Both the position numbers and the translations under genes were made by a program. The notes beneath the pieces were generated by a model, which searched no databases, was not told where the DNA came from, and saw nothing but the letters and a program-made list of their open reading frames with translations. A stretch of DNA of 64,000 nucleotides, from positions 124,001 through 188,000 of the forward strand of contig NZ_QAYG01000006.1 in the NCBI RefSeq assembly GCF_003053845.1, in the 5' to 3' direction. This document shows positions 1 to 64,000 of this stretch, piece after piece (position 1 is the stretch's first letter; every line of letters begins with the position of its first letter). Source of the stretch: Breoghania corrubedonensis (lineage in GTDB: Bacteria; Pseudomonadota; Alphaproteobacteria; Rhizobiales; Stappiaceae).

Positions 1-132
1 GCGCAGGATGAGAAGACCAGTGTTGTGTGGGGAATGCCCGGCGCCGCCGCCCAGACGGGGCAGTGCTCCGAAGTTCTGCCACTTGAAGAGATCGGTCCGA
101 AAGTGATCCGAATCCTGGGAGGCCGGCGGTGA
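1..132 (+). CDS. cheB: CheB protein-glutamate methylesterase, C-terminal end (partial)
   Basis: The window opens inside a reading frame whose last 43 residues include [14 protein letters not shown] and [14 protein letters not shown]. This is the usual end of the CheB methylesterase domain, which removes methyl groups from chemoreceptors when phosphorylated. Only the extreme C-terminus is present, so the receiver domain and most catalytic residues lie upstream. The stop codon overlaps the cheR GTG start in a GTGA, which indicates translational coupling within a che operon. The identification rests on a short but characteristic tail plus the cheR neighbour. Confidence 0.85.
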
Positions 133-1001
133 CACCGACTGAATTTGAATTCCTCAAGACGTTCCTGAAAACCCGCTCCGGGCTCGTGTTGTCCAACGAG
201 AAGCAGTACCTGGTGGAAAGCCGCCTGCTTCCGCTGGCGCGCAAGGGCGGGATCGCTTCGCTTTCCGATCTGGTCATCCGTCTCCAGAAGGGGATCGACC
301 GGAAGCTGGAAACGGACGTCGTGGAGGCGATGACGACCAACGAGTCGTTCTTCTTCCGCGACAAGACACCCTTCGACAATTTCACCAACACGATGCTGCC
401 GGCGCTTTTGAAAGCGCGTGGCGATCGCAAGCGCATCCGCATCTGGTGTGCGGCCGCCTCCACCGGCCAGGAGCCCTATTCGCTGGCGATGCTGCTGAAG
501 GAAGCCGCCGCCAAGCTGGCCGGGTGGCGCATCGAGATCATCGGCACCGACATCTCCAACGAGGTGCTCGACAAGGCCAAGTCCGGCATCTACAGCCAGT
601 TCGAGGTCCAGCGCGGCCTGCCGATCCAGATGCTGCTGAAATACTTCACGCAGAACGGCGACATGTGGCAGATCAATCCCGAGATCCGCGGGATGGTGCA
701 ATGGCGCATGCTGAACCTGCTGGAGAATTTCTCCTCCCTGGGCGAATTCGACGTGATCTTCTGCCGCAACGTGCTGATCTATTTCGACCAGCCGACGAAA
801 TCGGACATCCTGAACCGGCTTGCCAAGCTGATGTCGAGCGACGGGTATCTGGTGCTGGGCGCGGCCGAGACGGTGGTGGGCCTTTCCACGGCGTTCCAGC
901 CGGTTCCGGGTCTGCGCGGCCTTTACCATCGCGGCGGCGTTTCCTCTCCCGGCGCGGCGCGCGCAGGTGTGCAGACGGGGTCGCGTCTCTTTGCGAGCTG
1001 A
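129..1001 (+). CDS. cheR: CheR chemotaxis protein methyltransferase
   Basis: This 290-residue protein transfers methyl groups from S-adenosylmethionine to glutamates of chemoreceptors, opposing CheB. An N-terminal helical CheR domain (about residues 5-60) precedes the methyltransferase domain. Visible motifs are TNESFFFRD near residue 70, the SAM-binding stretch [16 protein letters not shown] near 105-120, GTDIS, and the late motif [13 protein letters not shown] near 205-217. Length and motif order match the family. The GTG start overlaps the cheB stop by four bases. A strong intrinsic terminator about 200 bases downstream ends the operon. There is no sign of damage. Confidence 0.95.
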
Positions 1002-1201
1002 GCCCTGGTGGTACGGTTCAGATGGATGGTTCCCATCCGGCTCGGTCTATCCACGAGAGCATATTCCGTTCGGATTGAAGTGATCTGATCGACAAGAATA
1101 TGCTCAAGGTATTGATCTTGAGCGGTTTCTTGTCGCTCAGGTGGTTCCGCCTGAGCGGATGGCGCTCCGGCCGCCTTGCTGCGAACTTGTGCGAAATACC
1201 G

Positions 1202-1231
1202 AAAACCCCGGCCTTCGCGGCCGGGGTTTTT
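1202..1231 (+). terminator. Rho-independent terminator after cheR
   Basis: A 12-base arm AAAACCCCGGCC is followed by a 5-base loop and its perfect complement GGCCGGGGTTTT plus one more T. This is a classic bidirectional GC stem with a U tract. It lies 200 bases beyond cheR and should end the che transcript. Confidence 0.85.
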
Positions 1232-1286
1232 CGTTGAGCGCCGCCACATCGTGTCCTCCGTCTCGTCGACACGATGGTGTGTGGCG

Positions 1287-1319
1287 CACGAGGATGCACG
1301 GGACACGAGGATGCACGGG
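1287..1319. repeat. 16-bp tandem direct repeat
   Basis: The 16-mer CACGAGGATGCACGGG occurs at 1287-1302 and again at 1304-1319, separated by one base. It lies in the cheR-MCP gap just before the composition falls to very AT-rich DNA. No function is evident. Confidence 0.6.
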
Positions 1320-1439
1320 GCGCACGCATGAGCGCCGACCTCCAGAGACCTCAAATGCCGCCTCCGCTTCGCCGTCTCCGCCGATTTTGTGATCGCGCGC
1401 GCGCGCCTTCGTGGCAAGTGCTGTTCCACCATCATCAGG

Positions 1440-1745
1440 AATATTTTCGGTGGATATGAGCATAGCAGAAATAACAATACGCATGATCATTGTTATCCAT
1501 CCCATGGAAACATGAAGCAGGACGAAGAGGTATAGAATATAAAACTTGATAATACTGCATATTTTATGTTTATAGAAATAATTGTACAGTGAAAATTGCA
1601 AAATGAGAAGCAGATAGAATCCATTTTCTAAATATACATAAAATTAATGTTCTTATAAAACCAATAATTAAAACTTTTTTAATAATTATATATTTGAATT
1701 GCCTCGCGGAATAATTATTGCAGCGCGGGATTTCCGATCTTATTC
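1440..1745. other. AT-rich intergenic island before the chemoreceptor gene
   Basis: About 300 bases are strikingly AT-rich, with runs such as TTTTTTAATAATTATATAT near 1675-1693, inside a window that is otherwise GC-rich. I see no convincing gene; a minus-strand reading frame here has no family signature. The segment ends just before the chemoreceptor start and probably contains its promoter. The composition could reflect acquired DNA or a site for a silencing or nucleoid protein. The rest of the 1002-1785 gap holds only the terminator and the 16-bp repeat. Confidence 0.7.
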
Positions 1746-1785
1746 AGTCTGATTTGGTCGTTTTCCTGTGCCACGGGATAGCGAA

Positions 1786-3792
1786 ATGCTCAACAATATA
1801 TCTATCAAGGTAAAGCTGTTCGGGGGGATCGGCTTTCTGGTTCTGGCGCTTGTCGTCATGGTCATGTTCAACTTGTTTGGTCTGGATCGGGTCTCCGAAC
1901 ATTTCGGAGAGTACAGAAATCAGACCAATGAAAGCCTCAATCTTTCCAGCGCGACGCGCGCGATGGTCGAAACCCGGATGTGGGTGTTGAAGTTTGGCGA
2001 TCTGGGGACGGACGAGATGGCCAATGAAGCAGACAAAACGCTTCAGCAGGTCATCGATGCCACTCAAGAGGCGAAGTCCCACTTTACCGAACAGCGCTGG
2101 ATCCTGCGCACCGACAAGATGCTCGACGATCTCGCGACCTACAGAAACGATTTCAAGGAATTTGTGGGCGTTTACCGGGAGATTGACGCGCACAAGGCCC
2201 ACTATGTCAAAAGTGTCGAGACGCTGCGTGCTGCCCTGAAGGAATTGTCGGAAGGGGCGAGGAAGCAGGGCAATGGCGAAGCCGTGTTCGCGACCGGTCA
2301 GGCGCTCGATGCGCTTCTGGAAAGCCACATGCTGGGCGTGCAACTGATCGAAACACCGAAGCAGGCCTATCTTCAGGACGCGCTGGAAAAGGTGAGCGAG
2401 GTTTCCTCGCGTATCGCCGGTCTGGCGGCGACGATGGCGGACCCCGGCCTTCGTGCCATGGCCTCTTCCATGGACGGCGAGATCAAGGCGATCGGCACCG
2501 ATCTCAACGGGCTCTACGCTCAATCCAAGGAGCGCGACGCGATCTGGGATGGCCGTCTTTCGGTCGTTGGACTGCGCCTGATGACGACCTTCAATACCAT
2601 GCTCGCGGAGTACAAGGTCAGCCAGGATGCGGTGAGCGAAAAGACCGAACAGCGCATCGCCTCCATCACCTCCTCGGTCACGAGTGTCGGGATCGTGTTC
2701 TCGCTGATCGGTGCGGCGCTCGCCCTCTACCTGGGGTTGACCCTTTCGCGTGCCATCATCCGCATCACGCGGACGATGATGGAACTTGCGGCGGGCAACA
2801 ACCACGTCGACGTTCCGGGTCTCGGCCGGAAGGACGAGATCGGCAAGATGGCGGACGCCGTCGGTGTGTTTAAAGCCAACGCGATCGAGAAGATCCGTCT
2901 GGAGCAGGAGCAGGCGCACCGCGAGGCCAGTGCCGACGCCGAGCGCAAGGCGCTCATGGCGAAGATGGCGGACGAGTTCGAGCATGCGGTGGGCGGTATC
3001 GTCAACACCGTGGCCGGTGCGGCGACGGAGCTGCAGGCCGCCGCCGAAACCATGAATACCGCCGCCGCCGACACCAACGACAAGGCGACCACCGTCGCGG
3101 CCGCCTCGGAAGAGACGACGAGCAACGTGCAGGCGGTCGCCACGGCGTCGGAGGAGATGGCGGCGTCGGTCGAGGAGATCGGCCGACAGGCGAGCGAAAC
3201 CGCGAACCGGGCGAAGGTGGCCTCGACCGAAGCCCAGACCATGGTGGAGAAAGTCAATCTCCAGCAGGCCGCCGCGCAGCATATCGGCGATATTGTCGGG
3301 CTCATCAAGGACATCGCCGAGCAGACCAACCTGTTGGCGCTCAACGCCACCATCGAGGCGGCACGTGCCGGGGAGGCCGGCAAGGGCTTCGCCGTGGTCG
3401 CCTCCGAGGTGAAGGAACTGGCGACGCAGACCTCCAAGGCCACCCAGGAAATCGCCGATCAGATCGGCGATATCCAGAACGCCACGCAGAGCTCGTCCGC
3501 GGCGATCGGTGCGGTTTCCCAGGCAATCGAGGAACTGAACTCCATCAGCTCGGCCATCGCCGCGGCTGTCGAGGAGCAGGCCACCTCCACCCAGGAAATC
3601 GCCCGCAACGTCCAGATGGCGGCGCTCGGCACGCAGGACGTGTCCACCAACATCGCTCTGGTTTCCGAAGCCGCGGCCACGACGGGCTCGGCGTCCGCCC
3701 AGGTGGAATCGGCGGCGGGCGAGCTGTCGAAGATGTCGGAGAACCTGCGCGAGGAAGTGAGCCGCTTCCTGGAGACGGTGCGCGCCGCCTGA
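1786..3792 (+). CDS. Methyl-accepting chemotaxis protein
   Basis: This 668-residue transmembrane chemoreceptor should pass a periplasmic signal to CheA/CheW. A first membrane segment ([19 protein letters not shown]) is at residues 7-29. A helical periplasmic ligand domain follows to about 290. A second membrane segment ([20 protein letters not shown]) leads into a HAMP linker and a long coiled-coil signalling domain. The conserved hairpin tip [20 protein letters not shown] and the following [14 protein letters not shown] are intact. ATG 1786 is chosen over an upstream GTG at 1768 because the membrane segment then starts normally and GGGAT precedes it. The ligand cannot be predicted. It lies just after cheR but beyond a terminator, so it is separately transcribed. 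Confidence 0.93.
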
Positions 3793-3822
3793 GGCGACGC
3801 CCGACCCGATCGCGAAGGAACG

Positions 3823-3851
3823 AAAGGCCCGGCCACATCAACCGGGCCTTT
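3823..3851 (+). terminator. Terminator-like hairpin after the chemoreceptor gene
   Basis: AAAGGCCCGG pairs perfectly with CCGGGCCTTT across a 9-base loop, about 30 bases beyond the stop codon. The U tract is short (TTT), so it is a plausible but not strong intrinsic terminator. The rest of 3852-4060 shows nothing recognisable. Confidence 0.7.
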
Positions 3852-4060
3852 CCGCGTTCAAGGACGGTTCGTCACGCTGATCAGGCGGGCGAGACGCGCG
3901 AGGTGGACGAGACGGGAGAGACGGTGGAAAAGCCCGGCCGACGCGCACAATGTCCGGCCCTCAGGGCTGGCAATGGCCGCGAACCGGGAACCGGTTCCCC
4001 AGCCAAGGCCCGGGCGGCGGGAAAGCGGATGCTGTTTCAGCCACGCCGGAGAGCGGACGC

Positions 4061-4085
4061 AAAAAAGCCCGGACGATGCCGGGCT
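4061..4085 (-). terminator. Rho-independent terminator after ctrA
   Basis: Read on the minus strand, AGCCCGG and CCGGGCT arms with a 6-base loop are followed by six T. It lies 35 bases downstream of the ctrA stop codon, the expected place. Confidence 0.85.
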
Positions 4086-4119
4086 CTTTGGTCGATATTT
4101 GGTTCGCGCGGTCCGCTAA

Positions 4120-4815
<696 letters not shown>

Positions 4816-5124
4816 GCCAATTTCCTCGTCTTGCCTATTCTGGGCAAACCGCACCAACCTAGGTAGGCGATCGCGGCGAATGACTGCTGCTAACCGCGTC
4901 TCGAAACCTCGAGGCCCTAGTTAACAAATTCCGATTCGCAGCGGAAGCGTTTTGATACGTAAGCTATGAAACTGACGAGAATTTCTTGAAATTCCCGGCG
5001 AATTCCCGCCCGTTGCTATCGACAATCCACATGAGGAATTGCCTCTAACCGATTCAACGGACTCACAGCTTCGACGCTTCGGCCTATAAAGGTTCCCAAT
5101 CTGTGAACATCCTCTTCAATATGA

Positions 5125-5166
5125 TTAACCAGAACCGTAAACGATCGGTTACCATTTCCATTAACC
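5125..5166. promoter_or_regulatory. Possible CtrA-binding half-sites between ctrA and fliI
   Basis: TTAACC occurs at 5125-5130 and 5161-5166, and TTACCAT at 5149-5155, just upstream of fliI. The known CtrA site is TTAA-N7-TTAA or the half-site TTAACCAT. Here the half-sites are good, but TTAC/TTAA at 5149/5161 are spaced one base too far. Another TTAAC is at 4921. Binding is inferred from motif and context only. The rest of the 4816-5194 gap must hold both promoters. Confidence 0.45.
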
Positions 5167-5194
5167 GGCATATTCGGTCCCTGGAGCGGCGCTT

Positions 5195-6517
5195 GTGCAA
5201 TCTTTGATCAACGAAATCGAATCACTGGACGCGGTCGAAGTCTATGGACGGGTCGTCGGCGTGCAGGGACTGCTCGTCGAGATAGCGGGCCCCGTGCATG
5301 AGATGAGCGTCGGCACGCGGCTGGCGATCGAGGGGGGCGCCGCCGACACGGTTCTCGCCGAGGTCGTCGGTTTCCGGGACGAACGCGCGCTTTGCCTGCC
5401 TTTTTCGGGATTGCAGGGCGTGCGCATGGGCTGCAGGGCGGTGCTCGTGGAGCGCGAAAGCGTGGTGCGCATGTCCGACCAGTGGCTCGGCCGGGTGGTC
5501 AACGCCATGGGCGAGGCGATCGACGGCAAGGGCGAACTCGCACGCGGCGGCGAGGCGCGGCATCTGCGCTCCAGCCCGCCGCCGGCCGCCGACCGGGCGC
5601 GTGTGGGCGGGCCGATCGACCTGGGCGTCAGGGCTCTTAATACCTTTGTGACATGCTGTCGCGGCCAGCGCATGGGCATCTTCGCCGGCTCCGGCGTCGG
5701 CAAGTCGGTGCTTCTTTCCATGCTGGCCAAGAACACGGCCGCCGACGTGGCGGTCATCGGACTGATCGGCGAACGCGGACGCGAGGTGCAGGAATTCGTC
5801 CAGGACGATCTGGGCGAGGAGGGATTGAAGCATGCCGTCGTCATCGTCGCGACGTCGGACGAGAGCGCGCTTATGCGCCGGCAGGCGGCCTATCTGACGC
5901 TGGCGACGGCGGAATATTTCCGCGACGAGGGAAAGTCCGTCCTGTGCATGATGGATTCGGTCACCCGTTTCGCCATGGCCCAGCGTGAGATCGGACTGGC
6001 CGCCGGCGAGCCGCCAACCTCGAAAGGCTACACGCCCACGGTCTTTACCGAATTGCCGCGGCTTCTGGAGCGCGCCGGTCCGGGGCTCAACGGATCCGGT
6101 TCGATCACCGGTCTGTTCACCGTGCTGGTGGAGGGCGACAATCATAATGAGCCGGTGGCGGATGCGGTGCGTGGCATTCTCGACGGTCATATCGTGATGG
6201 AGCGCGCGATCGCCGAGCGCGGGCGCTATCCGGCGATCAACATCCTCAAATCGGTTTCGCGCACGATGCCGGGCTGCGTGAAGCCTGCCGCCCTGCCGGT
6301 CATTCGCGAGGCCAAGCGGCTGATGTCGACCTATGCCGACATGGAGGAACTGATAAGGCTCGGCGCCTATCGCCGGGGTTCGGATGCCACCGTGGATCTC
6401 GCGATCGAACGCCACGATGCGCTGGAAACCTTCCTCGGCCAGGGCAAGGGCGAGGCATCCACACTGGATGAGGGTTATGGTGAACTCGCCAACCTTTTGG
6501 AAATGAGTTTGGGGTAG
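5195..6517 (+). CDS. fliI: FliI flagellum-specific export ATPase
   Basis: This 440-residue protein is the ATPase that powers export of flagellar subunits through the type III export gate. It resembles F1 beta. The Walker A GSGVGKS lies at residues 165-171, [10 protein letters not shown] follows, and Walker B is in [12 protein letters not shown]. Downstream are [10 protein letters not shown] and [11 protein letters not shown], typical of FliI. The GTG start is supported by GGAG eight bases upstream. It is divergent from ctrA and 31 bases upstream of fliJ, so fliI-fliJ form an operon probably activated by CtrA. Confidence 0.96.
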
Positions 6518-6548
6518 GGTCTCATTTCATTAGGGGGAGTAGTGCCCG

Positions 6549-6962
6549 ATGAAGTCCAGAGAGAGCATCATTCGGTTGAAGCGATTCCAGGTCGACGACA
6601 AGCGTCGGCAGGTGTCGCAGATCGAGGCGATGATCGCCGATTTCGACCGTATGGCGAAGGAACTTGACGACCAGATCCTGTCCGAGCAGGAGCGCGTCGG
6701 CATCACCGACGTGGCGCATTTCGCCTATCCGACCTTCGCCAAGGCGGCGATGCAGCGCCGCGACAACCTGAAGGCTTCGGCCGAGGAACTGCACGGACAG
6801 CTCGAACGCGCCCAGGACGAACTGGCCGAGGCGGTTGAGGAGCTGAAGAAGATCGAGCTGATGGAAGAGCGCGATCAGGAGCGTGAACGCGAAGCCGCCG
6901 ACGAGGCCGAACAGGCCGAACTCGACGAAATCGCCGGCCGCAATCACGCCTTCGGCAACTGA
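6549..6962 (+). CDS. fliJ: FliJ flagellar export chaperone
   Basis: This 137-residue protein is almost entirely charged alpha-helix, predicted to form an antiparallel coiled coil. It opens KSRESIIRLKRFQVDDKRRQ, as alphaproteobacterial FliJ proteins do. FliJ binds the FliI ring and the export gate. Sequence conservation in FliJ is low, so the call rests on coiled-coil character, size and the position immediately after fliI. AGGGGGAG precedes the ATG. The acidic C-terminus (about residues 105-130) is very rich in glutamate. Confidence 0.88.
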   Translation: MKSRESIIRLKRFQVDDKRRQVSQIEAMIADFDRMAKELDDQILSEQERVGITDVAHFAYPTFAKAAMQRRDNLKASAEELHGQLERAQDELAEAVEELKKIELMEERDQEREREAADEAEQAELDEIAGRNHAFGN

Positions 6963-6997
6963 GCAGGCGTACGTCCGCAATTTCTTGTGCTCTGCGG

Positions 6998-7030
6998 CGA
7001 GCAAGGGTCGGCATGTCCGGCCCTTTCGGC
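6998..7030. terminator. Possible hairpin between convergent fliJ and pqiA-like genes
   Basis: GGGTCGG and CCGGCCC can pair with one G-U, followed by TTTC. It sits in the 79-base gap between convergent genes, where a terminator is expected. It is weak evidence by itself. Confidence 0.35.
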
Positions 7031-7041
7031 GTTGGGCGGTG

Positions 7042-7473
7042 CTAACGGTTTCGGCACAGCAGAGCGGCAATCGCCGTCGACACGGTGGCGAAGGCGTAGA
7101 ACCATAGCCCGGGCTGGGTCATGGCGGTGGCGAGCCCGCTCGATTTCGCGGCAAACACCACCAGCGCCACCACCATCACGTCCATCATCGACCATTTGGA
7201 GACTGCGCCGAGCAGGGTGAGGAAATGCCCGCGCCCGCCGAGCGCGACCATGTGCAGAAGCACGAGCTTGATCGCGGGAAAGAGAATCGAGAAGCAGCCC
7301 ACGAGGATGGCGAGCGCCCGGTCGCCCTCGCGGTCGAGCCCGCTCACCACCTGGATGAGCGACGGCGTTTCCTGAAAGAAATAGAGTTTCTCGAAGGAAA
7401 TCAGCGGCAACGTCAGGCCGAGCGCGAAGGAGAAGGTGGCGAGCGGCAGGATCAGAGCGAGGATCAGGCGCAT
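7042..7473 (-). CDS. PqiA-like (paraquat-inducible protein A) membrane protein
   Basis: This 143-residue protein is predicted to have four membrane segments, beginning near residues 4-22, 53-75, 95-113 and 120-138. The motifs SILFPAIKL and SKWSMMDVMVVALVV are typical of one PqiA repeat, in which canonical PqiA has two. The family belongs to the PqiABC/LetA envelope lipid-transport group, but no MCE-domain partner lies nearby, so the substrate is unknown. It is convergent with fliJ and followed on the same strand by the diguanylate cyclase gene's upstream neighbourhood. Confidence 0.75.
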   Translation of the reverse strand: MRLILALILPLATFSFALGLTLPLISFEKLYFFQETPSLIQVVSGLDREGDRALAILVGCFSILFPAIKLVLLHMVALGGRGHFLTLLGAVSKWSMMDVMVVALVVFAAKSSGLATAMTQPGLWFYAFATVSTAIAALLCRNR

Positions 7474-7561
7474 GGGGTTTGCCGCTCGCGGGATCGGGAA
7501 AATCGTTCCTTTTCGTGTGGCACAGGCCGGTCACGGCGGCAAGTGCGCGCGCCAAGGCGCG

Positions 7562-9466
7562 TCACGAATACCGCTTCACGGCCCGGTAGCCGCCATTGTC
7601 GCCGTCGCCGCCATTTTCGCTATTCTCGCCGACAACCGCGTAACTGCCCGGAGCCTTGCGCTTGGCCGTGTACATCGCCTTGTCGGCGGCACGCAGCAGC
7701 TCGCTCGTGGTGCAACCGTCGCGCGGGGCTTCGGCAATGCCGATGCTGGCGGAAATGAGAATCGGTTCATCCTCAAGATCGTAGGGTTGCGAAATCTCCC
7801 GCCCCAGGATTTTGGCAAGCCGCTTCGCGTCCGACGTTTTCGAGCCGGCCGGCAGGATGACGGCGAATTCGTCGCCGCCAAGCCTGGCAACCATTGCTTC
7901 TGCGGGCAGGTGCTTGCGGAACCGTTCGGCAACGCGTGCCAGCAGGACATCCCCGGCATCGTGGCCACGCGTGTCGTTCACGCTCTTGAAACCGTCGAGA
8001 TCGATGAACATCAGCACGCATTGCGTTCCCTCATCGCGCGCGCGCATCAATTCGCCGTTGAGCCGGGTGTTGAACAGCGCGCGGTTCGGCAGATCCGTCA
8101 GGGTATCGAAATGAGCCTGGCGCCAGACGGCCTCCTCGGCCTCGACGCGGGCACTGACATCGCGCGTCACGATGATGTAGCGTTCGGAGAAGTCGCTGTC
8201 TTCGAAACGGCTGCCGCCGACATCGAGCCAGTAGGTACTGCCATCGGGTCGCGCCATCTGGCAGCGCACGGTCTTGTGACCTGCGAGAAATTCCGGATCA
8301 TCCAGCGACACCCCGGCCAGGAACTCGCCTATATTCGCACCGATGACCTTCGATTTCGGGTGGCCGCTGCGTCTGTTGACGGTCGAATTGCAATCGAGGA
8401 TCTGGCCGTCCGCATCCAGCACGATGAGCCCGTCGTTGGAGGCCTCGATCAGGCTGCGCAGATACGCCTTGTCGCGCAGATTGTTCGCGTGCATGCGGTC
8501 GAGCGCCGAACCGACCATCGCCAGGCGTTGCACCGTGTAGCGCCCGAACGCGTAGAGGATCAATCCGACCACGGCCACCAGCAGGGTCAGTTCCAGGAGA
8601 TGGAAGGCGCCGCCGAGATGGGTGTTCCAGACGATGGAGCCGACGCGGTGGCCGTCGCCATCGCGGATCACCACCTCGTTATTGCGGGATGAGGCCTCGT
8701 GTTCGATGGCGGCGATATCGTCCAGACCGAGTTCGCGGGCTATTGCCGCCAGACGGGCCGTGTCGAAGCGTACGGCCACGATGAGGACAGGCGCCGGATC
8801 GCCCGCCTCAACCGGCCGGCCTTCCAACTTCGGCGCGATGGGGCTGGCGGCGGTGAAGTAGGGGGCACCTCCATGCCAGAGCCATCCGGTGCGGATGTTT
8901 GAAAGCGAACCCGATGAGGCGCGGTGGTCATCGTCGCGCCAGACGATCCCCGTCATCCCGGGAAAGATCTCGGCCGGATCGAAAATGTCGCCGGCGCCGT
9001 CGTCGGCATGGGCGAGGATCTTCGTCCCGAGCACGATCGTCATTGCCGCGTAGCCTTCCAGTTCCAAGAGCGGAGGCAGGGGATTGACCTCGCTTCGAAT
9101 GCCGCCTTGCGTCGCCGCGCTGGGGATATCGATCCCGCTCCAGGGAAGGTCGAGCAGGATGCGGGCCTTGCTCGTCACGTGGTTCAGATACGAGGCGACC
9201 AGATCGCGCTGCTGCTCCTGGGTCTCGCGATACTGGTTGAAGACCTCGTAGGCGAACAGCACGGCGATGAGGATGAACTCGACGAGGAAGATCGTCCGCT
9301 TCAGGCGCGCCAGATCGCGCAGCAGCCCCGCCGCGCTTGGCCGGTCCTTGGTCTTCAACCCAGGTGAACGGGCCGCAGGTCGCAACTGTCTCCTCAAGAC
9401 CATGATCTGGTACCCGGTCAGCGTGTTCCGTAATGTGTTCCCTAACCGCAAGTCTCTCGCCGGCAT
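7562..9466 (-). CDS. Membrane-anchored PAS-GGDEF diguanylate cyclase
   Basis: This protein of about 634 residues should make cyclic di-GMP from two GTP. It has an N-terminal membrane helix (IFLVEFILIAVLFAYEVF), a periplasmic sensory region of about 210 residues and a second helix (LLVAVVGLILYAFGRY). A PAS domain (SLIEASNDGLIVLDADGQIL) and a GGDEF domain follow. The active-site loop is an intact LGGDEFAVIL. The usual RxxD product-inhibition site just upstream is replaced by PAEA, so feedback inhibition may be absent. There is no EAL domain. The start is uncertain: ATG 9466 is used, ATG 9403 is also possible and neither has a clear ribosome-binding site. Confidence 0.9.
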   Translation of the reverse strand: MPARDLRLGNTLRNTLTGYQIMVLRRQLRPAARSPGLKTKDRPSAAGLLRDLARLKRTIFLVEFILIAVLFAYEVFNQYRETQEQQRDLVASYLNHVTSKARILLDLPWSGIDIPSAATQGGIRSEVNPLPPLLELEGYAAMTIVLGTKILAHADDGAGDIFDPAEIFPGMTGIVWRDDDHRASSGSLSNIRTGWLWHGGAPYFTAASPIAPKLEGRPVEAGDPAPVLIVAVRFDTARLAAIARELGLDDIAAIEHEASSRNNEVVIRDGDGHRVGSIVWNTHLGGAFHLLELTLLVAVVGLILYAFGRYTVQRLAMVGSALDRMHANNLRDKAYLRSLIEASNDGLIVLDADGQILDCNSTVNRRSGHPKSKVIGANIGEFLAGVSLDDPEFLAGHKTVRCQMARPDGSTYWLDVGGSRFEDSDFSERYIIVTRDVSARVEAEEAVWRQAHFDTLTDLPNRALFNTRLNGELMRARDEGTQCVLMFIDLDGFKSVNDTRGHDAGDVLLARVAERFRKHLPAEAMVARLGGDEFAVILPAGSKTSDAKRLAKILGREISQPYDLEDEPILISASIGIAEAPRDGCTTSELLRAADKAMYTAKRKAPGSYAVVGENSENGGDGDNGGYRAVKRYS

Positions 9467-9833
9467 GCTTTGAGGAACAATGTGGCGGAACGACAAAGTT
9501 CGTGAAGCGCCTATTGTCGAGGCAACTCCTGAAAAAATTCACTAAAATGGATGTTTGATATTTGTTCTACTTATTGAAAACAAAAGAATATTGTCATTTT
9601 TAACCAGGTTGATTGCTCCGGGAATCGAATTCAACCACGCGCGCGCGAAGACTATCGAGGGTCTTGTCAGGGGAGACGTCTTTGTGGGAACACTGAGGGC
9701 GGACCAGGCAGAAAGCTGCATCCTCCCTCCAGATGATCCACCCCGGCGAGAGCATCAAACGCAGCTGTTACCGGGGCCCCGCTTTGTCCGGGGGATTCGC
9801 CTTCTTCTCATCGCGTGCCGCGGCCGGCAATGG

Positions 9834-9857
9834 ATTGCCCGGACTGCGCCGGGCAAT
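9834..9857. repeat. Dispersed palindrome ATTGCCCGG...CCGGGCAAT
   Basis: ATTGCCCGG at 9834-9842 and CCGGGCAAT at 9849-9857 form a perfect 9-bp stem, followed by GACGGGGGA. The same palindrome recurs near 22267, 36273 and 58355, always between genes. An imperfect GC-rich partner lies about 60 bases upstream. The gap 9467-9978 also contains an AT-rich stretch near 9545-9605 and otherwise nothing I recognise. Confidence 0.8.
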
Positions 9858-9978
9858 GACGGGGGAGGGGGCGCGGCGGCGGGGCGCGGGCGCGTTTGGT
9901 CCTGGCCTGCGCGGGGATGTTATCGAGGGTGGCGTGGGTGCTTTGGCCTTGCCCTTACCGCACCGGCACAGTCACCCG

Positions 9979-11292
9979 TTACTGCGCCGGCACCGCCACC
10001 CGGTTCGGGTTGTTGGGGTGCGTCGTCCAGTTGGCGTATGTCGGTTCCACCGTGCGGCCGGTGCGCGGATCGACCATGCCGGGCGTCATCGCCTCCATGG
10101 TGATGCAGCCCTCCACCGGGCAGACGTTGACGCACAGGTTGCAGCCGACACATTCCGCGTCGATCACCTCGAACCCCCGGTCGCCGTTGATCGTCGTGGC
10201 GATCGCCTGGTGGGAGGTGTCCTCGCAGGCGATGTGGCAGCGCCCGCACTTGATGCAAGTCTCCTGATCGATCTTCGCCTTGGCGATGTAGTTGAGGTTG
10301 AGGTACTGCCAGTCGGTGACGTTGGGCACGGCGCGGCCGACGAACTGATCGATGGAGGCATAGCCCTTCTCGTCCATCCAGTCGGAAAGCCCGGAGATCA
10401 TCTCCTCGACGATCTTGAAGCCGTAGGTCATCGCCGCCGTGCAGACCTGCACGTTGCCGGCCCCCAGCGCCATGAATTCGGCTGCATCGCGCCACGTCGT
10501 CACCCCGCCGATGCCGGAGATCGGCAGGCCGCGGGTTTCCGCATCGCGGGCGATTTCCGCCACCATGTTGAGCGCCATCGGCTTCACCGCCGGCCCGCAA
10601 TAGCCGCCATGCGTGCCCTTGCCGTCGACGGCGGGTTCCGGCGCCATCGCATCGAGATCGACGGAGGTGATCGAGTTCACCGTGTTGATCAGCGACACCG
10701 CGTCCGCCCCGCCCTTGTGGGCCGCGCGCGCGGGCTGACGGATATCGGTGATGTTCGGTGTCAGCTTGACGATGACCGGCATGCGCGTGTGTTTCTTGCA
10801 CCAGCGCGTCACCATCTCGATGTATTCGGGCACCTGACCGACGGCCGCGCCCATGCCGCGCTCCGACATGCCGTGCGGACAGCCGAAATTCAACTCCACG
10901 CCGTCGGCTTCCGTCTCCTCCACGAGCTTGAGGATACTGGCCCAGTTCTCCTCCTCGCAAGGAACCATCAGCGAGACCACCAGCGCCCGGTCGGGCCAGT
11001 TCTTCTTGACCCGCTTGATCTCCTGCAGGTTGAGCTGCAAGGGGCGGTCGGTGATCAGCTCGATGTTGTTGAAGCCGGTAAGCTGGCGGTCCTTGCCATG
11101 GGTCGCGCCATAGCGCGGACCGTTGACGTTGACGACCGGATCGCCGTCGCCGAGCGTCTTCCACACGACACCGCCCCAGCCCGCCTGAAAGGCGCGCACG
11201 ACGTTGTATTCCTTGTCGGTGGGCGGCGCGGAGGCCAGCCAGAACGGGTTCGGCGACTTGATACCGACGAATGAATTGGAAAGATCGGCCAT
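9979..11292 (-). CDS. preA: Dihydropyrimidine dehydrogenase (NAD+), PreA catalytic subunit
   Basis: This 437-residue subunit reduces uracil or thymine to the dihydro form, the first step of the reductive pyrimidine pathway. The N-terminal FMN-binding TIM barrel is like dihydroorotate dehydrogenase (FWLASAPPT, VELNFGCPHGMSERGMG, GIGGVTTW). The C-terminus carries two ferredoxin-type clusters, CIKCGRCHIACEDTSHQ and CVGCNLCVNVCPVEGC. The ATG at 11292 is preceded by GGGGAGAAAAGG. An in-frame 40-residue extension is rejected because it is arginine-rich and overlaps preT. PreA follows preT by 14 bases, and the two subunits should form the PreTA enzyme. Confidence 0.96.
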   Translation of the reverse strand: MADLSNSFVGIKSPNPFWLASAPPTDKEYNVVRAFQAGWGGVVWKTLGDGDPVVNVNGPRYGATHGKDRQLTGFNNIELITDRPLQLNLQEIKRVKKNWPDRALVVSLMVPCEEENWASILKLVEETEADGVELNFGCPHGMSERGMGAAVGQVPEYIEMVTRWCKKHTRMPVIVKLTPNITDIRQPARAAHKGGADAVSLINTVNSITSVDLDAMAPEPAVDGKGTHGGYCGPAVKPMALNMVAEIARDAETRGLPISGIGGVTTWRDAAEFMALGAGNVQVCTAAMTYGFKIVEEMISGLSDWMDEKGYASIDQFVGRAVPNVTDWQYLNLNYIAKAKIDQETCIKCGRCHIACEDTSHQAIATTINGDRGFEVIDAECVGCNLCVNVCPVEGCITMEAMTPGMVDPRTGRTVEPTYANWTTHPNNPNRVAVPAQ

Positions 11293-11306
11293 GGTCCTTT
11301 TCTCCC

Positions 11307-12659
11307 CTAAAGACCAAACGAACGGTGGATGGCGTCGGCGGCCCGTTTGCCGTCGGCAACGGCTGCGACCGTCAGGTCCTCGCCGCCGGCCACGCAATCG
11401 CCACCCGCCCACACGCCATCAACCGACGTGCGGCCGTCCTCGTCCACTTCGATGCGTCCACCTTCAAGCTTGGGCACGGCCCCCAGAAGCGGCGCATCGA
11501 GGAAGGTCTGGCCGATCGCCTTGAAGACCTGATCGACCTCGAGGCGCAATGTTTCGCCGGTGCCTTCGAGCCGCCCATCGTCGCCAGGCCGGGTGCCTTC
11601 CAGCACGATGGAGCTCACCCGTCCATGCGCGCCGATGAGGGCGGCCGGGCGCATCCAGTGGCGGATGACGACGCCGTTCGTCAGCGCCAGTTCCTGCTCG
11701 TAGGGGCTCGCCTTCATCTCGCCCGCGCCGCGACGATAGGCGATGGTCACGTCCTCCGCGCCCAGCCGCTTCATCTGCACGGCGATATCGATCGCGGTCA
11801 TGCCGCCGCCGATGACGACGACGCGCCGGCCCACGGGCAGCGTGGCGAGATCATCGGCCTGGCGCAGCCGCGCGATGTAGTCGACCGCGTCGAGCACGCC
11901 CTCCATCTCCTCGCCTTCGAGCCTCAGCGCATTGACGCCGGCAAGCCCCATGGCAAGGAACACCGCATCGTGTTTCACCTTCAGGTCGGCCAGCGTGAAA
12001 TCGCGACCCAGGGCCTTGCCCGCCTCAACCGTGATACCGCCGACCGACAGAATGAAATCGACCTCGGCCTGCGCGAAGCCGTCCACCGTCTTGTAGGCGG
12101 CGATACCGTATTCGTTGAGCCCGCCGAGTTTCTCCTTCGCGTCGTAGATGGTGACCGCATGGCCAAGCTCGGCCAGCCGGTGGGCACACGAAAGCCCCGC
12201 CGGGCCGCCGCCGACGATGGCGACGGTCTTGCCCGTCTCGGGCGCGCGGGTGGCGAAGCTCTTCGGTCGGGTCTCCAGGAAATGATCGGTCGCGTGGCGC
12301 TGCAGGAGGCCGATCTTCACCGGCTTGCCCTCGGCCTCCATGCGCACGCAGGCCTCCTCGCACAAGGTCTCCGTCGGGCAGACGCGGGCGCACATGCCGC
12401 CCAGAATGTTGCTCGCAAAGATCGTCTTGGCGGAGCCCGTGTCGTTGCCGGTCGAGATCTGGCGGATGAACAGCGGAATGTCGATCGAGGTCGGGCACGC
12501 CTGCGTACACGGCGCGTCGAAACAGAAATAGCAGCGGTCCGCCTCCACCACCGCCTCGTGCGCGTCGAGCGGGGGATGCAGATCGGTGAAATTGTCCAGA
12601 TACGCTTCGGCGGGCAGGCGGCCGCACGCAATGTCCGGACCGGACGCAACGTCGGTCAT
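11307..12659 (-). CDS. preT: Dihydropyrimidine dehydrogenase (NAD+), PreT subunit
   Basis: This 450-residue electron-transfer subunit resembles glutamate synthase small subunit. Cysteine clusters CYFCFDAPCTQACPTSID and MCARVCPTETLCEEAC lie in the first 105 residues and bind Fe-S centres. FAD-binding GGGPAGLSCA and a second nucleotide-binding GGGMTAIDIA follow, and the C-terminal FAD contact is VWAGGDCVAGG. GGAGG precedes ATG 12659. A RutR operator lies 196 bases upstream of the start, so preT-preA should be induced when uracil or thymine binds RutR. Confidence 0.96.
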   Translation of the reverse strand: MTDVASGPDIACGRLPAEAYLDNFTDLHPPLDAHEAVVEADRCYFCFDAPCTQACPTSIDIPLFIRQISTGNDTGSAKTIFASNILGGMCARVCPTETLCEEACVRMEAEGKPVKIGLLQRHATDHFLETRPKSFATRAPETGKTVAIVGGGPAGLSCAHRLAELGHAVTIYDAKEKLGGLNEYGIAAYKTVDGFAQAEVDFILSVGGITVEAGKALGRDFTLADLKVKHDAVFLAMGLAGVNALRLEGEEMEGVLDAVDYIARLRQADDLATLPVGRRVVVIGGGMTAIDIAVQMKRLGAEDVTIAYRRGAGEMKASPYEQELALTNGVVIRHWMRPAALIGAHGRVSSIVLEGTRPGDDGRLEGTGETLRLEVDQVFKAIGQTFLDAPLLGAVPKLEGGRIEVDEDGRTSVDGVWAGGDCVAGGEDLTVAAVADGKRAADAIHRSFGL

Positions 12660-12854
12660 GGAACCTCCTCGTCGCGCGGCCCCGTCGCACCGGACAGGGG
12701 GCGGAGCGCCGCGCGTTTCCCATTTTCATCGAACACGCGCAGGAAAAGGCCCCATCTCGCTCGGGGCGCTCCGCACCATGTTCCCGTCATTCAGGTGGTC
12801 GTTTCGACCCTTCTCGTGTGGCGGAAGGGTTCGTAACGTCAGTTTCGATGTTTT

Positions 12855-12870
12855 TTGACCAAATAGTCAA
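12855..12870. promoter_or_regulatory. RutR operator upstream of preT-preA
   Basis: TTGACCAAATAGTCAA differs by one base from the known RutR consensus TTGACCA-NN-TGGTCAA. It sits 196 bases upstream of preT in the gap between preT and rutR (12660-13092), which holds no other recognisable element. A second operator is at 14021. The presence of the rutR gene next door makes the assignment strong. Confidence 0.85.
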
Positions 12871-13092
12871 ATCCATTTTGACGTCGCGAGCGCCGCAATT
12901 TCGGGCAGGGACGGGGGAAACTGCACGTTTGGCGTGCGTTTGTCTCGCGAAGGGAACGGATGGCTCCCCCGGGGGAGGTTGATGCCTTGCGGGGCCGGGC
13001 GGCGAATTCCATTCTCGCCCGCAAAGGAGAGAGAAGGGCGCAAGACGTTGGTGCTCGGGGAAAACAAAGAACGGCGTGGCCGGGCGGCACGC

Positions 13093-13734
13093 TCAGGGGA
13101 TGAGCGCTTGCAGGAACAAGGCCTTCAGCGCGGCCTCGGCGTCCTTGTGGAAGCCGGGTTCGGCGATGGAACGTCCGGTGATCGCGCTGATCTGGGTTTC
13201 GAAGTCGGCATAGTGCTGCGTCGTCGCCCAGATCATGAAGACGAGGTGATAGGGATCGACCGGCTTCAACCGGCCTTCATCGATCCAGATGCGGATGACG
13301 CCGGCCTTGGCGTCGACCAGGTCCTTCAGGGGGCCTTTCAGCACGTCCATCATCGCCGGGGCGCCTTCCAGCACCTCGTTGGCGAAGAGGCGCGAGGCCT
13401 TGGGGTTCTTCGCGGAATGATCCAGCTTTCGGGCGATGTAGTCGCCAAGTTCGGCGGCCGGGTCGCCGGCGACGTCGAGCGCGCGCAGGGGTTTGAGCCA
13501 TTCGTCCAGAATCTCTTCCAGAACGGCCTTATAGATCTGCGCCTTGGAGGGGTAATAGTAGAGCAGGTTCGACTTCGACATGCCCGCTTCGCGGGCGATC
13601 TCGTCGAGCGTGGTGCCGCGAAAACCGAAGCGGGAAAAGATCTCCAGCGCGGCGGCGAGGATACGGTCGCGGTTGACCGTCTGGATACGGGTCGCCTTGC
13701 GCGGCCTTTTCCGGGCGGGCTCATCGAGGCTCAT
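13093..13734 (-). CDS. rutR: RutR, TetR-family pyrimidine-responsive regulator
   Basis: This 213-residue TetR-family protein has an N-terminal helix-turn-helix (FRGTTLDEIAREAGMSKSNL, about residues 38-57) followed by LLYYYPSKAQIY. The pattern with the ligand-domain motifs RLFANEVLEGAP and HLVFMIWATTQHYADF matches RutR, which is released from DNA by uracil or thymine. It is flanked by two copies of its operator, one before preT-preA and one before the aminotransferase gene. The gene is on the same strand as preT but separated by over 400 bases. An own-promoter operator is not evident unless the 14021 site serves both directions. Confidence 0.93.
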   Translation of the reverse strand: MSLDEPARKRPRKATRIQTVNRDRILAAALEIFSRFGFRGTTLDEIAREAGMSKSNLLYYYPSKAQIYKAVLEEILDEWLKPLRALDVAGDPAAELGDYIARKLDHSAKNPKASRLFANEVLEGAPAMMDVLKGPLKDLVDAKAGVIRIWIDEGRLKPVDPYHLVFMIWATTQHYADFETQISAITGRSIAEPGFHKDAEAALKALFLQALIP

Positions 13735-14020
13735 CGGTATCCACCATCGACATTCATCATCATCGGGTCGCGACCTCCTCTCCTCTGTCCCGCGGCAAGC
13801 CCTGTCGGTCCTCTGCTATAGCGCGTTTTTGTGCGCGGTTTCACCCAATTGCCGCAACGCGCTGCCGCGATGGTGCCCTCGCGGCTCGAAAAAACGCCCA
13901 TTTTTCGCGCGCTTGCGTCGCCACAACAAGGAAAACCCGGACTTTGGCCGTGATTGCTTTTGCATCGGGCTGGATAGAAAATGACCTTGACCGCGCTTGC
14001 GCGGCACTCCTATCGTTATC

Positions 14021-14036
14021 TTGACCAATTGGTCAG
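14021..14036. promoter_or_regulatory. RutR operator upstream of the aminotransferase operon
   Basis: TTGACCAATTGGTCAG matches the RutR consensus TTGACCA-NN-TGGTCAA at all but the last base. It lies 193 bases upstream of the aminotransferase start and 287 bases upstream of rutR, between divergent genes, so it could control both. The rest of 13735-14228 shows no other clear signal. Confidence 0.87.
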
Positions 14037-14228
14037 AAATCGCAACGTGAGACATCGGCCAAGTCTTGAAACTCGCGCAGGGTTTCAATGAAGATTGCGG
14101 GTATCGGAGCGTTCATTGCGGGATGTGCGCCTTCGAAATACGCGCAAGGCGGACAAGGCAATGCGAGGCGGGGTCTGACCCATCACGCGTGACCGCCTGG
14201 AAAGGCGGCGCGTTCGCTCGGAGGAATC

Positions 14229-15548
14229 ATGTCGCAGGCCGTCACCAACAATCTCGAAGCCTTCTGGATGCCGTTCACGGCGAACCGGCAGTTCAAGAAG
14301 AACCCGCGCATGCTGGTGGGCGCGAAGGACATGCACTACACCGCCGCCGACGGCCGCCAGATCCTCGACGGAACGGCGGGCCTGTGGTGCTGCAACGCCG
14401 GCCACGGGCGGCCGAAAGTGGTGGAAGCCATCCAGAAACAGGCCGCCGAGCTCGACTACGCGCCGGCCTTCCAGATGGGCCACCCGAAGGCGTTCGAGCT
14501 GGCCGCGCGGCTTTCCGCCATGATGCCGAAGCCGCTCGACCATGTGTTCTTCACCAATTCCGGTTCGGAATCGGTTGAAACCGCGCTGAAGACGGCGATC
14601 GCCTATCACCGCGCCAAGGGCAATGCCGCCAAGACCCGTCTCATCGGCCGTCAGCGCGGCTATCACGGGGTGAATTTCGGCGGCATTTCGGTCGGCGGCA
14701 TTTCCGGCAACCGCAAGATGTTCGGCTCGCTTCTCACTGGCGTCGACCACATCCGCGACACGCATGACATCGAGCGAAATGCCTTTACCCGCGGCCAGCC
14801 GGAGCATGGCGCGGAATTCGCCGATGACCTGCTGAATGTCATCAAGCTGCATGACGCATCCACCATCGCCGCCGTGATCGTGGAGCCGATGGCGGGCTCC
14901 ACCGGCGTGCTGATCCCGCCCAAGGGCTACCTGGAGCGGCTTCGCAAGATTTGCGACGACAACGACATCCTGCTGATCTTCGACGAGGTCATCACCGGCT
15001 TCGGGCGACTGGGCTCGGCGTTCGCGGTCGATCATTTCGGCGTGGTGCCGGACATGGTGACGACGGCCAAGGGCCTCACCTCGGGCACTGTGCCGATGGG
15101 CGCGGTGTTCGTTTCCTCCTCGATCTACGAGGCCTTCATGCAAGGGCCCGAACACATGATCGAGTTCTTCCACGGCTACACCTATTCCGGCCATCCGCTG
15201 GCCTGCGCCGCAGCACTCGGCACGCTCGACACCTATGAGGACGAGGGACTGATGACGCGCGGGGCGGAGCTTGCCGACCACTGGGCCGATGCGCTGCATT
15301 CGTTGAAAGATCATCCGCACGTCATCGACATCCGCAACATGGGGCTGATCGGCGCGGTGGAGCTGGAGCCGATCGCCGGCGAGCCGACCAAGCGGGCCTT
15401 CTCCGCCTTCCTGAAGGCCTTCGAGGAAGGCCTGATGATCCGCACCACCGGCGACATCATCGCGCTGTCGCCGCCGCTGATCATCTCCAGGGCGCAGATC
15501 GACGAGGTGTTCGGGATCTTGGGCAAGGTGCTGAAGGCGATCGATTAG
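14229..15548 (+). CDS. Beta-alanine:pyruvate aminotransferase (omega-amino acid transaminase)
   Basis: This 439-residue class III PLP transaminase should transfer the amino group of beta-alanine (from uracil) or 3-aminoisobutyrate (from thymine) to pyruvate, the last step encoded here. The start region NNLEAFWMPFTANRQFK is typical of omega-amino acid:pyruvate aminotransferases. LIFDEVITGFGRLG binds PLP, and the Schiff-base lysine is K281 in TTAKGLTSG. GGAGGAA precedes the ATG. A RutR operator lies 193 bases upstream. The next pathway gene follows after a 388-base gap holding a repeat element. Confidence 0.92.
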   Translation: MSQAVTNNLEAFWMPFTANRQFKKNPRMLVGAKDMHYTAADGRQILDGTAGLWCCNAGHGRPKVVEAIQKQAAELDYAPAFQMGHPKAFELAARLSAMMPKPLDHVFFTNSGSESVETALKTAIAYHRAKGNAAKTRLIGRQRGYHGVNFGGISVGGISGNRKMFGSLLTGVDHIRDTHDIERNAFTRGQPEHGAEFADDLLNVIKLHDASTIAAVIVEPMAGSTGVLIPPKGYLERLRKICDDNDILLIFDEVITGFGRLGSAFAVDHFGVVPDMVTTAKGLTSGTVPMGAVFVSSSIYEAFMQGPEHMIEFFHGYTYSGHPLACAAALGTLDTYEDEGLMTRGAELADHWADALHSLKDHPHVIDIRNMGLIGAVELEPIAGEPTKRAFSAFLKAFEEGLMIRTTGDIIALSPPLIISRAQIDEVFGILGKVLKAID

Positions 15549-15571
15549 AGGGGGCGGCATTCCCCCTCGGT

Positions 15572-15705
15572 GTCATCCCCGCGAAGGCGGGGATCCAGTA
15601 ACCACAGGGTGTGGTTGTCTGGCACGGCAATAACGAGTGACGCGGCCTCGGAGAGAACCGGCCGGCCGCGCCGTTTACTGGATCCCGGGTCAAGCCCGGG
15701 ATGAC
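15572..15705. repeat. Dispersed ~135-bp repeat ending GTCATCCC...GGGATGAC
   Basis: The element starts GTCATCCCCGCGAAGGCGGG and ends CCCGGGTCAAGCCCGGGATG plus AC. Each end is itself a hairpin. A related copy lies at 17963-18108, sharing CAGTAACC, TGTCTGGC, GGAGAGAACCGG and the last 30 bases. It looks like a non-coding palindromic element of the kind common between genes in Alphaproteobacteria. It sits inside the pyrimidine operon, in a gap (15549-15936) with nothing else recognisable. Confidence 0.82.
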
Positions 15706-15936
15706 AATTGCGGGTGGGGCGGTGATCGGGGGCAATTGGGTCCCCGACCGCGGTTGCTTCCCGGCAGGCTTCAAAGCGCCCCGCCATGAGGGCGCGCGAC
15801 AACGCGACGACTGGCCTTTCGGGCGAAACCCGCGGCAAAAGCGGGAGCCGATCGGCTGGACCAGAACTGAAGAGAGCGGAACAGAGTGCGGCGCGCCAGC
15901 GCCGGGGATGACATCGGCGATCAGGGGGACTGACGT

Positions 15937-17205
15937 ATGGCCGCAACTACCGGAGCACCGGGCGAGAACCTGCGGATCAACGCCGACAGGCTGCGGGACA
16001 GCCTGATGGAAATGGCGAAGATCGGGCCGGGCGTCGCCGGCGGCAACAACCGCCAGACGCTGACCGACGCCGACAGCGAGGGCCGCAGGCTCTTCCAGAA
16101 ATGGTGCGAGGATGCTGGCATGACCATGGGCGTCGATACCATGGGCAACATGTTCATGACGCGGCCCGGCACCGAGCCGGATCTGCCGGCGGTCTATGTC
16201 GGCTCCCATCTCGATACCCAGCCCACGGGGGGCAAGTATGACGGCGTTCTCGGCGTTCTCGGCGCGCTGGAGATCTGCCGCACGCTCAACGATCTGGGCA
16301 TCAAGACCAGACATCCCATCGTCGTCACCAACTGGACGAACGAGGAAGGCACGCGGTTCGCGCCCGCCATGCTGGCCTCGGGCGTCTTCGCCGGCCAGCA
16401 CGAGGAGGCCTGGGCCAAGGCGCGCGAGGACGCCAAGGGCCTGAAATTCGGCGATGAACTCAAGCGCATCGGCTGGCAGGGCGAGGAGCCGGTGGGCGCG
16501 CGCAAGGACAAGATCAAGGCGTTCTTCGAACTCCACATCGAGCAGGGGCCGATCCTGGAGGCCGAGGGCAAGGATATCGGCGTCGTCACCCACGGCCAGG
16601 GGCTGTGGTGGCTGCAGGTGACCGTGACCGGCAAGGACAGTCACACCGGCTCCACCCCGATGCCGCTGCGCAAGAATGCCGGTCTCGGCATGGCGCGGAT
16701 GACGGAGCTCGTTCACGAAATCGCCATGGGCCACCAGCCCAACGCGGTGGGCGCCATCGGCCATTGCGACGTTTATCCCAATTCCAGAAACGTCATTCCG
16801 GGCAAGGTGGTCTTCACCGTCGATTTCCGCTCGCCCGACCAGACCATCCTCGACGGCATGAAGGCACGCTTCGAGGTGGAAGCGCCGAAAATCGCTCAAG
16901 ACCTGGGTCTTGGTATTGAGATCGAGGTTTCCGGGCATTTCGATCCGGTGACCTTCGATCCGGGATGCGTCAAGGCCGTGCGCGATGCGGCGGAGCGGCT
17001 GGGCTATTCGCACCGCGACATCGTGTCGGGCGCCGGGCACGACGCCTGCTGGATCAACCGCGTGGCCCCGACCTCGATGGTCATGTGCCCCTGCGTCGAC
17101 GGGCTCTCGCACAACGAGGCGGAAGAGATTTCCAAGGACTGGGCGAAAGCGGGCGCCGACGTGCTGTTTCACGCGGTGGTGGAGACGGCGGAGATCGTGG
17201 GGTGA
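15937..17205 (+). CDS. Beta-ureidopropionase / N-carbamoyl-amino acid amidohydrolase (M20 family)
   Basis: This 422-residue metal-dependent amidohydrolase should convert N-carbamoyl-beta-alanine to beta-alanine, CO2 and ammonia. The family signatures are visible: GSHLDTQPTGGKYDGVLG (about residues 88-105) with metal-binding His and Asp, TNWTNEEGTRFAP with the catalytic Glu pair, ELHIEQGP, and near the end GAGHDACW with a late metal-ligand histidine. Similar enzymes act on allantoate or L-N-carbamoyl amino acids, but the dihydropyrimidinase neighbour favours beta-ureidopropionase. The stop codon overlaps the GTG start of the next small gene. Confidence 0.92.
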   Translation: MAATTGAPGENLRINADRLRDSLMEMAKIGPGVAGGNNRQTLTDADSEGRRLFQKWCEDAGMTMGVDTMGNMFMTRPGTEPDLPAVYVGSHLDTQPTGGKYDGVLGVLGALEICRTLNDLGIKTRHPIVVTNWTNEEGTRFAPAMLASGVFAGQHEEAWAKAREDAKGLKFGDELKRIGWQGEEPVGARKDKIKAFFELHIEQGPILEAEGKDIGVVTHGQGLWWLQVTVTGKDSHTGSTPMPLRKNAGLGMARMTELVHEIAMGHQPNAVGAIGHCDVYPNSRNVIPGKVVFTVDFRSPDQTILDGMKARFEVEAPKIAQDLGLGIEIEVSGHFDPVTFDPGCVKAVRDAAERLGYSHRDIVSGAGHDACWINRVAPTSMVMCPCVDGLSHNEAEEISKDWAKAGADVLFHAVVETAEIVG

Positions 17206-17762
17206 AGACTGGCTGGATCCGGCGCGAGCTGAAGATCTTCTGGTGGCGGATCTTGTTGCCGACCACGATTTTTCTTGGAGGAACAGCCTATCTCATCAGT
17301 TTGCTGTTTTGGGATGGGCCGGACCGATTGCGGCCGTTGATACCGGCGGGAATTCAGACGGGACAAGCCGTCTATTATAACAGTGAATGGTTCCATCCAA
17401 GGTACGGAAGTTGTGTGGTTGCGGTGTTCGCTCTGGAGGCAGAATTTGCGGAACGTTTGCGCAGGGAAGGGGCGGGCGCTCTCGTTAATCCGGAATCTTT
17501 GAGACCCGATCTCGATGAGCGAGGTAGTGAAACCAGGGGGTATTCTGCCTGGCAAGGAGGACCTGTAGCGATGAGCGATACCGATATGACAGAGCGAAAT
17601 ATCTCCCTTGCGGCAGGATGCATGAGAAGCAGTGTCGAGTATTCCCGCATCTACGCAAAATATGCACACGGTGAGCGCGGTTTTTACTCCAAGCACACCA
17701 GTGGGACGATTGCGATTATTGCTCCGGTTGAGGGACTTCTCTTTTTGGCGCCCGAACCGTGA
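17202..17762 (+). CDS. Hypothetical protein with one N-terminal membrane segment
   Basis: I do not recognise this 186-residue protein. A GTG at 17202 overlaps the upstream stop as GTGA, which suggests coupled translation. One membrane segment (ILLPTTIFLGGTAYLISLLFW) lies at about residues 17-37 after a basic start, and the rest is probably periplasmic with two cysteines. Its base composition is lower in GC than its neighbours and codon use looks less biased. It is followed by a repeat-rich gap. It may be an insertion into the pyrimidine cluster rather than a pathway member. Confidence 0.6.
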   Translation: MKTGWIRRELKIFWWRILLPTTIFLGGTAYLISLLFWDGPDRLRPLIPAGIQTGQAVYYNSEWFHPRYGSCVVAVFALEAEFAERLRREGAGALVNPESLRPDLDERGSETRGYSAWQGGPVAMSDTDMTERNISLAAGCMRSSVEYSRIYAKYAHGERGFYSKHTSGTIAIIAPVEGLLFLAPEP

Positions 17763-17814
17763 TCCAAGGCCGGCCGCAAAGCAGATCCATGACCTTTCCC
17801 CTCCTTCATCGCCA

Positions 17815-17911
17815 TGGCGTCCCGATCAGGTCGGGGATGATGAAGGAGGGTTTGGCGGCAGGTGCCGTCGGTCCGGTGGTTGCTGGATCCCCGTCTTCGC
17901 GGGGATGGTAG
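17815..17911. repeat. Palindromic intergenic repeat
   Basis: GTCCCGATCAGGTCGGGGAT and GGATCCCCGTCTTCGCGGGG are two hairpins about 55 bases apart. The second hairpin resembles one at 38148-38178. This and the next element fill most of the gene-free stretch 17763-18174. Confidence 0.6.
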
Positions 17912-17962
17912 GGGGGGATGGGACGTGACGACGGTGTGCCGGGCGTCCGTTTACTCCTCGAT

Positions 17963-18108
17963 GTCATCCCGGCCGCAGCGAAGCGGAGAGCCGGGACCCA
18001 GTAACCGTTGGGTTCGGATGTCTGGCGCAGGAATGGCGAATAACGCGGCGCTGGAGAGAACCGGTCGGCTGCAACGGTTACTGGGTCCCGGGTCAAGCCC
18101 GGGATGAC
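17963..18108. repeat. Dispersed ~146-bp repeat ending GTCATCCC...GGGATGAC (second copy)
   Basis: This is homologous to 15572-15705. It shares the terminal hairpins, CCAGTAACC, TGTCTGGC, GGAGAGAACCGG and the closing TTACTGG(G/A)TCCCGGG. The two copies flank the beta-ureidopropionase and hypothetical genes in the same orientation, so recombination between them could delete about 2.4 kb. Confidence 0.82.
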
Positions 18109-18174
18109 AAGTGAGGTTGAGGTCGGGTTCCGTGCCATGCCGCACGGACGCCAGAGGACAACGGGAGGTACCTT

Positions 18175-18651
18175 GTGACGACTAATCTCGCTATCGCAAT
18201 CGAGCCGGTGAACCAGCCCAAAATCGTCGAGCTGATCGCGTTGTCGGACGCCTATTCGCTGGCGCGGTATCCGGCTGAGGGGCATTTCGGCACGGATATC
18301 GAAGGGCTTTCCGGCGACGATGTTTCGTTCGCCGTGGTGCGCGACGGAACGCGGGCGATCGGCTGCGCGGCGCTGAAATGGAACGGCGACGGGACGGCTG
18401 AGCTGAAGCGGCTGTTCGTGCGCGACGAGGGGCGCGGCCGGGGCGCCGCGCGCAAGGTGATGGCGTATCTGGAGGATATGGCGCAGGCGCGGGGCGTCAC
18501 GCGGATCGATCTGGAAACCGGGCCGCTCAACACCGAGGCCGTCGGGCTTTACGGGGCGCTCGGATACGCCGAGTGCGGGCCTTTCGCTCCTTACGAGGCG
18601 AACCCGTACAGCCTGTTCATGACGAAGACGCTGGAAGAGGGCACATCATGA
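18175..18651 (+). CDS. GNAT-family N-acetyltransferase
   Basis: This 158-residue protein has the GNAT fold. Acetyl-CoA-binding motif A is ELKRLFVRDEGRGRGAARKV (about residues 77-96, with the R-G-R-G-A loop), followed by the later LYGALGYAECGPF. It should acetylate an unknown small molecule or peptide. The GTG start is supported by GGGAGG about seven bases upstream. Its stop overlaps the next gene (ATGA). Its link to pyrimidine breakdown is unclear; it may only have been inserted there. Confidence 0.85.
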   Translation: MTTNLAIAIEPVNQPKIVELIALSDAYSLARYPAEGHFGTDIEGLSGDDVSFAVVRDGTRAIGCAALKWNGDGTAELKRLFVRDEGRGRGAARKVMAYLEDMAQARGVTRIDLETGPLNTEAVGLYGALGYAECGPFAPYEANPYSLFMTKTLEEGTS

Positions 18652-19130
18652 TGGACGAAGGGAGGCAGGCTAGTGTTCCTTGCGTCGTCTCGACGAAAGA
18701 CGGCAGGTCGGTCCGTCTACCGCGCGGATGTTCCCTCTGGTTCAACGGCTATTCGGCGCCACGAAAATCAGCCGAAGACGGTCTTCCGCGCTTTCATATT
18801 CGGCGCCTTGATCCGCCCCCGACACCTGAGCCGCGCCAGATTCAGGTCGACTACATTGACGATGATGTCGTCGTGCGCGGTCCGTTTGGAGTTTGCCCGG
18901 TTCAAGCGGATGGTCTGGTTGATGGCGACGATTTCTATTTTCGCGCACGCGGAAACTACTGGTCGCTCTCAATCGGAGGCAACGTTCTGAAGGCTCCCGA
19001 TTGGTACTACGAGGAAGATTATGGCGTCAGGTTTGAGGCGGGCGGGATGTCGATGGACGAAGCGCTCCAGTGCATTCTAAAGGCCGCTCGTCTGTTTCGC
19101 AGCGGTGCCGCAACGATGGAAATGAAGTGA
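18648..19130 (+). CDS. Hypothetical protein coupled to the GNAT gene
   Basis: This 160-residue soluble protein was not recognised. The ATG at 18648 overlaps the GNAT stop codon, so I chose it over an earlier in-frame ATG at 18573 that runs far into the GNAT gene. Visible features are a proline-rich stretch (DPPPTPEPRQ) and aromatic, acidic segments (DGDDFYFRARGNYW, APDWYYEEDYGVRF). There is no signal peptide or membrane segment. The overlap with a GNAT gene suggests a functional pair, possibly enzyme and substrate or an immunity-like partner, but that is speculative. Confidence 0.6.
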   Translation: MMDEGRQASVPCVVSTKDGRSVRLPRGCSLWFNGYSAPRKSAEDGLPRFHIRRLDPPPTPEPRQIQVDYIDDDVVVRGPFGVCPVQADGLVDGDDFYFRARGNYWSLSIGGNVLKAPDWYYEEDYGVRFEAGGMSMDEALQCILKAARLFRSGAATMEMK

Positions 19131-19175
19131 CATTCAACAAAGTCACTCGACAGCACAATCACCAGAGGAACAGAC

Positions 19176-20633
19176 ATGGCATCGAAAGTCATCAAGGGCG
19201 GCACGGTCGTCACCGCGGATCTGACCTACAGAGCGGACGTGAAAATCGAGGGCGACGTGATCGTCGAGATCGGCCCGAACCTGTCCGGCGACGAGGTGCT
19301 GGATGCGACCGGCTGCTACGTCATGCCGGGCGGGATCGATCCGCACACGCATCTGGAAATGCCCTTCATGGGCACCTATTCGACGGATGATTTCGAAAGC
19401 GGCACGCGGGCGGGGCTTGCCGGCGGCACGACCATGGTGGTCGATTTCGCGCTGCCCAACCCCGAACAATCGCTGCTGGAAGCGATCCAGCGCTGGGACA
19501 ACAAGTCGACGCGCGCCAATTGCGACTATTCCTTCCACATGGCGATCACCTGGTGGGGCGAGCAGGTCTTCAACGAGATGGAGACCGTGGTGCGCGAGAA
19601 GGGCATCAACACCTTCAAGCACTTCATGGCGTACAAGGGCGCGCTGATGGTGGATGACGACGAGATGTTCGCCTCGTTCTCGCGCTGCGCCGAGCTTGGC
19701 GCGCTGCCGCTGGTGCATGCGGAAAACGGCGACGTGGTCGCCCAGCTTCAGGCCAAGCTGATGGCCGAGGGCAATAACGGCCCCGAGGCGCATGCCTATT
19801 CGCGCCCGGCGGAAGTGGAGGGCGAGGCCACCAACCGCGCCATCATGATCGCCGATATGGCGGGCGTGCCGGTCTATATCGTGCACACCTCCTGCGAGCA
19901 GTCGCATGAGGCGATCCGGCGCGCCAAGCAGAACGGCATCCGGTGTTATGGCGAGCCGCTCATCCAGCACCTGACGCTGGATGAGAGCGAGTATCAAAGC
20001 GGCGACTGGGACCATTCCGCCCGCCGGGTGATGTCGCCGCCCTTCCGCAACAAGAAGCATCAGGACAGCCTGTGGGCGGGGCTTCAGGCCGGCACGCTGC
20101 AGGTGGTGGCGACCGACCATTGCGCTTTCACTACCGATCAGAAGCGCTACGGCGTGGGCGACTTCACCAAGATCCCGAACGGCACCGGCGGACTGGAAGA
20201 CCGGATGCCGATGTTGTGGACCTACGGGGTTGGCACGGGGCGTCTGACCATGAACGAGTTCGTCGCCGTGACATCGACCAACATCGCCAAGATCCTCAAT
20301 ATCTACCCCAAAAAGGGCGCCGTGCTGGTGGGCGCGGATGCCGATCTCGTCGTGTGGGACCCGGCGAAGGAAAAGACGATCTCGGCCACCTCGCAGCAAT
20401 CGGCCATCGACTACAACGTCTTCGAGGGCAAGCCGGTGAAGGGCCTGCCGCGCTACACGCTGACACGCGGACATGTGGCGATCATGGACGGCGAAATCCG
20501 CACGCAGGAAGGCCACGGCAAGTTCGTGGCGCGCGAGCCGTTCACTGCGGTCAACCGGGCGCTGTCGCAGTGGAAGGAAGTGATGGCACCGCGGAAAGTC
20601 CAGCGGGCGGGCATTCCGGCAAGCGGCGTCTAG
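19176..20633 (+). CDS. hydA: Dihydropyrimidinase
   Basis: This 485-residue amidohydrolase opens the ring of dihydrouracil or dihydrothymine to N-carbamoyl-beta-amino acid, the second step of the pathway. It has the binuclear-metal pattern: His57 and His59 in DPHTHLE, the lysine that is carboxylated in FMAYKG (residue 154), later histidines in LVHAENGD and YIVHTSCEQSH, and the aspartate in ATDHCAF. Length fits the D-hydantoinase/dihydropyrimidinase family. AGAGGAA precedes the ATG. It lies between preTA/rutR and the ABC importer genes. Confidence 0.95.
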   Translation: MASKVIKGGTVVTADLTYRADVKIEGDVIVEIGPNLSGDEVLDATGCYVMPGGIDPHTHLEMPFMGTYSTDDFESGTRAGLAGGTTMVVDFALPNPEQSLLEAIQRWDNKSTRANCDYSFHMAITWWGEQVFNEMETVVREKGINTFKHFMAYKGALMVDDDEMFASFSRCAELGALPLVHAENGDVVAQLQAKLMAEGNNGPEAHAYSRPAEVEGEATNRAIMIADMAGVPVYIVHTSCEQSHEAIRRAKQNGIRCYGEPLIQHLTLDESEYQSGDWDHSARRVMSPPFRNKKHQDSLWAGLQAGTLQVVATDHCAFTTDQKRYGVGDFTKIPNGTGGLEDRMPMLWTYGVGTGRLTMNEFVAVTSTNIAKILNIYPKKGAVLVGADADLVVWDPAKEKTISATSQQSAIDYNVFEGKPVKGLPRYTLTRGHVAIMDGEIRTQEGHGKFVAREPFTAVNRALSQWKEVMAPRKVQRAGIPASGV

Positions 20634-20643
20634 CGGCGGGCGG

Positions 20644-21141
20644 ATGGCAGGCGGGGAGGCTGCTGCGGAACTTGACGCGCGCTGCGCCGTCCTGCGGCAC
20701 GTTCTGGCCTATCTGGCGGCGGTGTTCGTGGTCGCCGTCGCGCTGTCGGTGGTCATCCACACGATGCTCACCTTCGAGCGTTTCGGCCCGCCGCCGCCCT
20801 TTTCCGCGCTGGGGCTTCGCCAGTTCCTGGAGCTTGCCAGCGCGATTGCGGGGCTTGGCTGGATCGGGGTTGCGCCGGTCACGTGGGTTCTGCTCGCCAG
20901 GGGGTGGCGGGGCTGGCCGGCCTTCGCGCTGGCGGGGCTCGGTTACGCCGTCGCGCTCGCGGGTATCGCGTTGTTTTCGGCGGGGAGGGGAATGGCGGTT
21001 CGCGATGCCCTCTATCTTCTGGCGGTCCTGTCGGGCGGGCTTTCAGTGATCCTGGTGCCGGCCAATTTCGTCTACTGGGCGCTGGCGATCCATTCCGCGA
21101 CGCTCGGGCTCTGGCCGCGAATTTGCAGGAAGCGGAGGTGA
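20644..21141 (+). CDS. Small integral membrane protein of unknown function
   Basis: This 165-residue protein has four likely membrane segments (beginning near residues 20, 57, 84 and 121) and a basic C-terminus (RICRKRR). It starts ten bases after the dihydropyrimidinase stop, so it is probably cotranscribed, and is followed by the ABC importer genes. I found no family signature. It might assist transport or be an unrelated passenger. Confidence 0.6.
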   Translation: MAGGEAAAELDARCAVLRHVLAYLAAVFVVAVALSVVIHTMLTFERFGPPPPFSALGLRQFLELASAIAGLGWIGVAPVTWVLLARGWRGWPAFALAGLGYAVALAGIALFSAGRGMAVRDALYLLAVLSGGLSVILVPANFVYWALAIHSATLGLWPRICRKRR

Positions 21142-21228
21142 GGTGAGCCCCTTGGAAATGAAGCGGCAGGCCCCTTTCGAGAACAAGGCGGCGTTGGTCC
21201 GCGCAACCGGTGAAATGGGAACGACAAC

Positions 21229-22074
21229 GTGACGACGAGTGCAGCACAAAGCCGGACACCGGCGGGCGCGGGAGAGGCTCGCGGCCTGGCGGCGCGTGCC
21301 AGCGTGATCGAGGCGAGGGATCTCTCGCTCACCTTCGAGACCTCCGACGGCCCGGTTCACGCCCTGTCGAACATCGCGCTTGATGTGGCGCGCGGCGAGT
21401 TCGTGTCGTTCATCGGGCCGTCGGGCTGCGGCAAGACCACGCTTTTGCGCGTCATCGCGGATCTGGAACAGCCGACATCCGGGCGTATCACGGTCAATGG
21501 CGGCACGCCGGAGCAGGCGCGGCTCGACCGCTCTTACGGCTATGTCTTTCAGGCGGCAGGGCTCTATCCCTGGCGCACGATCGCCGGCAACATCGCCCTG
21601 CCGCTGGAGATCATGGGGTTTTCGAAGGCCGAGCGGCAAAAGCGCATCGCAAAGAACCTGGAGCTGGTGAACCTCTCAGGGTTTGAACGCAAGTTCCCCT
21701 GGCAGCTTTCCGGCGGCATGCAGCAGCGCGCCTCCATCGCCCGCGCGCTGTCGTTCGATCCCGATCTGCTGCTGATGGACGAGCCCTTCGGCGCGCTCGA
21801 CGAGATCGTGCGCGATCACCTGAACGAGCAGTTGCTGAAGCTCTGGGCGAAGACGGAGAAGACGGTGGTCTTCGTCACCCACTCGATCCCCGAAGCGGTG
21901 TTCCTGTCGACCAAGATCGTGGTGATGAGCCCGCGTCCGGGGCGGATCCACGACATCATCGAGAGCGACCTGCCGAGGGAGAGGGATCTGGATATCCGCG
22001 AAACGCCGGAATTCCTGGAGATCGCGCATCGGGTGCGCGAAGGCTTGCGTGCGGGGCACAGTTATGAGGATTGA
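21229..22074 (+). CDS. ABC transporter ATP-binding protein, probable pyrimidine importer
   Basis: This 281-residue SsuB/TauB-like ATPase should energise uptake of a nucleobase or related compound. Walker A is GPSGCGKTT, the signature LSGGMQQR, Walker B LLLMDEPFGALDE and the switch histidine is in VTHSIPEA. About 25 low-complexity residues precede the ABC domain. The start is GTG with only a moderate ribosome-binding site (GGGAACGAC). It is separated from its two permease genes by a 438-base gap full of repeats, which is unusual for one operon. Confidence 0.9.
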   Translation: MTTSAAQSRTPAGAGEARGLAARASVIEARDLSLTFETSDGPVHALSNIALDVARGEFVSFIGPSGCGKTTLLRVIADLEQPTSGRITVNGGTPEQARLDRSYGYVFQAAGLYPWRTIAGNIALPLEIMGFSKAERQKRIAKNLELVNLSGFERKFPWQLSGGMQQRASIARALSFDPDLLLMDEPFGALDEIVRDHLNEQLLKLWAKTEKTVVFVTHSIPEAVFLSTKIVVMSPRPGRIHDIIESDLPRERDLDIRETPEFLEIAHRVREGLRAGHSYED

Positions 22075-22208
22075 GGGCGTGCTTTGGGTTGCGCAAGGGG
22101 CGGTTCGTCCTCGCTGTCTGCCTCCACTCGATGTCATCCCGGCCCCATTTATTAAGTTTGGGCCGGAATTCAGCATCCCGCGGCGGGGGCCGATGCGTTC
22201 GATCAACG

Positions 22209-22290
22209 ATGCCCGGCGCAGTCCGGGTGATCCAATCGGGCGTGCGACGCATCGGGGCGGCGCTGGATTGCCCGGACTGCGCCGGGCAAT
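22209..22290. repeat. Paired palindromes of the ATTGCCCGG family
   Basis: ATGCCCGG...CCGGGTGAT (22209-22231) is followed 36 bases later by ATTGCCCGG...CCGGGCAAT (22267-22290). The same pair in the same order occurs at 58296-58378. Confidence 0.8.
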
Positions 22291-22364
22291 GACGGTGGAG
22301 AGAGCGGGCCGGGATGACATCGAATGTGTGGCTGGCTTTGTTCGTTTGCGGCTGGCGCCAATCA

Positions 22365-22477
22365 CCTCTCCCATGGGGAGAGGTCGACGCAAAGCGTCGG
22401 GTGATGGGATGGGATGTTTCGTGGATACGGATGACCCGACACCCCTCACCCCAGCCCTCTCCCCAAGGGAGAGGGGG
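22365..22477. repeat. 113-bp dispersed repeat with palindromic ends
   Basis: The left end CCTCTCCCATGGGGAGAGG and right end CCCTCTCCCCAAGGGAGAGG plus GGG are hairpins. A homologous copy of the same length lies at 57366-57478, sharing the hairpins, GCGTCGGGT and the central GTGGATACGGATG-like segment in partly inverted form. Together with the paired palindromes it fills the 22075-22512 gap between the ATPase and permease genes. Confidence 0.8.
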
Positions 22478-22512
22478 CTAGTTCGGGATTTGCTGGAGCG
22501 GAGGGCCGCCGC

Positions 22513-23394
22513 ATGACCCGCCTCTTTTCCGGCCGCACCGGCCCCGTGTTCGTCGTCGTCCTCGCGATCATCGCGATCTGGTATGCGGCGGCCGTGTATC
22601 TCAACGCGCCGTTCCAGCGCGATACCTATGCACGCGCCAAGCAGGCGGATGTACCGGTGACGCAGCTGGTCACCGATACGCTCAATCAGGACCGGCCCGT
22701 TCTGCCCGCGCCCCATCAGGTGGCGGAGGAGATCTGGCAGACGACCGTGATGAAGTCCGTCACGTCGAAGCGCTCGCTCGTCTATCACGCGGGCGTCACG
22801 CTTTCCTCCACGCTTCTGGGCTTCGTCATCGGCACGGTGCTGGGCGTTCTGCTCGCCGTCGGCATCGTGCACAGCCGCGTGCTCGACAAGTCGCTGATGC
22901 CGTGGGTGATCTCCTCGCAGACGATCCCGATCCTGGCGATCGCGCCGATGATCATCGTGGTCTTGAACGCCATCGGCATATCGGGGCTCCTGCCCAAGGC
23001 GTTCATCTCCACCTATCTGTCGTTCTTTCCCGTCACCGTGGGCATGGTGAAGGGGCTGAGATCGCCGGAAATCCTGCATCTCGACCTCATGCGCACCTAC
23101 AACGCCTCGAAGACCCAGGTGTTCTGGAAACTCCGGTTTCCCTACGCGGTGCCCTACCTCTTCACCTCGATGAAGGTGGCGGTGGCGGCCTCGCTGGTCG
23201 GTGCCATCGTCGGCGAATTGCCGACAGGCGCGGTCGCCGGGCTCGGCGCGCGGCTGCTTTCGGGCTCCTATTACGGGCAGACGGTGCAGATCTGGTCGGC
23301 GCTGATCGCGGCCTCCGTCATGGCCGCCGTGCTGGTGGCGCTGGTCGGGATCGCCAACGGAATCGTGCTCAAGCGGATGGGGATGGCGCGATGA
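22513..23394 (+). CDS. ABC transporter permease 1, probable pyrimidine importer
   Basis: This 293-residue permease has an N-terminal membrane helix (VFVVVLAIIAIWYAAAVYL), a periplasmic stretch of about 60 residues, then the five-helix BPD_transp_1 core. The cytoplasmic coupling loop is DLMRTYNASKTQVFWKLRFP. Its stop overlaps the next permease start (ATGA), so the two are translated together and probably form a heterodimer. Family placement is with SsuC/TauC and THI5-type transporters. Confidence 0.88.
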   Translation: MTRLFSGRTGPVFVVVLAIIAIWYAAAVYLNAPFQRDTYARAKQADVPVTQLVTDTLNQDRPVLPAPHQVAEEIWQTTVMKSVTSKRSLVYHAGVTLSSTLLGFVIGTVLGVLLAVGIVHSRVLDKSLMPWVISSQTIPILAIAPMIIVVLNAIGISGLLPKAFISTYLSFFPVTVGMVKGLRSPEILHLDLMRTYNASKTQVFWKLRFPYAVPYLFTSMKVAVAASLVGAIVGELPTGAVAGLGARLLSGSYYGQTVQIWSALIAASVMAAVLVALVGIANGIVLKRMGMAR

Positions 23395-24560
23395 GGGGGA
23401 CCATGGAACGGGCCCTGCCGATGGCGGCCGGCGCGGCTGCGGTGTTCGGGCTGGTGCTGCCGCTGTTTGCCGGCGAGGCCGGGACGGTTTCGACGTGGAG
23501 CGAAACCGGCGTGCTGGTCTTCGCGCTCGCGGTACTGGTGATGGCGGGGGAGAATTTGCTCGGGGTCGTGGCGCAAGGGAAGGGGGTGTCGGGTGCCTCC
23601 TGGTTCCAGGGTCCCTCCGGCGACATGATCATCGCTGTCATTGCCCATTTCGGCGCCTGGGTTCTGCTCTCCGCGCTGGGCGGTCATTCTGGCGAGGCCG
23701 CAGGCGGGTTCTGGGCGCTGTTCATCGCCGCCTGGCTGACGGGCTGGCTGTTTGTCCAGCGGCTGGCGAACAGGAAGTTCGCGTCGAAGGCGGTCCAGCG
23801 GCTCGCGGGCATCGCGATCCCGCTGCTCTTCGGCGTGTGGGTGCTGATCGCCTGGCAGGCGCTCGTCACCGGCTTCGGCGTGCCGAAGGTGCTGCTGCCG
23901 GCGCCAAGCGAAATCTGGGTGCGGCTCATCCATGGTTTCCCGACGCCGCTGTGGCCGGATTTCCGCCAGACCTTCCTGAAGGCCGTGCTGATCGGCTACG
24001 GCTTGGGCTGCGGGTCGGGCTTTCTTGTCGCGCTGCTGGTCGTCCGGGTGGATTTCCTCAGGCGCGGGCTGCTGCCCGTCGGAAACCTCGTTTCCGCGCT
24101 TCCCATCGTCGGTGTCGCGCCGATCATGGTGATGTGGTTCGGCTTCGACTGGCAATCGAAGGCCGCCGTCGTCATCATCATGACCTTCTTTCCGATGCTG
24201 GTGAACACGGTCGCGGGGTTGGCTGCCTCCGATCACATGCAGCGCGATCTGATGCGCACCTATGCCGCCTCGCACTGGCAGACGCTCGTGAAGCTCAGGC
24301 TTCCGCAGGCGCTGCCTTTCATTTTCAATGCCCTGAAGATCAATTCAACATTGGCTCTGATCGGGGCTATCGTTGCGGAATTTTTCGGGACGCCGACGGT
24401 GGGCATGGGCTTTCGCATCTCGACCGAAGTCGGCCGCATGAATGTCGACATGGTCTGGGCCGAGATCGCCGTCGCGGCGCTCGCCGGCTCGCTGTTCTAC
24501 GGGTTGATGACGCTGTTGGAGAGGGTTTTCACGTTCTGGCATCCATCGTTCCGCACATAA
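23391..24560 (+). CDS. ABC transporter permease 2, with extended N-terminus
   Basis: This 389-residue permease carries the SsuC-like core in its C-terminal 260 residues (VPKVLLPAPSEIWVRL, coupling loop DLMRTYAASHWQTLVKLRLP). About 120 extra N-terminal residues hold three or four additional membrane segments, unlike the usual 250-280-residue family member. ATG 23391 overlaps the upstream stop; ATG 23403 is an alternative. It is followed 44 bases later by the binding-protein gene. Confidence 0.87.
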   Translation: MRGTMERALPMAAGAAAVFGLVLPLFAGEAGTVSTWSETGVLVFALAVLVMAGENLLGVVAQGKGVSGASWFQGPSGDMIIAVIAHFGAWVLLSALGGHSGEAAGGFWALFIAAWLTGWLFVQRLANRKFASKAVQRLAGIAIPLLFGVWVLIAWQALVTGFGVPKVLLPAPSEIWVRLIHGFPTPLWPDFRQTFLKAVLIGYGLGCGSGFLVALLVVRVDFLRRGLLPVGNLVSALPIVGVAPIMVMWFGFDWQSKAAVVIIMTFFPMLVNTVAGLAASDHMQRDLMRTYAASHWQTLVKLRLPQALPFIFNALKINSTLALIGAIVAEFFGTPTVGMGFRISTEVGRMNVDMVWAEIAVAALAGSLFYGLMTLLERVFTFWHPSFRT

Positions 24561-24604
24561 AACAAAAGGGACGGGTTTGCCGAAACCAGAGGGAGAATGA
24601 GGAC

Positions 24605-25606
24605 ATGAGGAAAGTATTGTGGGGTGCCGTGGCACTGGCGGCCGGGTTCGGCATGGCGAATGCGGGTGTATCCGGGGCGCAGGCCGCGGACGCGGTGACG
24701 CTGCAGCTCAAATGGGTCACCCAGGCGCAGTTCGGCGGCTATTACGTCGCCAAGGACAAGGGGTTTTATGAGGACGAGGGCCTCGACGTCACGATCAAGC
24801 CGGGCGGCCCGGACATCGCGCCGCCGCAGGTGATCGCGGGCGGCGGGGCCGATGTTGTTGTCGACTGGATGCCCTCGGCGCTGGCGTCGCGCGAAAAGGG
24901 CGTGCCGCTGGTCAACATCGCCCAGCCGTTCAAGAAATCCGGCATGATGCTGACATGTCTCAAGGAGAGCGGCGTCAAGACCCCCGACGACTTCAAGGGC
25001 AAGACGCTGGGCGTGTGGTTCTACGGCAATGAATATCCGTTCCTGTCGTGGATGGCACATCTGAAGATCCCGACCGACGGCGGTCCGGACGGCGTCAAGG
25101 TGCTGAAGCAGGGCTTCAACGTCGATCCGCTTTTGCAGAAGCAGGCGGCCTGCATCTCCACCATGACCTACAACGAATATTGGCAGGTGATCGACGCCGG
25201 CATTTCCGAGGACGATCTCGTCGTCTTCAAGTACGAGGACCAGGGCGTCGCGACGCTGGAAGACGGGCTCTACGTGCTGGAGAAGAACCTCGACGATCCC
25301 GCCTTCGTCGACAAGATGGCGCGTTTCGTGAAGGCGTCGATGAAGGGCTGGGAATATGCCCGCGAGCACCCGGACGAGGCGGCGGACATCGTTTTGGAAA
25401 ACGACGCCACCGGCGCGCAGACCGAAAAGCACCAGCGCCGGATGATGCGCGAGATCAACAAGCTGACCGAGGGCTCCGACGGCGCGCTGGATGAGGCCGA
25501 TTACAAGCGCACGGTCGAGACGCTGCTGTCGGGCGGTTCCGATCCGGTCATCACCAAGGAGCCGGAAGGCGCCTGGTCGCAGGTCGTCACGGACAAGGCG
25601 CTGTGA
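24605..25606 (+). CDS. NMT1/THI5-like substrate-binding protein, probable pyrimidine importer
   Basis: This 333-residue periplasmic protein has a signal peptide (MRKVLWGAVALAAGFGMANA, cleaved near SGAQA-A). The family signature LQLKWVTQAQFGGYYVAKDK follows, then FYEDEGLDVTIKPGG. Relatives bind hydroxymethylpyrimidine or other heterocycles. No thiamine riboswitch is visible upstream, and the pathway neighbours favour uracil, thymine or a dihydropyrimidine as ligand. GGGAGAATGAGGAC precedes the ATG. A hairpin terminator follows. Confidence 0.9.
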   Translation: MRKVLWGAVALAAGFGMANAGVSGAQAADAVTLQLKWVTQAQFGGYYVAKDKGFYEDEGLDVTIKPGGPDIAPPQVIAGGGADVVVDWMPSALASREKGVPLVNIAQPFKKSGMMLTCLKESGVKTPDDFKGKTLGVWFYGNEYPFLSWMAHLKIPTDGGPDGVKVLKQGFNVDPLLQKQAACISTMTYNEYWQVIDAGISEDDLVVFKYEDQGVATLEDGLYVLEKNLDDPAFVDKMARFVKASMKGWEYAREHPDEAADIVLENDATGAQTEKHQRRMMREINKLTEGSDGALDEADYKRTVETLLSGGSDPVITKEPEGAWSQVVTDKAL

Positions 25607-25635
25607 AGGCAGCTTGATGTGAAATGCCTGAATGG

Positions 25636-25662
25636 CGGGCGCTGTGTGGAAAACAGCGCCCG
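25636..25662 (+). terminator. Hairpin terminator of the pyrimidine importer operon
   Basis: CGGGCGCTG and CAGCGCCCG form a perfect 9-bp stem with a 9-base loop, 30 bases after the binding-protein stop. The following sequence has only scattered T, so it may be a weak intrinsic terminator. Confidence 0.6.
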
Positions 25663-25771
25663 TCGTATTCTTCCTGATCCTGTATGTCGTTGCGGCAGCG
25701 GGAGATATTGCGTAATCCATTCGTGCTTTCGGTTGAAAGCGCCATTCATTTTCGAATCCGCCAAGGACGCC

Positions 25772-26212
25772 ATGGATCTTGTACGGTTGATTTACACCAG
25801 CGTTGCCGTGCGTGAAATGCGGTCCGAAGACCTTGATGACATTCTCGCGGTTTCGCTGTCACGCAATGCTGCGATGAACATTACCGGGCTGCTTGTCCAC
25901 TACACCGAGACGAGCGAGTTCATGCAGCTTCTGGAAGGCGCGCGGGATGACGTTCTCGCGCTCTTTCATGGTTCCATAGCGAAAGATCCGCGCCATCGTT
26001 CGGTCGAGATCTTTCACTTGGAAGACGGCGCTGAGCGGCTTTGCCCGGATTGGCGGATGTCGTTCTGCCTCGAACGCCACGGCGGACTGAAGGAGCGGAC
26101 CGGACTATCCGGGTTCGTTCGTCACGGCGAGCTTTCCGACATGCGTGCCGGGTTCGCCCGCCGCCTGATGATCGCCTACCGCGAAGAGATCATGCGCCGC
26201 GACACCGTGTGA
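25772..26212 (+). CDS. BLUF-domain blue-light photoreceptor
   Basis: This 146-residue protein is essentially one BLUF domain, which binds FAD and senses blue light. The start MDLVRLIYTSVA places the key tyrosine at residue 8. The flavin-contacting asparagines are N32 and N36 in RNAAMNITGLL, the glutamine is Q52 in FMQLLEG, and the W94/M96 pair is in PDWRMSF. AAGGA precedes ATG 25772; an upstream in-frame extension is rejected because it runs into the terminator. No output domain is attached, so it probably signals through a protein partner. Confidence 0.92.
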   Translation: MDLVRLIYTSVAVREMRSEDLDDILAVSLSRNAAMNITGLLVHYTETSEFMQLLEGARDDVLALFHGSIAKDPRHRSVEIFHLEDGAERLCPDWRMSFCLERHGGLKERTGLSGFVRHGELSDMRAGFARRLMIAYREEIMRRDTV

Positions 26213-26321
26213 TGCCACCCGCTGCCGCGCCCCACAGCGCGGCGTCCGTGAGAACTGGCGCTGCTGTCGCTAGGTCATATTGTATCTTTGAAATGTATCA
26301 GGGCGCGGATAGCATGACGGC

Positions 26322-27647
26322 ATGAATCCGTTCCTTCTCATCGCCTTGTATGTAGCCGTGACACTTGCGCCTCTGGGTCTTTCCCTCTGGTCGGGGAATG
26401 GCCCGCGCAGCTTCGGTGATGAGCTGGCGTCGGGGGCGGGAATGACTGCGCTGGTCATTATCCTGGTGGAGTTCGTCCTGTCCGGCCGTTTCCGGCTGAT
26501 CTCGCGGCGTATCGGATCGGACGTGACGATGCGGATGCACCAGTTGTTCGCCCGCACGGCGCTCGTCCTCGCGCTGCTGCATCCCTTCCTCTATCAGGCA
26601 CCCTTCGCGCCGGCCCGTCCCTGGGATACCGCGCGCGCCGAAACGCTTTTCTACCGGATCGACTTCCTGACGACAGGGACCATCGCCTGGGTGCTTCTCA
26701 TTCCTTTCGTGCTGCTCGCGGTCGCGCGCGACGGCCTGCCGTTTCGATATGAAGTCTGGCGGGCGCTGCATGGCGGCGGCGCGGCGGCGATCGCGGCCGC
26801 GGCCGGTTATCACGCCCTTGTCGGCGGTCGCTATTCAGCCGATCCCGTGCTGGGTGCCTTCTGGCTGGTGCTGATCGCGGCGGCTTTCGTCTCGCTGGCC
26901 GTCGTCTATGTCGTGAAGCCGCTGGCGCAGCTTCGCCATCGCTACCGCGTGGTGGCGGTGACGCCGGTCGCGGAGCGGACGTGGGAGGTCGATATCGTGC
27001 CCGAGGCGCAGGGGGCGGGCATGGATTTCAAGGCCGGGCAGTTCGCCTGGCTCAACATCGGCCACAGTCCGTTCTCGCTTCGCGAAAATCCGTTCTCCAT
27101 TTCCTCCGCTCCGGCCAATCGGCGGCGCATCTCCTTTCTGATCAAGGAGGTGGGGGACTTTACCCGCACGCTCGGTGCCGTGCGGCCCGGCACGATTGCC
27201 TATCTCGACGGACCGCACGGGCACCTGACCATCGCGGCGCGCAAGGAGCCGGGTGTGGTGCTGATCGCCGGCGGCGTCGGGCTGGCACCGCTCATGGCGA
27301 TCGCTCGTCAGGCACGCGCGTCGGGCGATCCGCGACCGTTCGTGCTCCTCTATGGCAACCGGAGCGAGCGCCAGATCGCCTGTCGTGGGGAGCTGGACGC
27401 CATGGCGCGCGATATGGCGTCCTTCACGGTGGTGCATGTCCTGAGCGAGCCGCCACCCGGCTGGCAGGGCGCGCGCGGCCTTGTCACGCGGGAGGTGATC
27501 GCAGATGCCTGCGGCGGGACGATCCGGCCGGACTGGCTGCATGTCCTGTGCGGCCCGGCGGCGATGATTACCGGCGTGGAACGAACGCTGCGGGCCGGCG
27601 GCGTGCCCGCCCGAGCCGTCCTGTGCGAACGTTTCACCTATGACTGA
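26322..27647 (+). CDS. Ferric-reductase-like transmembrane flavoprotein
   Basis: This 441-residue protein has an N-terminal membrane half (about residues 5-205, roughly six helices). Two histidine pairs typical of haem ligands are in MRMHQLFARTALVLALLHPF and RALHGGG...GYHALVGG. The cytoplasmic C-terminal half is a ferredoxin-reductase module: FAD-binding RENPFSISSAP and NAD(P)-binding GGVGLAPLMAIARQ, ending CGPAAMITGVE. It should move electrons from NAD(P)H across the membrane to iron or another acceptor. The BLUF gene ends 109 bases upstream and a possible small membrane peptide gene follows. Confidence 0.88.
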   Translation: MNPFLLIALYVAVTLAPLGLSLWSGNGPRSFGDELASGAGMTALVIILVEFVLSGRFRLISRRIGSDVTMRMHQLFARTALVLALLHPFLYQAPFAPARPWDTARAETLFYRIDFLTTGTIAWVLLIPFVLLAVARDGLPFRYEVWRALHGGGAAAIAAAAGYHALVGGRYSADPVLGAFWLVLIAAAFVSLAVVYVVKPLAQLRHRYRVVAVTPVAERTWEVDIVPEAQGAGMDFKAGQFAWLNIGHSPFSLRENPFSISSAPANRRRISFLIKEVGDFTRTLGAVRPGTIAYLDGPHGHLTIAARKEPGVVLIAGGVGLAPLMAIARQARASGDPRPFVLLYGNRSERQIACRGELDAMARDMASFTVVHVLSEPPPGWQGARGLVTREVIADACGGTIRPDWLHVLCGPAAMITGVERTLRAGGVPARAVLCERFTYD

Positions 27648-27659
27648 GGAGCCTCGTGC

Positions 27660-27746
27660 GTGACATCGGATCAACGCCATCTGGCCGTTTATGCCGGGTT
27701 CACGGCCATTCTGGTCGCCGCTCTGGTGCTTTTCGCGATGCGATAG
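27660..27746 (+). CDS. Possible 28-residue single-span membrane peptide
   Basis: A GTG start eight bases after GAGGAG opens a short frame reading MTSDQRHLAVYAG then FTAILVAALVLFAMR. It is one hydrophobic helix with a short polar start. It lies 12 bases after the flavoprotein stop. The good ribosome-binding site, close spacing and membrane-helix content support a real small protein, perhaps a subunit of the flavoprotein. Very short frames arise by chance, so confidence is low. Confidence 0.4.
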   Translation: MTSDQRHLAVYAGFTAILVAALVLFAMR

Positions 27747-27867
27747 AAAATGCCTCGCGTATTGGTCTGTAAATTAACTTCGAAACCCGTTAGATACCGC
27801 TTGCGGCGGGCTTGTTCCGAGTCCGCTCTTCTCCATGCGCAAGGCGGCGGGATCGCAAGGCTTACCC

Positions 27868-29892
27868 ATGAGCTTCACACTGGATCTGGCGAATTGGGTG
27901 ATCGCTTATCTCGGCCAGAATCCGCACCTTTCCATCGCCGTCGTGTTTCTTATCTCGATGGGCGAGGCGCTGCTCATCATCGGGCTGTTCGTCCCCTCCA
28001 CCGTGGTGCTGGTGGGGGCGGGAACGCTGGTGGGGGGCGGCAAACTCGATTTCTGGCCGATCTTCGTCGCCACGACCTCCGGCGCCATTCTCGGCGATGC
28101 CGTGTCGTACTGGGCCGGGCGGTTCTACGGCGCGCGGCTCAAGCGCATGTGGCCGCTGTCGAAATACCCCGGGCTGGTTGAAAAGAGCGAGCTGTTCTTC
28201 TCCGATCACGGCGGCAAGTCCATCGCCATCGGCCGCTTCGTTCCGGGCGTGAAGGCCGTCATTCCCGGCATCGCCGGCATGATGGGCATGAGCCACACCC
28301 GCTTCGTCACCATCAATGTGCTGTCGGCCTTCGTCTGGTCGCTGACCCATCTCCTGCCCGGTGTCTTCATCGGCAAGGGGCTGGCGGTGGCGAGCCAGGT
28401 TTCGGGCCGCTTCGCGATCGTTCTGTTCGCCCTGATCGGCGTTGTGTTCATCGCCGCGTGGCTCATCCGCGTCGTCGTCATGAGCGTGATCCCGCTGCTC
28501 ATCCGCCTTCAGACGCGCCTCGTCGACCATGCGGCGTCCCGGCCCGGCCGTATCTGGCAATGGCTGGCAGAGACCTTCGCCCCCGACAATCCGCGCGCGC
28601 TGCGCGTCGTGGCGCTGAGCGCCGTGCTGGCCGCCGGCGGTATCGGCTTCGCCTCGCTGCTGGAGGATCTGGTCGCGCGCGATACGATGATCTACGCCGA
28701 CCTTTCCATCGCCAATCTGGTGCAGTCGGTGCGCAACACGCCGGCCGACCGGGTGATGGTGGCGATCACCATGATGGGCGACGGCACGGTGCTGATCGCG
28801 CTGGGGGCGGTGATCGTGGTCTGGCTGCTGGCGCGCAAGGCCTGGACGATCGCCGGCGCGGCGGCTGTGACCATGGCGTCGGCAGCGCTGTTCGTCCCTT
28901 TCATGAAGCTGCTGCTGCAGCGCGCCCGGCCGACCGAGATCTTCAGTGGTGCCGACATCTATACCTTCCCCTCCGGCCACGCGACGCTCGCGACCGTGGT
29001 CTTCGGCATCCTGGCGGTGCTGATCGGGCTTGGTGTCGGGCGCTGGGGCAAGGCGGTGATCTTCGCCTGTGCGGGCGCCATCATCGTGGCGATCGCCTGT
29101 TCGCGCATCTATCTGGGGGCGCACTGGCCTTCAGATGTCGCCGGCGGGTTCCTGTTCGGCGTGTCGATGACGGCGGCCTTCGCGCTTGCCGTGGAGGCGA
29201 CTCGGCCGGAAAAGATCGCGCCGGTGGTGCTCGGGGCGGTTTCGCTGGTCGTCTATGCGATCGTCTCGCTGGTCTACGTCGCCAACGGCCATGCCTCCGC
29301 GATGCTGTTCTACAGCGCGCCGGTGCATGCGACCGTCGTCACCGATGCGCATTGGCGCGAGGTCGGCTGGAAGACGTTGCCCGCGCGGCGGATCGAGCTC
29401 ACGGGCGAGACCGGCGAGCCGTTCATCGCCCAGTGGGCGGGCCCGGTGGAGACCCTGAAGACGCTGTTGCATGACAGTGGCTGGGAGATCGTTCCCACCT
29501 GGTCCTGGGTCGACGTGCTCGCCTATTCCGACGGGCGCAACCGGATCGACGCGCTGCTGCCGCGCCCCTCGCTGCATGAAGGCCGGCTGGCCAACCTGAG
29601 CGCGACCAAGTCGGCGCCGAAGGATCACGGCCGCCTGGTTCTGAGAGCCTGGCAGACGGATACGATCGTGACCGGAGAAAACGGAGAACGGCGACCGCTG
29701 GTGCTCATCAGCCTGACGCTGGAGCGCAAGAAGGAACTTCCGATCATCGCGCTGCCGCACGACGTGCCCGCGCCAACGCGCGACGTGGTGGGCGTGCTCT
29801 CGCTGCTGGCGAAAGCGGGCAAGGCGGAAACGGCCCCCAACGATCAGGGGTCCAGGCGCCGCCCGCCGCTTCTCGTGCATGTCGCCCTCTGA
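27868..29892 (+). CDS. DedA-PAP2-LssY three-domain membrane protein
   Basis: This 674-residue protein joins three families. Residues 1-200 are DedA-like (GEALLIIGLFVPSTVVLVGAG, GRFVPGVKAVIPGIAGM). Residues about 260-440 are a PAP2 phosphatase with all three motifs: KLLLQRARPTE, PSGHAT and SRIYLGAHWPSDVAGG. The last 190 residues resemble the LssY C-terminal domain. A role in lipid or undecaprenyl phosphate recycling is likely from the DedA and PAP2 families. ATG 27868 is preferred over ATG 27835 because AAGG precedes it. It stands alone. Confidence 0.9.
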   Translation: MSFTLDLANWVIAYLGQNPHLSIAVVFLISMGEALLIIGLFVPSTVVLVGAGTLVGGGKLDFWPIFVATTSGAILGDAVSYWAGRFYGARLKRMWPLSKYPGLVEKSELFFSDHGGKSIAIGRFVPGVKAVIPGIAGMMGMSHTRFVTINVLSAFVWSLTHLLPGVFIGKGLAVASQVSGRFAIVLFALIGVVFIAAWLIRVVVMSVIPLLIRLQTRLVDHAASRPGRIWQWLAETFAPDNPRALRVVALSAVLAAGGIGFASLLEDLVARDTMIYADLSIANLVQSVRNTPADRVMVAITMMGDGTVLIALGAVIVVWLLARKAWTIAGAAAVTMASAALFVPFMKLLLQRARPTEIFSGADIYTFPSGHATLATVVFGILAVLIGLGVGRWGKAVIFACAGAIIVAIACSRIYLGAHWPSDVAGGFLFGVSMTAAFALAVEATRPEKIAPVVLGAVSLVVYAIVSLVYVANGHASAMLFYSAPVHATVVTDAHWREVGWKTLPARRIELTGETGEPFIAQWAGPVETLKTLLHDSGWEIVPTWSWVDVLAYSDGRNRIDALLPRPSLHEGRLANLSATKSAPKDHGRLVLRAWQTDTIVTGENGERRPLVLISLTLERKKELPIIALPHDVPAPTRDVVGVLSLLAKAGKAETAPNDQGSRRRPPLLVHVAL

Positions 29893-30068
29893 AGCGATTT
29901 CTTGCGTATCGTCCCACGCGGCGATCGCGCGATCCCCACGCGGTCAGCCGGGGCAGGCCGTCGCAAGGGGGAGAGCCAGGCGGTTGCCACGGCGCGGCAC
30001 GCGTTTCCTCGTGCCGTGAAGCACACTAGCGGCCGCGCGAGATCGAAAGTCGCCGGCATCGCGGGCAG

Positions 30069-30587
30069 TCACTCCGCCAGGCTTTCCTTGGGCGCACGGC
30101 GTTTTGTTCTGAGCGCCTCGATCATGCGCTCGAGCACATCGTAGGCCTCGTCCAGCAGATCGTAGCCGATGTCGGAAGCGATGGAGCTGTAGAGGCGTTC
30201 AGATTCGGGGGCGAGCTGGTTGAAAAGAGTTCGCCCCTTCTGCGCGATGGTGACGATGACGCGACGCTGATCCGCCTTGTTCGTCCGCCGGTTGATGATA
30301 CCGGCCGCATCCAGCTTCGGCAGGATGCGCGACAGGCTGGCGGGATGAATGCCGCACACGTCGCTCAAATCGAGGATCTCGCGCGATTCGACTTCCATGA
30401 GCGCCCGGATGATGCGCCATTGCTGGTCGGTCAGCCCGTGCGCATGCAGATGCGGCCGGAACCGCAGCATGACCTCCTCCCGGGCCGCCATGAGTTGCAT
30501 GGGCAACGACTGATGAAACGGGCGCAGAAAGAGATCCTTGCCGCTTTCACCGGTTTCCTGACTGGACTTCAATTCACTTGCCGTCAA
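30069..30587 (-). CDS. MarR-family regulator, HpaR-like
   Basis: This 172-residue protein has a MarR winged helix (GLTDQQWRIIRALMEV, LSDVCGIHPASLSRILPKLD, RTNKADQRRVIVTIAQKG). The opening SLPMQLMAAREEVMLRFRPH resembles HpaR, the repressor of homoprotocatechuate degradation genes. No such pathway is nearby except a single FAA hydrolase 5 kb away, so the real target is unknown. The start is a TTG preceded by AAGGCG; a later ATG near residue 30 would lose a conserved helix. An inverted repeat upstream could be its operator. Confidence 0.82.
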   Translation of the reverse strand: MTASELKSSQETGESGKDLFLRPFHQSLPMQLMAAREEVMLRFRPHLHAHGLTDQQWRIIRALMEVESREILDLSDVCGIHPASLSRILPKLDAAGIINRRTNKADQRRVIVTIAQKGRTLFNQLAPESERLYSSIASDIGYDLLDEAYDVLERMIEALRTKRRAPKESLAE

Positions 30588-30689
30588 TTGGATCGCCTTG
30601 TGTCTTGTTCAATCCTACAAAGCTGCGGCGATGGGAAGTCGTGCCAGTTTCGGTCAATTTTTTCCGGGCGGTGCAAACTGCCCTTGCTT

Positions 30690-30704
30690 ATTAGCTTAAC
30701 TAAT
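30690..30704. promoter_or_regulatory. Possible MarR operator
   Basis: ATTAG-cttaa-CTAAT is a 5-bp-arm inverted repeat in a short AT-rich patch, about 100 bases upstream of the MarR gene and 350 upstream of the transglycosylase gene. It is the only obvious palindrome in the 30588-31051 gap. Confidence 0.4.
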
Positions 30705-31051
30705 TAAATGAAATGATCCTGTAGATTCATCTCGTACTACACCTGATAGAATAGGACGGATGTCGCCCATGTCAAAAACGATTTTGAACGGTGCAGACGT
30801 TCTTGTCGCCTTCCGCAGCGACTCCGGTGCGTGGCATGTGGAAAATCCTTGCCGCGCCGTGGCGAAGTGCGCGCGCGTGCCGGCTGTTGTTCGCCGCGTT
30901 CGTCGCCGGGGGGAGGGGCGGGCTTGCGGTGCGCGGCGGGTCGTGGCAGTCAACGAAGCGGTCTGAGGGGGCCTGCTTCGCAATATCGGTAACAGCCTCG
31001 CCGGTCTCAGGGCCGGCAAGATCCGCGACATACATCACCACGGAGTGCGCA

Positions 31052-32281
31052 ATGCGGCGACTTGCAAAGACGATTACGGGCCTTGCCGTCCTGGCAGCCG
31101 GGACGCTGGCCGCGGCCGGCGGGACAATGGGCGGAGCCCAGGCAGCCGGATGCCGCAATACCGGCGATTTCGGCCGTTGGCTTGAGGATTTCAAGACCGA
31201 GGCCCGGACGCAGGGGATTTCCGCGCGCGTTATTTCCTCCTCGCTCGATGGTCTTCGATACGACCCCTCGATCGTGCGCAAGGACCGCGCCCAGAGCGTG
31301 TTTTCCCAGAGCTTTCTGGAATTCTCCAACCGCATGGTTTCCGGCTATCGGATGAAGCAGGGAACTCGGCTTCTGAAGCAGAACGCCTCCGAGTTCCGCG
31401 AACTGGAACGCAAATACGGAGTGCCGGGACCGGTCATCGTCGGTTTCTGGGGGCTGGAAACGGATTTCGGCGCGAATATCGGCAATCTGCCGGTGATGAA
31501 TTCCCTGGCGACGCTCGCCTTCGACTGTCGGCGCCCGGACCTCTTTCGCGAGCAGCTCATGTACGCGCTGAAGATCGCGCAGCGCGGTGACCTGAGGCCC
31601 GACCAGATGATCGGCGCATGGGCGGGCGAGCTCGGCCAGCTTCAATTCCAGCCCAAGGACTATTTCGAGCTCGGTGTCGACTACAACGGCAATGGCCGGG
31701 TCGATTTGCTCAAGGAAGTTCCCGACGTTCTGGCCTCGGGCGCGCGACTGATCCAGAGCCACGGCTGGCGGGCGGGCGAACCGTGGCTTGTGGAGGTGCG
31801 GGTACCGCGCTCCATGCCGTGGGTCGAGGCGGGACTGGAAACCCACCATGGGGAAGCGAAGTGGTCGGGGTGGGGCGTGACCGCGCGAGACGGTTCGCCG
31901 CTGAAGTCGACCGGTCTGGAAGCGTCGCTGCTGCTGCCCATGGGCCGCAACGGGCCGGCCTTCCTCGCCTATCCCAATTTCGACGTCTATCTGCAGTGGA
32001 ACCAGTCGCTCGTCTACGCCACCACGGCGGCCTATTTCGCAACACGGCTCGCCGGCGCCCCGCCGCGTTTCGCGGGCAATGGCGATGTCGATGCGCTGAG
32101 CTTCAACGAGATCAAGACGCTTCAGCATATCCTGCAGAACCGGGGCTACGACGTGGGCGGCGTGGACGGAATGATCGGCGCCAATACGCGTTCGTCGGTG
32201 CGCGACGTGCAGGCAAAGCTCGGCCTGCCGGTCGACGGCTACCCCACGAAGGACCTGTTGCGGCGCCTCGCCGGCCAATAG
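31052..32281 (+). CDS. Lytic murein transglycosylase (MltB type) with peptidoglycan-binding domain
   Basis: This 409-residue periplasmic enzyme cleaves glycan strands with formation of anhydromuramic ends. A signal peptide (KTITGLAVLAAGTLAAAG) ends near AQAAG. The GH103/SLT_2 domain has the catalytic Glu136 in GFWGLETDFGANIGN, then AWAGELGQLQFQPKDYFE. A PG_binding_1 domain closes the protein (about residues 345-405, LQHILQNRGYDVGGVDGMIG). ATG 31052 is used because it begins the signal peptide; the longer upstream frame is poor. Four 37-bp tandem repeats begin 46 bases after the stop. Confidence 0.92.
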   Translation: MRRLAKTITGLAVLAAGTLAAAGGTMGGAQAAGCRNTGDFGRWLEDFKTEARTQGISARVISSSLDGLRYDPSIVRKDRAQSVFSQSFLEFSNRMVSGYRMKQGTRLLKQNASEFRELERKYGVPGPVIVGFWGLETDFGANIGNLPVMNSLATLAFDCRRPDLFREQLMYALKIAQRGDLRPDQMIGAWAGELGQLQFQPKDYFELGVDYNGNGRVDLLKEVPDVLASGARLIQSHGWRAGEPWLVEVRVPRSMPWVEAGLETHHGEAKWSGWGVTARDGSPLKSTGLEASLLLPMGRNGPAFLAYPNFDVYLQWNQSLVYATTAAYFATRLAGAPPRFAGNGDVDALSFNEIKTLQHILQNRGYDVGGVDGMIGANTRSSVRDVQAKLGLPVDGYPTKDLLRRLAGQ

Positions 32282-32327
32282 GCCCGGCAGGGCAAGGAGA
32301 CGAACGAGCCGGCAAGAACGCCCGTTT

Positions 32328-32475
32328 GCGAATGAGGTTGATCGGCTGGCGGCATTCGCCGCCTGCCAATGAGGTTGGTCGGCTGGCGGCATTCGCCGCC
32401 TGCCAATGAGGTTGGCCGGCTGGCGGCATTCGCCGCCTGCCAATGAGGTTGGTCGGCTGGCGGCATTCGCCGCCT
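32328..32475. repeat. Four tandem 37-bp repeats, each with a hairpin
   Basis: Units lie at 32328-32364, 32365-32401, 32402-32438 and 32439-32475, with no spacers and only one to three base changes between them. Each contains the perfect palindrome GGCGGC-ATTC-GCCGCC. The 37-base period is not a multiple of three, so it is not a coding repeat. It lies in the 32282-32742 gap between the transglycosylase and the histidine kinase. It is not a CRISPR array, as there are no spacers. Confidence 0.95.
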
Positions 32476-32742
32476 GCCGGTGACGTTTCCGACGTGTGTT
32501 GCCATCGCCACGGGGCGCGGTTGTGCGCCGCGAATACGCATATGTAACGATATCTGACGCCGCGTGCGGGTGTTATCGTTAACCTCGTGAGTTGTCATTA
32601 GGATCGGGGCATGCGCAGGCACGATCCGTCGCGGTTGTCGTGAGCCGGATCGGTGGTCTTCAGGCTGATTCCGCATCCCCAGATCATCGCGCGGCGTGCC
32701 CTTGAGTATCCGGCTATCCCCCGCAGCGAGCGGACGACCGGC

Positions 32743-35355
32743 ATGCTTGGCAGGTATAAAGGCAGCGTCGCCAACAGGATCATCCTCTGGATCGTTGTCT
32801 TTTCGATCGTCGCCTGCGCGATGGTGACGGCCGTGCAGGTCTACTTCGAGCAAAAGAACCACATCGCCCGCATCGAGGCCGAAATCGCCGGTATCGAGCG
32901 TTCCTATACAAGCAGCGTGCGCCGGGCGCTGTGGATACAGGACATGGCCCAGCTGCAGATGCTGGCGGAGGGAATCGCGGCAGCGCGGGAAATCGCCTTC
33001 GTCAGCATCAATGAGAACGGCAATCCGGTGGCGACGGTGGGCAGACGGCCGGCCGATGGCGGCGTCGTCTGGGAAACGCCCATCACCTTCGAGCATCGCA
33101 ACGCCATCATCGAGATCGGCCGGCTGGTGATCGTCGGCGATCTGGCGCGCGCGCGCGAGCAGATATTGTGGCTGGCGTTGCGGATGCTGGCGACGAATGT
33201 CGCGATCACGCTGTCGATCGCGGTCTTCGTCTATTTCATTTTCTCACATCTTGTGACGCGGCACCTGAGCGCCATGGCCGAGCAGTTGAGCCGGATGTCG
33301 GGCGACGATCTGGAAACCGTGCTGCGGCTTGATCGCGCGCGGGCGAGCGGGGCGGGGGATGACGAATTCGACCTGCTCGTTTCCGCTTTCAACGGCCTGC
33401 GGGACCGCTTGCGCGAAACCCGGGGCAAGTTCAAGAAGGGGCAGGAGGAACTGAGGTCGAGCGAGCGGCGCTACCGCGCCATTCTCGACGAGATGCTGGA
33501 TACCTATTACCGCACCGACAATGCCGGTGTGGTGACGATGGTCACGCCCTCGATGTATGATTTGGTCGGCTGGCGACCGCAGGACGCGATCGGGCGCAAG
33601 GCGGTCGATTTCTACGTCGATCCAGACTGCCACGCCCGGTTCATCGAGTCGTTCAAGATGCACGGCGGTTCGGTCCGCGCCTTCGAGGCGGCGATGCGGC
33701 ACCGCGACGGGCGCATCGTGTGGATTTCCACCACGGCGCGGATCTATCGCGACGATGATGGCAACATCGCCGGGATCGAAGGGATCGCCCGCGATATCAC
33801 CGAGCAGCGCGCCGCGGCGGAGGCGGTCAGGCGCAGTCACAACCAGCTCCGGCTCGTCTCGGACTCCGTGCCCGCGCTGATCCTCTATGTCGATGACGTG
33901 CTCAAGATCCGCTTCGCCAACCGGGAGGCCGCGAAGTGGCTTGCCCGCGACGTCGAGGAGATCGTGGGCAGCGATATCGATACCGTCATGGACAAGACGT
34001 GGGTGGACCGGATCCGCCCGCATTGGGAAGCCGCTCTGATCGGCGAGTTGCAGGTGGTATCCGATACCTTCGTGGCGCCCGATGGCAAGGAGCGGCGGCT
34101 GGAACTCAGGCTGGTGCCGCACGCGCAGGCTGATGGCACGGTGGAGGGGTTCTTCGCCCTCGGGCTCGACATGACCGAACGCCTGATGCTGGAGGAGCGG
34201 CTGCGGCAGTCGCAGAAGATGGAATCGGTGGGCCAGCTCACCGGCGGCGTCGCACACGATTTCAACAACCTGCTCGGCGTGATCCTCGGCAACGTGGAGT
34301 TCCTGATCGAGGAGCCGGAGATGGATGCCGGCGAGCGCGCGCCGCTTCTGGCCGCCATTCAGCGCTCGGGCGAGAGAGGCGCGCGGCTGACGCGGCAGTT
34401 GCTGGCCTTTTCGCGCATGCAGCCGCTGGAACCGAGCACGCTCAATCTGGATCGCGACCTGAAGGAGTTCGTCTCGATGCTGCGTCCCACGATCGGCGAC
34501 GCGGTGACGGTGACGATGCATGCCCAGCCCGGCCTGTGGCCGTGCATGGCCGATCGCGGATTGCTGGAACTTGCCATCTTGAACCTGATGCTGAATGCGC
34601 GCGATGCGATGCCGGAAGGCGGCGAGGTGATGCTCACGCTCGCCAATGCGGATGTGAACGACAAGGGACAGGCAGCCGAGATCGGGCTGGAGCCCGGCGA
34701 CTACGTGATGATCGCCGTTTCCGACTCCGGAAAGGGTATCCCCGCGGAAATGCAGCCTCATGTCTTCGAACCGTTCTTCACGACCAAGGATGTCGGGCGC
34801 GGGACAGGGCTCGGCCTTTCGATGGTCTACGGGTTCGTTTCCCAGTCCGGTGGGCAGGTGACGCTGGAAAGCGAGATCGGTGCGGGCACGACGATTCGTC
34901 TCTACCTGCCGGTCGCGCATCTGGTGACCCTGACGGCGGAAGCGGATGCGAATGCGGCGGGCGCGAAGCGCGGCATCTGCGGGCGCAGCGAACGTATTCT
35001 CGTGGTGGAGGATGACGCGGATCTGCGCGCCCTCACCGCGACGATGCTCGATCGTCTCGGCTACAAGGTCATGCTTGCCCATGACGGGCCGAGCGCGCTG
35101 GATCTTCTGGAAAGCGGACTGCTGCCCGATATCGTCTTGACCGATGTGCGCCTGCCCAACGGCATGCTGGGACCGCAGGTCGTCAGCGCGGCGCGCGAAA
35201 TCGAGCCGGGTATCCGGGCGATCTACATGACGGGCTTCGCCGACCGCACCCAGGTGGCCAGTGCGGATCTCGACGGCAACGACATCCTGATCAAGAAGCC
35301 GTTTCGTTCCGACGATCTGGCCCTCGTGCTGGAGCGGGTCCGCACAAGTGACTGA
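32743..35355 (+). CDS. Hybrid sensor histidine kinase with HAMP, two PAS and a receiver domain
   Basis: This 870-residue membrane kinase has two N-terminal membrane helices (IILWIVVFSIVACAMVTAV near 15-33 and NVAITLSIAVFVYFIFSHL near 150-168), flanking a periplasmic loop. HAMP and two PAS domains follow. The phospho-accepting His505 is in GGVAHDFNNLLGVI. The ATPase domain has NLMLNARDAMPEGG, SDSGKGIP and GRGTGLGLSMVYG. A C-terminal receiver has Asp801 in VLTDVRLPNG. No separate response regulator lies beside it. ATG 32743 is chosen; a GTG at 32653 would add 30 residues before the first helix. Confidence 0.92.
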   Translation: MLGRYKGSVANRIILWIVVFSIVACAMVTAVQVYFEQKNHIARIEAEIAGIERSYTSSVRRALWIQDMAQLQMLAEGIAAAREIAFVSINENGNPVATVGRRPADGGVVWETPITFEHRNAIIEIGRLVIVGDLARAREQILWLALRMLATNVAITLSIAVFVYFIFSHLVTRHLSAMAEQLSRMSGDDLETVLRLDRARASGAGDDEFDLLVSAFNGLRDRLRETRGKFKKGQEELRSSERRYRAILDEMLDTYYRTDNAGVVTMVTPSMYDLVGWRPQDAIGRKAVDFYVDPDCHARFIESFKMHGGSVRAFEAAMRHRDGRIVWISTTARIYRDDDGNIAGIEGIARDITEQRAAAEAVRRSHNQLRLVSDSVPALILYVDDVLKIRFANREAAKWLARDVEEIVGSDIDTVMDKTWVDRIRPHWEAALIGELQVVSDTFVAPDGKERRLELRLVPHAQADGTVEGFFALGLDMTERLMLEERLRQSQKMESVGQLTGGVAHDFNNLLGVILGNVEFLIEEPEMDAGERAPLLAAIQRSGERGARLTRQLLAFSRMQPLEPSTLNLDRDLKEFVSMLRPTIGDAVTVTMHAQPGLWPCMADRGLLELAILNLMLNARDAMPEGGEVMLTLANADVNDKGQAAEIGLEPGDYVMIAVSDSGKGIPAEMQPHVFEPFFTTKDVGRGTGLGLSMVYGFVSQSGGQVTLESEIGAGTTIRLYLPVAHLVTLTAEADANAAGAKRGICGRSERILVVEDDADLRALTATMLDRLGYKVMLAHDGPSALDLLESGLLPDIVLTDVRLPNGMLGPQVVSAAREIEPGIRAIYMTGFADRTQVASADLDGNDILIKKPFRSDDLALVLERVRTSD

Positions 35356-35535
35356 GGTCTGCGTGGGGCGGGTTGACAGAAAGGGCCGGGCAGGTATCGC
35401 GGTGCCCTTGCGCGCCGCTGTCATCTTCTGGCACTGATGGTGCCCGGCAAGGCTCGTTCCGCCTCGCCGGCACATGCCCCGCCTCGTGGCTTCCGCCGTT
35501 CAGCCCGCCCTCTTCAGCCAGAGTTGAGATCGCCC

Positions 35536-36228
35536 ATGACCGAGACCGGTTTCGTCATTCTTCCGCCCGTTGTGCCCATGCTGCCGGTCAAGGGGAGGGA
35601 CGAGACGTTTCCCGTGCGCCGTATCTACTGCATCGGCCGCAACTATGCCGCCCATGCCATCGAGATGGGGCATGACCCGAACCGCGAGCCGCCGTTCTTC
35701 TTTCAGAAGAACCCCGACAACATCGATACCTCCGGCCGCTTTCCCTACCCGGTGAAGAGCGCCGACGTTCACCACGAGATCGAGATGGTGGTGGCGCTGA
35801 AATCGGGCGGCACGAACATTCCCGTCGACACCGCGCTCGACCATGTCTTCGGCTATGGCGTCGGGCTCGACATGACACGGCGCGACCTGCAGGGCGAGGC
35901 CAAGAAGCTCGGCCGGCCATGGGAGATCGGCAAGGCGTTCGAGCATTCCGCGCCGATGGGGCCGCTGGTGCGGGCCGAAGAGATCGGCCACCCGGGCGCG
36001 GGCAGGGTGGACCTGAAGGTCAACGGCCAGCTGCGCCAGGAGGGCGATCTCGACCAGCTCATCTGGAAGGTGCCGGAGATGATCGCCTATCTGTCGGAGT
36101 ATTTCGAACTGGCGGCGGGCGATCTCATCATGTCCGGCACGCCGTCCGGCGTCGGCGCGGTCGTGAAGGGCGACGTCATGGAAGGCGCGATTGAAGGCGT
36201 CGGTGGGATCCGGGTGGAGGTGGTGTGA
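35536..36228 (+). CDS. Fumarylacetoacetate hydrolase family protein
   Basis: This 230-residue protein has the FAH fold and probably cleaves a C-C bond in a beta-diketo acid such as fumarylpyruvate or acylpyruvate. Key motifs are RIYCIGRNYAAHAIEMG, FFFQKNPDNI, the metal-binding HHEIEMVVAL, GYGVGLDMTRRDLQ and LIMSGTPSGVG. Length matches the short FAH subgroup. The ATG at 35536 aligns with the family start; an upstream in-frame ATG adds proline- and arginine-rich sequence. It is a single gene, so the pathway is not defined. Confidence 0.9.
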   Translation: MTETGFVILPPVVPMLPVKGRDETFPVRRIYCIGRNYAAHAIEMGHDPNREPPFFFQKNPDNIDTSGRFPYPVKSADVHHEIEMVVALKSGGTNIPVDTALDHVFGYGVGLDMTRRDLQGEAKKLGRPWEIGKAFEHSAPMGPLVRAEEIGHPGAGRVDLKVNGQLRQEGDLDQLIWKVPEMIAYLSEYFELAAGDLIMSGTPSGVGAVVKGDVMEGAIEGVGGIRVEVV

Positions 36229-36272
36229 GGAACCGGGTGCCGCCGAGGCCGTGATGCCGCGATCTTTCTTCC

Positions 36273-36302
36273 GTCATTGCCGGGCGAAGTCCGGGCAATG
36301 AC
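36273..36302. repeat. Dispersed palindrome GTCATTGCC...GGCAATGAC
   Basis: A 30-bp imperfect palindrome with 9-bp arms GTCATTGCC and GGCAATGAC, the inverse of the ATTGCCCGG family, lies between the convergent FAA hydrolase and permease genes and may also terminate transcription. Confidence 0.75.
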
Positions 36303-36389
36303 GCGCATACCGGGGCCCCGGACTTCGCGGCGGGATGGCCGCGGAGAGACGGGGTGCGGTTGAGAAATGCGCCCCGCCTCTCGTGATCC

Positions 36390-37235
36390 TCAAGTCCGCC
36401 AGCGCAGGAAGTACTTCTCCGCCAGCCCGATCAGCCAGGCGATGATCAGGCCCAGCACCGACAGTATGGCGACGCCGGCGATGAGCTGGTCGGTGGCCAT
36501 CAGCGAGCCCGCCATCAGGATGTAGGCGCCAACGCCGTATTCCGCGCCGATCATTTCCGCCGCCACCAGCAGCACGATGGCGATGGAGATCGAGATGCGG
36601 AAACCCGACAGGATCGCCGGCATGGCGCCGGGGATGACGATCTTCCTGACGATCGATGTCCATGACAGCCCGAACGACTGCCCCATGCGGATGAGTGTGC
36701 GGTCGACGTTGTCGACGCCGGAATAGGTGGAGATCACGGTCGGAAAGAAGGTGCCGAACAGGATGGTGGCGACCTTCGAGCCCTCGTCGATGCCAAACCA
36801 GATGATGAAGAGCGGCAACAGCGCGATCTTGGGAACGGGGAACAGCGCGGAGACGAGCGGTTGCAGACCGGAACGCGCGACCGAGAAGAGCCCAATCGCA
36901 AGCCCGGCGACGATGCCGAGCGCGGTGCCGGCCGTCCAGCCGATGACGAGCCGCTGCAGCGAGGCGCCGAGATGTTTCCACAAAAGGCCGGAATGGACGA
37001 GGTTCATGAACGCGGTCCAGGCCTCCGATGGCGCGGGCAGCACCAGCGGGCTGATCCACCCCGTGTCCGAGCCGAACTCCCAGATGGCGATCAGCACGAT
37101 GAAGACGAGCGGCCCGGCGATGCGCACCGGCTTGTAGACGAAACCGCCGCCGCGAAAGGGAACCGGCCGCGCGATGGGGGCCGCGTTCTGCTCCGCCTCG
37201 CGGATATCGGCGTTTGTCATGGTGGTCTCAGACAT
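36390..37235 (-). CDS. ABC transporter permease (SsuC/TauC-like)
   Basis: This 281-residue permease has six likely membrane segments, with VKPVR-like basic start, LPAPSEAWTAFMNLV and the coupling loop MGQSFGLSWTSIVRKIVIPG. ATG 37235 overlaps the last eight bases of the ATPase gene (ATGTCTGA), so the two are translationally coupled. Family members carry sulfonates, nitrate or heterocycles; the substrate here is unknown. Confidence 0.88.
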   Translation of the reverse strand: MSETTMTNADIREAEQNAAPIARPVPFRGGGFVYKPVRIAGPLVFIVLIAIWEFGSDTGWISPLVLPAPSEAWTAFMNLVHSGLLWKHLGASLQRLVIGWTAGTALGIVAGLAIGLFSVARSGLQPLVSALFPVPKIALLPLFIIWFGIDEGSKVATILFGTFFPTVISTYSGVDNVDRTLIRMGQSFGLSWTSIVRKIVIPGAMPAILSGFRISISIAIVLLVAAEMIGAEYGVGAYILMAGSLMATDQLIAGVAILSVLGLIIAWLIGLAEKYFLRWRT

Positions 37236-37995
37236 CGGCAAGCTCCCGGTCTGCGGCGCGGGCTTCCTCGCGCATGAGGTCCCACAGGTGGTGCTGTTTC
37301 ACCTCAAGCTCGTGGACGCGGTCCTTGCGTTCGGCGAGCGGCATGTCGATCTCGACGATCTCGCGGATACGCCCCGGGCGACGTGACAGAACGACGATGC
37401 GGTGGCCGAGGCGCACCGCTTCGGCCAGATTGTGGGTGACGTAGACGGCGGTGAACGATTCCCGGGTCCACAGGTCGACGAGATCGTCCATCAGCAGTTC
37501 GCGGGTCTGGCTGTCGAGCGCCGACAGCGGCTCGTCCATCAGCATGACGGCGGGCCGCACGGAAAGCGCGCGGGCGATCGCCACGCGCTGCTTCATGCCG
37601 CCGGAAAGCTGGCGGGGCAGCGCCTTGGCAAAGTCGGAAAGGTTGGTGCGGCGAAGAACGTCCTCGACGATCGCGCGCTGCTCCGCCTTGGGAAGCTTGT
37701 GGTCTTCAAGCGCCAGCGAGACGTTGCCCTCCACCGTGCGCCAGGGCAGCAGGGCGAAATCCTGGAAGATGTAGGTGAGCGGATTGAGCGAGGCGGCCGG
37801 CGGCTCCCCGATCTGCAGGATCTGGCCGGAACTCGGCCGCTCCAGCCCGCCGATGAAGCGCAGAAGGGTGGACTTGCCGCAGCCCGATGGCCCGATGAGG
37901 CAGACGATCTCGTCCTTCTTCACGGTGAGCGAAATATCGTCCAGCACATTGGTGGCGCCATAGTGATGGCTGACCTGGTCGAGCTTGAGGTCCAT
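37228..37995 (-). CDS. ABC transporter ATP-binding protein (SsuB/TauB-like)
   Basis: This 255-residue ATPase has Walker A GPSGCGKST, the signature LSGGMKQR, Walker B AVMLMDEPLSALDS and the switch histidine in VTHNLAEA. It is the middle gene of the set binding protein-ATPase-permease on the minus strand. The 302-base gap to the binding-protein gene contains a palindromic repeat. No nearby gene fixes the substrate. Confidence 0.9.
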   Translation of the reverse strand: MDLKLDQVSHHYGATNVLDDISLTVKKDEIVCLIGPSGCGKSTLLRFIGGLERPSSGQILQIGEPPAASLNPLTYIFQDFALLPWRTVEGNVSLALEDHKLPKAEQRAIVEDVLRRTNLSDFAKALPRQLSGGMKQRVAIARALSVRPAVMLMDEPLSALDSQTRELLMDDLVDLWTRESFTAVYVTHNLAEAVRLGHRIVVLSRRPGRIREIVEIDMPLAERKDRVHELEVKQHHLWDLMREEARAADRELADV

Positions 37996-38078
37996 CGACC
38001 CTATCTCCTTGCGAGGCGCTGCGGCTTTCGGCTTGCGATCGCGGAATTCGATATGCCCGGCCCTGGCCCCCGGCGGTT

Positions 38079-38178
38079 GTCATTCCCGCGAAGGCGGGCC
38101 ACGGCAACCGCCGGATCGGCGGCGGGGCAATGAAAGACGGCTTCAGGAATGCAGGATCCCCGCCTTCGCGGGGACGAC
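38079..38178. repeat. ~100-bp repeat with hairpin ends
   Basis: The ends are GTCATTCCCGCGAAGGCGGG and GGATCCCCGCCTTCGCGGGG plus ACGAC, each a hairpin. It occupies the gap 37996-38297 between the binding-protein and ATPase genes of one transporter. It is related to elements at 15572 and 17815. Confidence 0.75.
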
Positions 38179-38297
38179 ACCCATGCGGATGCGCCGATGT
38201 GCCCGTTTTGCGGACGGGGGACGCCGGGCGATCCGACGTCCCGAACAAGTGCGCGTTCTAGTTCGTCATGGGGCTTTGAACCGATGCCGTCCGCGGT

Positions 38298-39323
38298 TCA
38301 GTAGGTTTCCACGAAGCTCGGGTCGACGAGCTTGTCCAGCGTGATGCTCTCGGGTGCGAGGTTCTCGGCCTTGAACCAGGCGAGCTGGTCCTTGACGCTG
38401 GTCAGGTCGAGCCGGGCGTCGGGGTTGAGACGCATCGCACCGTTGATGATCGATTTGGACGCCTTCTCGAAGGGCTGGTCGGCGTAGACGTATTTGTGGA
38501 TCAGCTCCGCCATCGCCTTCTCGCCGTCGGCACCTTGCGTCTTGTCGACGAGGGCCGCGTTGAAGTCGGCCGCGCCCTTGGAATAGGCGGCGAGGAAACG
38601 CTTGACGAGGTCGCGGTTCTCGGTGGCGATCTTGGTGGAGGTAAAGACGGTGGTGACCTGATAGTCGGGGATGAAGTCCGCGACCATGCCGATCTTCTTC
38701 ACCGCGCCTGCCGCGATCAGCGCCTTGGCGATATGGGGCTGGATCGACCAGGCATCGATCTGGCCGGACTTCAGGGCTCCGATGACGGCGCCCACCTTCT
38801 GCATCGGCTTCACCTTCATGTCCTGGAGCGTGAAGCCTTCCGCGTCGGCGATCTTGGCGGCCATGTAGTGGAAGGAGGAACCGGACTGGGTGATGCCGAA
38901 GGTGCGGCCCTTGAGCTTGGAGGGATCGGTGACGCCTTCATCATACGCCTTGTTGGAGACGATGATGATCTGGCCGTCGATGCCCTTTTCCTCGTGCAGC
39001 GCGCCGCCGATGACCTTGACGACGCCCTTGTCGGCAAGCCCGATCAGGCCGCCGGTGATGGCGGTGACGCCGAAATCGACGTCACCGGAGGCAATGGCGA
39101 CGGCCATGGGCTGCGCGGCCTGGAAGAACTTGAACTCGACGTCGAGCCCCTGTTCCTTGAAGTAGCCGCGCTCATAGGCGACGAAGCTCGCGGCATGGGA
39201 GGTAAAGCGCAGGGCACCGAGCGTGACCTTGTCGGCGGCCGAGGCCGGTACCGACGAAAGGGCGGCAAGCGCGAGGCCCGCGGCTGCGGCGCGCATCAGG
39301 GTCTTGCGGATACTGAATGTCAT
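38298..39323 (-). CDS. NMT1/TauA-like ABC substrate-binding protein
   Basis: This 341-residue periplasmic binding protein has a signal peptide (TLMRAAAAGLALAALSSVPA, cleaved near ASA-A). It continues VTLGALRFTSHAASFVAYER and FKEQGLDVEFKFFQ, typical of the NMT1/SsuA group. GGAAGGAAA precedes ATG 39323, and I rejected an upstream extension. It heads the minus-strand set with the ATPase and permease genes. The ligand is unknown. Confidence 0.9.
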   Translation of the reverse strand: MTFSIRKTLMRAAAAGLALAALSSVPASAADKVTLGALRFTSHAASFVAYERGYFKEQGLDVEFKFFQAAQPMAVAIASGDVDFGVTAITGGLIGLADKGVVKVIGGALHEEKGIDGQIIIVSNKAYDEGVTDPSKLKGRTFGITQSGSSFHYMAAKIADAEGFTLQDMKVKPMQKVGAVIGALKSGQIDAWSIQPHIAKALIAAGAVKKIGMVADFIPDYQVTTVFTSTKIATENRDLVKRFLAAYSKGAADFNAALVDKTQGADGEKAMAELIHKYVYADQPFEKASKSIINGAMRLNPDARLDLTSVKDQLAWFKAENLAPESITLDKLVDPSFVETY

Positions 39324-39625
39324 GCTGGCATTTCCTTCCCATGGAGCATCGTCTGTTGTCGCGCAAACGGGGCCCGGTGATCGGGAAGCACACATGCGAT
39401 GGAGGGAGCCGTTTTCCGGTTTTCCCATAGCCCGCACGCGCGCGGGCCAAGGGCATCCGCAGCGCTGATGCCTTGGGCTATAGCGCGCGCAGGCGTACGC
39501 GGTAAACCTGAATCATCCCGCAAAACGCGGTTCTGCGCCCCGCGCGCCGAGGTGACGCAGCGCGAGGTGCCTATCCGAGAGGTCTGGCCGGTGAAAAGCC
39601 GGCGTCAGGGGGCAGGGGTCAGGCG
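39324..39625. other. Gene-free stretch upstream of the binding-protein gene
   Basis: This gap should hold the promoter of the minus-strand transporter. It contains a short repeated GGCGTCAGGGG near 39600-39632 and a GCGCTGATGCCTTGGGC region around 39460. I see no riboswitch or clear operator. Confidence 0.5.
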
Positions 39626-41161
39626 TCAGGGGATCAGGGCGGGACGCGGCGGATAGATCGCGTAGCGAATGATGAGCGGGCGCGAGCCGGCGCCGGGGAT
39701 TTCCACATCGCCGATGGAGCGGGGCTCCATGCCGGGCTGCGAGGGCGGCGGATCCTTCGGGAAGCCCACGATAAGCAGACCGTCGCGGGCGATGTCCTCG
39801 CGCGTCACCCAGGGTGAATAGGTGAGATCGCGGTCGGCGACCAGGGTCGGGCGATCGGCGCTGCCGGCCGCCACGAGCCCGGCGAGCCAGGTGTCGCCGC
39901 CGACATAGCGCAGCGGGCGCTTGGTCGCCGCGCGCCAGGCGGCGGTGACGGAGCCGGCGATCGCCGGCATCGGAGCGCCGTTGCGCGGCGGCTTCTTGCC
40001 GAGCGCCCGCGCCACGGGAACCTGTGCCGAGAAGGCGACCGGCAGCAGGATCAGCAGCACCGTGCAGCCGGCCAGCAGTCTTTTCACCACGCCGTCGACA
40101 AGGTGGCGGGAGAGAAGTGCTGCGACGAAAAGGCCGGAGGTGGTGAACATCGGTGCGCCCCACATGTCCTTCAGCCCCGCACCGGTGAGTGCGGCGCCGG
40201 CCGCCGTCAGCAGCACCGGCGCCAGCGTGGCGATGGCGAGAAAGCGGATGGCGGCGGACGGTGCCCGCGTGTGCGGTTGTTCCGGCTCCCGCTCGCGACG
40301 CAGCAGCGGCAGAAAGGCGAAGGCGAGCGGCACCAGCATCGGGGCGTGGTCGACGAGTTGCGCGAGCAGGAAGCGGAGCGGGCGCCACGCGCTGTCGGCG
40401 GCCCGCGCACTGCGCGCCTCGGCATAGGCGATGGGCATGAAATCGGTCTGGACGAGCCACACCAGATGCGGCAGGGCAACGAGAACGGCCAGCGCCGCGC
40501 CTGCCCAGGGGCCCCGCGTCAAAAGTGCCCGCCGCAACCCCGCCTCGGCAAGGATCCAGACGGCCAGCACCACGTAGAGCACGACGACTGAGTATTTCGC
40601 GTAGACGCCGACCCCGATTGCGAGCCCGAGGCCGAGCCAGGGAAGCAGGCGGCGCGGATTGTCCAGAACAACGGCAAAGAGCCAGAAGCACGCCGCCCAG
40701 ATCGGCATCTGCACCACGTTGTGGTTCAGTTCCGGGGTGGGCCAGGAGAAATAGTAGACGCCGGTGGAAAGCGCCGTGCCGATGAGGGCGTCACGCGCGC
40801 CCAGCAACCGATTGCCCAGCAGGAAGACGAAGACGAAGGTCAGCGCGACGAGAAGCTGGCTCGCCACCATCGGGCCAAGGATCGGTTCTCCCGACATCAT
40901 CCGCGCGGCCTCGGCGATCCAGGCGGGCAGGGGCGGATGCTTGTAGTAGCCGAGTTGCCAATGCTCGCCCCATGCCAGCATTTCGACCACGTCGAGCGTG
41001 GGAGCGCGGCTGGTCATCGCCGGCAGGACGCTCCAGAAGGCGACCTGCATCAGGCAGAGAAGGAAGAGCCCCTTTGCGGGACGCTCAAGAACGCGCTGAG
41101 CGAGGGAGGAGAGCAAGGGGGCGAGGCCTCCATGGGACCAATAATCTTTGCCGGGGCACAC
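39626..41161 (-). CDS. ArnT/PMT-like membrane glycosyltransferase
   Basis: This 511-residue polytopic protein has about ten membrane segments. The first periplasmic loop has the family pattern APTLDVVEMLAWGEHWQLGYYKHPPLPAW, quoted here in part (DVVEMLAWGEHW, YYKHPPLPAW), with acidic residues thought to be catalytic in the ArnT/PMT_2 family. It should transfer a sugar from a polyprenyl-phosphate donor to lipid A or another envelope acceptor. No arn genes are nearby. The start is probably the GTG at 41161. It is divergent from recQ. Confidence 0.85.
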   Translation of the reverse strand: MCPGKDYWSHGGLAPLLSSLAQRVLERPAKGLFLLCLMQVAFWSVLPAMTSRAPTLDVVEMLAWGEHWQLGYYKHPPLPAWIAEAARMMSGEPILGPMVASQLLVALTFVFVFLLGNRLLGARDALIGTALSTGVYYFSWPTPELNHNVVQMPIWAACFWLFAVVLDNPRRLLPWLGLGLAIGVGVYAKYSVVVLYVVLAVWILAEAGLRRALLTRGPWAGAALAVLVALPHLVWLVQTDFMPIAYAEARSARAADSAWRPLRFLLAQLVDHAPMLVPLAFAFLPLLRREREPEQPHTRAPSAAIRFLAIATLAPVLLTAAGAALTGAGLKDMWGAPMFTTSGLFVAALLSRHLVDGVVKRLLAGCTVLLILLPVAFSAQVPVARALGKKPPRNGAPMPAIAGSVTAAWRAATKRPLRYVGGDTWLAGLVAAGSADRPTLVADRDLTYSPWVTREDIARDGLLIVGFPKDPPPSQPGMEPRSIGDVEIPGAGSRPLIIRYAIYPPRPALIP

Positions 41162-41302
41162 GGATGGCGCGAAACCGGTCGCGCTGCGCTCAGACGATCG
41201 ACCCGCGTTATCGGGCTCGCAAGATGAGAAAGCAAGCCGCAGAACGATTGCGCGCGGCGGGCGAACGCGCTACCCGAGGGGCTGCGGCTGATTTGATGGG
41301 AA

Positions 41303-43198
<1,896 letters not shown>

Positions 43199-43310
43199 GT
43201 GGAGGGCTGCGTTCCGCTTCGCCGCCGACGGGCAGATGAACGGCATCCGCTCCCGGTGACTTGCGGAAAGTTTGCGGCCCCTGCACGTGCCGCGGTACCC
43301 CCACCCCTGA

Positions 43311-43426
43311 CCCCTCCCCTCAAGGGGGAGGGGGACGCCAGGCGCCAGCTCCCGGCAAACCGTTTTCCAAGCGAGAACGGAACACATGACGCCTGCGCCC
43401 CGGCCCACCTCCCCCTTGAGGGGAGG
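43311..43426. repeat. ~116-bp repeat with CCTCCCC/GGGGAGG hairpin ends
   Basis: The left hairpin CCCCTCCCCTCAAGGGGGAG and right hairpin CCTCCCCCTTGAGGGGAGG are complementary to each other as well as internally. The layout is like the 113-bp repeats at 22365 and 57366, though the sequence differs. It lies in the gap 43199-43555 between the convergent recQ and doeD genes. Confidence 0.75.
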
Positions 43427-43555
43427 TCGAACGACCGTTTGGTCGTTCGGATGGGAGTAACGAACTCTCCGCCTGCCGTGGCCGTTCGCGGGGGACCCAT
43501 CGCGCTTGCGGCGTTCAGGCAATGACGGTGGAGAGGGACGTGGCGCTTGCCCGTC

Positions 43556-44929
43556 TCAGCCTAGGATGTCGTTGACCGCTTCCACGGCCCGGGCCACGAC
43601 GATATCGGCTTCTTCCCTCGTCAGGCACAGCGGCGGGGCAAATCCCAGGATGTCGCCCTGGGGCATGCCGCGCCCCAGCACGCCGCGCGCGGCCAGTGCC
43701 GCCGCCACGCGCGGGCCGACCTTTTCGGACACGTCGAAGAACACCCGGTCGTCCTTGTCCCTCACGAACTCGACCGCCGCCATCATGCCATCGCCGCGCA
43801 CCTCGCCGACATTGGCGTGGCCTTCCAGCGCCGAGGCCAGTTCGGCGCGGAAATAGGCGCCGACCGTGCCGGCGTTCTCCACCAGCCCCATCTCGTCGAT
43901 GAGCTTGAGGTTGGCGACGCCGGCGGCAGCGCAGATCGGGTGGGCGGAATAGGTCCAGCCGTGGCCGATCGGCCCCATCGCGTCAGAGCCCTGCACCAGC
44001 ACGTTCCACATCTTCTCGCCGACGATGGAGCCCGACAGCGGCGCGTAGGCCGAGGTCAGCCCCTTGGCGATGGTGATGAGGTCGGGCCTCAATCCGTAAT
44101 GGTCGGAGCCGAACATGGTACCGAGACGCCCGAAGCCGGTGACCACCTCGTCGACGACCAGCAGGATGTCATATTTCGCCAGCACCGCCTGGATCTTTTC
44201 CCAGTAGGTGGCCGGCGGCGGCACGATGCCGCCCGTGCCGAGGATCGGCTCGCCGATGAAGGCGGCGACGGTGTCCGGGCCTTCCGCCAGGATCAGCTCT
44301 TCCAGCTTCTCGGCGCAATGGGTCGCGAACTGCTCCTCGCTCATGGAGCGGTCCTCGCGGCGGAAATAGTACGGCGCCTCGGTGTGCAGGATGGGCGCGC
44401 GCGGCAGGTCGAAGGCGTTGTGGAAGGTGGCGAGCCCGGTGAGCGAGCCGGTCATCACGCCAGAACCGTGATAGCCGCGATGACGGGAGATGATCTTCTT
44501 CTTCTCCGGCCGGCCGAGAACGTTGTTGTAGTACCAGATCAGCTTGATGTTGGTCTCGTTGGCATCCGAGCCGGACATGCCGAAATAGACCCGGCTCATG
44601 CCGGCGGGCGCGCGGTCGATGATCATCTTTGCGAGCGTGATCGAGGCTTCCGTGCCGTGGCCGACATAGGCGTGGTAATAGGCGAGGTTCTTCGCCTGCT
44701 CCGCGATGGCTTCCGCGATCTCCTGGCGCCCGTAACCGACATTCACGCAGTAAAGCCCGGCAAACGCATCGAGGCTCGAACGGCCCTCGCTATCGGTGAT
44801 GGTGACGCCCTCAGCATCGGTAATGATCCGCGTCGGCGTCTCGCCGCGCGCGTGCTGGCCCATGTGGGTGGAGGGGTGGAAGAAGTGATCGCGGTCCCAC
44901 GCGGTCAGTTCGTTGGAACGGTCGAGCAT
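43556..44929 (-). CDS. doeD: Diaminobutyrate aminotransferase of ectoine catabolism (DoeD/Atf)
   Basis: This 457-residue class III PLP transaminase should convert L-2,4-diaminobutyrate to aspartate semialdehyde. GMSGSDANETNIKL, LVVDEVVTGFGRLG and the Schiff-base Lys289 in TIAKGLTSAYAPLSG are intact. Related enzymes act on GABA, taurine or putrescine; position beside ssd and asnC genes in an ectoine locus selects this role. GAGGA lies ten bases before ATG 44929, and an in-frame upstream extension was rejected. It follows doeC by 117 bases on the minus strand. Confidence 0.87.
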   Translation of the reverse strand: MLDRSNELTAWDRDHFFHPSTHMGQHARGETPTRIITDAEGVTITDSEGRSSLDAFAGLYCVNVGYGRQEIAEAIAEQAKNLAYYHAYVGHGTEASITLAKMIIDRAPAGMSRVYFGMSGSDANETNIKLIWYYNNVLGRPEKKKIISRHRGYHGSGVMTGSLTGLATFHNAFDLPRAPILHTEAPYYFRREDRSMSEEQFATHCAEKLEELILAEGPDTVAAFIGEPILGTGGIVPPPATYWEKIQAVLAKYDILLVVDEVVTGFGRLGTMFGSDHYGLRPDLITIAKGLTSAYAPLSGSIVGEKMWNVLVQGSDAMGPIGHGWTYSAHPICAAAGVANLKLIDEMGLVENAGTVGAYFRAELASALEGHANVGEVRGDGMMAAVEFVRDKDDRVFFDVSEKVGPRVAAALAARGVLGRGMPQGDILGFAPPLCLTREEADIVVARAVEAVNDILG

Positions 44930-45046
44930 GATGTCGTGTCCTCTTGGTTGGTGATGACGGGTATCGGATGGCTCGGTGTTGTTTCTGAAGGGGACTCCCA
45001 CTTCTTTTTTGCGGGTTCCCCCTGCAAAAAAGACGCTCGGGCCGGT

Positions 45047-46540
45047 TCACGCGGCATCGCAGCACACGTATTTGAGCTCGGTGAAGGCCTCCAGCCCGTG
45101 GCGCGAACCTTCGCGGCCCATGCCGGATTGCTTGATGCCGCCGAAGGGCACCGGCGCGCCGGTGATCTTCACGCGGTTGATCGCGACCATGCCGAACTCC
45201 AGCGCCCGGGCCATGCGGCGCTGGCGGGCGCCGTTTTCGGTCACGACATAGGCGACGAGGCCGTAGTCGGTGGCGTTGGCCAGAGCAATCACCTCGTCTT
45301 CGCTCGCAAACCGCGTCACGGCGGCGACAGGGCCGAAGGTCTCCTCGCGCATGATCGCGGCATCGCCCGGCACGTCGGCCAGAAGCGTCGGCTCCACGAA
45401 AAGCGGCCCCGCGGGATGGATCCCGCCGCCGGCCAGAAGCCGCGCGCCCTTTTTCACCGCATCGGTGATGTGATCCCGGGCCTTCTTGACCGCGCGCGCA
45501 TGCATCAGCGGGCCGATCTCGGAACCCTCCTCAAGGCCGTTGCCGACCTTGAGCGCAGAGACGGCTTCGGCAAAACGGGCGCAGAAACGATCGTAGATCG
45601 CCTCTTGCACATAGATGCGGTTGGCGGCGAGGCAGTCCTGGCCGGATGTCGCGAACTTGGCGTCGAGCGCGATCTTCACCGCGCGGTCTATATCGGCGTC
45701 GTCGAACACGATGAGCGGGGCGTGGCCGCCAAGCTCCATCACGAGACGTTTCATGGTCGGCGCGCAGCGGGCGGCGATCAGCCGGCCGATCTCGGTGGAG
45801 CCGGTGAACGACAGCGCGCGCACGCGTGCCGCCTCGCACAGGCGGCCGACGATCTGCGAAGCCTCGCCCGTGACCACGTTGAAGACGCCGGCGGGAAGGC
45901 CGGCGCGCTCGCCGAGTTCGGCCAGCGCCAGCGCGGAAAGCGGGGTCTGCGAGGAGGGATGGGCGACGACGGTGCAGCCGGCGGCAAGCGCTGCCGCCGC
46001 CTTGCGGGTCAGCATGGCTGAGGGAAAGTTCCACGGCGTGACGAGGCCGACGACGCCGAGCGGCATGCGTTCCACCGACATGTGCGCCCCGGGCAGGTGC
46101 GAGGTCACGCCCTCCACATTCACGCGTTTCGCCTCTTCGGCGAACCATTCGACGAAGCCCGCCGCATAGTCGATCTCGCCGCGCGCCTCCGTAACCGGCT
46201 TGCCCTGTTCCAGCGTCATGATCAGGGCGAGGTCTTCGCGGTGCGCGAGGATAAGGTCGTACCAGGTGCGCAAGGTTCGGGCACGCTCGCCCGGCAACAG
46301 GGCGGACCAGGAGGGAAAGGCGGCAGCGGCGGCGTCGATTGCGGCGTCGGTCTGGGCCGGGCCAAGGGCTGCGACCCAGGCGAGTTGCGCGCCGGTGGCC
46401 GGGTCCGTGACCTCGAAGCCGAGGCCGGTATCGCCGGCGGTCCAGGCGCCGTTGACATAGGCCAGTTCGCGCAGGAGGCGGCGGTCGGCGAGGCGATGAA
46501 GCGCGTCGTGACGGTCGCGGCGGGCATGGATCGCGGTCAT
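45047..46540 (-). CDS. doeC: Semialdehyde dehydrogenase of ectoine catabolism (DoeC/Ssd)
   Basis: This 497-residue NAD(P)-dependent aldehyde dehydrogenase is close to succinate-semialdehyde dehydrogenase and in ectoine loci should oxidise aspartate semialdehyde to aspartate. It has VTPWNFPSAMLTRKAAAALA, the Rossmann motif SFTGSTEIGR, the catalytic glutamate in MELGGHAP and the catalytic cysteine in GQDCLAANR. GGAGGAGAG precedes ATG 46540. It lies between doeX and doeD. Confidence 0.88.
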   Translation of the reverse strand: MTAIHARRDRHDALHRLADRRLLRELAYVNGAWTAGDTGLGFEVTDPATGAQLAWVAALGPAQTDAAIDAAAAAFPSWSALLPGERARTLRTWYDLILAHREDLALIMTLEQGKPVTEARGEIDYAAGFVEWFAEEAKRVNVEGVTSHLPGAHMSVERMPLGVVGLVTPWNFPSAMLTRKAAAALAAGCTVVAHPSSQTPLSALALAELGERAGLPAGVFNVVTGEASQIVGRLCEAARVRALSFTGSTEIGRLIAARCAPTMKRLVMELGGHAPLIVFDDADIDRAVKIALDAKFATSGQDCLAANRIYVQEAIYDRFCARFAEAVSALKVGNGLEEGSEIGPLMHARAVKKARDHITDAVKKGARLLAGGGIHPAGPLFVEPTLLADVPGDAAIMREETFGPVAAVTRFASEDEVIALANATDYGLVAYVVTENGARQRRMARALEFGMVAINRVKITGAPVPFGGIKQSGMGREGSRHGLEAFTELKYVCCDAA

Positions 46541-46798
46541 GGGGTCTCTCCTCCCGAAGGACGGCCGGATGTGGCCGGGGTCCGGTTCAAGAGCAAGTGT
46601 GCGTGCCGGGGAGAGGAGAGAGAGGCCGTTCGAGAGGGACGGGGGAGAGAGATGGGCTGTTTTTGCCGGCGAAGAGGAGAGAAAGTCTCCGGGGCGTGAC
46701 GGGACGGAGGAAGAATGAAGGGAAACGGAGCGCCTGCGGCGCGCTGATATGCCGGATTTCGGATCGGCGCCCGGCTTCGCCTCACAAAATTCTTTCCG

Positions 46799-47317
46799 TC
46801 AGTCTCCGTCTCGCTCGCGCAGCAGGTCCGCCACCGGCAATGCCATTTCGTCCTTCACCGTCTTCGTCACGATGTAGGTGAAATAGCGATCGATGCCGAT
46901 TTCGCGTTCCAGTAGCTGGTCGACAAGGCGCTGATAGGCATCGATATCGCGCGCGGTGACTTTCACCATGTAATCGATGCCGCCGCCCACCGACCAGCAG
47001 GCGACGATCTGCGGCACGTCGCGGATGACCCGTTCGAAGCGGTCGAAATCGGCCTGGCGGTGGTTGGCGAGCGTCACTTCCATCAAGACCGTGGCGAAGG
47101 GGGCGACGGACTTGAGATTGAGACGGGCATGGTAGCCGGCCACGATGCCGGATTTCTCCAGCCGGGCGAGCCGTGTCCAGGCGGGGGTCGGCGACAGACC
47201 GACCTTCTCGGCCAGCTTCAGCTTGGTGATGCGGCCGTCGCGCTGGATCTCGGCCAGGATCTTCAGATCGATGGCGTCCAGTTTCACCTGAGCGTCTTTT
47301 CGGGAAGGGCTGGCCAT
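46799..47317 (-). CDS. doeX: Lrp/AsnC-family regulator of ectoine catabolism (DoeX/AsnC)
   Basis: This 172-residue regulator has an N-terminal helix-turn-helix (LDAIDLKILAEIQRDGRITK, KLAEKVGLSPTPAWTRLARL) and a C-terminal RAM ligand domain (VLMEVTLANHR, VGGGIDYMVKV). In ectoine loci an AsnC-type protein activates the catabolic genes in response to diaminobutyrate derivatives. ATG 47317 is preferred to a TTG 39 bases upstream. It is divergent from enuR across 87 bases holding the palindrome GTCAATTGAC. Confidence 0.88.
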   Translation of the reverse strand: MASPSRKDAQVKLDAIDLKILAEIQRDGRITKLKLAEKVGLSPTPAWTRLARLEKSGIVAGYHARLNLKSVAPFATVLMEVTLANHRQADFDRFERVIRDVPQIVACWSVGGGIDYMVKVTARDIDAYQRLVDQLLEREIGIDRYFTYIVTKTVKDEMALPVADLLRERDGD

Positions 47318-47371
47318 GTGGGTGTCCGTCGAAGAATGTTGATCATCAAATGACAATGCCAGAAAAATATT

Positions 47372-47381
47372 GTCAATTGAC
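47372..47381. promoter_or_regulatory. Palindrome GTCAATTGAC between doeX and enuR
   Basis: This perfect 10-bp palindrome lies in the 87-base divergent promoter region. TTATAA follows at 47396, directly before the enuR ATG. It could be an operator for DoeX or EnuR, but I do not know the EnuR consensus well enough to choose. Confidence 0.4.
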
Positions 47382-47404
47382 CTGATTTCACTCTCTTATA
47401 AGTC

Positions 47405-48790
47405 ATGACAAATTGGCGACCAGATCCAACGCTTCTCCGCCGTCCCGCCTATCTCTCGCTGGCGGATCAGATAGCCCGGGCGATCCAGGAAGGCGCGTTG
47501 ATCAACGGCACGCAGCTGCCGCCGCAACGCAGGATGGCGGATGAGCTGAAGCTTTCGGTGCAGACCGTCTCGCGCGCCTATGAGGAACTCGGCCGACGCG
47601 GGCTGATCGCGGGCGAGATCGGGCGGGGAAGCTTTGTTCGGATGCCCAGGCGCGAGATGCGCCCGCCCTACCTGCCGGACCGCCTCGGCGAGGTGATCGA
47701 CCTGTCCATCCTGAAGCCCGTCTGCGAGCCGATGCACGTGGAAAAGCTGAAGGAGGCGCTCGGCTGGCTGTCGCAGAACCTGCCGGCGCGATCCGCCCTT
47801 TCGTTCCGCCCGAACGTGGTCTTTCCCGTTCATGCCGCCGCGGCGGTGGAGTGGCTGAGGATCTGCGGGGTCGATACCTCGGTCCAGAACGTCACCGTCA
47901 CCAACGGCGCCACCGGCGCGATGACCGTGGCGCTGATGAGCGTGGCGCCGCCGGGCTCGACGGTCGCGTGCGAGGCGATCACCCACCACACGCTGGCGCC
48001 GCTGGCCGCCTATCACGGCTTTACGCTCGCCGGGCTCGCCGTTGACGAGGAGGGGCTGGTGCCGGAAGCGCTGGAGGACGCGTGCCGGCAGGGCGGTATC
48101 CGCGCGGTGTTCATCCAGCCGACGGTCGTCAACCCGGTCGCCGCGCTGATGGGCAAGACGCGGCGCGAGGCGATCGTGGAGATCGCGCGCCGATACGACA
48201 TCGCGATCGTGGAAAGCGACGTGCTGGGTCCGCTCGTCACGCATCGTCCCAGGCCCTTCGCGGCGCTGGCGCCGGAGCGCACGCTCTACATCACCAGTTT
48301 CACCAAGGTGACGGTGCCGGGCCTCAGGATCGGTTATCTCGTCGCGCCCGACCGCTACGTGGCCGCCGTCTCCAACCGGCATCTCGTTTCCAACTGGATG
48401 GCGACGCCGATGGTGGCCGAGATCGCCACAAAGTGGGTGAATGACGGAACGGCGCTGGAACTGGTGCGCTGGCAGCGTGCGGCGCTCGCCAAGCGCCATG
48501 CCATCGCCGCGCAGATGCTGGCGGGCATTCCCTATACGAGCCATCCACAGGCCCTGCACCTGTGGATGGAGCTGAAGGAGGCGCGCACCGAGGAGGGCTT
48601 CGTGGCTCAGGCCCGGTTGTTGGGGGTGGCGATCGCGCCCGGGTCCGCCTTCTGTGTCAGTCGCGAGGCCTGGGCGCCGTCGGTGCGGATCTCCATCGGT
48701 TCGACCACCGAAGCGGAATTGCGCATCGGTTTGGGGGCAGTTGCCAAGTTATTGCACGGCGAACAGGAGGTGGTTCTGCCTGCAATCTGA
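47405..48790 (+). CDS. enuR: EnuR, MocR-type (GntR-aminotransferase) regulator of ectoine use
   Basis: This 461-residue protein fuses an N-terminal GntR winged helix (LSLADQIARAIQEGALING, ADELKLSVQTVSRAYEELGR) to a type I aminotransferase-like domain. The PLP-binding lysine is K301 in SFTKVTVPG. EnuR represses ectoine genes until PLP-bound diaminobutyrate or its acetyl derivative relieves it. There is no clear ribosome-binding site; TTATAAGTC lies directly before the ATG, so initiation may be leaderless or weak. It is followed by ehuA. Confidence 0.92.
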   Translation: MTNWRPDPTLLRRPAYLSLADQIARAIQEGALINGTQLPPQRRMADELKLSVQTVSRAYEELGRRGLIAGEIGRGSFVRMPRREMRPPYLPDRLGEVIDLSILKPVCEPMHVEKLKEALGWLSQNLPARSALSFRPNVVFPVHAAAAVEWLRICGVDTSVQNVTVTNGATGAMTVALMSVAPPGSTVACEAITHHTLAPLAAYHGFTLAGLAVDEEGLVPEALEDACRQGGIRAVFIQPTVVNPVAALMGKTRREAIVEIARRYDIAIVESDVLGPLVTHRPRPFAALAPERTLYITSFTKVTVPGLRIGYLVAPDRYVAAVSNRHLVSNWMATPMVAEIATKWVNDGTALELVRWQRAALAKRHAIAAQMLAGIPYTSHPQALHLWMELKEARTEEGFVAQARLLGVAIAPGSAFCVSREAWAPSVRISIGSTTEAELRIGLGAVAKLLHGEQEVVLPAI

Positions 48791-48793
48791 ACG

Positions 48794-48854
48794 AATTGCC
48801 TTGTATTGTCGCAATTGCCGAATGATTGTAATGATATTATTTTATTGATTGACA
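48794..48854 (+). promoter_or_regulatory. Promoter/operator region of the ehu-eut operon
   Basis: The short AT-rich gap between enuR and ehuA has direct repeats AATTGCC at 48794 and 48813, a palindrome ATTG-TCG-CAAT at 48805-48815 and a consensus -35 hexamer TTGACA at 48849-48854. No good -10 hexamer is seen 17 bases on. Its position makes EnuR control likely. Confidence 0.4.
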
Positions 48855-48922
48855 TGATTTGAATGTGCTTTCATCGTCAGGTCAATCACTGACCCCGACC
48901 GCATGTCTTGCGAAAGGCCCAG

Positions 48923-49735
48923 ATGAACGCGCCAGCACCCGAGCCCATCATCGAGATTGATTCCATCTCCAAGAGCTTCGGAGATTTCCAGGTGCTGGAC
49001 GGGCTCTCCATGAACGTCATGCCCGGCGAGAAGCTGGCGCTGATCGGTCCGTCGGGTTCGGGCAAGACCACCATCCTGCGCATTCTGATGACGCTGGAAA
49101 GCATCGACAGCGGCCATATCCGCATCGACGGCGAAGAACTCTACCACATGCCGAAGAACGGCGGCGCGAAGGACGGGGGGCTCGTGCCGGCGAGCGAGGC
49201 GCACCTGCACCGCATGCGCCAGAAGATCGGCATGGTGTTCCAGCTCTTCAACCTGTTTCCGCACAAGTCGGTCATCGACAACATCACGCTGGCGCCGATG
49301 CTCACCAAGGGGGCATCCCGCGCCGAAGCGGAGACGCGCGCGATGGAACTGCTCGATATGGTGGGCATGGCCGACAAGGCCAGGGCGATGCCGGCGCAGC
49401 TTTCCGGCGGCCAGAAGCAGCGCATCGCGATCGCCCGCGCGCTGGCGCTTTCGCCAAAGATCATGCTGTTCGACGAAGTGACCTCCGCGCTCGATCCCGA
49501 GCTTGTGGAGGAAGTGCTGAACGTCATGCGCAAGCTGGCGCAAGAGACCGACACGACCATGCTGCTGGTCACCCACGAAATGGGCTTCGCGCACGACTTC
49601 GCCGACCGGGTGCTGTTTTTCGACGCGGGCAAGATCGTGGAAGAGGGGGCGCCGGAGGACATCTTCTCCAACCCCAGGGAAGAACGCACGCAGGGATTCC
49701 TGAAGAAGATCATCGCCGCGGGCCATCGCGTCTGA
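48923..49735 (+). CDS. ehuA: EhuA, ectoine/hydroxyectoine ABC transporter ATPase
   Basis: This 270-residue ATPase belongs to the polar amino acid (GlnQ/HisP) type. Walker A is GPSGSGKTT, the signature LSGGQKQR, Walker [13 protein letters not shown] and the switch histidine is in VTHEMGFA. An insert near residues 70-90 ([20 protein letters not shown]) is typical of EhuA. ATG 48923 follows AAAGG. It opens the ehuABCD-eut-doe operon. Confidence 0.92.
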
Positions 49736-49835
49736 GCGCCTTGCGCCGGATGCGCCGTTCGCGGCCACCGCTTCACCAAAAGCAAGCCGCTTCACCAAGA
49801 GCAACAAGACACCGCATCACGAGAGGAGAAACGAG

Positions 49836-50666
49836 ATGAAGACCATCGGATGGATCGCCGCAGCCGGTCTCGCGGCCGCCGCCCTCGTCCAGTCCGCCAA
49901 TGCGGCGGATCTGGAACAGCTGAAGGAACAGGGCTTCGCCCGCGTGGCGATCGCCAACGAACCCCCCTACACGGCGGTGGGTGCCGACGGCAAGGTCTCG
50001 GGCGCCGCGCCCGATATCGCGCGCGAGGTCTTCAAGCGCCTCGGCGTGCCGGAAATCGTGGCCTCGGTTTCCGAATACGGGGCGATGATCCCGGGCCTGC
50101 AGGCACGCCGCTTCGATGCGGTCACGGCCGGCCTGTTCATGAAGCCGGAACGCTGCGCGGCGGTCTCCTATTCGGAGCCGATCCTGTGCGACGCGGAAGC
50201 CTTTCTCGTGAAGAAGGGCAATCCGATGGGCTTCAAGAGCTTCAAGGATATCGCCGACAACGCGGACGCCAAGATCGGCGCGCCGGGCGGCGGCACGGAA
50301 GAGAAGCTGGCGCTGGAAGCCGGCGTGCCACGCAACCGCGTCATCGTCGTGCCGGACGGTCAGTCGGGCCTGAAGATGCTGCAGGACGGGCGCATTGACG
50401 TCTATTCGCTTCCCGTGCTGTCGCTGAACGATCTGAAGAAGAAGTCGGGCGACGACGGCATCGAGGTGATGGCTCCGGTCGAGGGCGCGCCGGTCTATTG
50501 CGATGGAACGGCCTTCCGCAAGCAGGACACGGCGCTGCGTGACGCCTACGACAAGGTGCTGGCGGAGATGAAGGAATCGGGCGAGTTCGCCAAGATCATC
50601 GAGCCCTACGGCTTCTCGGCCGCCGCTGCGATGTCGACCTCGCGCGAAAAGCTCTGCAAAGGCTGA
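49836..50666 (+). CDS. ehuB: EhuB, ectoine/hydroxyectoine-binding protein
   Basis: This 276-residue periplasmic binding protein has a signal peptide (KTIGWIAAAGLAAAALVQSA, cleaved near ANA-A). The SBP_bac_3 motif RVAIANEPPYTAVGADGKVS follows. EhuB holds the solute in an aromatic box; likely contacts include the early NEPPY segment. GAGAGGAG precedes the ATG. It is separated from ehuC by 290 bases carrying a large inverted repeat, whereas the rest of the operon is tightly packed. Confidence 0.93.
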   Translation: MKTIGWIAAAGLAAAALVQSANAADLEQLKEQGFARVAIANEPPYTAVGADGKVSGAAPDIAREVFKRLGVPEIVASVSEYGAMIPGLQARRFDAVTAGLFMKPERCAAVSYSEPILCDAEAFLVKKGNPMGFKSFKDIADNADAKIGAPGGGTEEKLALEAGVPRNRVIVVPDGQSGLKMLQDGRIDVYSLPVLSLNDLKKKSGDDGIEVMAPVEGAPVYCDGTAFRKQDTALRDAYDKVLAEMKESGEFAKIIEPYGFSAAAAMSTSREKLCKG

Positions 50667-50746
50667 GGATGATTGGCGGGGCGGCCGCGCGGTCGCCTCG
50701 CCTGAGGTTTCGCGAGAGGGCGACCGGTGTGGCTTGCGCGTGTGGC

Positions 50747-50873
50747 CCATCCTTGGAGACGCCGTCTGACGACGGCTCCTCAGGATGACGTTGTCGTGGT
50801 GTTGGTCATCTCAAATCCATTGACGAACACAACGTCATCCTGAGGAGGTCCAAAGGGCCGTCTCGAAGGATGG
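50747..50873. repeat. 127-bp inverted-repeat element between ehuB and ehuC
   Basis: Outer arms at 50747-50761 and 50859-50873 match at 14 of 15 bases (CCATCCTTGGAGACG). Inner arms at 50776-50794 and 50829-50847 are a perfect 19-bp complement (CTCCTCAGGATGACGTTGT). The transcript would fold into one long stem-loop. It has no poly-T and no coding potential. Confidence 0.9.
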
Positions 50874-50956
50874 ATTCCCGCCGCGCTTCCGCACCCGTTC
50901 CCCCTTTCCGACGACTGCCGTCCCTAATTCCTGAACCGCCTAACGAGTGAACCGTC

Positions 50957-51616
50957 ATGATCGACTGGTCCGGATATCTAGGCCTGATCCTCAAGGGCGC
51001 GCTGGTTACCGTGGAACTCACGCTGATGGGCTGCGCGCTGGCACTCGTGATGGCGTTCATCGCCGGGCTCGGGCGGCTGTCGCGCCACTTCGCGCTGCGT
51101 GCGCTGGCCACCGCCTATATCGAATTCTTCCGCGGTACCTCGATCTTCGTGCAGCTGTTCTGGGCCTATTTCGTGCTGCCGCTGTTCGGCTTCACGCTGA
51201 CCCCGCTGCAGGCGGGCGTGCTGGCGCTGGGGCTCAATGTGGGGGCCTACGGGGCGGAGGTGGTGCGCGGGGCGGTGCTCTCCATCGGCAAGGCGCAGTA
51301 CGAAGCCTGCGTGGCGCTGAACCTGACGCGCTACCAGCGCATGCGCCACATCATCCTGCCGCAGGCCTTCCTCATCATGCTGCCGACCTTCTGCAACAAC
51401 GCCATCGAATTGCTGAAGGCGACCGCTGTCGTTTCGCTGATTTCGCTCTCCGACATGACGTTCGAGGCTCAGGTGGTGCGCGCCCAGACGGGCTCGACCC
51501 TCGTGCCCTTCGGCACCATTCTCATTCTCTATTTCCTGATGGCTTTGGCGATTTCCCGGTTCGTGCGCACGCTTGAAAAGCGGCTGGCGCGCGGCCTCGA
51601 CGGGGTGAGGGTCTAG
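50957..51616 (+). CDS. ehuC: EhuC, ectoine/hydroxyectoine ABC permease
   Basis: This 219-residue His/Glu-type permease has five or so membrane segments and the family motif EFFRGTSIFVQLFWAYFVLP. The coupling loop is ALNLTRYQRMRHIILPQAF. It starts four bases before nothing unusual: ATG 50957 fits the family start MIDWSGYLG. Three bases separate its stop from ehuD. The two permeases probably form a heterodimer with EhuA. Confidence 0.92.
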   Translation: MIDWSGYLGLILKGALVTVELTLMGCALALVMAFIAGLGRLSRHFALRALATAYIEFFRGTSIFVQLFWAYFVLPLFGFTLTPLQAGVLALGLNVGAYGAEVVRGAVLSIGKAQYEACVALNLTRYQRMRHIILPQAFLIMLPTFCNNAIELLKATAVVSLISLSDMTFEAQVVRAQTGSTLVPFGTILILYFLMALAISRFVRTLEKRLARGLDGVRV

Positions 51617-51619
51617 GCC

Positions 51620-52279
51620 ATGGAGTGGGACTGGGATTTCGTCTGGAAGATCATGCCGACCCTCATCGAGGGCGTGAAGATCACCATCATCGCGACGCTG
51701 CTGGGCTCGGTGCTGTCCACCGTGGTCGGGCTCGCCATCGCGCTGCTGCGCCGTTCGCCGACGCGGCTGATCTCGATGCCGGTGAGCTTTGCGGCGGAAT
51801 TCATCCGTGGAACGCCGCTTCTCGTGCAGCTCTATTTCATCTTCTACGTGCTGCCGGATTTCGGCATCCTGTTGCCGCCGCTGGTGGCCGGTGTCATCGG
51901 GCTGGGGCTGCACTACGGCACCTATACGGCCGAAGTCTACCGCGCGGGCATCGACAACGTGCCGCGCGGCCAGTGGGAGGCGGCCAAGGCCTGCAATCTC
52001 ACCGGCGGCCAGACCTGGACCCACGTGATCCTGCCGCAGGCGATCCCGCCGATGATCCCGGCGCTCGCCAACTACTTCATCGCCATGTTCAAGGAGACGC
52101 CGCTTCTGTCGGTGATCACCGTTCTTGAACTGATGAACCAGGCAAAGAGCGTGGCCAATTCCTACTACCGCTATGTCGAGCCGATGACGCTCGTCGGCGC
52201 ATTCTTCCTGACGATCAGCCTGTTGTCGGTCTTCGGGCTGCGCTGGCTGGAGAAGCGCTACGGACGCATCGAGAGATGA
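51620..52279 (+). CDS. ehuD: EhuD, ectoine/hydroxyectoine ABC permease
   Basis: This 219-residue permease is a paralogue of EhuC, with FIRGTPLLVQLYFIFYVLPD and the coupling loop ACNLTGGQTWTHVILPQAIP. It starts three bases after ehuC, and its stop overlaps the eutA start (ATGA). The shared spacing and overlap tie transport directly to catabolism. Confidence 0.92.
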   Translation: MEWDWDFVWKIMPTLIEGVKITIIATLLGSVLSTVVGLAIALLRRSPTRLISMPVSFAAEFIRGTPLLVQLYFIFYVLPDFGILLPPLVAGVIGLGLHYGTYTAEVYRAGIDNVPRGQWEAAKACNLTGGQTWTHVILPQAIPPMIPALANYFIAMFKETPLLSVITVLELMNQAKSVANSYYRYVEPMTLVGAFFLTISLLSVFGLRWLEKRYGRIER

Positions 52280-53073
52280 CGACAATCACCAGGGGGCCGG
52301 AGATCGTGCGCGGCAAGACCATGCCGCACCTTGAAATGCGCGCGATCGAGAAGCGGGTCGGGCTCGTCGTGCTGGCGACAGATCACACCAGCGAAGCCGA
52401 TTTCGCGCGCATGGTGGCGAGCGAACATGTCGGCGTCTTCGCCAGCCGCGTGCCCTACGCCAATCCGGTGACGGCGGAAAACCTGCGCGCCATGCAGCCG
52501 GACCTGACGGCGGCGGCGGGCCTCATCCTGCCGGAAGAGGATCTCGACGTCGTTTGCTATTCCTGCACGTCGGCCTCCGTGGCGATCGGCGATCCGGCGG
52601 TGATCGACGCGATCCGCGCCGCCAAGCCGGGCGTGCCCGTGGTCACCCCGCCGATGGCGGCGGTCGCCGGGCTGACGGTGCTGGGCGCGACCCGCATCGC
52701 CATGCTCACGCCCTACACGATCGCGACCAGCCGGTCGATGGCCGACTATTTCTCCGCCGCCGGTTTCGACGTGGCGAAGCTCACCTATCTCGATCTCGAT
52801 GATGATCGTGAGATGGCGCGGATCTCGACGGCGTCGCTGATCGAGGCGGCCCGCGAGGCGATGGCGGAAGGGGCAGACGCGCTGTTCATTTCCTGCACGG
52901 CCTTGCGGACGGCCTCTGTGGCCGCCGAAATCGAGGCGGAAATCGGCTGTCCGGTCGTCACCTCCAACCAGGCGACGGCGTGGATGTGTCTCAGGCTTAT
53001 CGGTGAGGACGCGGCGCGGCCGGAATTCGGCCGACTGATGACCCTGCCGCTCGATACAGGCAGCGGGAGCTGA
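52276..53073 (+). CDS. eutA: EutA, hydroxyectoine-utilisation protein (Asp/Glu racemase fold)
   Basis: This 265-residue protein belongs to the arylmalonate decarboxylase / Asp-Glu racemase superfamily. A cysteine pair expected at the active site is visible: Cys97 in CYSCTSAS and Cys207 in FISCTALR. EutA, EutB and EutC are thought to convert 5-hydroxyectoine to ectoine, but the exact EutA reaction is not settled. The ATG overlaps the ehuD stop codon. Confidence 0.9.
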   Translation: MTTITRGPEIVRGKTMPHLEMRAIEKRVGLVVLATDHTSEADFARMVASEHVGVFASRVPYANPVTAENLRAMQPDLTAAAGLILPEEDLDVVCYSCTSASVAIGDPAVIDAIRAAKPGVPVVTPPMAAVAGLTVLGATRIAMLTPYTIATSRSMADYFSAAGFDVAKLTYLDLDDDREMARISTASLIEAAREAMAEGADALFISCTALRTASVAAEIEAEIGCPVVTSNQATAWMCLRLIGEDAARPEFGRLMTLPLDTGSGS

Positions 53074-53084
53074 GCAGGTGAGCC

Positions 53085-54068
53085 ATGAGCACGGACCGCA
53101 TACCGCTTGTCTCCATCCTTGAAGCACGCCGCCGCGTGGCGGGGCTGGTGGAGCGCACCGCCTGCGTGGTCTCGCCGACCTTGAGCGAACGTGCGCAGGC
53201 ACCGGTTCATCTGAAAATGGAACACCGCCAGACGACCGGCAGCTTCAAGCTGCGTGGCGCGTCGAACGCGATCGCCTCGCTTTGCGGGGAGGAGCGCGCG
53301 CTGGGTGTCGTCACCGCCTCCACCGGCAACCATGGACGGGCGCTCGCCTTTGCGGCCGCGCGCGAGGGAATTCCCGCGATCATCTGCATGTCGGAGCTGG
53401 TGCCCGAGAACAAGGTGTCGGAGATTGGCCGGCTGGGCGCGGATATCCGTATTGTCGGGAAGAGCCAGGACGATGCGCAGAGGGAGGTTGACCGGCTGGT
53501 CGCGGACAAGGGCCTGACGATGGTGCCGCCCTTCGACGCCGAGGCCGTGATCGCGGGGCAGGGCACGCTCGGGCTGGAAATCATCGAGGATGTGCCGGAC
53601 GCCGCCTGTGTGGTCGTGCCGCTGTCGGGCGGCGGGCTGATCGCGGGTATCGCCAGCGCGGTGAAGACCGTCAATCCGGACGTGCGTATCGTCGGCGTGT
53701 CGATGGAGCGCGGTCCGGCGATGAGGGCGAGCCTCGATGCGGGCCAACCGGTTCAGGTGGAGGAACAGTCCTCGCTGGCGGATTCTCTGGGTGGTGGTAT
53801 CGGGCTCGACAACCGTTTCACATTCTCCATCTGCCGCGCGCTGGTCGACGAGGTGATCCTGCTCACCGAAGACGAAATAGCGGCGGGCATTCGGCATGCC
53901 TATGCCATTGAGCGCGAGGTTCTGGAGGGCGCGGGCGCGGTCGGCATTGGTGCGCTTCTTGCCGGAAAGCTGAGCGTCACCGGGCCGACGGTGCTGGTGC
54001 TGTCGGGCCGCAACATCGACATGGCTGCCCACCGCGCGATCATCTCCGCCGGGGAGGGCGAGGCATGA
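53085..54068 (+). CDS. eutB: EutB, threonine dehydratase-like hydroxyectoine-utilisation enzyme
   Basis: This 327-residue fold-type II PLP enzyme resembles threonine/serine dehydratase and should eliminate water from hydroxyectoine or its product. The Schiff-base Lys55 lies in TGSFKLRGA, ASTGNHGRALAFAA binds substrate and LSGGGLIAGIAS the phosphate of PLP. It starts 11 bases after eutA, and its stop overlaps eutC (ATGA). Confidence 0.91.
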   Translation: MSTDRIPLVSILEARRRVAGLVERTACVVSPTLSERAQAPVHLKMEHRQTTGSFKLRGASNAIASLCGEERALGVVTASTGNHGRALAFAAAREGIPAIICMSELVPENKVSEIGRLGADIRIVGKSQDDAQREVDRLVADKGLTMVPPFDAEAVIAGQGTLGLEIIEDVPDAACVVVPLSGGGLIAGIASAVKTVNPDVRIVGVSMERGPAMRASLDAGQPVQVEEQSSLADSLGGGIGLDNRFTFSICRALVDEVILLTEDEIAAGIRHAYAIEREVLEGAGAVGIGALLAGKLSVTGPTVLVLSGRNIDMAAHRAIISAGEGEA

Positions 54069-55057
54069 GCGCGATGTCGATCCTGACCGAGGCGGAGCTC
54101 AGAGCACTCGTCCCGCTCGATCACGATGCGGTCGCCTGCGTGGAGGAGGCTTTCCGCGCTCTTGCGACAAAGGCCGTCGCGATGCCGCCGATCCTGAGGC
54201 TCGATATCCCTCAATATCGCGGCGAGGTCGACGTGAAGACCGCCTATGTGCCGGGCATCGACAGTTTCGCGATCAAGATCTCTCCGGGCTTCTTCGATAA
54301 TCCCGCACTTGGGCTGCCAAGCGTCAACGGGCTGATGGTGCTGCTGTCGTCGAAGACCGGTCTTGTCGAGGCGCTGCTTCTCGACAACGGATATCTGACG
54401 GACGTGCGAACGGCGGCGGCCGGAGCGGTCGCCGCGAAGCATCTGGCGCGCGCGGATGCGCGGGTCGCGGCGGTTTTCGGCGCGGGCGTTCAGGCGGGAT
54501 TGCAGCTTGAGGCGCTGATGCTGGTCAGGCCCATTGAGGAAGCGCGGATATGGGCACGCGATTTCGCGCGTGCGGGCGCGAAGGCGGAGGAATTGAGCGC
54601 GCGGCTCGCCATTCCGGTGCGGGCTGTGGAAGCGCCGCGCGCGGCCATGGCCGGGGCCGACGTGGTCGTCACCACCACGCCGTCGGAGACGCCGCTGGTG
54701 ATGGCCGACTGGCTGGAGCCGGGCCAGCACGTCACCGCCATGGGCTCGGACGCGGAGCACAAGAACGAGATCGAGCCGGCCGCGATCGCGCGCGCCGACA
54801 TTTATGTGGCCGATGCGCTCTCGCAGACACGGCGGCTCGGCGAACTGCATCACGCGATCGCTGCCGGCCTTGTCGGCGCCGATCGGCACTTCCCGGAGCT
54901 GGGCGCGATCGTTGCGGGCACGGCTGCGGGCAGAGGGACGTCGTCGGCGATCACCATTGCGGATCTGACCGGCACGGGCGTTCAGGATACGGCCATTGCG
55001 ACACTGGCCCGGAAGCGGGCGACCGCCGCCGGGGCGGGAACGGTATTTGAAACCTGA
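54065..55057 (+). CDS. eutC: EutC, ornithine cyclodeaminase/mu-crystallin-like enzyme
   Basis: This 330-residue protein has the OCD fold with an NAD(P)-binding motif VFGAGVQAGLQLEAL (about residues 138-152) and TTTPSETPLV. The substrate-side motif VKTAYVPGIDSFAIKISPGF is also conserved. It should act with EutA and EutB, probably reducing the intermediate to ectoine. The start overlaps the eutB stop by four bases. doeA follows after 52 bases. Confidence 0.9.
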   Translation: MSAMSILTEAELRALVPLDHDAVACVEEAFRALATKAVAMPPILRLDIPQYRGEVDVKTAYVPGIDSFAIKISPGFFDNPALGLPSVNGLMVLLSSKTGLVEALLLDNGYLTDVRTAAAGAVAAKHLARADARVAAVFGAGVQAGLQLEALMLVRPIEEARIWARDFARAGAKAEELSARLAIPVRAVEAPRAAMAGADVVVTTTPSETPLVMADWLEPGQHVTAMGSDAEHKNEIEPAAIARADIYVADALSQTRRLGELHHAIAAGLVGADRHFPELGAIVAGTAAGRGTSSAITIADLTGTGVQDTAIATLARKRATAAGAGTVFET

Positions 55058-55109
55058 CTTTGACTGTCGAGTTTGCGGCCGTTGGACCGCGCTTACCGAG
55101 GATCAGCCC

Positions 55110-56303
55110 ATGACGGGTCCCAATCTGAAATTCACGCGCGCGGAGTATGCCGAGCGGCTCGCCAAGACGCGCCGGGCCATGGAGGCGAAGGGCATCGACA
55201 CGCTCATCGTGTCTGATCCTTCCAACATGGCCTGGCTCACCGGCTATGACGGCTGGTCCTTCTATGTGCATCAGGCGGTGATCGTGCCTGGCGAGGGCGA
55301 GCCGATATGGTTCGGCCGGGGGCAGGATGCCAACGGCGCCCGCCGCACGAGCTATCTCGGCCACGACAACATCATCGGCTATGCCGACCACTACGTGCAA
55401 TCGACCGAGCGCCACCCCAAGGACAGGCTCGCCGAGATCCTGAAGGAGCGGCGGCTCGACAGGGGTGTGATCGGCGTGGAACTGGACAATTACTGGTTCT
55501 CGGCCGCCGCCTATCTGGCGCTTCAGGGCGCTCTGTCGCAAGCGCGCCTTGCCGATGCGACCGCGCTCGTGAACTGGCTGAGGGCGGTCAAGAGCCCGAC
55601 CGAGATCGAGTACATGCGCAAGGCGGGGCGGATCGTGGAGAAGATCCACGAACGCATTCTGGAAAAGGCCGAGCCGGGCATGCGCAAGTGCGATCTGGCC
55701 GCCGAGATCTACGACGCGGGCCTGCGCGGGGTGGACGGGCCGGACGGCTCCTTCGGCGGAGATTATCCGGCGATCGTTCCGCTGATGCCGTCGGGTGCGG
55801 ATGCGTCCGCGCCGCATCTGACCTGGGACGACAAGCCGATGAAGGCGGGCGAGGGCACCTTCTTCGAGGTGGCGGGCTGTTACAACCGTTACCATTGCCC
55901 GCTGTCGCGCACGATCTTTCTCGGCAAGCCGGATGCCGCGTTCATCGAGGCGGAGAAGGCGACGCTGGAGGGCATGGAGGCCGGGCTTGAGGCGGCGAAG
56001 CCCGGCAATACCTGCGAGGACATCGCCAACGCCTTCTTCGCGGTGCTGGCGAAGTACGGTATCGTCAAGGATAACCGCACGGGCTATCCGATCGGGCTTT
56101 CCTATCCCCCCGACTGGGGCGAGCGGACCATGAGCCTCAGGCCCGGCGACAGGACGGAACTCCAGCCGGGCATGACCTTCCATTTCATGACCGGGCTGTG
56201 GCTGGAGACAATGGGGCTGGAGATCACCGAATCCATCCTCATCACCGAAACCGGCGTCGAATGCCTCGCCGATGTCCCCCGCAAGCTTTTCGTGAAGGAG
56301 TGA
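55110..56303 (+). CDS. doeA: DoeA (EutD), ectoine hydrolase
   Basis: This 397-residue M24 (creatinase/aminopeptidase P) fold protein opens the ectoine ring to N-alpha-acetyl-L-2,4-diaminobutyrate. The N-terminal creatinase domain (TRRAMEAKGIDTLIVSDPSN) precedes the pita-bread domain (AVKSPTEIEYMRKAGRIVEK, AGEGTFFEVAGCYNRYH, HFMTGLW). The usual full set of five metal ligands is not evident, in line with hydrolases of the creatinase group. GAGG precedes ATG 55110; an upstream extension overlaps eutC and was rejected. Confidence 0.92.
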   Translation: MTGPNLKFTRAEYAERLAKTRRAMEAKGIDTLIVSDPSNMAWLTGYDGWSFYVHQAVIVPGEGEPIWFGRGQDANGARRTSYLGHDNIIGYADHYVQSTERHPKDRLAEILKERRLDRGVIGVELDNYWFSAAAYLALQGALSQARLADATALVNWLRAVKSPTEIEYMRKAGRIVEKIHERILEKAEPGMRKCDLAAEIYDAGLRGVDGPDGSFGGDYPAIVPLMPSGADASAPHLTWDDKPMKAGEGTFFEVAGCYNRYHCPLSRTIFLGKPDAAFIEAEKATLEGMEAGLEAAKPGNTCEDIANAFFAVLAKYGIVKDNRTGYPIGLSYPPDWGERTMSLRPGDRTELQPGMTFHFMTGLWLETMGLEITESILITETGVECLADVPRKLFVKE

Positions 56304-56306
56304 GCC

Positions 56307-57326
56307 ATGTCGGTCAGCTATCAGGCCGCGCTGCTCAGGCCATCGCCGATTTCGCCAAGCGTCGATTTTGAAAGGGACGGCGTGCAGCACGGGCTGTTGC
56401 GTCTGCCCTATAGCCGCGACGACAGCGCCTGGGGTTCGGTGATGATCCCCATCTGTGTCGTGAAGAACGGAGAGGGGCCGGTGGCGCTGCTGTCCGGGGG
56501 CAATCACGGCGACGAATACGAAGGGCCGCTGGCGCTTTACGATCTCGCCAACAACCTGAAGGCGGAAGAGGTCACGGGCACTGTCATCATCGTGCCGGCG
56601 ATGAATTTTCCCGCCTTCCAGCACGGCACGCGCACCTCGCCGGTGGATTTCGGCAACATGAACCGGCTTTTTCCCGGCAAGCCGGACGGCACGGTGACGG
56701 AGAAGATCGCCGACTATTTCCAGCGTCATCTGCTGCCGATGGCCGATATCGTGCTCGACTTCCATTCCGGCGGAAGGACGCTCGACTTTCTGCCGTTCTG
56801 TGCGGCGCATGTGCTCGATGACAAGGATCTGGAAGCGCGCGCGTTTGCCGCGGTGGAGGCGTTCGGTGCGCCCTATTCGGCGCGCATGCTGGAGATCGAC
56901 GCGGTCGGCATGTATGACACGGCGGCGGAGGAGCTCGGCAAGGTGTTCGTCACGACGGAGCTCGGCGGCGGCGGATCGGCGCGTGCCTCAACGGTCCGGA
57001 TCGCGCGCGCGGGTGTCGTCAACGTTCTGCGGCATGCGGGGATCCTGTCGAGCGAACTGGTGCGCCGGCCGACCCGCTGGCTCGACATGCCGTCGGTCGA
57101 CTGCTTTTCGTTCGCCGAGGATGGCGGCCTCTACGAGACGATGGTTGATCTCGGCGAACGGGTGGAAAAGGGCGATGTGATCGCCCGGGTGCATGGCTAC
57201 AACCGCACGGGCCGGGCACCGCAGGAACTCAGGGCAAAGCTCTCCGGCATCCTGGCGGCGCGGCACTATCCGGGCCTGATCAAGCCCGGCGACTGTGCCT
57301 CGGTGGTGGCCGTGCTGACGGATTGA
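56307..57326 (+). CDS. doeB: DoeB (EutE), N-acetyl-diaminobutyrate deacetylase
   Basis: This 339-residue zinc enzyme of the succinylglutamate desuccinylase/aspartoacylase group removes acetate to give diaminobutyrate. Zinc ligands are in GGNHGDEYEG (His and Glu) and VLDFHSGG (His). The later TELGGGGSA includes the likely catalytic glutamate. It begins three bases after the doeA stop and ends the ectoine operon; a 113-bp repeat follows. Confidence 0.93.
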   Translation: MSVSYQAALLRPSPISPSVDFERDGVQHGLLRLPYSRDDSAWGSVMIPICVVKNGEGPVALLSGGNHGDEYEGPLALYDLANNLKAEEVTGTVIIVPAMNFPAFQHGTRTSPVDFGNMNRLFPGKPDGTVTEKIADYFQRHLLPMADIVLDFHSGGRTLDFLPFCAAHVLDDKDLEARAFAAVEAFGAPYSARMLEIDAVGMYDTAAEELGKVFVTTELGGGGSARASTVRIARAGVVNVLRHAGILSSELVRRPTRWLDMPSVDCFSFAEDGGLYETMVDLGERVEKGDVIARVHGYNRTGRAPQELRAKLSGILAARHYPGLIKPGDCASVVAVLTD

Positions 57327-57365
57327 TGGGCAGAGGCAAGCATGGCGTAGCTGGTGTCGAACGAA

Positions 57366-57478
57366 CCTCTCCCATGGGGAGAGGCCGGCGCGAAGCGTCG
57401 GGTTGGGGGGATGAGATCCATCCGTATCCATGAGAACCCTGATCCCCTCACCCTAACCCTCTCCCCATGGGAGAGGGG
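57366..57478. repeat. 113-bp dispersed repeat with palindromic ends (second copy)
   Basis: It has the same length and end hairpins (CCTCTCCCATGGGGAGAGG, CCCTCTCCCCATGGGAGAGG) as 22365-22477, and shares GCGTCGGGT and a GTATCCATG-type centre. It lies between doeB and the UbiX-like gene. Confidence 0.82.
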
Positions 57479-57600
57479 ACTTGTTTGGTGCGAGCGGCTA
57501 GTTCGTGCCCAACATGCCGCGGCCGTGCGCGCCGTTTCCCTCCGAACCTGAATCGTCCTACAGAAGGGCCGGAGAGTTGAACCGGCATCGGATATACGGC

Positions 57601-58170
57601 GTGGACAGAAATCGGCTTATCATCGGCATTTCGGGCGCATCGGGAGCGATCTACGGCATCCGGGCGCTGGAACTTCTGAAGGGCGTGGGCGATGTGGAGA
57701 CGCATCTCGTCCTCTCGCCGGCCGCGTCCTCCACGATAGAGGCCGAAACGGATTTTACCGGCGACGAGGTCGCGGCGCTGGCCGATGTCGTTCACGATTT
57801 CCGCGATGTCGGCGCCTCGATCGCGTCGGGCTCCTGTCGCGCGCTGGGCATGCTGGTGGCACCGTGCTCGATCAAGACATTGTCAGGCGTCGCCAATTCC
57901 TATTGCGACAGCCTGATGGTGCGTGCCGCGGACGTGTGCCTGAAGGAGCGCCGCCGGCTGGTGCTGATGGTGCGCGAGACGCCGCTTCATGCCGGCCATC
58001 TGGACCTGATGCAACGTGCCACGGGGGCCGGCGCGGTGATCCTGCCGCCAGTGCCGGCGTTCTACACGAAGCCGCAGAGCCTTGATGACGTGGTGACGCA
58101 TTCGGTAGCGCGTGCGCTCGATCTCTTCGATATCGAGATCGACGGCGTGAAGCGGTGGAAGGACGGGTAG
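57601..58170 (+). CDS. UbiX-like flavin prenyltransferase
   Basis: This protein of about 189 residues has the flavoprotein fold of UbiX/Pad1, which prenylates FMN for UbiD-type decarboxylases. Motifs are LIIGISGASGAIYGIRALEL, SGSCRALGMLVAPCSIKTLS and the C-terminal LMVRETPLHAGHLDLM. No ubiD partner is visible here. The start is uncertain: GTG 57601 begins the conserved domain, while a TTG at 57577 would add eight residues. A repeat separates it from doeB, so it may not belong to the ectoine operon. Confidence 0.85.
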   Translation: MDRNRLIIGISGASGAIYGIRALELLKGVGDVETHLVLSPAASSTIEAETDFTGDEVAALADVVHDFRDVGASIASGSCRALGMLVAPCSIKTLSGVANSYCDSLMVRAADVCLKERRRLVLMVRETPLHAGHLDLMQRATGAGAVILPPVPAFYTKPQSLDDVVTHSVARALDLFDIEIDGVKRWKDG

Positions 58171-58295
58171 GGACAGGCGGACGAGAGCCGGGGCCGATCT
58201 TTCGCAGCTCGTCCTGGGGAAATCTCTCCAGCGACATCAACGCCGTTTTTCGGAAACGCGCAAAACCGGACACGCGCCCCGCTCCCTTCATCGTT

Positions 58296-58378
58296 ATCAC
58301 CCGGCGACGTCCGGGTGATCCAGCGCGCGCCGCGTATGCCGCACTCGCCAATGGATTGCCCGGACGTCGCCGGGCAAT
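58296..58378. repeat. Paired palindromes of the ATTGCCCGG family
   Basis: ATCACCCGG...CCGGGTGAT (58296-58319) and ATTGCCCGG...CCGGGCAAT (58355-58378) reproduce the pair at 22209-22290, between the convergent ubiX-like and choV genes. Confidence 0.82.
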
Positions 58379-58419
58379 GACGGGGGAGGGGGATGAGCGG
58401 GAGGTACGGGCAAAGGCCC

Positions 58420-59484
58420 CTACCTCAGGCACTCCAGAAGATCGGACTGGCGGACGATGCCCAGCACCTCGTCTCCCTCGCGCACGATGACCGGCTCGTT
58501 GGCCTCAAGGCAAAGGTCGATCAGCTCGCGCACCGGCGTGCGGGCGCCGCAGGTGGGGCCGCCGTTGAGCTTCATGCCGGTGGCATCGGCCATCACGTCG
58601 CGGGCGCGCAGAACGTTGAGCGGGTTCATGTGGGCGACGAAATCGGCCACGTAATCGGTCGCGGGCTTTCTGACGATTTCCTGCGGCGTGCCGAGCTGGA
58701 CGACGCGCGCGCTTTCCATGATGGCGATGCGCGAGCCGATCTTCACCGCTTCGTCCAGATCGTGGCTGACGAAGATGATGGTGCGGTTGAGCTTGGCCTG
58801 GAATTCCAGAAGCTCGTCCTGAAGACGCGAGCGGATGAGCGGGTCGAGCGCGGAGAACGGCTCGTCCATCAGGAGGATCGGCGCGTCTGTCGCAAAGGCG
58901 CGGGCGAGGCCGACGCGCTGCTGCATGCCGCCCGACAGCTCGTGGACGCGCTTGTCGGCCCATTCGGTGAGGCCGACGAGATCGAGTTGCGCGCGGGCGC
59001 GCTCCTCGCGTTCCTTCTTGTCGACGCCGGAAAGCTCCAGCGCGAAGCCGACATTCTCCAGAACGGTGCGCCATGGCAGCAGCGCGAACTGCTGGAAAAC
59101 CATGGCCACGCGCGAGCGGCGCAGATGGCGCAGGCGTTGCGAGGAACAATCCGCCGGATCGATCTCCTCCTTGCCGTCACGCACCAGAACCCGGCCGCGG
59201 ATGACGGGGTTGAGGCCGTTGACCGCCCTGAGCAAGGTCGACTTGCCCGAGCCCGAAAGCCCCATCAGCACCAGCACCTCGCCTTCGTACACGTCGAAGG
59301 TGGCGCCGGTGACGCCGACGATCTGGTCGGTTTCGGTCTGGATCTCGTCGCGGCTCCTGCCCTGGTCGATGAGCGGAAGCGCGGCTTTGGGATTGTCGCC
59401 GAAGACGATATCGACGCCCTCGAAGCTGACGATCGGTTTGTTCGTGGTTGTCATTTTGTGGTCGGGCATGTCCTCGCCGGGCAT
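58420..59484 (-). CDS. choV: ChoV, choline ABC transporter ATPase
   Basis: This 354-residue ATPase belongs to the ProV/OpuAA quaternary-amine group. Walker A is GLSGSGKST, the signature LSGGMQQR, Walker B ILLMDEPFSALDP and the switch histidine is in VSHDLDEA. A C-terminal CBS-like segment (EANEPVIVREGDEVLGIVRQ) may sense ionic strength or nucleotides. The ATG at 59484 follows the choW stop by one base; ATG 59469 or 59454 are alternatives. Confidence 0.9.
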   Translation of the reverse strand: MPGEDMPDHKMTTTNKPIVSFEGVDIVFGDNPKAALPLIDQGRSRDEIQTETDQIVGVTGATFDVYEGEVLVLMGLSGSGKSTLLRAVNGLNPVIRGRVLVRDGKEEIDPADCSSQRLRHLRRSRVAMVFQQFALLPWRTVLENVGFALELSGVDKKEREERARAQLDLVGLTEWADKRVHELSGGMQQRVGLARAFATDAPILLMDEPFSALDPLIRSRLQDELLEFQAKLNRTIIFVSHDLDEAVKIGSRIAIMESARVVQLGTPQEIVRKPATDYVADFVAHMNPLNVLRARDVMADATGMKLNGGPTCGARTPVRELIDLCLEANEPVIVREGDEVLGIVRQSDLLECLR

Positions 59485-59485
59485 A

Positions 59486-60331
59486 TCAGCGCCCTGCCTT
59501 TTCGTCGTCGATCTTGAGGAAGCGGTCGAGCATGATCGCGATCATGACGATGGCGAGGCCAACCTCGAAGCCCTTGGCGATATTGACCTGGTTCAGCGCG
59601 CGCAAGGTGGGGACGCCGAGCCCGTCGGCACCCACCAGGGCGGCGATCACCACCATGGAGAGCGAAAGCATGATGGTCTGGGTGAGGCCGGCCATGATGG
59701 AGGGCGTGGCGTAGGGCATCTCGATCTTCCACAGAAGCTGCCAGCGGGTGGCGCCGAAGGCCTGGCCCGCCTCGATCAGCGGCTTCGGCGTCGACGCGAT
59801 GCCGAGACGGGTGAGCCGGATGGGGGCGGGGATGGCGAAGATCACGGTCGCGATCAGGCCGGGCACCATGCCGAGGCCGAACAGGATCAGCGCCGGGATC
59901 AGGTAGACGAAGGTCGGGATCGTCTGCATCAGGTCGAGGATCGGACGCAGGATCGCGTAGAAGGTGTCCGAGCGCGCGGCCAGAATGCCGATGGGAACAC
60001 CGGCGACCATGCAGATGACGGAAGCGGAAATGACCAGCGACAGGGTCTCCATCGTCTCCTTCCAGTAGCCCTGGTTGATGACGAAGAGCAGGGCGATGGC
60101 GACGAAGACCGGGAAGCTCCAGTTGCGGCGCACGAGCCAGGCGAGCGCCACGGTGATCAGCACGACGACGAGCGGGGGTGGGGTCAGCAGAACCCACAGC
60201 AGGCTGTCGATAAGCTGGGAGAGAACCCAGGCGATCGTGTCGAAGACGCCGGCTGCGTTGTCCGTCAGCCAATCGACCAGCTGGCTCACCCAGCGTCCGA
60301 TCTGGATTTTATGCTCGGCTATCCAGTTCAT
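59486..60331 (-). CDS. choW: ChoW, choline ABC transporter permease
   Basis: This 281-residue ProW/OpuAB-type permease has about six membrane segments, with VAGVPIGILAARSD, the PTFVYLIPALILFGLGMVPG stretch and the coupling loop AGQAFGATRWQLLWKIEMPY. The gene precedes choV by one base. A strong hairpin with a T tract separates it from choX, so it is probably made in lower amounts than the binding protein. Confidence 0.91.
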   Translation of the reverse strand: MNWIAEHKIQIGRWVSQLVDWLTDNAAGVFDTIAWVLSQLIDSLLWVLLTPPPLVVVLITVALAWLVRRNWSFPVFVAIALLFVINQGYWKETMETLSLVISASVICMVAGVPIGILAARSDTFYAILRPILDLMQTIPTFVYLIPALILFGLGMVPGLIATVIFAIPAPIRLTRLGIASTPKPLIEAGQAFGATRWQLLWKIEMPYATPSIMAGLTQTIMLSLSMVVIAALVGADGLGVPTLRALNQVNIAKGFEVGLAIVMIAIMLDRFLKIDDEKAGR

Positions 60332-60521
60332 GCTTTCTCGTTCTTCGTCATGGTCTGAAGGTCACAATCGTGAAATGGCGCCCGGACCTTGCGCGCGTAC
60401 CCGCAATGCGGGTGCAGGCGGAAGGTTCAAAGCCCGATGATGCGCGCAGTTGCGTGCGCGGTCGAGGGCAAGCTTCGCTCGCGCTTAAGGTGACGTGACG
60501 GGTGCGCGCGATTGCCGGTGG

Positions 60522-60555
60522 AAAAAAAACGGCGCCGGCGGAAGGCTGCCGGCGC
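60522..60555 (-). terminator. Terminator/attenuator between choX and choW
   Basis: On the minus strand GCGCCGGC pairs perfectly with GCCGGCGC across an 8-base loop, followed by CGTTTTTTTT. It lies about 95 bases after choX and 190 before choW in the same transcript direction, so partial termination is expected. The rest of 60332-60649 shows nothing else. Confidence 0.85.
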
Positions 60556-60649
60556 TCGCCGAGTTCCGGGCCTTCTGCCTCAACGCCCGGGCAAGGGCGC
60601 GTTGGATCCCCCGGATGGTGCCGGGGGATGATGAGGAAAGGCGAGCGGC

Positions 60650-61642
60650 TCAGAGCCCGAGCGAGGCCTTGACCGCCGGAAGCGCGTCCTTGCCGTCGAA
60701 GGTCTTGACGCCGTCGAGCCAGCCATCCAGCACATCCGGGTTCTTCTTCAGCCAGGCCTTGGCGGCCGGCTGGGCGTCCATGCCGTCATCCAGGATCGCG
60801 CCCATGATCTCGTTTTCCATCGGCAGCGAGAATTCAAGGTTCTGAAGCAGCTTGCCGACGTTGGGGCAGGCGTCCATGTAGCCCTTGCGCACGTTGGTGT
60901 AGACCGTCGCGCCGCCATAGTTCGGGCCGAAGACGTCATCGCCGCCCGACAGGTACTCGATGTCGTAGTTGGAATTCATCGGATGCGGCGCCCAGCCGAG
61001 GAACACGATGTCCTTGTCGCGCCTGGTGGCCCGGCGGACCTGCGAGAGCATGCCCTGTTCCGAGGATTCCACCAGGTCCATCTTGCCCAGACCGAACTGA
61101 TCGTTCTTGATCATGTCGAGGATCAGGCGGTTGCCGTCGTTGCCCGGTTCGATGCCGTAGATCTTGCCGTCGAGGTCGTTGGCGAACTTGGCGATATCCT
61201 GGAAGGACTTGAGGCCCTTGTCATAGGTGTATTTGGGCACGGCGAGCGTGTACTTGGCGCCTTCGAGATTGGCGCGCACGGTCTCCACCGAACCATCTTC
61301 GCGGTAGGGCTTGATGTCGGCTTCCATGGTCGGCATCCAGTTGCCGAGGAAGACGTCTATATCGTCGTTCTTGAGCGACGTGTAGGTGACGGGCACCGAC
61401 AGCAGCTTCACGTCCGGCTCGTAGCCCATGCCCTTGAGGACGACGGCGGTCGCGGCCGTGGTGGCGGTGATGTCGGTCCAGCCGACGTCGGAGAAGCGGA
61501 CCGCCTTGCAGGCGTCGTCCGCCGCCGTCGCCGATCCGGCGAGGCCCGCTGCGAACCCGACTGCGGCGGTCAGGGCGACGAACGTCCGTCCGATTGTCCG
61601 CCGGGTCGGGCGTTTTGCTGCTTGGCTCGTCTCGTTCGGCAT
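60650..61642 (-). CDS. choX: ChoX, choline-binding protein
   Basis: This 330-residue periplasmic protein of the OpuAC/ProX group has a signal peptide (TIGRTFVALTAAVGFAAGLA, cleaved near ATA-A). Motifs are FSDVGWTDITATTAATAVVL, VFLGNWMPTMEADI, GIEPGNDGN and VFLGWAPHPMN, which supply the aromatic cage for the trimethylammonium head. GAGGAG precedes ATG 61642. It opens choX-choW-choV, divergent from betI-betA. Confidence 0.93.
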   Translation of the reverse strand: MPNETSQAAKRPTRRTIGRTFVALTAAVGFAAGLAGSATAADDACKAVRFSDVGWTDITATTAATAVVLKGMGYEPDVKLLSVPVTYTSLKNDDIDVFLGNWMPTMEADIKPYREDGSVETVRANLEGAKYTLAVPKYTYDKGLKSFQDIAKFANDLDGKIYGIEPGNDGNRLILDMIKNDQFGLGKMDLVESSEQGMLSQVRRATRRDKDIVFLGWAPHPMNSNYDIEYLSGGDDVFGPNYGGATVYTNVRKGYMDACPNVGKLLQNLEFSLPMENEIMGAILDDGMDAQPAAKAWLKKNPDVLDGWLDGVKTFDGKDALPAVKASLGL

Positions 61643-62264
61643 CGATGACTTCTCCTCGTTTGTTTCAACTTCGCGCCGCTCATGCGGCGCCAAAGGAATG
61701 GGCGCGGGACGCCCGAAGCGGTGGCACGGCGCAAACGACTGCCATGCAAGGTCCTGCAACATCCCGGAGCATCGCACCGGGCGTGCGGTATGGTCGCACA
61801 ACCTCCGGCCAGCGCCCGTTGAAATGGTCCGGTTTCAAGGACCTGTCGGGGCTTCGGCCACCGGCTGGCAAAGATTGCGCGCTCGCGCTTCCGCGCACAA
61901 GGCGTTGCGGGCTTTTCGCGGCGGGCGATCGGTTTCCCGACCGGGGTATCCACCGGAAATCGGGCGCGGTGCGCCGATCGTGCCGCAGCATGTCGCGTTT
62001 CGGGGCGGACAACCGGCGCGGCGGACAGACCGGTGCCACGGATCTGCGCCACTGATCGGCGAGCAAGATTCATGTCGCGGAAAAAGACGCGCCGCTTCCG
62101 GCTGATGCGTCTCGCCGTCCATACCCTCTCGCAGACAGAGCCGTCAGCCCCAGTCGCGCTTCCTGTGTCCCGCGAGCCTTTGCAACAAGGCAGCCTTGTC
62201 GGGTGCATGGAAGCACGAAGCTGCGACCATATAACCAGCATACGGCGGTAAAATCAAATTTTCA
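61643..62264. other. Long intergenic region between choX and betI
   Basis: About 620 bases hold no gene I can support. GC-rich frames on both strands are rich in arginine and lack family signatures. The choX promoter should lie near 61643-61750. The AT-rich end beside the operator probably holds the betI promoter. Confidence 0.5.
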
Positions 62265-62284
62265 TTGATTGAGTGTTCAATCAA
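62265..62284. promoter_or_regulatory. BetI operator upstream of betI-betA
   Basis: TTGATTGA-GTGT-TCAATCAA is a perfect 8-bp inverted repeat with a 4-base spacer, 33 bases upstream of betI. BetI is a TetR-type repressor released by choline and binds such palindromes near its own gene. It may also affect choX. Confidence 0.8.
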
Positions 62285-62317
62285 AAATAAGTATGGCTGA
62301 GCTTCAGGAAATCGGAC

Positions 62318-62938
62318 ATGCCACGAATTGGAATGGAAGGCGCGCGCAGGCGCGCATTGATCTCGGCCACGGTGGAGGCAATCCATGAGCGCGGCTTCTG
62401 CGATGCGACGGTTGCCGACATCGCCCGGCGCGCGGGTGTCTCGGGCGGGTTGGCGCTGCATTATTTCGGCTCCAAGAAGGCGCTGCTGACGGAGACGATG
62501 CGCCATCTGCTGGCCGATCTCGCGCGCGAACTGAAAGAGGAACGCGCGAAGGCGCGCACGCCGCGCGAACGCATCTCGGCGGTGATCGCGGCGAGCTTCG
62601 CGCCCTCGCAGTTCCGGTCCTCGATCATTTCCGCCTGGCTGGCCTTCTATCTGCAGGCGGAGACGGATCCGGAGACGCAGCGACTGTTGCAGGTCTATCA
62701 CCGCCGGCTCGTCTCAAATCTGACCCACGAGTTCCTTGCCGTGCTTGGTCGGCGCGGGCGGGCGCGCAGGGCGGCGGAAGGCACGGCGGCGCTGATCGAC
62801 GGACTTTGGCTCCAGCGCGCGCTTGCCAAGGGCGAGCCGGATGCCCGTTCCGCCATCCGTCTGGTGGAGGACTACGTGGAACGACAGATCGAAAGCGAAG
62901 CGCCGGCCGGGGCATCCGGCGGGCAGGTCAACAGATAA
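62318..62938 (+). CDS. betI: BetI, choline-responsive TetR-family repressor
   Basis: This 206-residue repressor starts [20 protein letters not shown], close to known BetI. The helix-turn-helix is [20 protein letters not shown] (about residues 29-48), then FGSKKALL. The middle contains [20 protein letters not shown]. It should repress bet genes until choline binds. A perfect inverted repeat lies just upstream. betA follows after 11 bases. Confidence 0.94.
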
Positions 62939-62949
62939 GAGAGTGTCGC

Positions 62950-64000
62950 GTGAACCAGTACGATTACATCGTTGTGGGGGCGGGCTCCGCCGGGTGTGCG
63001 CTGGCCACACGGCTGAGCGAGGATCCGAAGAATGCCGTGCTGCTGCTGGAATATGGCGGGTCCGACTTCGGCCCGTTCATCCAGATGCCGGCGGCCCTTT
63101 CCTATCCGATGAGCATGAAGTGCTACGACTGGGGGTTTGAGAGCGAGCCGGAGCCGCATCTGGGCGGGCGGCGGCTGCAGACCCCGCGCGGCAAGGTGAT
63201 CGGCGGGTCGTCCGCGATCAACGGCATGGTCTATGTGCGCGGTCATGCCGGCGATTTCGACACCTGGGCGGAGATGGGCGCCGCGGGCTGGGACTACGCG
63301 TCCGTTCTGCCCTACTTCAAGCGCATGGAGACGAGCCACGGTGCGCAAAGTGCCTGGCGGGGGACGCATGGCCCCGTGCATGTGACCCGCGGCGCGCGCA
63401 AGAACCCGCTTCATGACGCCTTCATCGAAGCGGGCGGACAGGCAGGCTATTCCAGAACCGCCGATTACAACGGCGAGCGGCAGGAAGGCTTCGGCGAGAT
63501 GGAGATGACGGTGTGGCGCGGCAAGCGCTGGTCCGCCGCCGATGCCTATCTGAAGCCCGCCATGAAACGACCGAACCTGACGGTGGTGACCGGCGCGATG
63601 ACCCGGCGCGTGCTGATGGAAAGTGTCCAGGCTGTCGGCGTCGAATACGAGGTGCGCGGCGCTATCCAGACCGCGCTGGCGGAGAAGGAAATTGTCCTCG
63701 CCGCCTCCGCCATCAATTCGCCGAAGCTGCTGATGGCATCAGGCATCGGCAATGCGGAGGAACTGAAGCGCGCGGGCATCGTGCCGCTGGTTCACCGGCC
63801 GGGCGTCGGGCTCAACCTGCAGGATCACCTGGAGGTCTATGTCCAGCAGGCCTGCACCCAGCCGATCACGCTCTACAAGTACTGGAACCTTTTCGGCAAG
63901 GCGCTGGTCGGCGCGCAGTGGTTCTTCACGCGCACCGGCATCGGTGCCTCCAACCAGTTCGAGAGCTGCGGCTTCATCCGCTCGCGCGCGGGCGTTTCCT
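62950..64000 (+). CDS. betA: BetA choline dehydrogenase, N-terminal part (runs off the window)
   Basis: This GMC-family flavoenzyme oxidises choline to betaine aldehyde. The frame starts at GTG 62950 after AAGAGAG and is open to the window end (about 350 residues seen of some 550). FAD-binding [20 protein letters not shown] opens the protein, then [20 protein letters not shown], and [19 protein letters not shown] matches the second GMC signature. betB is not seen between betI and betA. The active-site histidines lie beyond the window. Confidence 0.95.

Follow-up and report, generated by a model that had tools for sequence, protein, structure and literature searches.

A RutR-like regulator and its predicted operators at a reductive uracil locus of Breoghania corrubedonensis, with a conserved hairpin in the preT leader

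In a 64,000-nt stretch of the Breoghania corrubedonensis genome (hereafter, the window), a RutR-like regulator of the TetR type is encoded between the genes that it probably controls. Judging from the sequence, we give a probability of roughly 85% to the reading that this protein represses two arms of a reductive uracil locus and is released by uracil. The regulator would bind two predicted operators, one serving preT-preA and the other serving aptA and, further downstream, the genes for the amidase, the dihydropyrimidinase and the importer, and would act by occluding promoter DNA; rutR itself is probably repressed as well. At aptA, the surviving half of a decayed operator would form the -35 box, with a -10 box just beyond it and an intact operator over the start, whereas the preT operator would itself contain the -35 box, and the preT mRNA would start with a conserved hairpin downstream of the operator.

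The genes of the locus are as follows.

9979..11292, minus strand: preA, NAD-dependent dihydropyrimidine dehydrogenase subunit PreA (NF006183, 736 bits against a cut-off of 335)
11307..12659, minus strand: preT, dihydropyrimidine dehydrogenase flavoprotein subunit (Fer4_20 and Pyr_redox_2 domains; no NCBIfam model over cut-off)
13093..13734, minus strand: rutR-like regulator gene, 213 aa (TetR_N and TetR_C_3, YcdC-like)
14229..15548, plus strand: aptA, omega-aminotransferase, predicted beta-alanine transaminase (NF052567 AptA, 759 bits against a cut-off of 500)
15937..17205, plus strand: Zn-dependent amidase of the hydantoinase/carbamoylase family, predicted beta-ureidopropionase (subfamily models NF006769 and TIGR01879 over cut-off)
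19176..20633, plus strand: hydA, dihydropyrimidinase (TIGR02033, 591.5 bits against a cut-off of 393.25)
21229..25606, plus strand: ABC importer genes (ATPase, permeases and substrate-binding protein), predicted pyrimidine uptake (no model over cut-off)

Following the generally known order of steps in the reductive uracil pathway, these enzymes and the importer could together provide the full route from uracil to malonate semialdehyde. The substrates of the amidase and the importer are predicted, that of the amidase because of its neighbour genes. The name preT was assigned from its domains (dihydropyrimidine dehydrogenase domain II) and its place before preA, and the NF006183 profile begins at residue 41 of the listed preA frame. 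S. meliloti and Roseinatronobacter likewise have importer genes next to hydA and rutR. In the whole genome, estimated to be 100% complete, the best matches to RutA (60 bits against 498.3) and RutB (81.9 against 377.95) fell far below the cut-offs, and the oxidative Rut route is therefore absent by this model test. Dispersed repeats are also found between the catabolic genes, at 15587-15734 and 17990-18137 and also at 9822-9879 and 22210-22312; they comprise 148 nt at 76% identity, 58 nt at 86% and inverted arms of 25-35 nt, and resemble palindromic intergenic repeats.

The regulator contains both domains expected of its type (PF00440, 55.6 bits against a cut-off of 24; PF08362, 173.7 bits against 25), and its best solved relatives are the E. 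coli RutR structures (E ~1e-59). W77, Y97, W167, Q171 and Q179, listed in the available part of PMC10891134 as the uracil-contacting residues of E. coli RutR, are all identical in the regulator, as are K52 and K62 of the helix-turn-helix. The scores for the stricter NCBIfam RutR models TIGR03613 (247 bits against 368) and NF011584 (220.8 against 230) lie below both cut-offs, and we thus call the protein RutR-like rather than a RutR equivalog. At E ≤0.001, a search of the genome gave only general TetR-type matches besides this protein, the next best sharing 37% identity over 77 residues only. The best reading of the conserved pocket is that uracil would act as the inducer.

Two operators are predicted on either side of the regulator gene.

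12855..12870, no strand assigned: operator 1 (preT operator), TTGACCAAATAGTCAA, which reads TTGACTATTTGGTCAA in the direction of preT
14021..14036, no strand assigned: operator 2 (aptA-proximal), TTGACCAATTGGTCAG, overlapping the predicted aptA transcription start

An earlier note had proposed that two near-consensus operators flank rutR about 195 bases upstream of catabolic gene starts, and this description is borne out. Each 16-mer differs at one position from TTGACCANNTGGTCAA, which we take to be the RutR palindrome consensus, expected near target promoters. Operator 1 separates the 3' end of rutR from preT, a gene on the same strand, and lies 222 nt from the rutR stop and 195 nt from the preT ATG (12659, minus strand). 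Operator 2 is located between the divergent rutR and aptA genes, at 286 nt from the rutR ATG (13734) and 192 nt from the aptA ATG (14229). A first question is whether these are chance palindromes, which we consider a negligible prospect. TTGACC-like words are promoter words, and weaker matches in the genome are no commoner than in a reversed control; against this, sites with at most one mismatch to TTGACCANNTGGTCAA are expected 0.017 times per 64 kb (60 first-order Markov simulations of the window composition) and two were found, both of them intergenic, flanking rutR and conserved in relatives. The family pattern TTGACYRNNYRGTCAR gave no match in the 60 simulated windows (strand counted).

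The genome-wide search for such 16-mers that the earlier note had suggested was carried out with TTGACYRNNYRGTCAR, whose only exact matches in the 5.33-Mb genome were operators 1 and 2. Allowing one mismatch yielded 42 strand-hits (operators 1 and 2 included), no more than the reversed control gave (62), and the weaker matches thus look like chance background. Seventeen off-window matches, in groups of 9 and 8 loci, were inspected; each lies under at least one open frame of at least 90 codons, which in GC-rich DNA is weak evidence against an operator role, and none was convincing as a further regulon site. Within the window, no operator within 3 mismatches was found upstream of the amidase, hydA or importer genes, and their control would therefore depend on read-through over gaps of at least 388 nt.

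We then compared the locus with its relatives. A total of 61 genomes, our own included, were searched, of which 44 encode the regulator at E ≤1e-40, and 40 regions were fetched. The preT operator is identical in nine fetched relatives (L073, L074, L075, L079-L082, L084 and L085). Across the family's 30 best preT loci, counting that of the window, it has at most 2 mismatches in 28 and a weaker form in L105 and L112. Among 13 preT loci compared, the preT operator is missing from L062 and L065, the former of which also lacks one before aptA. In L074, a metagenome-assembled genome of the same genus, no operator within 3 mismatches was observed between rutR and aptA. In this Breoghania assembly (L074/L023) the left half of operator 2 is missing; moreover, the alignment of rutR shifts between frames, those of aptA and preT are cut short, and preT has one internal TGA, possibly through assembly errors.

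The distances between operators and genes are far less uniform than the operators themselves. At preT, the operator lies 84-87 nt from the ATG in 10 of 28 loci and 163-301 nt away in the other 18, with 36 nt in L054, and a long preT leader is thus common among relatives. At aptA, with the operator nearer the gene as the reference point (in L058, the one site scored), the distance is 257-428 nt in 21 relatives, the exceptions being 98 nt in L091 and 73 nt in L061, while L088 has weak sites only. The near-equal leaders of the window had been regarded as notable; since the lengths vary independently among relatives (36-301 nt at preT and 73-428 nt at aptA), we rejected equal leaders as a common device and ascribe the match of 195 and 192 nt to coincidence.

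A feature on which the earlier note did not remark is that the rutR/aptA gap of relatives contains two operators, usually about 33 bp apart. In the window, the place of the upstream operator of this tandem pair is occupied by a decayed site, and the elements around it are as follows.

13987..14002, no strand assigned: decayed third operator, with the left half TTGACC intact and 5 of 6 letters of the right half differing from GGTCAA
13987..13992, plus strand: predicted aptA -35 box TTGACC, inside the decayed operator (word used as anchor in the comparison below)
14011..14016, plus strand: predicted aptA -10 box TATCGT, 18 bp after the -35 box

This arrangement would place the aptA transcription start near 14023, inside operator 2. 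To examine its constancy, 54 loci were considered, in 50 of which TTGACC (TTGAGC in one case) with a second operator after it provided an anchor; left out were L039, L040 and L047, whose aptA is missing from the stretch, and the decayed L074, and in 6 of the 50 anchored loci aptA is likewise missing from the fetched stretch. These loci correspond to 34 distinct segments, all of which have TANNNT at a spacing of 17 (21 segments) or 18 (13 segments). The same word was found in 0 of 34 segments at each of the spacings 6-16 and 19-22, and in 11 of 34 at spacing 23. Only the -10 box counts as an independent result, because the -35 word was part of the anchor, and the counts show constancy rather than probability, because related genomes are not independent trials. 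Five loci (the window, L043, L044, L052 and L169) have an upstream operator with 3-5 mismatches in the right half and 0 or 1 in the left, so that decay spares the half predicted as a promoter box. In five others (L045, L048, L050, L051 and L166) it is the right half of the downstream operator that has decayed (2-4 mismatches) with the left half kept, which the -35 argument does not explain.

This geometry bears on a second reading, in which the regulator is a distant activator or anti-repressor, the true promoters lie near the genes and the operators are far-upstream sites. Such action has a precedent, as E. coli RutR activates from -177 to -192 of carAB P1 according to the accessible portion of PMC6245113, and the operators here are indeed distant from the start codons. 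Nevertheless, the -10-like box keeps its spacing between the aptA-side operators in every distinct segment, the five decayed upstream operators retain their -35 half, and the distance to the gene varies widely, in contrast to the constant internal spacing of the operator region, all of which make this reading very improbable. The same promoter-like geometry argues against promoters located downstream of, and independent from, the operators at aptA, the case that the earlier note had named as refuting its proposal. We keep repression by promoter occlusion as the preferred reading at both aptA and preT.

A further complication is a tandem paralogue, RutR2, which lies beside rutR in many relatives (about 40% identity, with the same uracil pocket and the same K52 and K62) and was found in 9 of 45 genomes of a related genus (g2); it is absent from the B. 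corrubedonensis genome. The helix-turn-helix of the paralogue starts with IPKAN or LPKAN instead of MSKSN in L053, L056, L073, L075-L086 and L089, again with the same pocket. It could be argued that the aptA operator pair was built for RutR2 and that the pair of the window is partly a relic, a reading that is compatible with repression and that we regard as unlikely. After 9 of the 54 loci had been dropped for a missing aptA, and with the window and L074 scored as "not both intact" in agreement with the by-eye reading, 18 of the 20 loci with RutR2 had at most 2 mismatches in each operator, as did 14 of the 25 lacking it (Fisher p = 0.02, uncorrected for relatedness). This link is a hint only, weak and confounded by relatedness. 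The decayed upstream operator of the window also speaks for this reading. On the other side, 14 of the 25 loci lacking RutR2 retain both operators, the two paralogues share the same pocket and the same lysines, and no RutR2 remnant was detected when 13735-13990 was searched (best E 1.8).

On the preT side, the following elements were predicted.

12865..12870, minus strand: predicted preT -35 box TTGACT, inside operator 1 (by-eye reading)
12776..12854, minus strand: preT leader RNA element (match to covariance model R1, 28.6 bits; the sequence is in the training set)
12800..12838, minus strand: predicted preT leader hairpin, whose inner stem covaries in relatives

The -10 position at a spacing of 17 (12842-12847) reads CGAAAC in the window and is YCCAAT-like in many relatives; judged by eye, this is a conserved but poor box, above all in the window, and the preT promoter is accordingly a weak assignment.

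Downstream of the operator, 31 preT leaders (82 nt each, window included) could be aligned on a hairpin, all six consensus pairs of which show two-sided changes. The covariation of this 6-pair stem was 0.771, compared with 0.316 for shuffled alignments (reached by 0 of 500) and 0.20-0.29 for slid ones, and that of a 12-pair stem was 0.508 compared with 0.240. Not all shuffle measures rose above the shuffles: for the 6-pair stem two of five did not (two-sided-change pairs, 71/500; further pair types, 252/500), and for the 12-pair stem one did not (128/500). One inner pair is broken in 6 sequences and another in 9, pairing in the outer helix reaches only 65.8% of cells, and the window copy has non-standard pairs at the four outer positions of the model.

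Searches with model R1 extended the element to untrained genomes. Among 45 genomes of genus g2, 39 were matched, once each and always 4-8 nt before preT, which corresponds to 39 of the 41 preT-bearing genomes; 30 of the matched genomes were untrained. Of the six unmatched genomes, four have no preT (E ≤1e-100), one (G094) has preT at a contig edge and one (G091) is a true miss. A model-free alignment of 22 of the 30 untrained sequences had 92.9% paired cells, with a covariation of 0.262 against 0.136 for shuffles (0/500) and 0.07-0.18 for slid alignments. Over 297 genomes of the order, R1 gave 11 strong matches (E <2e-6), all in the family and adjoining preT, four of them untrained. Another 17 weaker matches outside the family (L139-L155, E 9e-4 to 0.1) were taken as noise because preT is missing from the fetched stretch. 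The window copy has E 0.0025 in its own genome, with the next best at 1.39; under the stricter filters of the order-wide search the own genome gave no R1 match, although it was found in the other R1 searches. No Rfam 15 family (4227 families) matched window positions 9000-27000 at the gathering threshold, and 12 preT loci searched against Rfam at E ≤1 yielded two matches, neither at the leader. The fold z-scores in the window were -2.31 for the preT leader and -1.79 for the aptA leader.

Any effect of the hairpin would probably come after initiation, through the stability or the translation of the mRNA. We put forward tentatively, and at rather less than even odds, that the preT leader is a new cis-acting regulatory RNA. 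In this view a hairpin near the 5' end, with an AACGA-type loop on a stem that varies but covaries, precedes an AUCGCC-like box, and dihydropyrimidine dehydrogenase, already under RutR-type repression, would be controlled a second time after initiation, in response to a small RNA, a protein or a pyrimidine. That the hairpin is a passive 5' stabiliser is no less likely than that it is regulated. In either case, the hairpin, present in a single copy per genome where found and beside the same gene, is a well-delimited target for searches for unannotated regulatory RNAs in Alphaproteobacteria.

Other leader features were noted in passing. By eye, a GRGRAACA-like block recurs in several long preT leaders downstream of the hairpin (12660-12800, minus strand), and a second hairpin comes after it, closer to the ribosome site; in the window the block is GGGAACAUG, followed by a GCGGAGCGCC / GGCGCUCCGC stem. 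The aptA leader of 25 of the 44 aptA-bearing loci among L026-L052 and L160-L182 carries a YCCAGA[G/T] box, mostly directly 3' of a variable-stem hairpin (24 distinct segments folded), which is absent from the window; box and hairpin may be a second leader element, the aptA counterpart of the one at preT. When aptA leaders were aligned over their whole length, no consensus fold emerged, and an Rfam search of 15 rutR/aptA loci at a relaxed threshold gave two microRNA families only, far below the gathering score.

Taken as a whole, the locus places a well-studied type of repressor on the reductive uracil pathway with a clear operator-promoter design. RutR-like control of the reductive route is known biology. 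The earlier note's proposal of such control agrees with the RutR-like protein, its pocket, the pathway genes and the conserved operators, whereas the novelty it implied does not stand, because PydR, predicted RutR regulons and two similar alphaproteobacterial layouts are already in print or in sequenced genomes.

PydR of Pseudomonas putida, reportedly the subject of a 2012 paper by Hidese et al. that PMC7332683 cites, is said in that paper's title to be RutR-like and to repress dihydropyrimidine dehydrogenase. Likened to the present system by this title alone, it would exert the very control of the reductive-pathway enzyme proposed here, in a host of another bacterial class than that of the window. 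Leyn et al. (2016, PMC5343134) also predicted RutR to govern pyrimidine catabolism in 68 genomes, which span 13 taxonomic groups; in the parts of that source available to us, neither a leader RNA nor a tandem operator with a promoter inside it is mentioned for these regulons. Among the open-licence literature matches listed, none has as its subject a preT leader RNA or RutR in a reductive pathway of alphaproteobacteria; PMC4448311 and PMC7685610, in the portions available, mention RutR in E. coli predictions and in a promoter motif of Azospirillum small RNAs, respectively.

Two alphaproteobacterial layouts are close to that of the window. On pSymB of S. meliloti the regulator gene has the amidase gene, hydA and the importer genes as neighbours, and preTA is located about 7 kb away, past two transposase genes; in Roseinatronobacter the regulator is located between the amidase and preTA; both have a 2-mismatch site between the amidase and the regulator. 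E. coli RutR belongs to the same subfamily as the regulator of the window (46% identity, with the same pocket and DNA-reading lysines) and likewise has a palindromic box of about 16 bp and a regulator gene divergent from the target operon, its rutA-rutR box having 3 mismatches to the symmetric consensus. It differs in governing the oxidative rutA-G operon and carAB, whereas the neighbours of the window regulator encode the reductive route and RutA and RutB fall below cut-off. Compared with these systems, what the present analysis adds is the promoter-operator geometry and the preT leader hairpin.
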